Virus record (IMG/VR): IMGVR_UViG_3300003322_000435
Location: 1 to 40,396 of that record
Strand: one strand, 5' to 3'
Origin: a virus
Length of the DNA stretch: 40,396 nt
A program made the translations under genes and the position numbers. How positions within the stretch are numbered: the first letter of the stretch is position 1; each line of letters begins with the position of its first letter. This document shows, one piece after another, positions 1 to 40,396 of the stretch. A model generated the notes under the pieces. That model had not been told where the DNA came from and ran no database searches. It was given only the letters and a program-made list of their open reading frames with translations.

Positions 1-213
1 GGAATCGACGACCTCGTCCGAATTCTTCTTGCGCGCCGCGGCGGACTCCAGCGCGGCACGCTGGCCGACGACCACGACGGTGGCGATATTGGACTTGCCG
101 CCCGTGCTGGCGGTGTCCTGGGCGCGCGCACCGTGTGCGCACATCGCGCTACCGGCCATCAGAACGAACTGGGTGGCACCAATGGCGGTGGCGGTTCTCT
201 GAAACTGCTTCAT
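1..213 (-). CDS. TonB-dependent receptor, N-terminal part (cut by window edge)
   Basis: First 71 codons of a gene that continues beyond the window. The start ATG at 213 follows a good Shine-Dalgarno (GGAGGA). The product begins with a signal peptide containing an AMCAHGARAQ-like cleavage region. It is followed by VVVVGQRAALESAAARKKNS, the TonB-box/early plug signature of the Xanthomonas/Caulobacter-type TonB-dependent receptors, which import oligosaccharides or other large substrates across the outer membrane. The substrate cannot be told from this fragment. It is chromosomal and unrelated to the prophage. Confidence 0.85.
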   Translation of the reverse strand, partial: MKQFQRTATAIGATQFVLMAGSAMCAHGARAQDTASTGGKSNIATVVVVGQRAALESAAARKKNSDEVVDS

Positions 214-420
214 GGGTCGTCTCCTCCAGGTCTGCTGTGCCTCCGTTCTTTTTTATGGGAATGCCCGAAGGCGTGGCATGCGATTGGATTAAGACACCAA
301 TACGAGATCTAAATTCGCTCCGCGTGGGGTACCCTCGACAGGGCGCGAAGATGGGTTCGGCGTGCTGGATCGCGCGCTGGACATTGCGCGGGCTACCGCA
401 CGGATACGCACTGACGCCGT

Positions 421-591
421 ATGGCTGTGATCAAAGCTCGTGGTGACTACAACAACCCCGACTATATGACCCGGCTCCGCGAGATCAATGGGTTACGTGG
501 ATGGGGCATCGAGTTTGACAATCAAGGAAGAATCGTTGCGACTCCAGAGAAGATGTGCCTTACAGGCTGCGGGCCGCACCTCCCCCCTTGA
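421..591 (+). CDS. Small hypothetical ORF (56 aa), possible gene fragment
   Basis: ATG-to-TGA frame encoding 56 residues (MAVIKARGDY... to ...CGPHLPP). No convincing ribosome binding site is visible, and an in-frame stop lies 9 bases upstream of the ATG. The family is not recognised. It may be a remnant of a longer gene in a decayed stretch between the receptor gene and the hcp cluster. The bases from 214 to 420 hold no supported gene. Confidence 0.2.
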   Translation: MAVIKARGDYNNPDYMTRLREINGLRGWGIEFDNQGRIVATPEKMCLTGCGPHLPP

Positions 592-606
592 CTCGGCAAG
601 CGCTGC

Positions 607-846
607 CTAAAGCGCAACTTCATATTGTTGCTTTAGTTCGGCAACGATCTTCTCAACTGTAGCTGCGCCACTGATCAAACGGTCGCCGATGACGTCTCCG
701 CTATCTGCGAGGGCAAGTCCAGACATGGCAAATGATGCCGTAATCTCTGCCCACTCCGTGCTGGACCTTGCCAACCGAATCCACCTCCAAGAAGCCAGGT
801 TGTTGAACCCAATAGCACGGCTTGAAAGAAACCCAGCCCAAATTTC
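607..846 (-). pseudogene. Remnant of a gene downstream of the immunity-like gene
   Basis: Directly after the stop of the preceding gene (847-849) the same minus-strand frame stays open to a TAG at 607-609. It encodes protein-like sequence (RAIGFNNLASWRW..., ending AELKQQYEVAL), but has no start codon at its head. The first ATG (MSGLALADSGD) would leave only about 39 residues. It looks like the C-terminal end of a gene that lost its 5' part, as is common at shuffled effector/immunity loci. Family unknown. The overlapping frame 675-866 is rejected in favour of this one. Confidence 0.35.
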
Positions 847-1221
847 TTAGCAGCTACCCCCTGCAATACTCCGGCCCGTCCTTAAGTCGAATCCAAAAAA
901 ACAACGATACCCTCGGGCCGGCGTATAGGAACACGTAATATTCCCTTTACTACGCAACCGCTCACCTCTCTCGTCGCTGCAGGTGGCCTTATCGTCGGGA
1001 TAGATGGAATCAAAAATATCCTTCGCGCCTTGACCAGACACCTCAACCGAAAGTTTGCGTTCGTTTCGGGTTGGCGCCTGTTCGTCGCCCAATTCCCCTG
1101 AATAGATCGTGTATTCTGCCTTGAGCGGTTTCGCCGGTGCAGGATTAATTATTTTTTGCTCGGCGCTAACCGCTGCGGTCAGCAACGCAGTTGTAGAAAG
1201 AAAGGCTAATAGTTTTTTCAT
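847..1221 (-). CDS. Secreted Cys-rich protein, putative periplasmic immunity protein
   Basis: 124 aa. Residues 1-20 form a clear Sec signal peptide (KKLLAFLSTTALLTAAVSA), so the mature protein is predicted to be periplasmic. The C-terminal half has four cysteines (in KATCSDERGERL, GNITCSY, GYRCFFGFDL and the final Cys), suggesting two disulfides. The start overlaps the stop of the upstream endopeptidase gene (ATGA), so the two are translationally coupled. That coupling, with an Hcp gene upstream, suggests an immunity protein that protects the producer's own peptidoglycan from the endopeptidase. The exact family is not recognised; the role rests on context. Confidence 0.6.
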   Translation of the reverse strand: MKKLLAFLSTTALLTAAVSAEQKIINPAPAKPLKAEYTIYSGELGDEQAPTRNERKLSVEVSGQGAKDIFDSIYPDDKATCSDERGERLRSKGNITCSYTPARGYRCFFGFDLRTGRSIAGGSC

Positions 1222-1694
1222 TTGGTCGCCGCCATAACTCCGACGTGGAAGTGATCATCATGATTGTCCCAAGGCATAACGCCCGGAATGGTTGTATCGT
1301 TGAACAAAACCTGATGCACTGAGGGATGGGATCGAAAGATCGCGATCAATTTGGCCGTGCTCGCACGGTCGTATATGCCGTGCTGGAATCTGGTCACGGG
1401 CTCCTCCAATCCATCAAGACGAAGTGCGCGCACGTCAACCTGCAGGCCATTAACATGACTATGGTGTTTGCCATACGTTGGGCCGTCGGCCAAACTAATA
1501 TTTCCAACGCCGAACCTGCGATTGTCGATAGCCTGCCATTCACGTTCCACGAAAAAAAGCACGGAAAGCAATGCTGGGTGCCCATACTGGCCAGCGCCAT
1601 TTCTTGGCGTTCCGTAAACGTAATAGCCAACGCCTTCCGGGTGCTGCGGCAGCATGAAATAACCGCGCGAGTCCTTGGGTTGAACCTCAAGCAT
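1218..1694 (-). CDS. M74/MepA-like zinc murein endopeptidase, putative T6SS effector
   Basis: 158 aa, preceded by a strong RBS (AAGGAGG). Visible metal-site motifs match the LAS/M74 fold (penicillin-insensitive murein endopeptidase). One is HxxGxxxD (HVNGLQVD, His80, Gly83, Asp87); the other is the C-terminal HxH (HFHVGV, His148 and His150). No signal peptide is present, unlike MepA, which is exported by Sec. This fits a cargo protein delivered by another route. It lies 9 bases after the Hcp stop and overlaps the secreted protein gene downstream. The order Hcp, PG hydrolase, secreted partner is that of a type VI effector/immunity operon. The substrate is inferred to be peptide cross-links of peptidoglycan. 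Confidence 0.75.
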   Translation of the reverse strand: MLEVQPKDSRGYFMLPQHPEGVGYYVYGTPRNGAGQYGHPALLSVLFFVEREWQAIDNRRFGVGNISLADGPTYGKHHSHVNGLQVDVRALRLDGLEEPVTRFQHGIYDRASTAKLIAIFRSHPSVHQVLFNDTTIPGVMPWDNHDDHFHVGVMAATK

Positions 1695-1703
1695 AATCCC
1701 TCC

Positions 1704-2195
1704 TTACGCAACCTTGTTTGCGGCGAGATCCCAACCGCCTACAGTGGCACCACCAGCGCCTCCGCCGATCTTCTGTTGGCAATATTTCCACTTGATCTTA
1801 GAGAAATGCAAGCCGATCTTGTCATGAAGAATAGTCCCTTGGTGAACGGCTTGCTCCATGCTGGCAATCATGACGTTCTCCAACTCGACCTCGTAATACT
1901 TTATCGGCTTGCCGTCGCCGTCAGCTCGCATGAATTCCAACTTGGCCTTCGGGATCGTCTTCCCCATCGAGCAGTGCTGCATAAGCACGGGCGAGGCCAC
2001 ATCAGCGAGCTTGGTACATGCCACAGCGTGATGCTCGCATCGCTCAGCAGTATGCCCTCCGCCAGTCGACGCCGTTGCGCTCCTGGGTTGAATAACACCC
2101 CAATGAGCCGACGTCAGTTCGATCCAACCTTGATGTGTCGAATCTGCGGACTCGCCTTTGATACCGTCTATTTGCAAATACACGTCAATTGCCAT
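1704..2195 (-). CDS. hcp: Hcp family type VI secretion tube protein
   Basis: 163 aa, usual length for Hcp. Family features are visible in order: MAIDVYLQIDGIKGES at the N-terminus, the ELTSAHWGV strand, the ASPVLMQHC segment, the YYEVELENVMIASM strand, and the final GWDLAANK motif. Hcp hexamers form the inner tube of the type VI apparatus and often carry small effectors inside. The gene has a good RBS (GGAGGT). It heads a minus-strand operon with the endopeptidase and its partner; no other T6SS gene is in the window, so it is an orphan copy. The cluster appears AT-richer than the surrounding DNA, consistent with horizontal origin. Confidence 0.85.
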   Translation of the reverse strand: MAIDVYLQIDGIKGESADSTHQGWIELTSAHWGVIQPRSATASTGGGHTAERCEHHAVACTKLADVASPVLMQHCSMGKTIPKAKLEFMRADGDGKPIKYYEVELENVMIASMEQAVHQGTILHDKIGLHFSKIKWKYCQQKIGGGAGGATVGGWDLAANKVA

Positions 2196-2391
2196 GACCT
2201 ACCTCCGTGGATGGGATTCAGTAACGAATGGCTATTGTCAGATGGCCGCCCCTTGGACAAATTAGCGTGAGTCAAGCAGTCAGGCACGGTGGGTCAAGCG
2301 ATCGTCACGAGGATCGATAAGGTGGGCTTGAATTTGAAGGGACAACTGGTACGACGCTAAATGGCGTTGAACCTTCGTTGAACCCGGAAAC

Positions 2392-2421
2392 AAAAAAGGG
2401 GTTACGCAAACACGTAACCCC
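2392..2421 (-). terminator. Original terminator of the host CAU tRNA gene
   Basis: Hairpin GGGGTTACG / CGTAACCCC with a T-run (TTTTTT) on the minus strand. It follows directly behind the displaced 3' end of the tRNA at attL, so it should be the terminator the tRNA had before the phage integrated. The stretch 2196-2391 otherwise holds only the upstream region of hcp. Confidence 0.8.
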
Positions 2422-2430
2422 TTGATTTTA

Positions 2431-2481
2431 TGGTAGGCCTCCCCGGAGTCGAACCGGGCACCAACGGATTATGAGTCTGCG
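2431..2481 (-). other. attL: displaced 3' half of the host tRNA(CAU) gene
   Basis: Reading leftward, this contains the anticodon-loop region, a perfect T arm (CCCGG TTCGACT CCGGG), the acceptor 3' strand GAGGCCT, a discriminator A and CCA. The 5' half of the tRNA is absent. The 21 bp at 2457-2477 are identical to 40165-40185, which defines the recombination core. The T-arm sequence differs from that of the complete tRNA at attR. This shows the two 3' halves have different origins, host here and phage there. Confidence 0.88.
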
Positions 2482-2519
2482 GCGAAAGTCTTTAAAATCA
2501 ATAACTTAACTAATATTTT

Positions 2520-2590
2520 GTTCCGCAACTTCTAGAACTTCAAATCGATTTTGCGGGGCTTGCAAACTTTCTCAGCCACTTTTGCGGAAC
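2520..2590. promoter_or_regulatory. Candidate integrase arm-binding sites, left end
   Basis: Contains TTTTGCGGAAC at 2580-2590, the related TTTTGCGGGG at 2549-2558 and an inverted copy GTTCCGCAA at 2520-2528. The same word occurs near attR (40069-40079 and 40088-40098). Matching short repeats on both sides of the att core are the expected pattern for arm-type sites of a tyrosine integrase. The assignment is inferred. Confidence 0.55.
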
Positions 2591-2620
2591 GATTTTAGCA
2601 GAGAATTGCCAGCTGCCGAG

Positions 2621-2863
2621 CTACTCTAACCGGGGGAACTCGTGGACGCACGGCTCGGTGACCAGCAGGTGACGAAGCGACTCAAGCACCTGGCCCTGCG
2701 GACCTGGCAGCGAGCTTACAAGCCGCTGCAGGTGGTCAGCGTGCAGCACGACGCTGCGTAGCCGGGCGACTTCCCACAGGAGCGCCCTGACGTCGGCTGA
2801 GTCCCTGTTCCGCTCCTGGATGGCGTGCAGGTCGTCCTTGGTGAGCGGCGGCTTCCAACGCAT
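2621..2863 (-). CDS. Small SOS-controlled protein of unknown function
   Basis: 80 aa from the ATG at 2863, which has an RBS (GAGGGT) 5-6 bases upstream. An ATG at 2878 is less likely because it lies inside the LexA box. The protein is charged and mostly helical in appearance (LTKDDLHAIQERNRDSADVR..., then a Leu-rich segment) with no recognised domain. A near-consensus LexA box covers the predicted promoter, so it should be induced by DNA damage. In other temperate phages LexA-controlled genes at such positions encode antirepressors (Tum of phage 186) or DinI-like proteins. That role is possible here but unproven. Confidence 0.6.
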   Translation of the reverse strand: MRWKPPLTKDDLHAIQERNRDSADVRALLWEVARLRSVVLHADHLQRLVSSLPGPQGQVLESLRHLLVTEPCVHEFPRLE

Positions 2864-2877
2864 AGGCACCCTCGACA

Positions 2878-2897
2878 TACTGTTTAAATAACCAGTA
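2878..2897 (-). promoter_or_regulatory. LexA (SOS) box over an extended -10 promoter
   Basis: A 20-bp site with TACTG at one end and CAGTA at the other, ten A/T-rich bases between. This fits the TACTG-N10-CAGTA SOS-box layout used by LexA in gamma- and betaproteobacteria. On the minus strand the extended -10 TGATATACT (2894-2902) overlaps it, so LexA binding would block RNA polymerase. The gene at 2621-2863 lies immediately downstream. Confidence 0.75.
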
Positions 2898-2961
2898 TAT
2901 CAAGGGCGACACTTCAAGTTCTAGCCCGGCCGACAGAGCGGTGCTGGACCAGGGACGAATG

Positions 2962-3291
2962 TTAGAGCGCGTCTGTCGAGCGCACTTGTCGAGGCGAAGG
3001 AGTCCAGCTAACCGTGCTGACGTCGGTTAGCGTAATCCCGAGCTCACGCGCTAACCCGCGGGCCGTTACGACGCCTTCAATGATGAGATCGTAAGCCTTG
3101 TTCGCTGCAGTTTTATCCAAATGCCGGATGACCTCTTCAAAGTGCTCCCACCACGCACGCAGCATCTGCATGACGTCACAAAGCTGCGCGACTAAGTCTA
3201 GTTGTGATGCATCGATGATGACCTTTTGTTGACCTGGTGCCGAGGGAGATGTATCGTCCATATCGAATTGTCTTTCTGATGACTGAGTCAT
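2962..3291 (-). CDS. Hypothetical phage protein (109 aa)
   Basis: Not assigned to a family. The sequence has an acidic, Ser/Pro-rich head, a central helical part (QLDLVAQLCDVMQMLRAWWEHFEEVIRHL) and an AANKAYDLIIEGVVTARGLARELG segment. An alternative start is the ATG at residue 11 (MDDTSPS). Neither start has a strong RBS. A promoter candidate at 3375-3404 and a strong terminator hairpin at 3312-3352 lie upstream on the same strand. Expression may therefore depend on read-through of that hairpin. Confidence 0.55.
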   Translation of the reverse strand: MTQSSERQFDMDDTSPSAPGQQKVIIDASQLDLVAQLCDVMQMLRAWWEHFEEVIRHLDKTAANKAYDLIIEGVVTARGLARELGITLTDVSTVSWTPSPRQVRSTDAL

Positions 3292-3310
3292 CTAAATGTG
3301 GTTGACGATT

Positions 3311-3369
3311 CAAAAGCCCCGACCGTCCGTGGAAAGTCTGTCGGGGCTTTTTCATTGCTGTTTCCAGCA
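3311..3369 (-). ncRNA. Candidate small RNA of about 58 nt
   Basis: On the minus strand an extended -10 promoter (3375-3404) predicts a transcript starting near 3368. The first bases form GCTG-GAAA-CAGC, a short stem with a GNRA tetraloop (3357-3368). A brief A-rich single strand follows, then a GCCCCGAC/GTCGGGGC terminator stem ending in TTTT. Promoter, 5' hairpin, short linker and terminator are the layout of a small RNA. It could equally be an attenuated leader of the 2962-3291 gene. No family is recognised. Confidence 0.35.
3312..3352. terminator. Bidirectional rho-independent terminator
   Basis: Eight-bp GC-rich stem GCCCCGAC / GTCGGGGC, flanked by AAAA on one side and TTTTT on the other, so it can act in both directions. 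On the minus strand it lies between the methylase gene and 2962-3291. Confidence 0.75.
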
Positions 3370-3374
3370 CGATG

Positions 3375-3404
3375 AGCATAGCAAAAGCTACCTCGCTCTC
3401 ACAA
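3375..3404 (-). promoter_or_regulatory. Candidate extended -10 promoter
   Basis: Minus strand: TTGTGA (3399-3404), 18 bases, TATGCT (3375-3380) preceded by TGC, giving an extended -10. It would start transcription at about 3368, exactly at the GNRA hairpin. Confidence 0.4.
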
Positions 3405-3491
3405 GGAAAGAGGTTGTTCACAGATTTTTGCTTTACAAATTCAACTTGTAATTCAATCTGCCTTGACAACAAGATTACTTACACAGAGTGT

Positions 3492-3543
3492 CATTTCGTG
3501 GTGACGAAATGTAGGTTTCGCGACCACGAAATGCACATTTCGC
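3492..3543. promoter_or_regulatory. Cluster of CATTTCG/CGAAATG palindromes in an AT-rich gap
   Basis: Five copies of the word CATTTCG in alternating orientation lie within about 50 bp. They include an 11-bp inverted repeat CATTTCGTGGT (3492-3502) / ACCACGAAATG (3523-3533) enclosing another CGAAATG/TTTCG pair, and a final CATTTCGC at 3536-3543. This looks like a multi-site operator or a structured transcript. The gap 3292-3690 is AT-rich. The open frame 3372-3650 (plus) spans these repeats and has no RBS or protein-like composition, so it is not called. Confidence 0.45.
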
Positions 3544-3690
3544 AAGTTAACTTTTCATCGCACAAGCTTTTCTTTGATTACAGCTCCCGAATACAAATGA
3601 AAATGACAGTTGATCTTGTTGCTCAGATGCAACGGTTAACCGCTTATTGAACTAAAGCCCTGGCTGTGCAGACGCCTGCACAGCGCGCCC

Positions 3691-4479
3691 TCAGAACAGG
3701 CTGGCGGGCTCGGTGTCCCTATCCCAGCTGTATATGATGACTTCAGAGCGGTCGACTGAGCGACCCGCACCGCCCACCGTATAGGTGATGGGCACGGTGT
3801 CCATCTGGAAGCGGCCGAAGATGCGACGGATCTCCATATGGTCGTTCAGGCTCACGATCGCCTTGCCCTTCAGCCGGCCGAGCAGCTCGGCCATCTTCTC
3901 GTACTCCTGCAACGGGAAGTCCACACCATAACCCTCGGTCTCCCAGTAGGGCGGGTCCAGGTAGAACAAGGTGTGCGGACGGTCGTAGCGCTCCATCAGC
4001 TTGAACCAATCCATGTTCTCGATGAAAGCGCCGGACAGTCGCAGATGCGCGGCCGACAGGTTCTCCTCGATCCGCAGCAGGTTGACCGGCGGGGTCGTGG
4101 TCGCGGTGCCCCACGTCTGCCCGTCGACCTTGCCGCCGAATGCATGTTGCTGCAGGTAGAAAAAGCGCACGGCACGCTGAATGTCGGTCAGCGTTTCCGG
4201 TGGCGTCTCCTGATGCCATTTAAACACCTCGCGGCTCGAAAGCGCATACTTGAAATGCCGCACGAACTCCTCGAGGTGGTTCTGCACGACACGGTAGAGT
4301 CGTACCAGCTCGCCGTTGATGTCGTTGATCACCTCAACCTCTGCCGGCGGGCGCATGAAGTAGAGCGCGGCACCGCCGGCGAAGACCTCGACATAGCACT
4401 TGTGGGAGGGGAATTGAGGAAGAATGTGACCAGCCAGCCGACGCTTGCCGCCGATCCACGGGATGATTGGATTTGCCAT
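3691..4479 (-). CDS. DNA adenine-N6 methyltransferase (Dam/D12 class)
   Basis: 262 aa, normal length for the D12 class. Visible motifs in order: PWIGGKRRL (residues 7-15, AdoMet contact), VEVFAGGAALY (30-40, motif I), and catalytic DPPY (175-178, motif IV). A single-domain alpha-type N6-adenine methylase without a partner nuclease is probably a phage enzyme that shields its DNA from host restriction or tunes transcription. The recognition site cannot be read from the sequence, and GATC is only a guess. It is the last larger gene on the late strand but is separated from the lysis genes by a structured 300-bp gap. It may therefore have its own control. Confidence 0.9.
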   Translation of the reverse strand: MANPIIPWIGGKRRLAGHILPQFPSHKCYVEVFAGGAALYFMRPPAEVEVINDINGELVRLYRVVQNHLEEFVRHFKYALSSREVFKWHQETPPETLTDIQRAVRFFYLQQHAFGGKVDGQTWGTATTTPPVNLLRIEENLSAAHLRLSGAFIENMDWFKLMERYDRPHTLFYLDPPYWETEGYGVDFPLQEYEKMAELLGRLKGKAIVSLNDHMEIRRIFGRFQMDTVPITYTVGGAGRSVDRSEVIIYSWDRDTEPASLF

Positions 4480-4504
4480 TTGTAAACCTATTTCACTTGT
4501 AATA

Positions 4505-4650
4505 AATATGCTAGACTCCGCCCGCCTTCCGGAAGGTGGCAGCGCCTAGCTCGGTTCACTGGCTACTTCAGTGGATTGAGGCCAGCCGCGGCTGTTAGCG
4601 CAACTGCGGCCGGCGCTCTGTCTTAAACGACTTCTGTTCCTCAATTGAGG
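4505..4650. other. Structured intergenic region with three hairpins
   Basis: Between the lysis genes and the methylase. In order: the 12-bp palindrome CCTTCCGGAAGG (4525-4536), the stem CACTG/CAGTG (4557-4573), a longer imperfect hairpin GCCAGCCGC.../...GCGGCCGGC (4581-4613), and the palindrome CCTCAATTGAGG (4639-4650). On the plus strand an extended -10 (TGCTAGACT, 4509-4517) lies just before the first hairpin. The region may encode a structured RNA, act as the leader of the methylase mRNA, or end the late transcript. The rest of 4480-4792 shows no supported gene. Confidence 0.4.
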
Positions 4651-4792
4651 GATGACATCGCATCGACACCAGGCCGGCGGTACCGTGGCGGCATGGCACC
4701 ACGCACCGACCTCATCACCGCCAGCCGTGTCGACCTAGCCCTGATTCTGCTGCCAGCCATCAGTTAGCTGGAGGCGGCCTGCATGCTCGTCG

Positions 4793-5005
4793 TCATCGGC
4801 GTACCGGCGGAGGTAGCGGCCCCGGTTCTGGTTCTGCCGAACGCGCGACGGGCGCGGGCGGAGGTGCCGGAAGTGGTGCGATGACGCACTTGCCATCGAT
4901 CCGGCTGCAGATGTACTCGAGCCCGGCCGGCGCGAGCACGTGGAAGTCGAGGTCAGGGCCCCGGGTCATAGAAACCATGCGAGCGGATCCAGTCCTGCAG
5001 CGCAT
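4793..5005 (-). CDS. Small hypothetical protein overlapping the end of Rz
   Basis: 70 aa from the ATG at 5005; a shorter start at 4969 (MTRGPDLDF) would overlap the Rz stop. The N-terminal part reads like real protein (LDFHVLAPAGLEYICSRIDG). The C-terminal third is Pro/Ala-rich. No RBS supports either start, and the family is not known. It is listed because it extends past the spanin genes with protein-like composition in the direction of the late operon. Confidence 0.35.
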   Translation of the reverse strand: MRCRTGSARMVSMTRGPDLDFHVLAPAGLEYICSRIDGKCVIAPLPAPPPAPVARSAEPEPGPLPPPVRR

Positions 5006-5483
5006 CTACCTTGGCGCCAAGCCGCGCTACTTCACGGTCGGCATCTTCAGCGAGGTTTCGAAGACCGCGCTCAACCGCTTCTGGTAGCTCGACGGATTCG
5101 ATCGCTCCGCCTGCATCAGCTCGGCCGGCGCCTGTGGCTTCTCCGGCTGGGGCAGCGCAATCACGCTGGGGGATTGTGATGCGCAGCCGTTGACGATCAG
5201 CAGCAGCGCGCTCAGCAGCAATACGGTCTTCGCTTTCATGGAGCCTCTTTTCGTAGTTGGTTATGGTGGCGCGGGCGGCTGCAAGATCTTTCTGGCGGTC
5301 CGCTTCGTTCTTGGCGACGGCGGTGAGCACGGCCTGCTTCTCGTGCTCGGCTCGCTGGAGCTTGTCGCGGTCCCAGTCCGCCTGGACGCCGGCGGCGCCG
5401 AAGTGATGGCCGGTCGCCGCCACCCCAACCAGCAGGCTGCCCAGCATCAGGACACCCAGCAGCAGCTTTTCGAGCGCAATCAC
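4953..5483 (-). CDS. Rz: Rz-like i-spanin
   Basis: 176 aa from a GTG start (RBS GAGGTG) that overlaps the endolysin stop (GTGA). It has an N-terminal signal anchor (LLLGVLMLGSLLVGVAATG, residues 7-25) and a long periplasmic coiled coil rich in Ala, Glu, Lys and Arg (KNEADRQKDLAAARATITNY...). It ends with the EAVERGLRNLAEDADREVARLG helix. Inner-membrane Rz pairs with the outer-membrane lipoprotein Rz1 to fuse the two membranes in the last step of lysis. The Rz1 frame is embedded in this gene, the classic nested arrangement. Confidence 0.85.
   Translation of the reverse strand: MIALEKLLLGVLMLGSLLVGVAATGHHFGAAGVQADWDRDKLQRAEHEKQAVLTAVAKNEADRQKDLAAARATITNYEKRLHESEDRIAAERAAADRQRLRITIPQRDCAAPAGEATGAGRADAGGAIESVELPEAVERGLRNLAEDADREVARLGAKVDALQDWIRSHGFYDPGP
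5027..5239 (-). CDS. Rz1: Rz1-like o-spanin lipoprotein, nested in Rz
   Basis: 70 aa read out of frame inside Rz. It has a lipoprotein signal (KAKTVLLLSALLLIVNGC, with Cys19 in the lipobox), then a short Pro-rich mature part (LPQPEKPQAPAEL). The latter is typical of Rz1 proteins, which anchor to the outer membrane and bind the C-terminus of Rz. The end, SLKMPTVK, is basic. Position, length, lipobox and overlap leave little doubt. Confidence 0.85.
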   Translation of the reverse strand: MKAKTVLLLSALLLIVNGCASQSPSVIALPQPEKPQAPAELMQAERSNPSSYQKRLSAVFETSLKMPTVK

Positions 5484-5947
5484 GGCGTCACCTCGGCCGG
5501 CAGGGTCTCGAAGCGCACCAGGTTGCGGCCGCGCATGATCGCGATCAGCTTGCCGGCATAGGCCGGGTCGGTCGCGTAGCCGGCGGCCGCGACCGCGCGT
5601 GCCCAGCCCGGGCCAGTCTTCTCGACGAAGCAGCGGGCGTAGCGTGGGTTCTCGAGGAAGAACTGCGTGTGGTCCTGAATGGATGCCGCCCAGCTCGGGT
5701 ACGCACGGAACTTGTCGACGGGGTGCGCGTCGGCGCCGCCGATGTGCTCTGTCGTCCGGAAGCTGACCGTCGGTCCCTTCCACGATTTGTCCGCCTTGAT
5801 GCCGAACAGGTTGTTGCCCAGGGCCAGCTTTCCCCAGTAGGATTCGAGCGCGGCCTGCGCCAGCGTGAAGCTGGCCGGGATGCCGCTCGTGCGCTGACAG
5901 GCTACGGCGGCCGGCAGCAGTTGGTCGAGGAATTCGTCGGGCGTCAT
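5480..5947 (-). CDS. Endolysin, glucosaminidase/FlgJ-type muramidase
   Basis: 155 aa from ATG 5947, which overlaps the upstream holin-like stop (ATGA). The core matches the glucosaminidase (FlgJ/N-acetylmuramidase, GH73) fold: GIPASFTLAQAALESYWG with catalytic Glu35, then NNLFGIK at 46-52 and the WAASIQDHTQFF segment. No signal peptide is present, so release needs a holin. It hydrolyses the glycan backbone of peptidoglycan. It lies between two holin-like membrane proteins and the spanins in one overlapping lysis cassette. Confidence 0.88.
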   Translation of the reverse strand: MTPDEFLDQLLPAAVACQRTSGIPASFTLAQAALESYWGKLALGNNLFGIKADKSWKGPTVSFRTTEHIGGADAHPVDKFRAYPSWAASIQDHTQFFLENPRYARCFVEKTGPGWARAVAAAGYATDPAYAGKLIAIMRGRNLVRFETLPAEVTP

Positions 5948-6192
5948 GAGGCCGCCTTCGCAGCTTTGGCGGCCGCACGCGCACCGTGCACGATGTTGTA
6001 GATGACGAGGGCCAGGCCGACGGCACGGAACACATTGGCCGGCAGGTACTGTGCCATGTCGGGCAGGTTCTCGCGGATCCCGGCAATGATGGAGTCGGAG
6101 AACGGATATGCGGCCAGCAGCACCGCGTTCAGCCATACCGTGAACGAGCGGCGCGCGGCGCGCAGGTGGTCGACGAAATTAGTCGGGAACAT
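5944..6192 (-). CDS. Small membrane protein of the lysis cassette (holin or antiholin)
   Basis: 82 aa, RBS AAGGAG. A basic amphipathic head (MFPTNFVDHLRAARRSFTVW) leads into a first hydrophobic stretch (LNAVLLAAYPFSDSIIAGI). A second follows (NVFRAVGLALVIYNIVHGA), and the end is basic and Ala-rich. It overlaps both the upstream LydA-like holin and the endolysin, so it is translationally coupled to lysis. A second membrane protein next to a holin is often an antiholin. Which of the two makes the lethal hole is not decided by sequence. Confidence 0.65.
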   Translation of the reverse strand: MFPTNFVDHLRAARRSFTVWLNAVLLAAYPFSDSIIAGIRENLPDMAQYLPANVFRAVGLALVIYNIVHGARAAAKAAKAAS

Positions 6193-6556
6193 TTGCGGAC
6201 TCCTTGGTGATCGGGAAACGGGCGTCGGCCCAGGCGCTGAACTTGGCCTCGGCTCGGAACAGTGCGCGCGAGCCCATGTGCGATGCGATACCGACCAGGG
6301 CCGGCGCGAGGTCAGGGTTAAACCCCTGCCACTGGCAAAGCTTGAAGGTGATGATCCCGACCAGGGCTGACGTGGCCAGCTCGCCGATGAACTCGGTGAA
6401 GTTCCAGGCGCGCACGTGGCCGGCCTTGAGTTTCTGGTAGAAGGACACGAAGCCACCGAGCAGGGATAAGCCGACGACCCATGCCCAGGTGAGAATTCCC
6501 GCCAGGTCGGAAATGACGGGCGGCGGCGTTTTGTCGATCATGTTTTGGACTTTCAT
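6179..6556 (-). CDS. LydA-like phage holin (superfamily III type)
   Basis: 125 aa with about three hydrophobic segments: LAGILTWAWVVGLSLLGGFV (19-38), GELATSALVGIITFKLCQW and LAPALVGIASHMGSRALF. The latter two match the characteristic ELxTSAxxGxxTF...ALVGIAxHMGSRAL pattern of LydA/holin 3 family proteins. It forms the inner-membrane lesion that frees the endolysin at lysis. It is the first gene of the lysis cassette, directly after the tailspike gene, and overlaps the next membrane protein by 14 bases. Confidence 0.8.
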   Translation of the reverse strand: MKVQNMIDKTPPPVISDLAGILTWAWVVGLSLLGGFVSFYQKLKAGHVRAWNFTEFIGELATSALVGIITFKLCQWQGFNPDLAPALVGIASHMGSRALFRAEAKFSAWADARFPITKESANVPD

Positions 6557-6583
6557 GGTTACGAAGTTCTTTTTTGGAAATGC

Positions 6584-8512
6584 TTAGCCCTGCTGCCCCA
6601 GGAACTTCGCCTGAAAGCGCGTGAGCGATTGCCCTGAGCTGATAGTCGTTGGAACCGTCGAATAGACCCGGACCTTGAATCGTGTTCCGACGCCGTTCAC
6701 TGGCATGATTACCGAGGCGTGCACAGTGGTCGCCGGGTCGGCCGATCCCGCGCGCGTGTCGTCGTACAGCACGGTGAACGTGCCAGTGTCCAGGTCATAC
6801 AAGTCGACGTAGTACCGCCCCGGTGACACGGGCGCCTTGAACGTGACCGAGACAGACAACTCGACGAGGCCGGGCACCTGCGGGAAGTAGCTGCGCTCTG
6901 TGCTTGGCAAATAGACCCAGCCAGGCTGCGCGATGAACGAGTCGAAATCGATGTAGGTAAAGTTCGTGGCCGGGATGGCTGTTTCGGCGGTCGGGTAAGC
7001 CAGATACAGGCCGGGCACCGTCTCGTACGTCCGAAGGCGTCGATTCTTGTCGATGGGCTTCACGTCCTGCGCCATCGCCTGCAGGAAGGTCGCCGCGAGG
7101 TATTGCTCGCCCACCAGCGTTGGGTGCACCTCGGCCGGGTTGCTCGCAAGCCCATGCACCGCTGGGTCGTAGCCGCTCGACACGTCCACGAACATGATGT
7201 TTAGGCCGTCACGCGCCAGCTCCGCGCACACTTCGCGGTGAATCTTGTTGTACGCGTCCACCACGATGTCGCTGCTTAGCTCGTGCGAGTAGTCGAGCAT
7301 GCGCACGGCGTTGCCAGAGAACACGGCCGGCCCCGGGTAGTAGGTGTTCGCGCCGCCGTTGCCCGCGATATAGTCCAGGTAGAACTCGCCGCCGGATAAG
7401 TGCGTGATCTTGACGGTGTGTTGCTTCGTGCTCGACAGGTCGGCAAAGCGCAGTACGTCCGGACCGTACGTCGTTCCCTGCGACGACGGGCTCCAGGCGT
7501 TGTTGGTGAAGGTGCCGTAATCGCGGCCATCGATCTCGACACGGAACACCGCTGGCGTCGATGTGCTGCGGGTCTGGCCGATATAGACGGTGTCACCTTT
7601 CACGTACGTGAACGCGGTGGAACCAGGAGTGAGCGTAAATTTGCTTGTGCGCTTGTCCGCGTAGATGCCTCCGAGCACCGACCATGCGCCGGTGTAGATC
7701 ATAGCGGCCGAGTTGGCGAGGACCCTGGCATTCGCCGGCAGAGCCAGCCAGGTGAGCATGGCGCGCAGGACGCCGCGATACGTGGCCAGGCCGTTTGCCG
7801 AGTTCCCGTACACACGTCCGTCGTTGTAGCCGGTCATCGTGATGAAAACGTCGTCCGGTCCGGTCGGCGTGTTGTAGAAGTTGGAGCCCAGATCGATGGC
7901 CAAGCCGCCGGAGATCGCCTTGTTCGTGACGGGTAGTCCAGTCGCGCGCGAGATGAAGTTGATGTAGTTTTCGGTCGTGTAGCTGCCGCTCGCGTCCACG
8001 CCGAAGGTGTAGCTGTCGCCGAAAGCCGTAAGCTTGTTGCCGCGGAAGGTCAGCGCGCGCAGCTGGGCACCGACGGTCGTGACGGGCGCAGCGTCGCCTT
8101 GACTGTGACCCATGATGTCCGAGCCGGTGACGGCGTTCACTTCGCGGATATCTGTGGCGTTGCCGACGAGAGTCACGCCATCAGGCGTAGCCAGTTCCTC
8201 GCGAGTCGCCCCCTGGTGAACAACTACTTTCCCAGCAGCCATATCTGCCGCCACGTTCGTGGCAATATGGTCTTGGACTGCGACATAGCTGATCCCGGCG
8301 CTCGTGTACACATCCTTAATGGCATAGGCGGCGCCGGCGACAAACGCGCCCCGCACGTTGAAAGCGGTCAGGGAGTTGATGGCGCCGCGCAGCGTCGGCT
8401 TCACCCTCCCGGTACGGTCTACGGCCGTCAGCGCCTGCGAGGTGGCGACCTCTGCGATGTGGTCGAGATCCTTCTTTCCATTATTCAGATCATCGATATT
8501 GAGAGCCGGCAT
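6584..8512 (-). CDS. Tailspike/tail fibre with SGNH (GDSL) hydrolase domain
   Basis: 642 aa, RBS AAGGA. Residues 1-155 form the virion-binding head. They are followed by an SGNH hydrolase: block I FGDSYTFG (164-171, nucleophile Ser167), block II Gly (SGGLAID, 201-207), block III GYND (228-231, Asn230), block V EVHP (461-464, His463). A beta-rich insertion (about 285-400) splits the hydrolase, and a beta-rich domain follows to the C-terminus. The position three residues before the catalytic His, normally Asp, is Ala. Such spikes usually deacetylate or trim O-antigen or capsule during adsorption. The gene lies between tail tip and lysis genes and has a terminator just upstream. Confidence 0.82.
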   Translation of the reverse strand: MPALNIDDLNNGKKDLDHIAEVATSQALTAVDRTGRVKPTLRGAINSLTAFNVRGAFVAGAAYAIKDVYTSAGISYVAVQDHIATNVAADMAAGKVVVHQGATREELATPDGVTLVGNATDIREVNAVTGSDIMGHSQGDAAPVTTVGAQLRALTFRGNKLTAFGDSYTFGVDASGSYTTENYINFISRATGLPVTNKAISGGLAIDLGSNFYNTPTGPDDVFITMTGYNDGRVYGNSANGLATYRGVLRAMLTWLALPANARVLANSAAMIYTGAWSVLGGIYADKRTSKFTLTPGSTAFTYVKGDTVYIGQTRSTSTPAVFRVEIDGRDYGTFTNNAWSPSSQGTTYGPDVLRFADLSSTKQHTVKITHLSGGEFYLDYIAGNGGANTYYPGPAVFSGNAVRMLDYSHELSSDIVVDAYNKIHREVCAELARDGLNIMFVDVSSGYDPAVHGLASNPAEVHPTLVGEQYLAATFLQAMAQDVKPIDKNRRLRTYETVPGLYLAYPTAETAIPATNFTYIDFDSFIAQPGWVYLPSTERSYFPQVPGLVELSVSVTFKAPVSPGRYYVDLYDLDTGTFTVLYDDTRAGSADPATTVHASVIMPVNGVGTRFKVRVYSTVPTTISSGQSLTRFQAKFLGQQG

Positions 8513-8533
8513 GTCATTCCTTTTGTTTTGGAC

Positions 8534-8558
8534 AAAAAAAAGGCGCCCGAAGGCGCCT
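8534..8558 (-). terminator. Rho-independent terminator before the tailspike gene
   Basis: Minus strand: 7-bp stem AGGCGCC, TTCG loop, GGCGCCT and a run of eight T. It follows the stop of the 8573-8875 gene and precedes the spike gene. It may lower late transcription into the spike/lysis part or be over-run by the antiterminator. Confidence 0.85.
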
Positions 8559-8572
8559 GCTGCACTTTCTTA

Positions 8573-8875
8573 TTACGTACCTATTTCACAACCGATGAGC
8601 ACATCGCGGATGGCATTGAGCAGCGTGATCGCTGTCGCGAGGTCGCTGGCCGGAGGCGGCAGGGCCACCGCGCTTGTCTTGGCCGGAACGTAGCCCAGCG
8701 CATCCTTCACAGCCTGCGACGTCACCGCGGTCAAATCGATGACGTCACCCTCGTAGTCCTTGGAGAACAACTTGCGGTCGGCCAGGTTTACCGCAAGCCC
8801 ACCAACAATCACTTCCCCCGGCGCAGGAACGCGTCCGGCCACCACGCTATGCGGTACTTGCACTTGCTCGAACAT
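8573..8875 (-). CDS. Phage tail tip/fibre-associated protein (100 aa)
   Basis: Sequence VPAPGEVIVGGLAVNLADRKLFSKD resembles the short repeat found at the head of major-tropism-determinant-like tail proteins (statement that a value or property is assigned to a sample grid). It is followed by VKDALGYVPA, a segment common in phage tail fibre proteins. The rest is helical. It lies between the J-like hub and the tailspike, so it is probably a connector or fibre adaptor. The assignment is by position and these two local motifs only. Confidence 0.55.
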   Translation of the reverse strand: MFEQVQVPHSVVAGRVPAPGEVIVGGLAVNLADRKLFSKDYEGDVIDLTAVTSQAVKDALGYVPAKTSAVALPPPASDLATAITLLNAIRDVLIGCEIGT

Positions 8876-8889
8876 AATGTCGTTGCCTC

Positions 8890-11466
8890 TTAATTGATGA
8901 TTGCCGACTTCGGCGGCACCGGCAGTTTGTCGATCGCGTAGTAGTCGTCCGAGTAATTAATGGCCCGGACGGTCACATACTGTGGGTCCGACATGTCGAT
9001 CTCCTGCACCAGGTAGGCCTGGGCACCACGCGCGCTGTCAGCGGCAAAGCTGTAGATCGTGCGGATGCCGTCCTGCCCGTAGCTCGTCACGAGTTCCTCA
9101 CTCGGCAACGCCTGCAGGATGACTTGGTTGGGCGCGGCACCCGCTTGGCAGCCAATGCTCTGCAACGAGCCATCCCGACGCATGAGGACGATGCTGTGTT
9201 GTAGCCCAGCCGTGAACGCCACATCCCCACTTAGCGTCAACGCCAGCCCATCCTGCCCCACGATCTCCCCGTCGTAAGACTTGAACCGGGTGTTGTCGAC
9301 GATATCCACCCGCGCATTTGGAAGCAGCGATCGCGCGTCGTTTGTGGTCGTGGTCTCGATGGTGATCCGCTGGCCGAGCAGCTTCCGATACTCGCGATTG
9401 GCCCGTAGCCATGCCTGCGTGAACGACCGGATCCCGGCGATCTCGAATTTCTTCGCCTTGGTGTGCGACCCATCCAGGGGCAACGTAATCGTCTCCGACT
9501 GTCCGCTGTTTGGATCGGAATAGACGAACTCGACCCCGTCGTACTCTGAGTCCGAGGCAAACTTGCGGGTGATGCTCTCCGCCTTCGGCTTTTTATTCCG
9601 ATGCGTGAACAGGGCTGTACTGCTCTCTTGCAGGCGATCGAACGCAAGGCGGATCTTCCCGTTCTGCCGGTAGGCGACGCAGAAGCCCGCGTTGGCGATC
9701 ATCACGACCGTCTCCTCGAAGCTAGTGTTGTCCGAATCGAAGGTGTAATTGAACTGGCCGCACTCCAGACTCCACGCATCCAGCGCCTGTTGCACGCTCC
9801 AGATCTGGCGCATGTCGACCTCGCTCGCCAGGTCACGGCGCCCGATCTTAGGATCGATGGCCACCGCGGCGATGATGTCGACCAGTCTCGAGGTGGCGGC
9901 TATCGTGCCGGCCACGTGGCGGCCGTCGTCATCGAACGCCCCGGAAAACGTGGCGCCGTTGTAGACCGGCAGCTTGCGCGAGGCCAGGCAGTTCAGCTGC
10001 CGCGACTTCACGGCCGTCGCGCGCGCTGTAGCCTGCGTGACTGTGTGCACGGTGGTCTTATTTCCGAAATCGGATTTGATCATGGGCGACACGCTGTACA
10101 GGTCTGCCCACTTAATCTCGTCGACCACGGTCCCCTTGAACTCGAAGTCGAACGGAGTCGCCCGGAACATACGCACGCGGGCCGGACCGGTCCAGGCGGT
10201 CGCGTGCTCGACCGTCTCTGCTCGCTCGTCCTGCACCGCGCCCGACAACGAGCCGGCAACGGTTTCGACAACGCCTGTCGGCGACAGATCGGCGTGCAGC
10301 TGCTCGATCTCGATCGTGAAGTTCACGGTCGTGATCAGCTTGCCGTTGTCGTCCTTGAACATCCCGTTTTGAGCAATCACGTTGCACCACACCTCGGTGC
10401 GATCCGACGCCGGCAGCGTCACCCAGTCGGTGATGTGCGTGGCGCCGGCAATGGTGATCGTTGCCGCCAATTCTGTCGGCGCCGCCCAGCTCGAGGTGGT
10501 CAGTACGATCTCGCCGTCATCGACCGTTGCAACTGTGTAGGTGCCCGTATAGTTGTACGGTCCGCCGACAACGGTCTCGCCGACTTTGGAGCCGTCGAAG
10601 TCAAGGCCGAGGAACGTCGTCGAGTTGAAGCCGGCCATATCGACCGTGATCTGGTCACCTGGCTCGAGGACCGAGTTGAAGTTCGGCTTCTTGTCGACCT
10701 GTGTGATCTTGTCGCCACCCGCCGCAGGCGTGAACTTGTAGTTTGCACCGGCTGACAGCTGCACCTGGTTGATGGCCTTCAGCGTGATGCCGTCGACCTC
10801 GATCGCGCGCCTGGCGGTCACGATGCCGTCGACGATCGGTTCGCCGATCTGCAGCACCGGCGCACCACTGTTCGGCGACGTGAACGGGTCGTAGAAGGCT
10901 GCGCTGGCGCCATTAATGTCGGCGATCAGCGTGTCACCGTCGCGCACCTCGTCGATGTCGTAGTAGCCGCGGCCGATGCAGTAATAGCCGTACTCGAACT
11001 TCGAGTGCTGGATGTACTTGTTATAGGTCGGCATCATCAGCGACGGGATCGACTTGACCGTGCCGTAGATGTCCTCGACGCGCTCGAGCAGCCGTACCTT
11101 GTTCTCGCGGTTGCCGAGTGCGTTATTCGGGCTCTGCTGGGTCCGGTTCACGTTGCTGGGCATGACCGGCTTTGGCATCAGCACGATCGCCGCCACGGCG
11201 ATGATCGCCGAGATGATGGCAATCACCGCGTAGTACTGTGCACCCGGGCTTTGCAGCACCACATACTCGGCACAGTCACCAGCAAGGATGGCCTGGACAT
11301 CGCGGCTGATCTCGTTCTCGGCGCAAGGTTCGCCCCGGAAGATCTGAACAGTAACGTCCGGTGCCGAGCCGTAGTGGTCCAGCAGCCATTGCGCCAGGCT
11401 CTCGACTTCGAACACCTGAGGCACCGCCGGCGCGAAAGGGGAATCGTATAAGCGGATGCGGATCAT
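8890..11466 (-). CDS. Tail tip central hub (J/TipJ-like)
   Basis: 858 aa, the largest tail-tip protein, in the position of lambda gpJ (after the NlpC/P60 protein, before fibres). The N-terminal part has the PFAPAVPQVFEVES...LAQWLLDHYG ubiquitin-like region and a hydrophobic stretch (79-97, VIAIISAIIAVAAIVLM). It continues with NALGNRENKVRLLERVEDIYG, a signature seen in J-like hub proteins. The middle and C-terminal parts are beta-rich (baseplate hub and FNIII-like) and end in VTVRAINYSDDYYAID. It should form the trimer at the tail end that contacts the receptor and closes the tube. The start overlaps the upstream stop. Confidence 0.75.
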   Translation of the reverse strand: MIRIRLYDSPFAPAVPQVFEVESLAQWLLDHYGSAPDVTVQIFRGEPCAENEISRDVQAILAGDCAEYVVLQSPGAQYYAVIAIISAIIAVAAIVLMPKPVMPSNVNRTQQSPNNALGNRENKVRLLERVEDIYGTVKSIPSLMMPTYNKYIQHSKFEYGYYCIGRGYYDIDEVRDGDTLIADINGASAAFYDPFTSPNSGAPVLQIGEPIVDGIVTARRAIEVDGITLKAINQVQLSAGANYKFTPAAGGDKITQVDKKPNFNSVLEPGDQITVDMAGFNSTTFLGLDFDGSKVGETVVGGPYNYTGTYTVATVDDGEIVLTTSSWAAPTELAATITIAGATHITDWVTLPASDRTEVWCNVIAQNGMFKDDNGKLITTVNFTIEIEQLHADLSPTGVVETVAGSLSGAVQDERAETVEHATAWTGPARVRMFRATPFDFEFKGTVVDEIKWADLYSVSPMIKSDFGNKTTVHTVTQATARATAVKSRQLNCLASRKLPVYNGATFSGAFDDDGRHVAGTIAATSRLVDIIAAVAIDPKIGRRDLASEVDMRQIWSVQQALDAWSLECGQFNYTFDSDNTSFEETVVMIANAGFCVAYRQNGKIRLAFDRLQESSTALFTHRNKKPKAESITRKFASDSEYDGVEFVYSDPNSGQSETITLPLDGSHTKAKKFEIAGIRSFTQAWLRANREYRKLLGQRITIETTTTNDARSLLPNARVDIVDNTRFKSYDGEIVGQDGLALTLSGDVAFTAGLQHSIVLMRRDGSLQSIGCQAGAAPNQVILQALPSEELVTSYGQDGIRTIYSFAADSARGAQAYLVQEIDMSDPQYVTVRAINYSDDYYAIDKLPVPPKSAIIN

Positions 11467-11834
11467 GCTGCGCGCGCCCAGAATTCGATCACCTCGTAGG
11501 CATCGCGGATTACCGACATCTCTTCATAGCGGTTGCCGGCATCGAGCGCGTGCAGCACCTTCCCCTGGTAGAACACGCCGCAGTGATGCAGTCCCGTCGA
11601 TGGCGTCTTACCCATCAGGATGATGCAGTAGTCGGCCGGCTCCGCGACCTGGGCGAAGCCCTCGGGCGACTTGTGCAGGGCGATGCGGAAGGCGCCGGCG
11701 ATCGCGCGGATCGAGGTGTTGATGGTCTTGTAATCCGTGACCGGCAGGGCCAGCTCGGAAGTGTAGACGTCTGCAACCAGCTGCCAGCAAGGCGGCGTGT
11801 CGTATTGCTTGGCCAGGTAGGCGTTGATATTCAT
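11463..11834 (-). CDS. NlpC/P60-like tail assembly peptidase (lambda K-like)
   Basis: 123 aa. It shows the catalytic Cys16 in PCWQLVADVY, the His in GLHHCGVFYQGKVLHAL (His83/84, with His95 following) and the overall size of phage NlpC/P60 domains. In lambda the K protein of this family is part of the tail tip complex and may open peptidoglycan during DNA entry. The gene overlaps the hub gene downstream (4 bp) and abuts the DUF1833 gene upstream, as is standard for the tail-tip block. Confidence 0.8.
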   Translation of the reverse strand: MNINAYLAKQYDTPPCWQLVADVYTSELALPVTDYKTINTSIRAIAGAFRIALHKSPEGFAQVAEPADYCIILMGKTPSTGLHHCGVFYQGKVLHALDAGNRYEEMSVIRDAYEVIEFWARAA

Positions 11835-12340
11835 TACAGGAATCCTCTCAACATCGGGATGTCTTTCGGTGCGTAGAGTTCACCGGTGCGGCTCATGTTC
11901 AGGCGCGGCGACACGGCGCTGATGCTGGCCGCCCCGAGCGCGTACGAAATGCTCTCGGCCTGCAGCACCGCCGTGGCCTGCGCCGTGGTCAGGTCATCAC
12001 TAAGGTACTCGCGGTACACGACCTTGATCTTCTCGGTCGTGTCGACCGGGATCAGGTCCAGCTGTTCGCGGAACTCGTCCTCGATGTCGACCAGGCCGAT
12101 CCGGATGTCGAACTTCTGGTCCAGATGACCTTCGTTGCCGGCCAACTTGATCTCGATGTTGCAGGGATCCATGTCGACCAGCACGCCGTCGGCAACGGTC
12201 TGGCCGGCGTATGGCTCGCGCCAGAGGTGGTAGGTCTTGCTCATGGCCGAGTGGCTGACCTGCAGCGTTGCAATCGTCCAGATCGCCTGCGGCGACGAGG
12301 CGAGGAACTGCCGCAGGCGTGTTTCAAGGTCTAGGCTCAT
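11834..12340 (-). CDS. DUF1833 family tail protein
   Basis: 168 aa. The motifs WTIATLQVSHSAMSKTYHLWREP near the start and the DIRIGLVDIEDEFREQLD segment match DUF1833 proteins of lambda-like tail-tip operons (the position of lambda gpL). It probably links the tail tube end to the hub. The stop shares a base with the next gene start and the start overlaps the previous stop. Confidence 0.75.
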   Translation of the reverse strand: MSLDLETRLRQFLASSPQAIWTIATLQVSHSAMSKTYHLWREPYAGQTVADGVLVDMDPCNIEIKLAGNEGHLDQKFDIRIGLVDIEDEFREQLDLIPVDTTEKIKVVYREYLSDDLTTAQATAVLQAESISYALGAASISAVSPRLNMSRTGELYAPKDIPMLRGFL

Positions 12341-12831
12341 CAGAAGTCCAGTGCGTTGGTGTCGACCAGGGCGAAGGTCGCCAGGCGCTGCAGCAGTCCG
12401 TTGGATCCGGCACCGTAGGCGTTGTAAAGGTCGACCATGCCGGCGGCGTCCGCCGCGGTCATCTCGTAGACCTTGTTCTCGGCCTCGACGACGAAGGACA
12501 CGACGATGGCGGTGCCGCCCGTGCGCGCGGCCGAATACGAGCCGGGCATGATGTTCACGGGGTGCGGCTCGGGCCCGAAGCCGGAGTCGAGCCGCATGTC
12601 GAAGGTGATCGCGCCCTTTTTAATGATGTGGTGGTAGAAGGCCGTCCACACCGAGAACTTGAGTGCGTCGAGGATCAGCGTCACCTGGTAGCGCTGCGGC
12701 CCCCGGTCCCAGTCCAGGCCGAAGCGCGCGGCGCCGCCGGCGACTTCGGTGCGTAGCACGCCGCCCGGGTCGTCCATCGAGTACGTTGAAACGGTCGGCG
12801 TGAAACCGTTCGGCATCACTGGATTCGTCAT
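12340..12831 (-). CDS. Minor tail protein (position of lambda gpM)
   Basis: 163 aa, start ATG 12831 overlapping the tape measure stop. The sequence GGAARFGLDWDRGPQRYQVTLILDALKFSVWTAFYHH and the ITFDMRLDSGFGPEPHPVNIMPGSY segment look like a beta-barrel distal-tail protein. Placement between tape measure and DUF1833 protein fits a distal tail/M-like role. The family name is not certain. Confidence 0.6.
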   Translation of the reverse strand: MTNPVMPNGFTPTVSTYSMDDPGGVLRTEVAGGAARFGLDWDRGPQRYQVTLILDALKFSVWTAFYHHIIKKGAITFDMRLDSGFGPEPHPVNIMPGSYSAARTGGTAIVVSFVVEAENKVYEMTAADAAGMVDLYNAYGAGSNGLLQRLATFALVDTNALDF

Positions 12832-15401
12832 GAGCGGGACCTCGGCACGGAGTAGTTACGGTTCATTGCGCGCGACGTGCGGCTATTCGGGTCGGCCAGC
12901 GAGGACGCCGTGGCGTTCACGGCCTCCTCAATGATCAAAGCCCGCTCGGTAGCGGAGATGCGCTGCTCGGTGACGTTCCCGATCGGCGTCCGGGTGTTGT
13001 TCACGATGGTCAGCTTCATGTCGCCGCCACCGCCCCCGATCTTGTCGTTCGGGATGATGGTGCCGTGGGTGGGCGGCCGGAAGATTTCCGGCCCCTTCTC
13101 GCCGACCAGGAAGGCGCCGCCATCCCATACCGATCCGCCCTTCTCACGTGCGCCAGCGATCGCCGTGCCCGCAACCAGGCCAGCTGATGCATAACCCATT
13201 ACCCGGGTGATCGTCGCGTAGGCTTCACCAGCCGCCACGCCCGCTGCCAAGATCGCCGGGCCGGCCGGGCCCGACACCGCGGCCGTCGCGCCTGCAGCGG
13301 CAATCATCCCGGCCTGCGCCGCAGCTGCAGCAACCTCCGTGTTCACTATGATCGTCGCGACCTGTATGGCCTTCTGGGCGTAGAACATCGCCTTACCGAG
13401 CGCCGTCTGCTCCAGGCCCGCCGCTTTGATCGCGTCGTACAGCTGTCCAGCGGACGATTCTGCGATGCCGAGCAGGTTTTGCGCGGATGACAGCTGCATG
13501 TTCGTCATCGCCTCGTTATGCCGGCGGTTCTCGAGCTCGATGAGACGGTTGCCCTCGATGGTGTTGGCGAGAGACTCGTCCTGGAATGACTTCAGGTCCT
13601 TCAGCCGGTTTGCGTGCAGCTTCTGCTCGGCCTCGGCCGGCGTCTGTAACTGCTCCGCGATCTGGCTTCCGGCGCCTTGGTTCATGGCACTGCTGACCTT
13701 TTGCGCGTGGTCTGCAGCATCCTTCCGGAACTTCGCGATCGATTCCTCGGTGATCGTCCCCTTCTCTTTCGCCTGCCTGATCTTCTCCTCGATATCCAGC
13801 TCAAGGCGCCGTGCCTCTGTGAGCTTTGCTACCTCGAGCGCCGACTTCCCATACAAGTCATTTGTAAACCTCAGCTGGCTTTCCGCCTGGTCCTGCTCCC
13901 GGTTCCAGTCCTGCATCGACTTGTTCAACCCGGACTGTGCGGCCGACATGCTCAGTGTCTGCATTTCCAACGCACGGGTCGCGTCCATGCGGGCCTTGTC
14001 CCGCAGCGCGACCTTCTCGGCGATCTGGTTCGCAATCTCAGCCTTGTCGGCATCCTTGCCTGCTGCCGCCCGGGCTTTCTGCAGTGCCGAGATCTCCACG
14101 TCGTACGCACGAACCGAAGCGTCCCGGGCCTGCTCGATCGCGGCAATCTTGTACTGTGCATACGTCTGCACATCCACGATGTCCTGGGCACGCAGCTCCT
14201 GCATGAACTGGTCCTGGAAGGCGGCTGTATCGCGCTCCTGGGCGTAGGCGACCTCGATCGCCTTGATCTTGCCCTCCAGCAGGGCCTTGGTCGGGTCGTC
14301 GCCCTTCGCGCGCAAGGTCGGTGCGCGGGGCTTGGGCTTATTGGCATCGTCGGCCACATCCGGGGCCGGGACCACCGCAGGCTGCGGCGTGTGGTCGAGG
14401 ACCTTGTCGATGAACGCCTGGTGCTCCTTGGCCGCCTTCTCGGCATCGGCCTTCATGGCGTCGCCGATCACGTTGAAGCCCCTGATGTCACCATGTGCCA
14501 GCGCAGCGAGCTGGGCCGCGATGCCCCCAATCTCGGTGCCGACAGCCTTGAAGGTGAAGGCAACTTCCGATCCGACGACAACAAACGTTTCAAGGACCGT
14601 GCGAACTACCGCACCGGCCAGAGAGAACTTGTTCGAGCTTTCCGCGGCGCCGAGCATCTCATCGGCCATTGTCTGCAGGACCGGAAGCACAGCCGACGAA
14701 ATCGAGTTGGCGAAGCCCTTCTGTTGGACCGTAAGCTTGCCCATCGTGTCGTTGAAATTGTCCGATGCGGCGGCCAGTTCATCCGTCACGCCGCTGTACT
14801 GCTTGGCGTAGGCGATGTTCTCACGCAGCGCGTCACCACCATCGTTCAGCAGCGGGATCATGTCGGCGCCGGCCTTGCCGAAGATGCGCAGTGCAATCGC
14901 CGACTTCTCCGGGCCGTCGGCGTAATCCTTGAACTTGTCCGCAACCTCGGCAATGACGACGTCGGCGGTCTTCAGATTGCCTTGCACATCGCGGACCGAG
15001 ATTCCCAGCTTGGAGTACGCCTCGATCATGTCCTTGTTGCCGCCCGCAGCCTCGGCGACGGACTTGTTCACCTTGCCCGCAGCTGCCGACACGCTTTCCA
15101 GGTTACCGCCGGCCTGGCCAGCCGCAAAACCGAGGCCATTCAGCGTTTGAACCGCGACGCCGGTTTTCTGGGACATATCGCGCAACTCGTCGGCCGCGTC
15201 GATCGAGCCCTTGATCAGTTCCGCAAACGCGCCGACTGTCAACCCGACACCAAGAAATTCGAGAGCCTTTTTCCCGGTCTCGATCGCACCCTCGACACGC
15301 TTCATGGCGTCCTCGGTTTCCTTACCCGATTTTTTCATGTCGCTGAGGTACTTCGAGATGTTTGCCTCAAGCGTGACAACGAGCGATCCGAGGTTTGCCA
15401 T
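12828..15401 (-). CDS. Tail tape measure protein
   Basis: About 857 aa from ATG 15401; a TTG four codons upstream is possible but less likely. The N-terminal region (SLVVTLEANISKYLSDMKKS) and the TGVAVQTLNGLGFAAGQAGG segment are typical of tape measure proteins. A long helical, coiled-coil body rich in Ala, Lys, Glu and Gln follows (about 360-620). The hydrophobic VATIIVNTEVAAAAAQAGM...AGPAILAAGVAAGEA stretch comes near 690-740. The C-terminus carries WDGGAFLVGEKGPEIF, common in lambda-like tape measures. It sets the tail length and enters the host membrane during ejection. It is preceded by the lipoprotein gene and its terminator. Confidence 0.88.
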   Translation of the reverse strand: MANLGSLVVTLEANISKYLSDMKKSGKETEDAMKRVEGAIETGKKALEFLGVGLTVGAFAELIKGSIDAADELRDMSQKTGVAVQTLNGLGFAAGQAGGNLESVSAAAGKVNKSVAEAAGGNKDMIEAYSKLGISVRDVQGNLKTADVVIAEVADKFKDYADGPEKSAIALRIFGKAGADMIPLLNDGGDALRENIAYAKQYSGVTDELAAASDNFNDTMGKLTVQQKGFANSISSAVLPVLQTMADEMLGAAESSNKFSLAGAVVRTVLETFVVVGSEVAFTFKAVGTEIGGIAAQLAALAHGDIRGFNVIGDAMKADAEKAAKEHQAFIDKVLDHTPQPAVVPAPDVADDANKPKPRAPTLRAKGDDPTKALLEGKIKAIEVAYAQERDTAAFQDQFMQELRAQDIVDVQTYAQYKIAAIEQARDASVRAYDVEISALQKARAAAGKDADKAEIANQIAEKVALRDKARMDATRALEMQTLSMSAAQSGLNKSMQDWNREQDQAESQLRFTNDLYGKSALEVAKLTEARRLELDIEEKIRQAKEKGTITEESIAKFRKDAADHAQKVSSAMNQGAGSQIAEQLQTPAEAEQKLHANRLKDLKSFQDESLANTIEGNRLIELENRRHNEAMTNMQLSSAQNLLGIAESSAGQLYDAIKAAGLEQTALGKAMFYAQKAIQVATIIVNTEVAAAAAQAGMIAAAGATAAVSGPAGPAILAAGVAAGEAYATITRVMGYASAGLVAGTAIAGAREKGGSVWDGGAFLVGEKGPEIFRPPTHGTIIPNDKIGGGGGDMKLTIVNNTRTPIGNVTEQRISATERALIIEEAVNATASSLADPNSRTSRAMNRNYSVPRSRS

Positions 15402-15415
15402 TCTTTTTTCCAAAT

Positions 15416-15440
15416 AAAAAAAGCTCGCCGAAGCGAGCTC
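15416..15440 (-). terminator. Rho-independent terminator after the lipoprotein gene
   Basis: Minus strand stem AGCTCGC / GCGAGCT around a TTCG loop, followed by seven T. It lies between the lipoprotein stop and the tape measure start, as expected for a separately expressed moron. Confidence 0.85.
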
Positions 15441-15483
15441 GATACAGCCGAGGTACGGTGCGCGCGCCGCGCGCTGACGCTGA

Positions 15484-15879
15484 TCAGCGCGGGGCTTGTT
15501 GAGACACAGCAGCAGCTGCGCCCATACCGCTATTGATTTGCGATTCAGATGCCGCGTACGAGATCAGCTTCCGGTCCCGGTCAAACTTAAAAACCACCGA
15601 GTTGGTGGTCATGTCCGAGCCGCCCGAAAATAGACCCACAACTGGCACAAATGTCGAGCCGCGGATCTTGTATTGAGCAAACGCATACACAAGAACACGC
15701 TCACCATCCGAAGTAACACTCGACGTCGTCGGCCCACCAAGTGCGCTGATCACATCCGTGTCGGTGGTGATACCCTTCTTGAAGCTCGCGAGCTGGGACT
15801 GCTGAACCTGCACACCGCTGGTCGTAGTGCAGCCGGCCGCTGCTATCCCGAGAACACACGCAAAGATTGCCGCTTTCAT
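15484..15879 (-). CDS. BamE/SmpA-like lipoprotein, putative moron inside the tail operon
   Basis: 131 aa from the second of two adjacent ATGs (15879), which is better spaced from GAGGG. It has a lipoprotein signal with lipobox AAAGC (Cys17). The mature part has the SmpA/OmlA (BamE-like) pattern: LASFKKGITTDTDVISALGG, then beta strands ERVLVYAFAQYKIRG and VVFKFDRDRKLISY. Its place between the tail chaperones and the tape measure is normally empty in lambda-like phages, and it carries its own terminator. This suggests a moron expressed in lysogens, perhaps altering the envelope or excluding other phages. That function is inferred. Confidence 0.7.
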   Translation of the reverse strand: MKAAIFACVLGIAAAGCTTTSGVQVQQSQLASFKKGITTDTDVISALGGPTTSSVTSDGERVLVYAFAQYKIRGSTFVPVVGLFSGGSDMTTNSVVFKFDRDRKLISYAASESQINSGMGAAAAVSQQAPR

Positions 15880-15923
15880 CATTCCCTCATCATTGTTGTT
15901 GATATAAGGAATGATGCCACAAA

Positions 15924-16277
15924 CTACTTTGGCGGCAGCCCGAACAGCGCAGCCCGCAGCAGGTTCGACTGCGCGACCGGATCCTCGAGCAGCACCGAAT
16001 CTTCTTCCTCTGGCTGCCCCTCGGAACGCCATGCGATGAAGTCCTCGGCCAGGTATGGCTCCGGCCGGGACTTGCTGTCCCGGTTGATGTTCGCCAGGAG
16101 CGCCGCCGCAGTCCCATGCCGCAGGTCCGCAATCATGTCCCCGAACGGCTCGAGCTCGTAGAACGCCATCCACTCAGTGAACTCGGCCGAGCTGATCTCC
16201 AGCTGCGCCTGGCGGACGCTCTTGCCTAGCTCTTTAGCGAGTCGGAACCAGAATCTCCGCTCTGGCCGCTCGCGGAG
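15924..16277 (-). CDS. T part of the G-T tail assembly chaperone (made by -1 frameshift)
   Basis: 118 codons to the TAG at 15924, read in the -1 frame of the G gene from the slippery heptamer. It has no start codon of its own in a proper context. Sequence FRLAKELGKSVRQAQLEISSAEFTEWMAFYELEPFGD is the hallmark of the T domain of lambda-like chaperones, which recruits the tail tube protein to the tape measure. It ends ALFGLPPK. The G-T fusion starts at 16624 and shifts at 16277-16283. Confidence 0.85.
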   Translation of the reverse strand, partial: LRERPERRFWFRLAKELGKSVRQAQLEISSAEFTEWMAFYELEPFGDMIADLRHGTAAALLANINRDSKSRPEPYLAEDFIAWRSEGQPEEEDSVLLEDPVAQSNLLRAALFGLPPK

Positions 16278-16624
16278 TTTTTTGCAGCGTCCTCGACCGC
16301 AGTGTTGCCGAGGCCGTTCAGGCGCATGGCCGCAGCCGCCGGCGCATCCAGGGATGCAGCGCTCTTGGCCTGCAGCGCCTTGATGTCTTCCATCGTGAAC
16401 AGCCGCGCGCCGCTCTCGTCGATGCAAGTGGCAGCGAGCAGGGCCGCCGAGAACTGGCCGACCGGGACGCTGCCGCTCTCGGACGCGATCGCCGCGCGGA
16501 ACTCGTCGCGCTCGACGCCGTTCATGACGCGCACGCGCACGGTGCCGCCCCACTGGGGGACGGGGACGTCCTCGTGCTTCAGGTCCAGGGCGGCGAGGAT
16601 TGCCGATTTCGAAAGCAGGCCCAT
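16226..16624 (-). CDS. Tail assembly chaperone (G-like)
   Basis: 132 aa from ATG 16624 (MGLLSKSAILAALDL). A GTG four codons upstream is less well placed. The body carries VPVPQWGGTVRVRVMNGVERDEF and the ATCIDESGARLFTMEDIKALQ region seen in phage tail chaperones of the XkdN/G type. It ends in an Ala/Ser-rich linker. It coats the tape measure protein and helps tube polymerisation. A fraction of ribosomes shift at 16277-16283 to make the longer G-T protein. The gene abuts the tail tube gene. Confidence 0.82.
   Translation of the reverse strand: MGLLSKSAILAALDLKHEDVPVPQWGGTVRVRVMNGVERDEFRAAIASESGSVPVGQFSAALLAATCIDESGARLFTMEDIKALQAKSAASLDAPAAAAMRLNGLGNTAVEDAAKNSASGQSGDSGSDSLKS
16277..16283 (-). 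other. Programmed -1 frameshift heptamer A AAA AAC
   Basis: The zero-frame codons AAA AAC, preceded by the last A of GCA, form the classic slippery heptamer A-AAA-AAC. A -1 slip continues exactly in the downstream T frame (next codon CTC). The site lies near the end of G, as in the lambda G/GT pair. Confidence 0.85.
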
Positions 16625-16626
16625 GG

Positions 16627-17259
16627 TCAGCTCCACACGACCGGGCCGCTGATCTTGGTGTCGACCTTACCCTTGAGCAGTGCGTTCACGGCGCCGGAGC
16701 TCGGGATCGACTTGACCAGGGCGCTGAACGTAGCCACGCTGCCGTCCGGCAGCGACAGCTTCATGCCGACCACGGCGCCACTGGTGCGCGCGGCGCGCAC
16801 GGCGATCTGGCCGTTGTCGTCCTTCAGCACCTTGACCTCGAAGCCAAACTTCCCTTCGTCGCGCAGGCCGCTGATGTATTCCATCGCGGTGCTGTCGAGG
16901 TCGGTCGAGTCGATGTCGGAGGCGGCGCCGTCGAAGCCATCGAAGGTCAGCAGGCCGTTAATCTTGGTGTACGCCGACGGTGTGGCGGTACCGCCGGCCG
17001 CGTAGACCAAGCCGGTCGTGTTGACATCGAGGAGGGCGAATGTGTCGGCAGTCGCGTTCGCGACGACGTGCGACTTGCCGTTCAGGACCGCCATCGTACC
17101 GCCGATATCGGCGAGGGCGACCACAGTCCCGTTGGTGAAGCCGTGGCCTGCACTTTCGACGATCGCGGGGAAACCCACGGAAATATCCGTGATGTTCTTT
17201 GCGGCGCCATCGCCAGTAGCGATGTGCAGGGTACTGCCTTGTGCAGAAATTCCGGGCAT
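16627..17259 (-). CDS. Major tail tube protein
   Basis: 210 aa. Beta-rich, with an N-terminal SAQGSTLHIATGDGAAKNI segment and an inserted small domain (about 35-95; TNGTVVALADIGGTMAVLNGK, repeated GT/GG turns) resembling an Ig-like/tube insertion. The FDGFDGAASDIDSTDLDSTAMEYISGL motif is shared by many siphophage tube proteins. It ends AVNALLKGKVDTKISGPVVW. It polymerises into the tail tube. It lies between the tail terminator and the chaperone genes, exactly where the tube gene is expected. Confidence 0.85.
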   Translation of the reverse strand: MPGISAQGSTLHIATGDGAAKNITDISVGFPAIVESAGHGFTNGTVVALADIGGTMAVLNGKSHVVANATADTFALLDVNTTGLVYAAGGTATPSAYTKINGLLTFDGFDGAASDIDSTDLDSTAMEYISGLRDEGKFGFEVKVLKDDNGQIAVRAARTSGAVVGMKLSLPDGSVATFSALVKSIPSSGAVNALLKGKVDTKISGPVVWS

Positions 17260-17315
17260 GTAATACCTCTCAAAAAATGCGCCGCGCGTCGCGGCAATGG
17301 TTGAAGCTGCAGGGC

Positions 17316-17732
17316 TCAGGCGGTGAGGCTGAGCCGATCAGTGCTGTAGTGGATCTTGTAGCGGGTGGTCACCATGCAGGCGTTGCCGTCGGCGCCGGCG
17401 AACACGGGGGCATTCGTGCCGACCTCCTCGACCAGGTAGATGCCGGGCGCGCCGAACTGCATGATGGCCGGGTGCGCCACTTCCATGACCTCGTCCGCCT
17501 CCTGATCGGGCGCGTCACCGCGCGAGACGACGCTGACGAGGATCTCGCAATGCCGCTCGGCGTCGTCGCCCAGGCTGTTGTCGATGTCCTCGGCGCCACG
17601 GTGGACGATCAGCACCGGACTTTCCTCGCGCCGAAATGCCACCGACATCGAGCGATCTACCCCGGCGGGGAACGCTGGAACCGCCTGCAGCCAAGCAATC
17701 AGGCCCTGGATGTAACTCTCGCGTGCGGTCAT
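17316..17732 (-). CDS. Tail terminator (gpU-like) protein
   Basis: 138 aa. It has an N-terminal helix (ARESYIQGLIAWLQAVPAFP), followed by alternating strands including PVLIVHRGAEDIDNSLGDDAERHCEILVSVVSR. The layout and size match gpU/minor tail protein U-like tail terminators, which cap the tail tube and join it to the head. It overlaps the FII-like gene start region by 4 bases. Confidence 0.7.
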   Translation of the reverse strand: MTARESYIQGLIAWLQAVPAFPAGVDRSMSVAFRREESPVLIVHRGAEDIDNSLGDDAERHCEILVSVVSRGDAPDQEADEVMEVAHPAIMQFGAPGIYLVEEVGTNAPVFAGADGNACMVTTRYKIHYSTDRLSLTA

Positions 17733-18037
17733 GGTTTGACCACCTCCAGCGCGGCGACGTAGAACGTGCCGTTGCCCTTTGCCGCAGGCGTCTGGCGAAC
17801 CTTGTAGTCGATCCCATCGATCCGCAGCACGTAGCCGCGCTGCAGCTCGATGTCGGCGGCCTGGTACTCGATGCTGTAGTCGGTGGTGTGCACCATCCCG
17901 TCGAGCACCACCTGGTCGGGCCGGGAGAAGCCGACGTCGAATGGCACAGCCACGCCATTCAGTGGCTGGTAGACCGCCACGTTCAGCATGCCGGCATCCC
18001 TGAAGGCCGGCCAGAAGACAGAAGCATCGAAGACCAT
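17729..18037 (-). CDS. Head-tail joining protein (gpFII-like)
   Basis: 102 aa. The C-terminal half ADIELQRGYVLRIDGIDYKVRQTPAAKGNG matches the RGDTLTIxGxxFxV layout of FII/head-tail connectors. The N-terminal part has a disordered-looking insertion as in FII. It should sit at the head-tail junction and receive the completed tail. The neighbours (decoration protein upstream, tail terminator downstream) agree. Confidence 0.7.
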   Translation of the reverse strand: MVFDASVFWPAFRDAGMLNVAVYQPLNGVAVPFDVGFSRPDQVVLDGMVHTTDYSIEYQAADIELQRGYVLRIDGIDYKVRQTPAAKGNGTFYVAALEVVKP

Positions 18038-18045
18038 GGGATGGC

Positions 18046-18378
18046 TTAGACGATGACTGCGTCGATCTTGATCACCGCCGTGGCGGCGCCGTTGGCCTTG
18101 GCCTCGGCGGCGACGCCGACACGCGTGTTACCGGCCGCGGTGGTGGTGAGCCGGTGGTTCGCCGAGTCCCAGTACAGAATCGCGCCTTGGGCGGCCACGT
18201 CGGTGGCCAGCACCGGCAGCTCGAAGACGCCAGCCGTCTCGAACTCGCCCGATTCGCCAGCGGCGACGTCGGCGACGGCAACGCCGAAGATCTTACCGAC
18301 CAGCATTGCCTGGCCGGCCAGGACTGCAGCGGCGGCCACGAGCGTCAGCGTGTGGCCTTTCTGGATGAAGTTTTGCAT
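18046..18378 (-). CDS. DUF2190 capsid decoration/stabilisation protein
   Basis: 110 aa. Short beta-rich protein with KGHTLTLVAAAAVLAGQAMLVG and the AVADVAAGESGEFETAGVFELP segment, characteristic of the DUF2190 family next to phage capsid genes. The family is thought to cement capsids in the place of lambda gpD. It lies immediately after the capsid gene. Confidence 0.8.
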   Translation of the reverse strand: MQNFIQKGHTLTLVAAAAVLAGQAMLVGKIFGVAVADVAAGESGEFETAGVFELPVLATDVAAQGAILYWDSANHRLTTTAAGNTRVGVAAEAKANGAATAVIKIDAVIV

Positions 18379-18456
18379 GTGGTTCCTATGAGATTGGAGA
18401 TTTCGGAAAAGCGATCCGGCCAGCCGCAGCTGGCCGACCTTGCGAACGAGCCGCGC

Positions 18457-19845
18457 TTACGCGCCGGCGTTCTTATACATGCCGCGCCAATCGATCGCCT
18501 TGGCGCCGAACACGTGGCGGGCCTTGATCTGCAGGCCGTCGACCTCGAAGCCCTGCCGGGTCTCGGTGAACAGGCCTTGTTCGCCTTCCAGGTACGCGTA
18601 CTCGATCGTGTCGACCAGCGCCGGGGTAGCCGACAGGTGCCACTCCTTGCCCTGGATGCGCGGGTCGACCACGACCTCCAGGCTGGTGTTGTAGTTCGGG
18701 TTGATGTCGCCCGCCTTGGCTGCCACGAAAGACGCCGAGGTGTACTTGTTCGCCGCGCTCTCGTTGTCCGGACCGACGATCAGGAACGACGGCGTCAGGT
18801 TGAGCACGCGGCCCTTGAGGCCGATCTGCTTGCGCATCGCGGCGCGACCGTCGCCGAGGGTCACATCGGTAATGGCGCCGGCCACAGCTGCCAGGTTGTC
18901 GTGGTCAGCGTGGAACAGGGCAGTGCCGTCCGACATGGCCGCAGCACCGGTCAGGATGCCGTAGACGATGTCGCCTTCGATTGCCGCCGCTTCCGCCGCC
19001 AGCGCCAGGGGAATGCGGTCGAACGCGCCCAGGTCGTCGTTGATGATCGTTTCCCAGGTCAGCGCCACGATGCCACCCCACTTGCCCAGCGAGTACTTCT
19101 CTGCCGAGTCGCCGAAGGTGATCATCTTGTATTCGCCGCCCTCCTTGATCTGCTTGAACGCAGCCGATTCGGACAGCTGGGTGCGCGCCACCTCGCGGAA
19201 GTCGGGCGCGGTGGACTCACGCGCCCAGCCGGTGAAAGTGCGCGGCTGGATGCCGTAGGCAGTGCGCAGCGTACGGTTCACGGTGCCGGCCAGGATCTGC
19301 GGGAAATCGCTGGTGGAGCTCATGCCCGCGCGGCCCATCATGTCGCGGTCCAGGTTCAGCGCCATCACCGCGATCTCGCGGCGCGACAGGCTCCGCGCGC
19401 TGCCGCCAGCCGCTTCGATCGACTCGCGAGCCATGTCCATCAAGGTCATGCCGCGGTACTGGCGGGCGGCATCCATGCGCTTGGTGTCGCTGCGGAAGGC
19501 GGCATTCGGGTTCGCGCGCAGGACGATGGCGTCGCCGATCGCGGCGCGGCGCATTTCGGTTTCATCGCTGACGGTCCGGATATCGGCGGCGCTGCGGGTC
19601 GGCGCGGCGGCGTCGCGCTTGGCTTTCTCGCGCAGCACGGCCATGCCGGCATCAGCTGCCGACATGTCGCGCTGGCCGATCAGCTGCTGGGCATATGCCT
19701 CGTCCAGGCCGCCGAGACGGACTGCCTCGCGGATGCCGGCCTGACGTGCTGCTTCTTGCGTTGCGCCTTCGGCGCGTGCTGCGTCGAGCTGCGCTTGGGT
19801 CGGAGCGTTCGACGACGCCGCCGGATTTCCTTGATCACCGGGCAT
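18457..19845 (-). CDS. Major capsid protein from nested in-frame start
   Basis: Same frame as the fusion protein. A strong RBS (GAAAGGAAAACACC before ATG 19845) precedes residue 219 (MPGDQGNPAASS). Re-initiation here gives a 462-aa protein comprising the scaffold-like region and capsid without the protease. This could set the needed excess of capsid over protease. That it is used is inferred from the RBS quality. Confidence 0.5.
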   Translation of the reverse strand: MPGDQGNPAASSNAPTQAQLDAARAEGATQEAARQAGIREAVRLGGLDEAYAQQLIGQRDMSAADAGMAVLREKAKRDAAAPTRSAADIRTVSDETEMRRAAIGDAIVLRANPNAAFRSDTKRMDAARQYRGMTLMDMARESIEAAGGSARSLSRREIAVMALNLDRDMMGRAGMSSTSDFPQILAGTVNRTLRTAYGIQPRTFTGWARESTAPDFREVARTQLSESAAFKQIKEGGEYKMITFGDSAEKYSLGKWGGIVALTWETIINDDLGAFDRIPLALAAEAAAIEGDIVYGILTGAAAMSDGTALFHADHDNLAAVAGAITDVTLGDGRAAMRKQIGLKGRVLNLTPSFLIVGPDNESAANKYTSASFVAAKAGDINPNYNTSLEVVVDPRIQGKEWHLSATPALVDTIEYAYLEGEQGLFTETRQGFEVDGLQIKARHVFGAKAIDWRGMYKNAGA

Positions 19846-20499
19846 GGTGTTTTCCTTTCTGGTTTGGGTGCCGGCGGCTGCCGGCGGGTGGTTGGAATCG
19901 ATACTGCGGGTGGTGAACTTACAGGGGCTGAGGCGGCCTTCGGGCATCTTCGGCGGTGGCTGGTCGATGCTGCGCACGCCGGCATCGGCATCGGCGCCGA
20001 TCGGCACGAGTGACACCTCGGTCGGCTCCCAATCGATCGCCAGGTAGGTCCAGGCGTCGCCCGGGTTGGCTGGCGGGATGCGCTCAAAGGCGTTCACCGT
20101 GTAGCCGACCGACACGTTGCCGATGATCTTATCGACCACGTCCTGGTAGTACGGCTCGACGTCGGTGCGCTTCGAGAACTCAGCAGAGGCGACGCCCTGG
20201 GCATCCTGCAGCTCTGCCGAGCGGATTACGCCAAGCACACTGCTGAGATCCCAGCGACTGTGCGTATTGAGCAGAGGTGCACGGCCGGACTGCAGCCGTC
20301 CCATACGCACGTGCTCGGGATCCAGACTCAGCACTTCGTTGTAATAGCGTTCGTTGTACCAGTCATAGCGGAGAACACCAGTGCCAGTGCTCCACACCAG
20401 GTCGACCATACGCGAGTCGGCATTCCCCGGCGTGATCGTCGCTTCGCGCGACATCAGCGGCATCTGCAGGGTCTGCGACTGTTCTTCAGGTTGCGGCAT
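18457..20499 (-). CDS. Prohead protease-major capsid fusion protein
   Basis: 680 aa. The first ~180 residues form a caseinolytic/U35-like prohead protease with His80 in NTHSRWD and Ser130 in IIGNVSVGYTVN. A scaffold-like linker (about 180-330; Ala, Gln and Arg-rich) follows. The rest is a HK97-fold capsid: FPQILAGTVNRTL, WETIINDDLGAFDRIP, then the GDIVYGILTG and ALFHADHDNL segments. Fusions of protease and capsid are a known class in Burkholderiales prophages. An internal RBS and ATG at 19845 can produce the capsid part alone. No separate scaffold gene is present. Confidence 0.88.
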   Translation of the reverse strand: MPQPEEQSQTLQMPLMSREATITPGNADSRMVDLVWSTGTGVLRYDWYNERYYNEVLSLDPEHVRMGRLQSGRAPLLNTHSRWDLSSVLGVIRSAELQDAQGVASAEFSKRTDVEPYYQDVVDKIIGNVSVGYTVNAFERIPPANPGDAWTYLAIDWEPTEVSLVPIGADADAGVRSIDQPPPKMPEGRLSPCKFTTRSIDSNHPPAAAGTQTRKENTMPGDQGNPAASSNAPTQAQLDAARAEGATQEAARQAGIREAVRLGGLDEAYAQQLIGQRDMSAADAGMAVLREKAKRDAAAPTRSAADIRTVSDETEMRRAAIGDAIVLRANPNAAFRSDTKRMDAARQYRGMTLMDMARESIEAAGGSARSLSRREIAVMALNLDRDMMGRAGMSSTSDFPQILAGTVNRTLRTAYGIQPRTFTGWARESTAPDFREVARTQLSESAAFKQIKEGGEYKMITFGDSAEKYSLGKWGGIVALTWETIINDDLGAFDRIPLALAAEAAAIEGDIVYGILTGAAAMSDGTALFHADHDNLAAVAGAITDVTLGDGRAAMRKQIGLKGRVLNLTPSFLIVGPDNESAANKYTSASFVAAKAGDINPNYNTSLEVVVDPRIQGKEWHLSATPALVDTIEYAYLEGEQGLFTETRQGFEVDGLQIKARHVFGAKAIDWRGMYKNAGA

Positions 20500-20511
20500 T
20501 GCTTACCTCAT

Positions 20512-20545
20512 AAAAAAATGCCCCGCTCGGCGTGCGCCGGCGAGG
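20512..20545 (-). terminator. Terminator between portal and capsid genes
   Basis: Minus strand: an 11-bp GC stem with one bulged A (CCTCGC-CGGCG / CGCCG-A-GCGGGG), then CATTTTTTT. It lies just downstream of the portal stop and before the protease-capsid start. It could reduce basal capsid expression or be overcome by antitermination. Confidence 0.7.
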
Positions 20546-20569
20546 CTGATATCGGGAAGGGGTTGCGCT

Positions 20570-22021
20570 CTACTGCTGGCCAATCATTTCTGCTGCGGTT
20601 GCGGCATCGATCAACCGCTGCGAAATCGCCGCATCGGAGTCGGTCAGGATGTCCAAAGCCTTGAGCTTCTTGCGCTCGGCCGCGATCTCGGCAAAGACCG
20701 TGTCAGGATCCTCGCCCATCTCGCGGATGGTCTCCGAGATGCTCTTCACCGTGCCACGGTGAGCCTCTTTCGCAGCCATCACGTCCTTCAGCGGATCGAC
20801 CCACTGCAGCTTCGGCATGGTCCACTTCATCGCCGTCACCGGCTTGCGTGTCTTGCCAGCGAGCCGGGCCACTTCCTGGAAGCGACGCCCGATCGGCGCC
20901 AGCACCATCGGCTTCAGGGCCAACCACTGTTCGGCCTTGATCATTTGGCGGAACTCCACCAGGCCGGCCCGGTAGCTGCTGAAGTTGAAGTTCGACAGGT
21001 TGCCCGTCATCTGCGAGTACATCACGCCCGCGCCGGCCGCGATCGCGTGCAGCTGCGTCTCGGTGTAGTCGCCGTAGCCGCCGCTCGATGCCGGATTGCC
21101 GAATTCGACGCCTTCCGAGTTCGAGACGTACTTGATCATCCCGGGTGCGACCTTCTCGTTCACGGCACGCGAGGTCTGCTTCACCTCGCTTCCCATTCGC
21201 ATCGACGTGTCGTCGGTGCGGACGAAGGCGACAAAGCATGACTCGATCTTCTTGCGCACCAGCTCGGCCTGTTCGTAATCCGCCAGGTCGCGCAGGCGCA
21301 GCAGCGAGACCGCCAGTTCGGACATGCCGCGCACCTGGCTGGGCCTACGCTTGCGGTAGTAGTGCAGCACCTCCGACGCGGGCACACGCTTGCTCTCGAG
21401 GCTGGCAAGCTGGTAGCTCGCCATCTCGCCCGGGTGCACGGGGAAAAGCCAATAAGCGACGCGCTGCCCGATCAGGTTGAACTCGACGCCGGCGATTGCG
21501 TAATTGCCGTTGGGTAGGGGCCCCATCTTGGTCGTATCGATGTGATCGGGCTCGAGCACCTGCAGCTGCAGCGGGACTTCGTAACCGTCGTCCGGCAAGC
21601 GCGACCGGAAACGGATGATCACCTCGCCGGCTTCGCGCCGCGTGCGGTGCGCCAGGTCGATCAACCCGTTGAAGTCCAGCTGGCCGTCGGCGTCGCAGTA
21701 TTCGCACCAGTCATCCCACAACTGCTGGTCCGGCGCTTTGGCCACGATGCCGTCGCCGACCGTGTTGACGCACAGCGTCTCGATCGCCTTGGCGGCGTAC
21801 TCGTTGTTGCGCACCACGTCCCGGCAGCGGTTGCGCACCCGGGACAGCGCCGGCGCGATCTCGACGTTTGCGCTGCCACCGTTGGCGATCCAGCCATCGG
21901 TCCGGCGGCCGACCTTCGCAGCGTCGTATCCGCGCATCAGCTCGAGCGCATTGCGCGCCTGGGCCCTGCGCACGCCCGCCATCGGGTTGATCATCCCGAC
22001 AAGTTGGTCAATCAGGTTCAT
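20570..22021 (-). CDS. Portal protein (lambda gpB family)
   Basis: 483 aa. Typical lambda-family portal: N-terminal MINPMAGVRRAQARNALELMRGYDAAK, then RNRCRDVVRNNEYAAKAIETLC, LWDDWCEYCDADGQLDFNGL, the ILHYYR-like EVLHYYRKRRPSQVRGMSELAV segment, and LSNFNFSSYRAGLVEFRQ near the clip and stem region. The dodecamer forms the DNA entry channel at the capsid vertex, where terminase docks. The gene starts one base after the gpW stop. Confidence 0.9.
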   Translation of the reverse strand: MNLIDQLVGMINPMAGVRRAQARNALELMRGYDAAKVGRRTDGWIANGGSANVEIAPALSRVRNRCRDVVRNNEYAAKAIETLCVNTVGDGIVAKAPDQQLWDDWCEYCDADGQLDFNGLIDLAHRTRREAGEVIIRFRSRLPDDGYEVPLQLQVLEPDHIDTTKMGPLPNGNYAIAGVEFNLIGQRVAYWLFPVHPGEMASYQLASLESKRVPASEVLHYYRKRRPSQVRGMSELAVSLLRLRDLADYEQAELVRKKIESCFVAFVRTDDTSMRMGSEVKQTSRAVNEKVAPGMIKYVSNSEGVEFGNPASSGGYGDYTETQLHAIAAGAGVMYSQMTGNLSNFNFSSYRAGLVEFRQMIKAEQWLALKPMVLAPIGRRFQEVARLAGKTRKPVTAMKWTMPKLQWVDPLKDVMAAKEAHRGTVKSISETIREMGEDPDTVFAEIAAERKKLKALDILTDSDAAISQRLIDAATAAEMIGQQ

Positions 22022-22022
22022 A

Positions 22023-22244
22023 TCAGTCCCGGCTAAAAGTCATCAGCGCGCCCGGGCCACGATTCGACAGCGGGGAAGCGCCGAGCTGGCCGGAAGCGAT
22101 CAACTCCGCACGAACGATGTTCCTGGCCTGGACCAGTTCGCCCACGCTGCGGTAGTCGACACGCTTGCCGTCGTAGCTGACCGAGGTCTGGCCGGACGCC
22201 ATTGCTGCTTCGAGCGCGTTGAGTTGAGTGAGTGTGAATGCCAT
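22023..22244 (-). CDS. gpW-like head completion protein
   Basis: 73 aa. Small alpha/beta protein with the gpW pattern: AFTLTQLNALEAAMASG helix, VSYDGKRVDYRSVGELVQARNIVRAEL, and a short end. In lambda gpW fills the portal channel after packaging. It is wedged between terminase and portal, its normal place. Confidence 0.85.
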   Translation of the reverse strand: MAFTLTQLNALEAAMASGQTSVSYDGKRVDYRSVGELVQARNIVRAELIASGQLGASPLSNRGPGALMTFSRD

Positions 22245-22246
22245 GT

Positions 22247-24232
22247 TCAGTCCAGCCAGTTATCAGTACCCGACAGCCACGTGCTTTCGGGGGGGGGTTC
22301 GTCTTGGGCCGCCGGTGCCGGCGGGGTCGCTACAGCCGGCGCAGGTATCGGCATCGGAGCCGGGGGCGCGTCACTAGGATCTGCTTCTGCCGGCGTCTCC
22401 TCGCCGGCCGGGGCGAGCGGCGCCGTGAACAGATCTCCGTTGACCGGTTCGATCATGCTCTCCAGCTGGGCCCAGTCGGCGTCGCGCATCGTGTCCAGCC
22501 GCAGCAGCGGGTGATACGCCGCGGCGAAGCCGTACACGAACAGGTCGATCACCTCGTTGCGGCGTCCAGGCAGCTTGCGCCACTGGGACTTGCCGGCGTC
22601 GTAGACCTCGGCCGTCAGCTGCTCGAAGTACTCGTCCGCCAGACCTGCAGGGAAGCGAATGAAACGGTCTTCCGGGACCGACTCCTCATCGGAGGCGATG
22701 TAGTTGAACAGCAGCGACTTCGCCGTGTCGGTGCCGACGTGCCACAGCTGCACGCCACTCTTGATGGTCCGGCCCTTGTGGTTCACGTCCATCGTGACTG
22801 GCCGGCCGATGACGGGCTTGCCGGCGGTCGATGCGCCCTTGACCGCGAACACGCCCGCGTGCCGATACAGCCGAGCGTAGTGGTAGACCTCGTGCGTGTG
22901 ATGGCCGCCGGAGTCGATTGCACACGTCTGCACACGCATCGATACGCCGAAGCTGTTCACCAGAGGGCGTTCGCGCAACGTCGTCAGGCGCGTCCACACG
23001 TCCTCCTTGGCCGGGTCGCCATCGATGAGACCGTAGTCGATGACCCAGTGCTTCTTGTTGCGACCGAAGCCGAGCACCTGGTATTCCAGGCGATTGCCCT
23101 GCACGTCGACGGACATCACCAGCGCCAGGCAGCCCTTCGGGATCGAGCGCAGCGGGTAGTTCTCGCGTCGCTTCGCAATTTCGGCGCCCTTCACTTGGCC
23201 GCTCAGGTCTTCCCAGCACTCGGCCAGCTCGTTGTTCACGAAGGCCTTCAGCGCGACCGGGGCGCCCTTTGCAGCGACGAAGTCCGCCGCCAGTTCCGGC
23301 CATGGGCGCCAACCCAGCGGCGCGTACAGCGACGGCAGGTGGAAACTGGCTACACCCGGCTCGCCCTTGGCGGTCGGCTGCCAGTAGGCGCCCTCGTAGC
23401 CGCGCGTCTTCCACTCGGCCTCGGTGCTGAGCACGTCGCAGCACTCGCACAGGTAGCGCGCCTTCTCCGGCTCGCCCTCCGGCCACTTCATCTGCGGCCA
23501 CTTGAAGAACTGGCGTGCCCCGCAGTCGGGGCACTGGACCATGTACTTCTGCTGGTCGCCGCGCAGGTAGTTGCGGTCGATCGGCGAGCTGCCGACGATG
23601 GTCGGCGTGCTGTTGCCGAAGATGCGCGCCTTGCGGCCAAAGTTGCTGGTCCGCTTTTTCGCCAGCGTCTCGGGCGCGCCCTGGTTGCCGATGTCGCCGG
23701 CATACTCGTCCATCTCCTCGAGCAGCACGTAGCGCATCGTCGAGGACTTCAGGCCGCCGGGCCGGTTCGCGCCGATGATCTGCAGGAACCCGCCCGGGAA
23801 TTTCTTCCGGCGCTGCGTATTGTCGGAGCCCTTGACCTCCTTGTCGCGGATCCGCTTCTTCAGCTCCGGCGTCGAATCGCGCATCGGCTCGAAGCGCGAC
23901 AGGTTCCACTTCTCGCCGTCCTCGACGGTGGCGAACACCGCCAAGATGTTGCCGGCCGCGGACGTGATCGAGTGGCCGATGAAGTTTTCACCGAGCGCCG
24001 AGCCGCCTAGCTGGTGGCCCTTCTTGAGGTAGATCTCCCGGTAGGGGCTGTCGGGCGACAGCGCATCCATGATGCCGACCAGGTAGGGCGTGCGGCTGTT
24101 GCGCCAGGGCCCCGGCTCTGGGCTGTCCGGCGGCAGCACGCGGTAGGTCTCCGCCCACTCGGCGATCGGGATCCGGCTGTCCGGCTTGATCGCATCGGTG
24201 AGGGACCGGATGAATTCGTCGACTGCACCCAT
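22247..24232 (-). CDS. Terminase large subunit (lambda gpA family)
   Basis: 661 aa. The N-terminal ATPase has the P-loop-like KKGHQLGGSALGEN (residues 70-83), in the place of lambda's KSARVGYS Walker A, and a Walker B-like YVLLEEMDEYAGD. A zinc-ribbon-like insertion follows (CPDCGARQF ... CECC). The C-terminal RNase H-like nuclease contains LVMSVDVQGNRLEYQVLGFGRNKKHWVIDYG. The end is Pro/Ala-rich and contains a G9 tract in the DNA (22289-22297). With the small subunit it cuts concatemers at cos-type sites and drives DNA through the portal. Confidence 0.92.
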   Translation of the reverse strand: MGAVDEFIRSLTDAIKPDSRIPIAEWAETYRVLPPDSPEPGPWRNSRTPYLVGIMDALSPDSPYREIYLKKGHQLGGSALGENFIGHSITSAAGNILAVFATVEDGEKWNLSRFEPMRDSTPELKKRIRDKEVKGSDNTQRRKKFPGGFLQIIGANRPGGLKSSTMRYVLLEEMDEYAGDIGNQGAPETLAKKRTSNFGRKARIFGNSTPTIVGSSPIDRNYLRGDQQKYMVQCPDCGARQFFKWPQMKWPEGEPEKARYLCECCDVLSTEAEWKTRGYEGAYWQPTAKGEPGVASFHLPSLYAPLGWRPWPELAADFVAAKGAPVALKAFVNNELAECWEDLSGQVKGAEIAKRRENYPLRSIPKGCLALVMSVDVQGNRLEYQVLGFGRNKKHWVIDYGLIDGDPAKEDVWTRLTTLRERPLVNSFGVSMRVQTCAIDSGGHHTHEVYHYARLYRHAGVFAVKGASTAGKPVIGRPVTMDVNHKGRTIKSGVQLWHVGTDTAKSLLFNYIASDEESVPEDRFIRFPAGLADEYFEQLTAEVYDAGKSQWRKLPGRRNEVIDLFVYGFAAAYHPLLRLDTMRDADWAQLESMIEPVNGDLFTAPLAPAGEETPAEADPSDAPPAPMPIPAPAVATPPAPAAQDEPPPESTWLSGTDNWLD

Positions 24233-24805
24233 TTACTCGTCCTGGTCCTGCAGCAGCTTGCCGACGTCGATGCCGGCCAGCGCCGCCGCGAGCGCTTCTT
24301 CGAGCAAGCGCTCGCACTGGTGCGGATCGTCGAGCGCCGCCAACTGGTCCTTCAGTCGGGCCGGCACGTTGAGCACCGAGTCGCGGATGCCACGGAACAT
24401 CGTGAACGCGATTCGCTTCGCCTCGTCGACCGGGATCAGCTCGCCGGCCAGCTGCTTGTATTCGAGTTCCTGCTTGAGCGCGCTGAACTTCTCGCGCGCC
24501 GCCCGGTGCGTCCGGTACTCGCTGGTCGAGGCGTCGCCCTCGGCCTCGGCGCCGTCGACCAGGTCCGGGTCGGCGCTTACCCCGCTGCCTGGCGCAGCCG
24601 GAGAAACGGCACGTTTTTCAGGCTGGGCAATGCTGACAGGAGGGCGAAGCACTTCGCTGCTGTTGCGCCAGTCGCGGTCAGCCTGGTCCGATTCGATCTT
24701 CTTGTCAGCGGTGACCTTGATGTGGCCGGCCTCGATCGCCTTCTGCACCGCGCGGAGCGTGACCCCGGCGTGGCGCGAGTACTCTCGATAACCCATCAAA
24801 GCCAT
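24233..24805 (-). CDS. Terminase small subunit (Nu1-like)
   Basis: 190 aa; ATG 24805 has an RBS (AAAGGT), and an alternative ATG is three codons in. The N-terminal winged HTH (GYREYSRHAGVTLRAVQKAIEAGHI, with KVTADKKIESDQADRDW wing) matches the Nu1-type DNA-binding domain. A Pro/Ala/Glu linker follows, then a helical C-terminal part that should contact the large subunit. It recognises the phage packaging site; repeats immediately upstream are candidates for that site. Confidence 0.8.
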   Translation of the reverse strand: MALMGYREYSRHAGVTLRAVQKAIEAGHIKVTADKKIESDQADRDWRNSSEVLRPPVSIAQPEKRAVSPAAPGSGVSADPDLVDGAEAEGDASTSEYRTHRAAREKFSALKQELEYKQLAGELIPVDEAKRIAFTMFRGIRDSVLNVPARLKDQLAALDDPHQCERLLEEALAAALAGIDVGKLLQDQDE

Positions 24806-24806
24806 G

Positions 24807-24856
24807 TTGACTACCTTTCGTACTGACTACCGACTACTGACTACCGGCTGACTACC
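24807..24856. repeat. Direct repeats GGTAGTCAG upstream of terminase
   Basis: Four copies of the nonamer (plus strand CTGACTACC or TTGACTACC at 24807, 24823, 24837 and 24848) plus a partial GACTAC at 24832. Spacing is 16, 14 and 11 bases. Clustered repeats just before the small terminase gene are where cosB-type terminase binding sites lie in lambda-like phages. Confidence 0.6.
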
Positions 24857-24938
24857 TCTTTAAAAGTCTGTGACGGCGTGGACATCGAGGCGCGAATTAC
24901 CCTCGGGTGGGGATGCCTGGGGAGGACCCGGCGAAAAC

Positions 24939-24985
24939 GTTGCATTAACGCAACCACTCGACCGGTTTAGTTGCATGATCGCAAC
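24939..24985. repeat. Paired 16-bp palindromes, candidate packaging/cos region
   Basis: Two inverted repeats GTTGC-N6-GCAAC at 24939-24954 and 24970-24985. Starts are 31 bp apart, three helical turns, so they face the same side of the helix. The adjoining 24901-24932 is a GC-rich tract that could hold the cut site. Together with the nonamers this makes 24806-25000 the likely packaging region; the nick positions cannot be read from sequence. Confidence 0.45.
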
Positions 24986-25000
24986 ACTGAGCCTCACCGG

Positions 25001-25654
25001 TCAGGGTCGGGCGGTGCTGACCGCATCGGTCCAGGCCCTGACCATGTTCGCCGCGTAGTTCGCCTCGATCGATGCGACCCCGACCTCGCTGAACTTGAAG
25101 CGCGGCTTGTAGACCGCCTCGGTAGCGAACACGAGCACCGGGACGAGCGTCTTGCCGACGCGTGAGTAGACGCCAGGCGGAAGCGCATGCCCCTTCGGGA
25201 CGCCGATGAAGAGGCTCTTCTTTCCGCCCGACTTCTTCACGTCGGCGGCGATCCGTTTGATCTTCGCCTTGGTCAGGTTGCCGTACTGGTTCAGCTCGGC
25301 GCCATGACCAGGTAGCGCGACCTGCACCGGCCCGCCGGCTGCGAACACTTGCTCGAACGATTTGAACTCGCGCTTGCCGCCATCAGCCTCGGCCTCGAGG
25401 TACTTGGCCTGCACATCCTTGATGAACACGGACGCGGTGAGGTTCGCCTTCGTGGCGGCCGTGATCGCGACCGCGCGCTGGGTGAACGGCGTCGGTGCGT
25501 CGAACACCGAGAGAATGTGCTGCTCCTCCGCTGTCTTCGCCTGGCGGACCGTCATGGTCATCGCCCGGGCGATGGCGAACGGCGCCTGCTTCTGGCCCAC
25601 GGCATCCAGCCGCTGTAGAAACTCGGGCAACCCCGCGATCCGTACGTTGGCCAT
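25001..25654 (-). CDS. Conserved phage protein of unknown function, first gene of late operon
   Basis: 217 aa from ATG 25654 (RBS AGGAG); longer starts upstream lack an RBS. Sequence MANVRIAGLPEFLQRLDAVGQKQ leads into a helical segment. Then comes a beta-rich centre (ASVFIKDVQAKYLEAEADGG) and KKSLFIGVPKGHALPPGVYSRVGKTLVPVLVF. The size and layout recall neck or minor structural proteins (HK97 gp10 style), but its position before terminase is unusual for those. No firm family. Confidence 0.5.
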   Translation of the reverse strand: MANVRIAGLPEFLQRLDAVGQKQAPFAIARAMTMTVRQAKTAEEQHILSVFDAPTPFTQRAVAITAATKANLTASVFIKDVQAKYLEAEADGGKREFKSFEQVFAAGGPVQVALPGHGAELNQYGNLTKAKIKRIAADVKKSGGKKSLFIGVPKGHALPPGVYSRVGKTLVPVLVFATEAVYKPRFKFSEVGVASIEANYAANMVRAWTDAVSTARP

Positions 25655-25771
25655 ATGCGCTCCTGGTGCAGACGCGTGCACGTCACCCACAACCCGCACG
25701 CCGCGTCCGTCCTGCTAGATGCTTGAGGTCGGATGCGCGGCGGGCTAAGATGCTCGTGCGGTACTTCGAAT

Positions 25772-25793
25772 AAAAAGGCCCGGCGAACCGGGC
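25772..25793 (-). terminator. Late-leader terminator 3
   Basis: Minus strand: stem GCCCGG, TTCG loop, CCGGGC, then TTTTT. It is the last of three terminator hairpins between the Q-like gene and the first late gene. Confidence 0.75.
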
Positions 25794-25868
25794 AACAAAC
25801 GAACGATCGTTGTATCCCCCGCTTTGCAGCGGATCGAGACAGGATCACCACCTTTCGTCGTTGAGAAT

Positions 25869-25901
25869 AAAAAGCGCCGGCGCGGGACCGGCGAAAGCGC
25901 T
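25869..25901 (-). terminator. Late-leader terminator 2
   Basis: Minus strand: stem CGCCGG / CCGGCG with a 7-base loop, extended by AGCGCTTT/CTTTTT. The middle of the three hairpins. Confidence 0.6.
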
Positions 25902-25936
25902 GTGGAGCGCAGCGCGAAGAGACACGGTCAGAAAGC

Positions 25937-25968
25937 AAAAACCCCGCGTGGTCTGCACCAGGCGAGGT
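25937..25968 (-). terminator. Late-leader terminator 1 (tR'-like)
   Basis: Minus strand: imperfect 11-bp stem CCTCGCCTGGT / ACCACGCGGGG with a 4-base loop, followed by TTTTT. It lies about 70-100 bases after the predicted start of the late transcript, the position of lambda tR'. The rest of 25655-26042 holds no supported gene. Confidence 0.7.
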
Positions 25969-26042
25969 CTTTCGTATGCGATCGAAGCTGCGATTGGGAC
26001 GGTGATTTATGACCTAGACGCAATTACTTCGAGAATGACGAA

Positions 26043-26072
26043 AATGTATCGCAGTTGGGACACTTGCGTCAA
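26043..26072 (-). promoter_or_regulatory. Candidate late promoter (pR'-like)
   Basis: Minus strand TTGACG (26067-26072), 18 bases, TACATT (26043-26048). It overlaps the end of the Q-like gene and points into the terminator array and late genes, the same geometry as Q, pR' and tR' in lambda. Confidence 0.5.
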
Positions 26073-27064
26073 TGCATTTCTTGAACAATGGAAATAACGC
26101 CGTGTTCTGCCAGATACGGTCCCAGCCGGGTGATCGCGTTCTCCTCCAGCTGGCGCACGTGGTTCTTCATCTTCAGCGCCGCCCTCAGGTAGGTGCGGTA
26201 GCTCCCGCCGAATTGCGCCTCCAGGTCGCGCGCGCTGATGTCGATCTTTTTGTGCCGCGCGAACATCCTCCCCAGCATGCAACAGATCACGAGCGGCTTC
26301 ATCCTCGGGAACATCGGTGCGAACCATCGAGCCAGCCCATCGATCGCGGCAATGCGCTCAGCCGAGAAAGCGAAGCGCCGCCGCGGCTCGCCTGCCTCTG
26401 ACGTATTCGGACCGTTGTTCACCAAGCTGCAGGCGCCCAACCGCTCCAGCGCAATCTGCGCCGCCCGCTCATTTGCTTCGGCCCTCGTCAGCTCGGCGCC
26501 GATATCGCGCACCGCATCGCGAGCAGCGTGATACTGGTCGTACGCCGACCCATGCACGCCGGGCGGCATGATGCGCTGCTGCGTCGACAGGTAGTGCTCG
26601 CGTGTCGCGTCCAGCTCGGCGCGCGCCTGCTTCATCTTCGCTTGCGCGGCCCGGACCTTCTCCTTTGCCTGCTCGAGCGCGGCGGCCACCTGTGTCCGAC
26701 CCGGCTCGTCCTCGAGCACGTCCTCGTAGTCGGTCTCGCCGTACTTGGCCTGCAAAACCCAGCGCTCCGGATCCGGCAACTTGGTTGCCACGGCCTGCGT
26801 GATCATCACGCACTGCGCGCGGACCTCGTTCATGTCGAGCCCTCCGAAGTTGACCCTGCCCGACGACTCACCGCGCAGCTGATCCAGCCAGTGGCGCTGC
26901 GCCATGTCCAGGTTGATCGACTCCATCGAGCGAATCAACGCCTTGCGAAACGGCGCGTCCTGGCGGGCCGGCTGCGCCATCACCAGGAAGGCCACGTGCA
27001 CGGCCTGTCCTGCATCCTCGAAAATCGGCTCCGCCGTCATCTCATGTACTGCTGCGCCCATCAT
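26069..27064 (-). CDS. Putative late-gene antiterminator (Q-position protein)
   Basis: 331 aa, RBS AAGGGGTG before ATG 27064. Three parts are visible. Residues ~1-115 contain RQDAPFRKALIRSMESINLDMAQRHW and ITQAVATKLPDPERWVLQAKYGET, the latter similar in style to phage antitermination Q/RusA-neighbour proteins. Residues ~125-215 form a coiled coil (EQAKEKVRAAQAKMKQARAE...). The C-terminal domain has a helix-turn-helix-like KKIDISARDLEAQFGGSYRTYLRAALKMKNHVRQ. Position is the main argument: last gene of the early operon, followed at once by a promoter and three terminators before the late genes. The class is not a recognised Q family, so it may be new. Confidence 0.5.
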   Translation of the reverse strand: MMGAAVHEMTAEPIFEDAGQAVHVAFLVMAQPARQDAPFRKALIRSMESINLDMAQRHWLDQLRGESSGRVNFGGLDMNEVRAQCVMITQAVATKLPDPERWVLQAKYGETDYEDVLEDEPGRTQVAAALEQAKEKVRAAQAKMKQARAELDATREHYLSTQQRIMPPGVHGSAYDQYHAARDAVRDIGAELTRAEANERAAQIALERLGACSLVNNGPNTSEAGEPRRRFAFSAERIAAIDGLARWFAPMFPRMKPLVICCMLGRMFARHKKIDISARDLEAQFGGSYRTYLRAALKMKNHVRQLEENAITRLGPYLAEHGVISIVQEMH

Positions 27065-27112
27065 TTCACCCCTTTCAGTTTTCCCCGCCGCTCTGTGGCG
27101 GCAATCTGTAGC

Positions 27113-27361
27113 TCACTCATCCTGCTCGCCCTCCGGCGCATTGAGCACATACGGAATCCCCCGCTCGTCCCACTGCACCCGCACCCTGGTGGGGATTGGC
27201 GTCCCGAACGTATGCCCGTTCTCCACGGCGTAAAACACCGGCTCGCCCTTCATCGCCCGCCTCAGCACCCCGTCGATTGATGCCGCCCCGAACACCTTGC
27301 GGTATTCGTCGACCAATGCCGCCGTGACCGGCATCTGCTCCCTCAAGCTACCTCGCTTCAT
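27113..27361 (-). CDS. Hypothetical phage protein (82 aa)
   Basis: Start ATG 27361 has an RBS (GGAGG). Sequence includes MPVTAALVDEYRKVFGAASIDGVLRRAMKGEPVFYAVENGH, then a beta-like RVRVQWDERGIPYVLN and an acidic end. It is often found in this form beside phage replication genes, but no function is known to me. It lies between the candidate origin and the Q-like gene. Confidence 0.6.
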   Translation of the reverse strand: MKRGSLREQMPVTAALVDEYRKVFGAASIDGVLRRAMKGEPVFYAVENGHTFGTPIPTRVRVQWDERGIPYVLNAPEGEQDE

Positions 27362-27381
27362 CGCTCCCTCCTGCTGCTGTT

Positions 27382-27647
27382 CGTCCAACCTCGAAAAAGG
27401 TTGGCGGATAGGTTGGACGGCTAAAACCCGCATGGATACTGGCTTCGTCTAACCTCCTAACCTGTCTAACCTGTTTTTGATGTTTGCCAGAAGTGGAAAA
27501 CCTGCCGGGACTACTCGCGCACGTATACGCGGGTGTGCGCGTCGCGTACGTGCGGGCGCATGTCGGTTGGCGAGGTTGGGAGGTTGGCGGGGCCAGTATC
27601 CATGCGGGTTCCAGCCGTCCAACCTCAAAAAAGACAGGTTGGACGGC
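27382..27647. repeat. Inverted-repeat and iteron region, candidate replication origin
   Basis: A 33-bp inverted repeat, 31 of 33 matching, spans 27411-27443 and 27592-27624. Each outer end folds again: CGTCCAACCT/AGGTTGGACG (27382-27419) and the 12-bp perfect stem GCCGTCCAACCT/AGGTTGGACGGC (27614-27647). A third stem, CGCACG-TA-TACGCG / CGCGTACGTGCG (about 27518-27557), lies in the middle. About eleven copies of the word AGGTTGG/CYAACCT occur, including triplets at 8-9 bp spacing (27450-27473 and 27564-27587). It follows the primase-helicase gene and contains no supported gene up to 27762. Origin function is inferred. Confidence 0.5.
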
Positions 27648-27762
27648 CGGACGATGTTGGCCGGATTGACGCGTCGCGCACGCCGACGACAGCACCTTTT
27701 CCGCCTGCGCGAAACGCGCCCACGATCCCTGGTGAGTCGCCGGCGTGGCGCCGACTGGCTGG

Positions 27763-30294
27763 TTAGAACGGCAGCGGTTCACGGTCTTCCTCCACTGCCT
27801 CGGCCCCTTGCCCCGCTTCCGCTGCTGGGCGCTCGTAATACCAATCGCGGGCGCCGCTGGAGTCGCGCCGCTTGATCCAGCCCAGCTTGCGCATGATCGC
27901 CGCCACACGCATCGTTTCGGACTTCGCCGGGCCCATCTTCGAAAGCTCGATATGCAGCGCCCTGGTCAGCAGCTCGCGCGCCGTCACGCGTACGAGCTTG
28001 CCGGCCGCCATCGGCTTGCCTTCCGAGTCCATTCCTTCCAGGTACTCCCAGATCCGGCCGCGCCATGGGTCCGGGATCTCGCGGCTCTCCTGCATCGGGT
28101 CGATCAGGCGCCGCTGCTGCTCGTACGTCGGCCACCACTGGACGCCGGCATTCATCAGCGAGATCGCTTCGCCGAACAGCTGGTCACGGTCGGCAGTCAA
28201 GGCCGCAATGTCCAGCGTGCCCGTCTCCACCGGCCAGAAGCGCCGGTTGCCGGTCGTGTCCTTGAAGTAGGCGTCCTCGTTGGTCGTCGCCGCGAAGGCG
28301 CAGCGCCTGGGCACGTTCTTCATGCGCCGGCCGTAGGGCTCGCGGAACCGGTCGACCGTGCTCGACATGAAGGCCTTGATCGCCGTGACCTCGGAGCGGT
28401 TGAACTGCTCGAGCTCGGCCACCTCGTACAGCAGCACGCCCTGGATCGACAGGTAGCCGTCCTTCTCGCCCATGCGGAACGGCGTGTCGGCGAACCACTC
28501 GCCGCCCAGCACCTTCAAGGCGGTCGACTTGCCGCGACCCTGGCCGCCCTCGAACACGGGCGCGTGGTCGTTCTTGACGCCAGGACGATACCCTCGCACC
28601 ACTATCCCGATCAGGAACAGCGTCGACACCAGGCGCATGTATTCCGAGTCCTCGGCGCCCCAATAGCGCGTGAGCGCAGTCGCGACCCGCGGCTCGCCGT
28701 CCCAAAGGTCGATGCAGCGGTCGAAGTACTCGATCACCGGATTGAATGTGTGCTTACGTGCCGCTTGCGCCACGCCGCGCTCGATGTCGCCTATCGACGC
28801 GAGCAGCAGGCCATGGTGCTTGGCCATATACATGCCGAGCTCGAAGTCATCCCCTTCAGTCCACTCCCCGGGCTCGCTGGACCAAGGCGTTTTCCTGCGC
28901 TTCACCTGCAGGCCCGAGAACTGGTCGAGCCCAACGAGGCCAATCAGGCGCTCGTCGTTTTCCATCACCAGGTACACATTCTCACGGCAGCCCTTGATGC
29001 CGCCGTTCGCGGTCGGGATCAGCATCGCGCGCAGCTGCTCGCGTGAACGGTTGCCCGCGCCAGCCGGAGGTGGGGGGGAAGTGCTTTCCAGCTGCACAGC
29101 CATCTGCTCGCCGACCCAGTCCGGCACATCGTCGAATGTCCCGGCGCCCGCCGGCATCGGGTCAATGCCAGCCGGCGCAGCCGGCGCGCTGCGCAGCTTC
29201 GCCGCCCATGAGATCACCTGCTCGGCGTCAGCACCGCCTGCAATCAGGTCCGCCACGTCCCAGCCGTCAGGCACCGCACCAGGTGCAGGGATGTCCACGA
29301 AGAACACATTACAGCCCTGGGCGCGCAGGATATCGGCGACCTTGTTCATCGCCACCATGCCAGGCTGCTCGTGCTCCGGCATGATCTGGCCGGCGCGCTC
29401 GTGCCCCTCCTTGTAGGTCTTGGCATCGGTGTCCGGCCATAGGATCACGTCCCGGTCGCGGATGCTCGACCAGTTGCTCTTGCCGACCGCCTTGCCGCCA
29501 CCCGACCATGAAACAACCTCGAAGACATCGCCCACCGCCGCCACGGCGGCGTCGACGCACTTCTCGCCTTCGACCACCAGCAGCGGGAGGTCGGGCCGGC
29601 GCGGGCCGCGCAGGTACAAGGGGCGTGGTTCCGGAAACGCCATCCATCGCCATTCGGAGGCTCCCGTATTCGGATGCCGGGCGAACACGCAGGGCAGCAC
29701 TTCCTTGCCCTTGCCATCCGACCGGACGAACCGGTAGATCACGCCGAGAAGGCGTCCCTCGGTGTCCCGGTACTCCCAGTGCGCCTCGGGCTTGCCGCGC
29801 ACCACGTGGGCTCTCGGATAAGGTCCGGCATCACCTGGGACTGGCAGGATCGGGCTCCACGGCGTCCGATTTTTCTTCTCGGCCGGTGCTCCTACCCCTT
29901 TGTCCGCTTGCGCAGGCGCAGGATTAGGTGACGTTTTTGGCTTCGCCGGGATGGCGCGCGGCTTCGTCCCGCTGCGCGGGGCATCGGATTCGGTGAGCTG
30001 GACACCGAGTTTCTCGGCGAGCGCGGCGCAGGCCTGGCCCGGCCGCAGGTCGTGGATGTAGGCGTAGAGCGAGATCAGGTCGCCGCCGGCTGCGCCGTCG
30101 GAGAAGTCGGACCAAACCCCGGCTTTGTCACCGTTCAGGCGAATCCGGAGCGACTGGCCCTCTTCGCCGCCGCGTGAACCGATGCAGAACTCATTGCCGC
30201 CCTCGATCCGCCCCTTCGGAAACCACTCCTCGAGGAGCGATTGAATAGAGTTGAGCGCTGCGCGCCCAACTACCGAAAAATCGTCAAGCGTCAC
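27763..30294 (-). CDS. Phage primase-helicase (toprim plus VapE/VirE-type P-loop ATPase)
   Basis: 843 aa from the GTG at 30294, which overlaps the upstream stop (GTGA); a GTG ten codons upstream is possible. The first ~110 residues resemble a primase zinc/DNA-binding head lacking obvious cysteines (FCIGSRGGEEG...GVWSDFSDGAAGGDLISLY). Then comes a toprim-like part with LLVVEGEKCVDAA (about 238-250) and DVILWPDTDAK. The C-terminal VapE-type helicase shows Walker A FEGGQGRGKSTAL (about 581-593), Walker B-like LLYEVAEL and sensor FAATTNED. It should prime and unwind phage DNA at the origin. It is the core of the leftward early operon. Confidence 0.85.
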   Translation of the reverse strand: MTLDDFSVVGRAALNSIQSLLEEWFPKGRIEGGNEFCIGSRGGEEGQSLRIRLNGDKAGVWSDFSDGAAGGDLISLYAYIHDLRPGQACAALAEKLGVQLTESDAPRSGTKPRAIPAKPKTSPNPAPAQADKGVGAPAEKKNRTPWSPILPVPGDAGPYPRAHVVRGKPEAHWEYRDTEGRLLGVIYRFVRSDGKGKEVLPCVFARHPNTGASEWRWMAFPEPRPLYLRGPRRPDLPLLVVEGEKCVDAAVAAVGDVFEVVSWSGGGKAVGKSNWSSIRDRDVILWPDTDAKTYKEGHERAGQIMPEHEQPGMVAMNKVADILRAQGCNVFFVDIPAPGAVPDGWDVADLIAGGADAEQVISWAAKLRSAPAAPAGIDPMPAGAGTFDDVPDWVGEQMAVQLESTSPPPPAGAGNRSREQLRAMLIPTANGGIKGCRENVYLVMENDERLIGLVGLDQFSGLQVKRRKTPWSSEPGEWTEGDDFELGMYMAKHHGLLLASIGDIERGVAQAARKHTFNPVIEYFDRCIDLWDGEPRVATALTRYWGAEDSEYMRLVSTLFLIGIVVRGYRPGVKNDHAPVFEGGQGRGKSTALKVLGGEWFADTPFRMGEKDGYLSIQGVLLYEVAELEQFNRSEVTAIKAFMSSTVDRFREPYGRRMKNVPRRCAFAATTNEDAYFKDTTGNRRFWPVETGTLDIAALTADRDQLFGEAISLMNAGVQWWPTYEQQRRLIDPMQESREIPDPWRGRIWEYLEGMDSEGKPMAAGKLVRVTARELLTRALHIELSKMGPAKSETMRVAAIMRKLGWIKRRDSSGARDWYYERPAAEAGQGAEAVEEDREPLPF

Positions 30295-30713
30295 GCTGCT
30301 GCCTTCTCTCCGTGGGGAATGCACAGGTCCCCCATGCGGGACGGGATCTCGCGGTAATCGAGCGCCCCGGGCCTCATCACGGACGGCCGCGGCATATTGC
30401 GGGTAGAGAGCGGGCGCATCACGTAAGCGCTGGCCGGCGGCGCGACAACCGGCTCAGACATCGGCACGGCCCCCGCTGCGCCCAGAAACGCCAAGCCGCT
30501 GTCGGTGAGCACGAGCAGGTTCCCGCGCCTGAACGCAAGACGGAAGTGTGCGAGCGGCTTGATGACGATGCGGTCGAACTGGCCTTCTGACTCGGCCCAA
30601 CCAGCCGCTGTCATGAAATCGGGTACGTTGATTTGTCCGCCTGCCTTATGTAACTCAACGAGCGCGAGGTAGGCGCGGCTGCCGGCGTTCGGACCCTTGC
30701 GTGGCGCGCTCAT
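30291..30713 (-). CDS. Small phage protein, probable winged HTH
   Basis: 140 aa from ATG 30713 (RBS GGAGG), overlapping the upstream regulator stop (ATGA). The sequence AYLALVELHKAGGQINVPDFMTAAGW is followed by EGQFDRIVIKPLAHFRLAFRRGNLLVLTDSGLAFLG, which reads like a winged helix domain. A Pro/Met-rich tail ends it. It precedes the primase-helicase, the place of replication loader or regulator genes. The function is unknown. Confidence 0.6.
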   Translation of the reverse strand: MSAPRKGPNAGSRAYLALVELHKAGGQINVPDFMTAAGWAESEGQFDRIVIKPLAHFRLAFRRGNLLVLTDSGLAFLGAAGAVPMSEPVVAPPASAYVMRPLSTRNMPRPSVMRPGALDYREIPSRMGDLCIPHGEKAAA

Positions 30714-31171
30714 GCATCCTCCGCGCACGGGCGGGGCGTGTAGACTCGGAACATCAAGGCCATCAGTTCGCCAAGCACCTTGTGCATGCGCGCCGCGTTC
30801 GCCTCGAGCACGGCGCGCTCGCGTTTGTCGATCTGGTCGTCTGCCGTGAACGCCGTGTAGTCCCGCACCAGGTTGCCCCATTCGACCGTCAACTCGTTGA
30901 GCTTCCCCTGCAGGAGGTCGTTGTCCATCGAGAGGTCGGTCGGCAGTTTCAGGAAGGTCCCGCCGCTGGCCACGCAGACAGCCTCGGCGAAGTGGGTCGT
31001 TGCCGAGAATTTCTGCATCTGCAGGGCGGTCTCGACGAGGACGCCTTGCCCTTTGCGTTCATAGATGCGGTTCTCCAGGGCGTCGCGGCTCATGCCGAGC
31101 GCGCCCACCATCGCATCCCAGCCACCGGGGAATGCCCGGATCATCGCCAGATAAGATTGCCTAATGTCCAC
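30710..31171 (-). CDS. YmfL/CII-like phage regulatory protein
   Basis: 153 aa from GTG 31171, preceded by AAGGGA; a longer ATG start at 31234 lacks an RBS. The N-terminal DIRQSYLAMIRAFPGGWDAMVGALGMSRDALENRIYERKG is a helix-turn-helix of the YmfL/phage regulatory CII type. The middle (ALQMQKFSATTHFAEAVCVASGGTFLKLP) matches the same family, and the C-terminal half is helical. It is the second gene after Cro in the leftward operon, where CII lies in lambda, so it may decide lysogeny or open replication genes. The 31172-31323 gap has no other feature I can support. Confidence 0.7.
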   Translation of the reverse strand: MDIRQSYLAMIRAFPGGWDAMVGALGMSRDALENRIYERKGQGVLVETALQMQKFSATTHFAEAVCVASGGTFLKLPTDLSMDNDLLQGKLNELTVEWGNLVRDYTAFTADDQIDKRERAVLEANAARMHKVLGELMALMFRVYTPRPCAEDA

Positions 31172-31323
31172 AACGGTCCCTTTTCTTGGTGGTTTGGTAA
31201 TTCCTGATTTGCAATTAACATCGTCTTGTAGCAACTGATGCAGCTAATTAGTTTCCTTAATGCAACATTTGGGACATGTAAAACCTGGCCAAGTTGCAGC
31301 CGCCCCCGGCTCCTTGATGCGTT

Positions 31324-31536
31324 TTAGCTGTCTACCGTCGAGGCGTGCTTGTCTCGGCCACAGCGCGCGGTATGAAGTTCGAGGAGACGAGCACCAGTCG
31401 CAAACGACGGCTTTTTGCCGCGGGTGCCGTTCAGGAATGAATTGATCGTCGACTGACTGCAGGGCACCAAATCGGCTAAGGCCTGCTGCGTCAACCCAGT
31501 GGCGAGCAACTCGCGAGTGATTTTTTTAATGTCCAT
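31324..31536 (-). CDS. cro: Cro-like repressor, near-leaderless start
   Basis: 70 aa. A compact helix-turn-helix is visible: ITRELLATGLTQQALADLVPCSQSTINSFLNG, with QQALADLV as first helix and SQSTINSFL as recognition helix. A basic tail follows. Start choice: the ATG at 31536 lies about one base from the predicted transcription start of a strong promoter (31544-31572). The ATG at 31545 would overlap the -10. The mRNA therefore has almost no leader. It is divergent from the CI gene across operators 31547-31609. Confidence 0.8.
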   Translation of the reverse strand: MDIKKITRELLATGLTQQALADLVPCSQSTINSFLNGTRGKKPSFATGARLLELHTARCGRDKHASTVDS

Positions 31537-31543
31537 GCGACGC

Positions 31544-31572
31544 ATTATTACATACGTATTGAAGCGTAACAA
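31544..31572 (-). promoter_or_regulatory. Leftward early promoter (pR-like) for cro
   Basis: Minus strand TTGTTA (31567-31572), 17 bases, AATAAT (31544-31549). Operators at 31547-31561 and 31570-31584 overlap both elements, so repressor binding shuts it off. Confidence 0.75.
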
Positions 31573-31609
31573 TACCTTTGTAATGAGGAAAATTATTACA
31601 ATCGTGATA
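31547..31609. promoter_or_regulatory. Repressor operators, cluster 1 (three sites)
   Basis: Fifteen-bp pseudo-palindromes ATTAC-N5-TATTG type: 31547-31561 (ATTACATACGTATTG), 31570-31584 (inverted, CAATACCTTTGTAAT) and 31595-31609 (weaker, ATTACAATCGTGATA). Two related sites lie in cluster 2. The third site touches the CI start codon. Confidence 0.75.
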
Positions 31610-32328
31610 TGAATACACTTAGAGAGCGCCTGATTTGGGCCCGAGCCCAGAAAGCTGATCGAGACGGAACCGAGTTCACCCAAACTGATCTCGCAGCAAA
31701 GGCTGGCGTTACTCAAGGCAGTATCGCCCACTTAGAATCAGGCCGCACACAGACTTCCAGGAAGATTGCTGCGATAGCTGAAGCCTTAGGTGTGGATGTC
31801 AACTGGCTCAGCCAAGGAAAAGGAGACCCGTTCAGCAAACCTGCCTCGCCTGACCGTTTGTCGGAGCTCCCCGGTGTAAAGCGCGTGTTCCTTGCAGGTG
31901 AAGATCATCCGGGGCGGACGAAGATTCAGAAGGTAAAGCTAAAGTTGTCCGCTGGTATAACAGGCTTTCAGGTCGAACCCGATCAACGAGACGGTGGGAT
32001 GTGGGATTTGCCTACCCGCTGGGTACAAAAAACTGGGTACAGCCCTGAAAAGCTCCTTGCTATCGACGTCAAAGGTGAAAGCATGGAACCTTCTTTGTAC
32101 GACGGCGACCTGGTCGTAATTAACACCGCTGACACCAAGCCGGTCAGTGGGTATGTTTATGCCGTTAATTATGAAGGCGAAGCCGTCATCAAACGACTGA
32201 TCCGTGAGGGCGGGCAGTGGTACTTGGCTTCGGACAATCCTGCGCCGAAGTTTGGCCGCCGGGCTTGTCGTGGGTCCGAATGCATCATTGTTGGTCGCGT
32301 CGTCCGCAGAGAAACCGATCAGATTTGA
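31609..32328 (+). CDS. cI: CI-type phage repressor with S24 self-cleavage domain
   Basis: 239 aa. The N-terminal helix-turn-helix is EFTQTDLAAKAGVTQGSIAHLESGR (about 22-46). The linker is followed by the S24/LexA-like domain with cleavage site Ala115-Gly116 (KLSAGITGF), catalytic Ser158 (GESMEP) and Lys195 (AVIKRL). RecA-stimulated cleavage should induce the prophage. Its start overlaps operator 3, and there is no close RBS. Expression may therefore be leaderless or weak, as with lambda pRM. The operators on both sides of the gene should allow cooperative looping. A terminator follows at 32375. Confidence 0.92.
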   Translation: MNTLRERLIWARAQKADRDGTEFTQTDLAAKAGVTQGSIAHLESGRTQTSRKIAAIAEALGVDVNWLSQGKGDPFSKPASPDRLSELPGVKRVFLAGEDHPGRTKIQKVKLKLSAGITGFQVEPDQRDGGMWDLPTRWVQKTGYSPEKLLAIDVKGESMEPSLYDGDLVVINTADTKPVSGYVYAVNYEGEAVIKRLIREGGQWYLASDNPAPKFGRRACRGSECIIVGRVVRRETDQI

Positions 32329-32374
32329 TACCCAGTCTCGCTTTGGAGCACGGCTCTAAAATAATCGATTAACA

Positions 32375-32403
32375 ACATGCCCCGCTTGAGGGGCATGTCT
32401 TTT
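32375..32403 (+). terminator. Terminator of the repressor gene
   Basis: Stem ACATGCCCC / GGGGCATGT with a 6-base loop, then CTTTT. It isolates the repressor transcript from the next operon. Confidence 0.8.
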
Positions 32404-32412
32404 CCCAAATTC

Positions 32413-32450
32413 ATTACAAATGTATTGAACTCGAATAGTACGTATGTAAT
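32413..32450. promoter_or_regulatory. Repressor operators, cluster 2 (two sites)
   Basis: Sites ATTACAAATGTATTG (32413-32427) and TAGTACGTATGTAAT (32436-32450). Start-to-start distance is 23 bp, the same as sites 1 and 2 of cluster 1. Confidence 0.72.
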
Positions 32451-32453
32451 AAT
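32425..32453 (+). promoter_or_regulatory. Rightward early promoter (pL-like)
   Basis: TTGAAC (32425-32430), 17 bases, AATAAT (32448-32453), overlapped by both cluster 2 operators. It drives the plus-strand operon 32487-39401. Confidence 0.75.
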
Positions 32454-32486
32454 CGGTGCAAGCTCAGCTACCCGCTAAGGCATCCG

Positions 32487-32642
32487 ATGAAAAAGTTCCA
32501 GATCACTGCACGTACTGCCGCTAGCTGTATCCACTACAGCGCGCTTGCTTTCTCCAGCTTTGACGCCGCGCTGGCGGCCGCTGACCTGTTCGGCGACGAA
32601 CCCTGCAGCATTTCCGTTAAGCCCCTGAAGGTGTCGCGATGA
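32487..32642 (+). CDS. Small hypothetical protein (51 aa)
   Basis: Starts at ATG 32487 with an RBS (AAGG) seven bases upstream and stops at 32642, overlapping the next ATG (ATGA). Sequence MKKFQITARTAASCIHYSALAF, then a DAALAAADLFGDEPCSISVKPL segment. This repeats the short HTH-free style of small phage accessory proteins with a two-strand plus helix layout. It is the first gene of the rightward operon. Its function is unknown. Confidence 0.65.
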   Translation: MKKFQITARTAASCIHYSALAFSSFDAALAAADLFGDEPCSISVKPLKVSR

Positions 32643-33013
32643 CTTCAGTGACCCGCACCCGCGCGCCGAACTCCCGCGCGCGCACGACCCAGCTGGGCAC
32701 GGGGGAACTGCACCAGGTACTCGAGGACGCACGAGACCGCGCGGCACTGGCGCAGTTTTGCAGTGCACACGTCTGCACTTCTCAGGATGTGTCGGAAGAC
32801 GGCAGGCGTCTCCACATGCCGCGCGTGCTCCAGCTGATGCGCGACCGCGGTTATCAGGTCTCGGAGCCCGCGAAGTCCCAGCTGCAGCCGAAAGCGAAGC
32901 AAGGGTTCACCGCCTGGCTCGTCCACATTCGCACGCCGCGCATCACGGTCCAGTGTGCCGAGCTGGCGGCGGTCGAATTCGACATTGGCTTCTATACCTC
33001 GAACAACCGCTGA
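32639..33013 (+). CDS. Hypothetical phage protein (124 aa)
   Basis: Coupled to the preceding gene by ATGA. Basic head (TSVTRTRAPNSRART), then HQVLEDARDRAALAQFCSAHVC and an RRLHMPRVLQLMRDRGYQVSEP segment, ending with VQCAELAAVEFDIGFYTSN. Not assigned to a family. Early lambda-left genes of this sort often disarm host functions. Confidence 0.55.
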   Translation: MTSVTRTRAPNSRARTTQLGTGELHQVLEDARDRAALAQFCSAHVCTSQDVSEDGRRLHMPRVLQLMRDRGYQVSEPAKSQLQPKAKQGFTAWLVHIRTPRITVQCAELAAVEFDIGFYTSNNR

Positions 33014-33025
33014 CCGGAGGGCGCA

Positions 33026-33655
33026 ATGGCCGATGTCAAATCGAAAAGTTGCCTCGAAATCTTCCAGACACGGGTGATTGACCCTGTCGACAAGGATCTA
33101 GCGATCGGCGACCCGCGCAGCACCGAATATCGCAACGGCATGCTCGACGCGTACGCGCATCGCGAACTGCGCATCCCGATCCCAAGACCCCTTCGCTACA
33201 AGCTTGGGACCTCCCAGGCCGACGCCTACTTCGCCGGGAATGAGCGCGGTCATGCCCTGTGGCGGCGCCTTCATCTGGCCGACTCGAAAGCTAATACCCC
33301 ATCCCACCTTCAACCAGGAGCAACCATGAGCACTATTCAGACCATCCGCCCTAGCTCAATCAAGCATCTGTGCGTCAACTGCCGCCATATCAAAGAGGGA
33401 GACAAATGCATGCCATCGCTGTGCGCCGCGCCATCGGTAATGAAGACCTTCTCTTTGGTCAGCGGGCGCCAGGTCGGGCCGTACTGCGGCGATCAGCGCA
33501 GCGATCGCGGTGAATGCACGCCTGCAGGTCTGCTATTCGAGCGGGCCCCCCAGGCGTACGCACGCGAGCCTTATTCCCGTGATGCCTCCGCTATCGATTC
33601 GCCGGCCGTGCGTACGGATTCGGACAACGCCTCGAGCGCCGGCGCGATGCGGTGA
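33026..33655 (+). CDS. Hypothetical protein with Cys-rich C-terminal half, possible second start
   Basis: 209 aa from ATG 33026 (RBS GGAGG). A second in-frame ATG at 33326 (MSTIQTIRPSSIKHLCVNC) has its own good RBS (AGGAG). The frame may thus make two proteins or be two genes joined. Cysteines in HLCVNCRHI, KCMPSLC and the YCGDQRSDRGECTPAG segment suggest a zinc-binding fold in the C-terminal part. The last 85 bases overlap a gene on the other strand. The function is unknown. Confidence 0.5.
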   Translation: MADVKSKSCLEIFQTRVIDPVDKDLAIGDPRSTEYRNGMLDAYAHRELRIPIPRPLRYKLGTSQADAYFAGNERGHALWRRLHLADSKANTPSHLQPGATMSTIQTIRPSSIKHLCVNCRHIKEGDKCMPSLCAAPSVMKTFSLVSGRQVGPYCGDQRSDRGECTPAGLLFERAPQAYAREPYSRDASAIDSPAVRTDSDNASSAGAMR

Positions 33656-33843
33656 CTGAGCATTGAGGCGTGGTAGTCCTTGGATGCGGCATCCATGAAA
33701 GCAACGACAAGCTGCGGGAATTTAGCGGCAGATCCTTTCCCAAGAACTTCATCGACCGATGCCACTGCCGCGCGCAGATAGCCGTGTGCCGTCCTCTCGG
33801 CACTGGACATCAGGTCTTTATAGCTCACGCCACGCTCATCCAT
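33571..33843 (-). CDS. Hypothetical protein encoded against the operon (90 aa)
   Basis: ATG 33843 has a good RBS (AAGGGA). Sequence VSYKDLMSSAERTAHGYLRAAVASVDEVLG, then AFMDAASKDYHASMLSHRIAPALEALSESV; all helical. It is protein-like and the strand bias around it has no plus-strand gene between 33656 and 33890. It is the only minus-strand gene in the rightward operon, so it may be a moron expressed in the lysogen. No family found by eye. Confidence 0.55.
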   Translation of the reverse strand: MDERGVSYKDLMSSAERTAHGYLRAAVASVDEVLGKGSAAKFPQLVVAFMDAASKDYHASMLSHRIAPALEALSESVRTAGESIAEASRE

Positions 33844-33890
33844 TTCGATCCCTTTATCAAATCAGAAATATTACACCTACTGGAGCAACC

Positions 33891-36014
33891 ATGAGCAGCA
33901 CCGCCCTAGCAGTGGCCGACCAGGCCGACACCATAATCGCCGACGAGCTCGTGAACGACGACGGCATCTATGGCCTGTACGAGCTCGCCAGGATGCGCGC
34001 CTCGCCGGACAACCGGAAGCGCTTCAACGAGCAGGCCCTGCAAGAGCTGGCGGCCAGCATCAAGGCGATGGGTGTCGCTCAAGCCATCCTGATCCGTCCA
34101 GTAACGCCGACACCGGATGCCCCCGCAGAATACGAGATCGTCGCCGGCGAGCGCCGGTTCCGCGCGTCGAAGATCGCCGGCAAGACCCACATCCCGGCAC
34201 TGTGCCGCAAGCTCAGCGACCTGGACGCCGCCAAGATCAGGATCCTCGAGAACCTGCAGCGCGAGGACCCTCACCCGATGGAGGAGGCCGAGGGCTATCA
34301 GCTGCTCATGCTGCAGCACGGCTTCACGGCCGACCAGCTGGTCGACGAGGTCAAGAAGAGCCGGGCCTACATCTACGCGCGCCTGAAGCTGTGTTCGCTG
34401 ACGCCGGCGGTGCGAGAGCAATTCCTCGACAACAAGCTGTCAGCGTCGACGGCGCTGCTGGTGGCGCGCATCCCTGTGCCGGCGCTGCAGGTCAAGGCTT
34501 CGCAGGAGATCATGAACCGGTACGGCACTGGCGTGCCCATGTCGGCCCGCGACGCGGCGAGCCACATCCAGGGCCGCTACATGCTGAAGCTGAGCACGGC
34601 GGTGTTCTCTATCACCGATGCCAAGCTACTGGCCACGGCCGGCGCCTGCACGAAGTGCCCCAAGCTCACCGGAAATCAGCCGGAGGTCTTTGAGGGGATC
34701 GACGCAAACGTCTGCACCGATCCGGACTGCTTCTCGGAGAAGCGTGCCGCCCATGGTGCGGCCCTGCTCGTCCAGGCTAACAAGCAAGGTATCCCCGTGC
34801 TCGATGGCGACGAAGCCGCACAGACCCTGTCGCGCCGCTACAGCCAGGACAGCGAGCTGGTGACTGCCGACATGAATCTTTGGTACTTCAAGCGTAATGC
34901 GCCGTCGACCCAGAACAACGGCTACGTCAATGACTTCCTGCGCGGCTCTGCCCTGCCGCCTGTTGCGAGCTATGTGAAGAGGGACGATGGCAGTCTGACC
35001 CCACTCTACAAACGATCCGACGTGCAGGCTGCGCTCGAAGCCTGCGAGGCTTGCGAAACGGTCGAAGCGCACACCGAACGCATGGCCGAGGTCAAAGCGG
35101 CGGACCCCGCAGGGACCGCAAAAGAGGAAGCTGAGCAGGAAAAGGCCCAGGCGCGTCAAGCGCTTATCGATCGGGAAAACACCTACCGGCTTGCGCTGTA
35201 CAAGCAGCTGCGCCAACGCGCGAGCGTGGGCGCCCGCGGCCTATCGTCCCTGCGCGAGTTCGTCAAGGCTGTCGCCGAGGAGAACTGCCTTGAGGCGTCC
35301 CTGCACGACCTCTACGAGTCGGACGTCAGCACGGACCTCGACCAATACATCGACACCGCCGATGCCGGTGTGCTGCAGCTGCTCCTGATCGACCTGGTGC
35401 TCGGCCACCACCTGAAACTTCACTGGTATGACCTCAGGAACGACGGCAGTGTCGACGAGGAAGGCGGCTTTGCTACTGTCGTGGCGATGGCCCGCCATGA
35501 GGGCGTCGACGTCGACGCGGTTCGGGCCGAGGTCTTCCCGCCGACAGCACCGGCAGTAGCCGACGAACCCGCGCCGCCGATCGAAACGCCGGCTGCGCCC
35601 GAGCAGGCGCGAAGAGACGATGGCGCTGGTGCGGTCCTCGTCCGCTATCGAAATCCGGCCGACGCAACGCAAACCTGGACTGGCCGTGGCCGACAGCCGA
35701 AGTGGGTTAGCGATTGGGTCGGAAACGGCAAGTCGCTGGACGCCTTGCGAGTTGACACCGCGACGTCGGCCGACCAGGTCGACGACAAGCAGCCGCCCGA
35801 GGCAACGCCGATAGCGTCCGACCAGGTCGACGCCAAGCATCTGGCCGAGGTAACGACGGCCGACAACGATGTGCAGACGCCTGCACTCGACAAGAAAACC
35901 AAAGCGAAAGCCGCCGCCAAAGCCAGCTCGGGCAAAAAGCCCGCGGCGCCGGCGTCGTCGAAAAAGCCCGCAACGACCGCGTCGACGTCTCGCCCGAAAG
36001 CTAAGGCGGCGTGA
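33891..36014 (+). CDS. ParB-like protein with C-terminal H-NS DNA-binding motif
   Basis: 707 aa from ATG 33891 (RBS GGAG). ParB N-terminal region: EQALQELAASIKAMGV, the GERRF motif (86-90), ILENLQREDPHPMEEAEGY (118-136) and a KorB/ParB HTH (ADQLVDEVKKSRAYIYARLKL). A four-Cys element (CTKCPKL...VCTDPDC, about 248-275) may bind zinc. Residues ~579-605 contain YRNPADATQTWTGRGRQPKW, the H-NS C-terminal minor-groove binding motif. A twofold repeat and a long Lys/Ala/Pro tail follow. No ParA gene is near, so plasmid partition is unlikely. A nucleoid-like or gene-silencing role is possible. Confidence 0.8.
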   Translation: MSSTALAVADQADTIIADELVNDDGIYGLYELARMRASPDNRKRFNEQALQELAASIKAMGVAQAILIRPVTPTPDAPAEYEIVAGERRFRASKIAGKTHIPALCRKLSDLDAAKIRILENLQREDPHPMEEAEGYQLLMLQHGFTADQLVDEVKKSRAYIYARLKLCSLTPAVREQFLDNKLSASTALLVARIPVPALQVKASQEIMNRYGTGVPMSARDAASHIQGRYMLKLSTAVFSITDAKLLATAGACTKCPKLTGNQPEVFEGIDANVCTDPDCFSEKRAAHGAALLVQANKQGIPVLDGDEAAQTLSRRYSQDSELVTADMNLWYFKRNAPSTQNNGYVNDFLRGSALPPVASYVKRDDGSLTPLYKRSDVQAALEACEACETVEAHTERMAEVKAADPAGTAKEEAEQEKAQARQALIDRENTYRLALYKQLRQRASVGARGLSSLREFVKAVAEENCLEASLHDLYESDVSTDLDQYIDTADAGVLQLLLIDLVLGHHLKLHWYDLRNDGSVDEEGGFATVVAMARHEGVDVDAVRAEVFPPTAPAVADEPAPPIETPAAPEQARRDDGAGAVLVRYRNPADATQTWTGRGRQPKWVSDWVGNGKSLDALRVDTATSADQVDDKQPPEATPIASDQVDAKHLAEVTTADNDVQTPALDKKTKAKAAAKASSGKKPAAPASSKKPATTASTSRPKAKAA

Positions 36015-36352
36015 TGAGCCTGAGTCAACCGACCATCAGCGCGATCGTCTCGGCGCTGCTTCACGAGCGCGAGAACCTCAAGGCCGACCTAGCGTTTTGG
36101 AGTTTGCGTGCCAGCCGCGTTGGCAAGACTCACTGTCAGCAGATTAACCAGTCCCTTCAGGACAACGCCACAGCGCTGACCGAGCTCGCGAACGGCATGG
36201 CACCTTGGCTTAAACAACACCCCCAATACGGCTTTATCACCAAATCGAAAACGGCTTTATCACCAAATCGAAAGACACCGCATGAACTCGCTCACTCAAT
36301 TTCTGCACGCTCCCCTGACTCGCCTCGCCGAGGTCTTCGCCAACATCATTAA
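36014..36352 (+). CDS. Hypothetical phage protein with frame-shifted C-terminus
   Basis: 112 aa from ATG 36014, overlapping the ParB-like stop. The first ~75 residues (SQPTISAIVSALLHERENLKADLAFW..., to GFITKSK) look authentic. A 23-bp tandem duplication at 36228-36273 then shifts the frame and adds about 33 unrelated residues. Without it the gene would end ...ITKSKDTA and its TGA would overlap the next ATG (ATGA at 36282), the layout of its neighbours. The true ancestral length is thus about 79 aa. Confidence 0.6.
   Translation: MSLSQPTISAIVSALLHERENLKADLAFWSLRASRVGKTHCQQINQSLQDNATALTELANGMAPWLKQHPQYGFITKSKTALSPNRKTPHELAHSISARSPDSPRRGLRQHH
36228..36273. repeat. Perfect 23-bp tandem duplication
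   Basis: Two identical 23-bp units, 36228-36250 and 36251-36273, each beginning ACGGCTTTATCACC. Since 23 is not a multiple of three it changes the reading frame of the host gene. Confidence 0.95.
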
Positions 36353-37037
36353 GCCGTTCAAGCGCCTGCAGGCGCCGATCGCCGTCGACGCGCGGCCCGG
36401 GCACTGCGGCAACATCCTGACCCTGGTCGCGCACCTGTGCGACATGGACGACGACATGCAGCTGTACGTCCTGCGCTGGCTGGCGTACCCGTTGCGCAAC
36501 CCGGGCGCGAAGATGTCGACCGCACTCGTGTTCAATGGCGGCCAAGGGTCGGGCAAAGGCCTGTTCTTCACCCACGTGGCCGCCGCCCTGTTTGAGGACA
36601 ACGCAGCAAAGATCCGCCCCAACGACTTGTACAGTAAGTTCAACTACTGGGCCGTAGGCGCCAACCTGGTTGTGGTCGACGGTGACTATGCTCCGCGGCA
36701 CCTGGAGCGCATGAAGGCATTCCATGCCGCCGAGTCCTTCGAGATCACACTCAAGGGCCACGCTCCTCGCACCGTCGTCAATCGCCTGAACTTCGTCTAT
36801 TTGTCGAATCGTGACGACTTCCTGCCGGCGGACACCGGCAACCGCCGCTTCATCGTCGTCGAGGTGCCGCCGGCACGCTCGCGCGGCTTCTATCAAGCGA
36901 TCGCGTATGAGATCGCCAACGGCGGCCTGGACGCCTTCCGAGACTACCTGATGCGCGGCCTCGATATGGGCAACTTCAACGAGAGCACGCTGCCGCCGTC
37001 GACGTCGGCGCCGCGCGATGGCCGGAGGTCGGCATGA
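36282..37037 (+). CDS. P-loop protein of phage primase-helicase type (DUF5906-like)
   Basis: 251 aa. Walker A is FNGGQGSGKGLF (about 84-95); LVVVDGDY is Walker B-like; FVYLSNRDDFLP and NRRFIVVEVP are sensor-like motifs found in P4-type and DUF5906 helicases. The N-terminal half (LQLYVLRWLAYPLRNPGAKM-like) matches the same family. It is shorter than full primase-helicases and lacks a primase part. The prophage thus has two helicase-like proteins, this and the minus-strand one. Overlapped with the next gene by ATGA. Confidence 0.78.
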   Translation: MNSLTQFLHAPLTRLAEVFANIIKPFKRLQAPIAVDARPGHCGNILTLVAHLCDMDDDMQLYVLRWLAYPLRNPGAKMSTALVFNGGQGSGKGLFFTHVAAALFEDNAAKIRPNDLYSKFNYWAVGANLVVVDGDYAPRHLERMKAFHAAESFEITLKGHAPRTVVNRLNFVYLSNRDDFLPADTGNRRFIVVEVPPARSRGFYQAIAYEIANGGLDAFRDYLMRGLDMGNFNESTLPPSTSAPRDGRRSA

Positions 37038-37282
37038 CGGGTCCCGTCGACGCCGACCAGGTCGAGCCGCTTGACCCAGATGCCTACAAACACCAGGCGC
37101 GGCTGCTGAAGTCCGCCCACTGTGCCCGCCCCGTTGTGCACCAAGGCCTGCACCAGTTCATCAATGGGTTGACCCTCTACCACGACGGCGGCCGGGTCGC
37201 GATGATCGTCTACCTGACCGGGAAGAACGGAGGAATCGACAGCTCGGAAATTCAGATCAAATCAGAAAAGGAAAAGGCATGA
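37034..37282 (+). CDS. Hypothetical phage protein (82 aa)
   Basis: Translation coupled at both ends (ATGA overlaps). Sequence includes EPLDPDAYKHQARLLKSAHCARPVVHQGLHQFINGLTLYHDGGRVAMIVYL. No family recognised. It sits after the P-loop protein in the rightward operon. Confidence 0.55.
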   Translation: MTGPVDADQVEPLDPDAYKHQARLLKSAHCARPVVHQGLHQFINGLTLYHDGGRVAMIVYLTGKNGGIDSSEIQIKSEKEKA

Positions 37283-38082
37283 GAACCCACGACCAATGCT
37301 GCAGGCACGATTGCGCCCAGAGGCGTGTGTGCCCGCGCCACGCCGAGCGCCGGGGCGGGCCTTCTGTGCTTCGGGGCTTCTTCGGGTGGCTGATACAAGA
37401 GAAGCGCAACGCGTTCGACAGACGCGCCCGTGTGGACATGGGCGGCCTGTCTGCAATGAACAGCAGCCCGAGCGAAGAGGAAGCACAGAACATCGGCACG
37501 CCGGAGTTCCACCGCTTGTTACAAAAGGTTTGCGAGGTCGAGACGGTATTGGCCGCAGCAGGCGCTACCTCCGCCGTCTACGAGGCGTTTGAAAGTGCAT
37601 CCAACGCCCGCAAGGCCCTGATCGCCTACGTCGACGGCAAGCTCATACATGGCCACCAGAGTGCACCGGCGCAGTTGCTACAAGCGCTGCGGGACGGCAT
37701 CCCCCTGCAGGAGCCCGTCTTCATCGGCAAGGCGCTGCTGGCCCAGCTCGAGGCGCATGTGGTCTTGGACGCCGGCACCGGACCGGTTGCTGCCGTGCAC
37801 CTGGTGAATATCGGCTTGACCGGCTGGATCCACACTAAGGAAACGGCCGAGGCCTACGCAAAAGGATATAACACCGCGCTCAAGCAGTACCGCGCAACCT
37901 TGCTGGAGCTTGCCAATGAGGATCTGGGAGCAGCGTCCCCGCACAGCTCGGTCACGCGCACCCCGTCGAGATGCGTAGGGTGTTGTCAACCACAGGGCCA
38001 ACCGCACAAGGGTGGGTGTGTATACCAGACATTTACCACTGGCGCGAGCGCCGCGCCCTCGTCGGGACAGATTGATGAGTGA
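37279..38082 (+). CDS. Hypothetical phage protein (267 aa)
   Basis: ATG 37279 overlaps the previous stop. A Cys/His-rich head (THDQCCRHDCAQRRVCPRHAERRG) may bind zinc. The middle (about 65-215) is helical and includes VYEAFESASNARKALIAYVDGK and an ALLAQLEAHVVLDAGTGPVAAVHLV segment. The end has CVGCCQPQGQ. It could be two genes fused in frame, as the ATG at MNSSPSEEEA has no RBS. Its function is unknown. Confidence 0.5.
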   Translation: MRTHDQCCRHDCAQRRVCPRHAERRGGPSVLRGFFGWLIQEKRNAFDRRARVDMGGLSAMNSSPSEEEAQNIGTPEFHRLLQKVCEVETVLAAAGATSAVYEAFESASNARKALIAYVDGKLIHGHQSAPAQLLQALRDGIPLQEPVFIGKALLAQLEAHVVLDAGTGPVAAVHLVNIGLTGWIHTKETAEAYAKGYNTALKQYRATLLELANEDLGAASPHSSVTRTPSRCVGCCQPQGQPHKGGCVYQTFTTGASAAPSSGQIDE

Positions 38083-38296
38083 TACATTTCTGACCAGGGA
38101 AGACGTGCGCGTGTTGACGGACCGCGCTCATCGTAACGCGCAAATACAGGCGCTGAAGAATATGGGAGTCCCTTTCTTCGTAAATGCGACAGGGTGGCCT
38201 GTAGTAGCCCGCACCGCGATCGAAGGTCGCTCGGGCGCGCCGGTAGTTGCAGAGACGAAGAAGGGATGGGTCCCGCGAGTTTTGATGGCAGGATGA
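38075..38296 (+). CDS. DUF4224 protein, excisionase-like
   Basis: 73 aa. MSDTFLTREDVRVLTDRAHRNAQIQALKNMGVPF and NATGWPVVARTAIEG match the DUF4224 pattern, in which a small HTH-like protein sits just before a phage integrase. The gene overlaps the preceding one and ends two bases before the integrase start, so it is probably the directionality factor. Confidence 0.75.
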   Translation: MSDTFLTREDVRVLTDRAHRNAQIQALKNMGVPFFVNATGWPVVARTAIEGRSGAPVVAETKKGWVPRVLMAG

Positions 38297-38297
38297 A

Positions 38298-39401
38298 ATG
38301 GGCCGAGCGCCGAGCAGGAATTTGAACTTACCATCGGGCATGCGTGCGCGCCATCGCCCGTCGGGAACGCATTACTACGTCGAAGTGATCGAGGGCGGCA
38401 AGCGTCTCGAAAAGCCTGTCGGTAAGGACTATACGGAGGCGGTGCGCCAGTGGGCTGAATTGAACAAGATGCCGACCGCCGGCAAGTCCATTACCTTCCG
38501 TCGTGCGGCCGAGCGCTACATGCGGGACAAGCTGCCCGGGAAGGCTCCTCGCACGCAAAAGGACAATCTCGAAGAGCTGGCCATGCTTTACAAGTTCTTC
38601 GATGACCCGCCCGCCATCTTGGATGAGATCGAGCCCATGCACATTCGCCAGTATCTTGACTGGCGCATTGAGTGGACCGTTGAAAAGAAAACGAAAGAGA
38701 ACGAGAAGCGGCTTAAGGCCAGGAAGGATCCGCTGCCGGTGCCTGCCAATGCCGGCCACGTGCGCGCGAACCGCGAGAAGGCCCTGTTCTCACACATCTG
38801 GAACTACGCCCGCGAGAAAGGCCTGACGAAGCTCGCGAACCCCTGTGCCGGCGTCAAAGGTCATAAGGAGACCGGGCGCGACGTCTACGTTGAAGACCAG
38901 GTCTACCTTGCTGTGCACGTGGCCGCCGAGGACTGGCTGCAGGACCTGATGGACCTGGCCTACCTGGTGGGCCAGCGTCCGGCGGACTCGCTCAAGATCG
39001 GTAGGACCGATGTCAAGGAAGGAGCCGTATGGGTCGAACAGAACAAGACCGGGACGAAGCTGCGGGTGGCGATCGAGGGCCAGTTGGAAGTCGTAATCAA
39101 CCGCATACTGGCCCGAAACGCTACAGAGAAAGTCACGAGCCTGCGATTAATACCGAAGAGCTACAGCCAGTTCCGCAATGCGTTCGACCGAGCGCGCACT
39201 AAAGCTGCCGAGCAGCGCCCGGAGCTGGCCGCTGAGATTCGGGAATTTCAATTCCGCGACCTGCGCGCCAAGGCCGGAACAGACAAAGAGGAGCAACAAG
39301 GCATGGAGGCGGCGCAGAGCCAGCTGGGCCACGCTTCACCAACGATGACCAGGCAATATGTTCGTCATCGTAAAGGGAAGTTGGTTAAGCCAACAAAATA
39401 A
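38298..39401 (+). CDS. int: Tyrosine recombinase, phage integrase
   Basis: 367 aa. The N-terminal arm-binding/core-binding region is followed by the catalytic domain: Arg227 (GQRPAD), Lys250 (QNKTGTK), box II FQFRDLRAKAG with Arg323, GHAS with His345, and nucleophile Tyr354 (TMTRQYV). The usual first His of box II is Arg320. It recombines the 21-bp core in the CAU tRNA. It lies next to the reconstituted tRNA at attR and downstream of the DUF4224 gene. Confidence 0.92.
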   Translation: MGRAPSRNLNLPSGMRARHRPSGTHYYVEVIEGGKRLEKPVGKDYTEAVRQWAELNKMPTAGKSITFRRAAERYMRDKLPGKAPRTQKDNLEELAMLYKFFDDPPAILDEIEPMHIRQYLDWRIEWTVEKKTKENEKRLKARKDPLPVPANAGHVRANREKALFSHIWNYAREKGLTKLANPCAGVKGHKETGRDVYVEDQVYLAVHVAAEDWLQDLMDLAYLVGQRPADSLKIGRTDVKEGAVWVEQNKTGTKLRVAIEGQLEVVINRILARNATEKVTSLRLIPKSYSQFRNAFDRARTKAAEQRPELAAEIREFQFRDLRAKAGTDKEEQQGMEAAQSQLGHASPTMTRQYVRHRKGKLVKPTK

Positions 39402-39403
39402 GG

Positions 39404-40057
39404 TTATTGCGCAATTTGTACGCCTGGAATGTTAGATAAATCGGCAACGGCAGCTTTAGGGACGAATATAGTTGTTTGAAAAAAATCGCACTCCTCTACT
39501 GTGCAATTTTTCAGGACAGTCAACCCAGCTATAAATATGTGATCCGGCAAAGGAATTATATGTCCACATTCGTGAAAACGACAGTTTTCAAAAGTTCCAC
39601 CTAACAAAACGATGGCGCCGGGACCAGCAAATCTGCACTTTTTAAACTGCTTATTCTTATGTAACTGCTGGCCGGGAACCTGCAGAGCGTGAACTGGGAT
39701 TATCAGGTTTTCGAAACTATGCAGTAGAGGGTTTATTTCATGCGGTTTTGCCGACAGAGCGTTTGCTAAATTCGCGTTCGCAGTTGCCCTTTGGGCATTG
39801 CTGACCAGAAAAAAAATCAACGCTACTATCAATGAGCTTAACAGGCCAATACCGAACCATACTAGCGCCCCGGTCGCTCTGAAAATCTCAGAACCTCTTG
39901 CAAGGACACCAGCAGTAGTGCCGCCGCCGATAACGACAAGCAGAGTAAAGAGCTTCCAAGCCACGTTCGCTGCAGTAACAGATACTCGCAAGTATTCAAG
40001 TATTTTCTTCAAAACACTGCTCACTTTCAAAGCATCTGGCCCGACTATAGCCTGCAC
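39404..40057 (-). CDS. Two-TM membrane protein with beta-helix-like C-terminus, attR cargo
   Basis: 217 aa from GTG 40057; a second GTG at 40024 is possible, and neither has a clear RBS. Two TM segments (about 33-55 and 66-87) are followed by a soluble domain with a repeated pattern (KKCRFAGPGAIVLLGG, ENCRFHECG, KNCTVEECDFF). This resembles pentapeptide-like or short beta-helix proteins. It is codirectional with nothing nearby, convergent to int, and its composition is AT-richer than the phage. It is probably accessory cargo made in the lysogen, such as an exclusion or defence factor. The function is not known. Confidence 0.6.
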   Translation of the reverse strand: MQAIVGPDALKVSSVLKKILEYLRVSVTAANVAWKLFTLLVVIGGGTTAGVLARGSEIFRATGALVWFGIGLLSSLIVALIFFLVSNAQRATANANLANALSAKPHEINPLLHSFENLIIPVHALQVPGQQLHKNKQFKKCRFAGPGAIVLLGGTFENCRFHECGHIIPLPDHIFIAGLTVLKNCTVEECDFFQTTIFVPKAAVADLSNIPGVQIAQ

Positions 40058-40068
40058 GCCGAATTATT

Positions 40069-40114
40069 ATTTGCGGAACTCGCACTATTTTGCGGAACCG
40101 GGACGTTCGCAAAA
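40069..40114. promoter_or_regulatory. Candidate integrase arm-binding sites, right end
   Basis: ATTTGCGGAAC at 40069-40079 and TTTTGCGGAAC at 40088-40098, plus an inverted partial copy GTTCGCAAAA near 40105. They match the left-end sites at 2520-2590. Confidence 0.55.
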
Positions 40115-40138
40115 ACTGGCGCAAGTCTTTGATTTTAT

Positions 40139-40217
<79 letters not shown>

Positions 40218-40328
40218 GAAACTGGTACATCCGAAGACGCTAAAAACTCGCCACTTGCGGTCCACAGGCTGGCGCCTGAATGGCCGAAGTGGCGAGAGGA
40301 TATTGTGTTAGCGTGGGTCCGTCAAGCC

Positions 40329-40396
40329 TCAGCCGCCGCTGCCTTCCAGGAAGCTCTTCAGCTTGTCGGAACGCGACGGGTGGCGCAGCTTGCGCA
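40329..40396 (-). CDS. rpoD: RNA polymerase sigma factor RpoD, last 21 codons
   Basis: Minus strand reads RKLRHPSRSDKLKSFLEG followed by SGG and TGA at 40329-40331. This is the conserved C-terminus of sigma-70 (region 4.2 end). The gene continues outside the window. The gap 40218-40328 carries the tRNA 5' region and promoter. Confidence 0.9.
   Translation of the reverse strand, partial: RKLRHPSRSDKLKSFLEGSGG

Follow-up and report, generated by a model that had tools for sequence, protein, structure and literature searches.

What does a ParB-like protein with an H-NS-type DNA-binding motif do in a phage that carries no ParA? The question is raised by a 707-aa fusion gene, parB-hns, at 33891–36014 on the plus strand of the window, by which we mean the whole stretch of DNA analysed (an IMG/VR virus record of 40,396 nucleotides; positions refer to it unless another record is named). 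The gene runs from an ATG at 33891 to a stop codon at 36012–36014; an in-frame ATG also lies upstream at 33759, and the starts of homologues fall near 33891. The protein comprises, in order, a ParB_N domain with the CTPase fold (residues 40–123, 34008–34259, Pfam E = 4.2e-22), an HTH_ParB domain (residues 125–210, 34263–34520, Pfam E = 4.9e-13), a stretch with four cysteines, a long middle part of helical character, the C-terminal domain of H-NS and a tail rich in Lys and Ala (about residues 673–707, 35913–36011). A sequence-only reading had noticed a ParB N-terminus, a Cys-rich insert, the motif TWTGRGRQPKW and a Lys/Ala tail in this one protein, and the Pfam matches and the invariance of the cysteines bear this out.

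The ParB part matches the TIGR00180 profile above its cut-off, and comparison of its predicted model with the Caulobacter ParB–parS structure (6t1f) gave a VIA-align Z of 20.0 over 186 residues (3.6 Å). The nucleotide motifs are kept as VAGERRFRA and ENLQRED, with GERR and ENLQR invariant among 22 relatives. In the alignment, Asn41 takes the Gln position of the canonical NPxQPR loop, which has lost one residue in length; NPR without the Gln also occurs in VarioGold, Aval, a Comamonas phage-plasmid and a PRTRC ParB. With GERR and ENLQR present and the Gln missing, CTP binding is plausible and hydrolysis less certain; the latter may differ from that of canonical ParBs or be lost. The cysteines (C253, C256, C275 and C280; 34647–34730) form a CxxC...CxxxxC motif that is also invariant in 22 relatives. 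Such an insert is not peculiar to the phage: a similar CxxC...C...C stretch occurs in a plasmid ParB of the PRTRC type.

The absence of ParA, proposed from the letters alone, held on a wider search: PF13614 was found neither in the window nor in 30 relatives, and was present in 14/14 control genomes. The N-terminal ParA-binding motif, in the form (L/F/I)G(K/R)G(L/F/I) given in PMC12704722, is absent from the window's protein, in which no canonical ParB C-terminal dimerisation domain was found either. That the window holds an integrated temperate phage was likewise corroborated. Identical 21-bp repeats (GGCACCAACGGATTATGAGTC) lie on the plus strand at 2457–2477 and at 40165–40185, the latter within a tRNA-Met gene (40139–40217, minus strand), and are therefore likely att sites marking the left and right ends of the prophage. 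A tyrosine integrase (38298–39401) and a CI-like S24 repressor gene (31609–32328) are encoded on the plus strand, and the minus strand carries head, tail and terminase genes as well as a full primase-helicase (27763–30324). Downstream of parB is a second VapE/SF3 helicase-like fragment (251 aa, 36282–37037, plus strand), part of which shows 77% DNA identity to a second, inverted place in the related record L005; the fragment may thus have arisen by partial duplication of the primase gene. A 90-aa open frame (33571–33843, minus strand) lies between parB and the gene upstream of it.

An orphan ParB could still serve partition, if the H-NS domain moored parS-bound phage DNA to the host nucleoid and the DNA were inherited as a chromosome passenger. 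The lack of ParA and a possible action of the H-NS domain as a general DNA tether would suit such a role, and one ParB relative is encoded by a phage whose record is a 36.9-kb circular plasmid. The ParB of that record has no H-NS match, however, while the window phage and the named relatives have integrases and the window phage sits in a tRNA gene, so that we consider partition improbable.

Candidate binding sites came from a search for palindromes common to the relatives, which returned TGTGCAGACGTCTGCACA, with the 16-bp consensus core GTGCAGACGTCTGCAC. Allowing up to three mismatches, the window contains 8 copies of the core where 0.41 are expected, a number reached in 0/100 shuffles. Copies with one mismatch are found at 3666–3681, at 14156–14171, at 32763–32778 (upstream of parB in the same operon) and at 35871–35886 (in the tail-coding part of parB), and copies with two mismatches at 11761–11776, 22918–22933 and 25666–25681. 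A further copy at 34702–34717 falls on the Cys codons of parB itself; it has three mismatches here and is exact in many relatives. Most candidate sites are intragenic rather than at promoters, and late genes are covered. The canonical parS, TGTTTCACGTGAAACA, was not found in the window at up to three mismatches.

The palindrome is associated with this ParB. With up to two mismatches, 2–7 copies were present in each of 25/25 ParB-carrying records, whereas of the control phages, which have H-NS-type genes and lack this ParB, 7/8 had no site and 1/8 had a single copy. The exact 18-mer occurred in 119 IMG/VR stretches. Its reversed form gave 0 matches there, 0 in the ParB-carrying and control phage records and 0 in the host genome search, and chance or composition was therefore rejected as its origin. 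Among the matches listed, 55 contigs of at least 18 kb contained the 18-mer; 11 were members of the phage family already in the comparison, and 26/44 of the others encode this ParB. Among 393 genomes from a single bacterial family, that of the host, the exact 16-mer was found in 22/27 with the ParB and in 18/366 without it (Fisher p about 1e-20, kinship ignored), and 42/44 of the same-contig copies among the matches listed lay no more than 40 kb from parB.

Should the palindrome belong to another conserved protein of these phages, ParB would act elsewhere. A different protein could bind it, and in the related prophage L336, from which parB has been lost (no ParB_N match), two parS-like palindromes persist at the locus. 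Against this, the sites track parB in host genomes, VapE relatives at 35–39% identity without parB have 0 sites, and a copy is embedded in parB across the family. The embedded copy encodes Ser-Ala-Asp-Val-Cys-Thr. Its Ser codon is AGT in 26/26 genes, compared with 5.4% in the remainder of their sequence, and its Ala codon is GCA in 39/43, compared with 21% (kinship not fully corrected in either figure). This bias shows a constraint on the DNA and not on the protein alone. A separate owner of the palindrome consequently appears a poor bet, and we take the palindrome as a family-specific candidate parS, to which the phage ParB would bind.

ParB-less contigs with exact sites were considered as counter-examples. 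Many have genes in common with these phages, and several are plainly truncated representatives of the family; L336 is a real exception. It indicates that phages of this type can do without the gene and that the system is not indispensable. Between cI and the integrase, the usual place of parB, L336 encodes a 1011-aa NACHT-like NTPase (1436–4471 of that record; motif judged by eye), a possible defence gene.

The position of parB bears on when it would act. A PL-like promoter (32425–32453) with overlapping operator-like repeats lies at 32411–32453 on the plus strand, downstream of cI and upstream of the parB operon. Its minus-strand counterpart at 31544–31586 is a PR-like promoter (31572–31544), which these repeats overlap in inverted orientation. 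The repeats at the two promoters (I12 and I16) are inverted copies of each other and flank cI; in lambda, too, PL and PR lie on either side of cI. These repeats differ in sequence from the palindrome, and CI operators were rejected as its identity. The PL-like operon, in which parB sits, ends in the integrase, and the order of cI, small genes, parB, more small genes and integrase region is similar in VarioGold, Aval and the Comamonas phage-plasmid. Judging from this layout, CI appears to repress the parB operon, so that parB should be off in the lysogen and expressed early after infection or induction.

This timing weighs on a reading in which ParB spreading and H-NS-type binding keep the late genes of the lysogen off, in the manner of KorB or CgpS. 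H-NS domains are typical of silencers, and the candidate sites do cover late genes. But a silencer whose own promoter is overlapped by CI-operator-like repeats would not be expected to be made in a stable lysogen, and the operon position makes silencing there hard to credit.

The C-terminal domain itself (residues 585–621, 35643–35753, TWTGRGRQPKW at 596–606) matches Pfam Histone_HNS at E = 1.9e-15 (56.7 bits, cut-off 25.6) and also the solved H-NS-type structures of Ler (2lev), StpA (2lrx) and H-NS (2l92). The match is far beyond chance and, by its sequence, this is a genuine H-NS C-terminal domain. Structure prediction, which the sequence-only reading had proposed as a check, gave a separate folded beta-beta-alpha unit (pLDDT 70–82 at residues 585–620) with disorder on both flanks, rather than a buried or non-folding motif. 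The N-terminal oligomerisation domain of H-NS is absent: Pfam gives the C-terminal model only, and the N-terminus of the protein is ParB.

Nine of 31 related viral records have the H-NS domain, each time within the parB frame. The other relatives mostly have an unrelated domain of about 60 aa at the same place; L029 has both, and some distant relatives have neither. The nearest relatives of the window on the ParB-core tree, L005 and L006, have the non-H-NS domain, and the H-NS label changes 8 times on that tree, at least 5 changes being forced by well-supported branches (kinship not fully corrected). At the DNA level, similarity between the window and L006 extends to 35607, breaks for 164 bases around the H-NS domain (35608–35771) and restarts at 35772. 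Moreover, between the window and the distant L029 the H-NS part has a dN of 0.20, as between near relatives, against 1.15 for the middle region, which points to cassette exchange between lineages. On this sequence evidence the H-NS domain is an exchangeable cassette. Its pN/pS of 0.26–0.49 indicates that it is maintained under purifying selection. H-NS-like ORFs of 105–128 aa in genomes of the host family (Burkholderiaceae) have C-terminal domains up to 75% identical to it and are its probable source. The alternative domain is predicted by AlphaFold2 as three helices and a hairpin (pLDDT 87). Foldseek returned nothing at E <= 0.001, the best VIA-align Z was 4.0 and Pfam gave nothing convincing, so a winged-helix reading of this domain is only a guess.

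The H-NS domain is also joined to the ParBs of the distant phages L127, L140 and L163. No Pfam H-NS match was obtained in the ParBs of VarioGold, Aval or the Comamonas phage-plasmid. VarioGold, which has been isolated as a phage, shares the locus and its palindromic sites and thus represents the form without H-NS. Among annotated phages tblastn found four records with an H-NS-type domain, two of them annotated hns and 0/4 overlapping an annotated ParB gene. Other phage contexts were seen as well. L125 encodes an RdgC protein (E = 2e-97) with an H-NS C-terminal domain (5161–6138), a case in which the same kind of reader has joined another type of DNA-handling protein. An 83-aa protein of L123 (5881–6129) consists of the domain with QLGLF, similar to a sliding-clamp binding motif, in front of it, and a 754-aa protein of L134 (3850–6111) combines a ParB HTH with the H-NS C-terminal domain and has no ParB_N match. 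WPFP or WPWP, a possible binding motif absent from the window's protein, stands near the C-terminus of the ParB relatives L007, L012, L013, L018, L023, L024, L026, L034 and L035.

A domain of host H-NS type without the remainder of H-NS, in a protein of the early operon, invites a narrow counter-silencing role in which it guides ParB to H-NS-bound AT-rich DNA of phage or host, or competes for it. There is a precedent in VirB, a ParB-like protein that counteracts H-NS in Shigella (PMC10770331, PMC10653881); it is a CTP clamp of the ParB type and relieves silencing by H-NS (PMC10770331, PMC10653881, PMC10676424). Towards its ends and close to cI, the prophage does contain short AT-rich islands (3.2–3.6, 31.4–31.8 and 39.3–39.8 kb), and the candidate parS at 3666 adjoins the edge of the first. 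As a whole, however, the prophage is not AT-rich but has a GC content of 62%, which limits H-NS binding to it, most of the family lacks the H-NS domain and the majority of sites are intragenic and not at promoters. Counter-silencing as the sole role is accordingly unlikely, though less so than partition or silencing in the lysogen. Given the GC content and the shortness of the islands, counter-silencing is no more likely than organisation of phage DNA.

Taken together, these data favour, at a probability of about 0.5, an orphan ParB, made early by the phage, which loads at the dispersed palindromes and spreads from them to organise phage DNA and/or counter host H-NS. Expressed from a CI-controlled early operon and having no ParA partner, ParB would recognise the GTGCAGACGTCTGCAC palindromes scattered over the phage genome, load there as a CTP-dependent clamp and, by analogy with other ParBs, spread on phage DNA. 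The exchangeable C-terminal module would stand in for the canonical ParB C-terminal domain as a second DNA contact, some relatives doing without either module. The H-NS version would add a sequence-lenient, AT-preferring contact in the minor groove. Early in infection, clamp and H-NS module together would then organise or compact the DNA of the phage itself and/or dislodge host H-NS from it. The domains, the missing ParA, the cassette exchange, the constrained palindromes linked to parB and the operon position are read from the sequence. They support site-specific action well, whereas CTP clamping, binding of the palindrome by this ParB, AT-rich binding by the H-NS part and the biological purpose are what we infer. 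Three functions had been suggested for the fusion. Condensation or organisation of phage DNA and relief of H-NS silencing fit these findings better, and silencing in the lysogen and action on rival DNA fit them less well, since phage-borne palindromes and an apparently CI-repressed early operon suggest that the protein acts chiefly on DNA of the phage itself. A broader proposal, which we hold tentatively and at somewhat less than even odds, is a ParA-independent phage ParB–parS system that marks and coats its own genome early and swaps its C-terminal reader, the host H-NS domain having been captured several times to act against host H-NS or replace it.

Several known systems share parts of this design. 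The CTP-dependent clamps ParB, Noc and KorB have the ParB_N CTPase fold with an HTH and palindromic sites, for which the phage has candidates, one of them inside parB. Unlike them, the phage protein has no ParA or ParA-binding motif, lacks the canonical C-terminal domain and possesses a Cys insert and an H-NS module, and its candidate sites are dispersed over a 38-kb phage; the Noc profile TIGR04285 scores 133.3 against a curated cut-off of 315. The PRTRC ParB profile (TIGR03734) matches residues 38–287, the CxxC...C...C stretch included, but at 132.7 bits it stays below its cut-off of 278.6, and none of the PRTRC proteins encoded around the plasmid ParB was encountered in the phage. With the C-terminal domains of H-NS, Ler and StpA the phage protein shares the length of 36–40 aa, the TWTGRGRQPKW core and up to 75% identity to host ORFs, and it differs from these proteins in having no N-terminal dimerisation/oligomerisation part. 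VirB of Shigella is likewise a ParB-type clamp that acts on H-NS-controlled DNA outside partition; it counters H-NS, is not described as an H-NS fusion and has different sites, and it provides a mechanistic precedent. Orphan ParB-fold proteins of mobile elements joined to other domains are described in PMC12704722, the main text of which does not name H-NS as a partner, and no description of a ParB–H-NS fusion was found in the literature searched. ParB-fold fusions as such are already known; what appears new is that a ParB has captured an H-NS reader and has candidate sites of its own. One phage protein here unites ParB clamps and H-NS-type xenogeneic silencers, which are usually studied apart. 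The concrete candidate parS makes the role of an orphan phage ParB without ParA directly testable, and the cassette exchange allows the same clamp to be compared with and without its H-NS reader.
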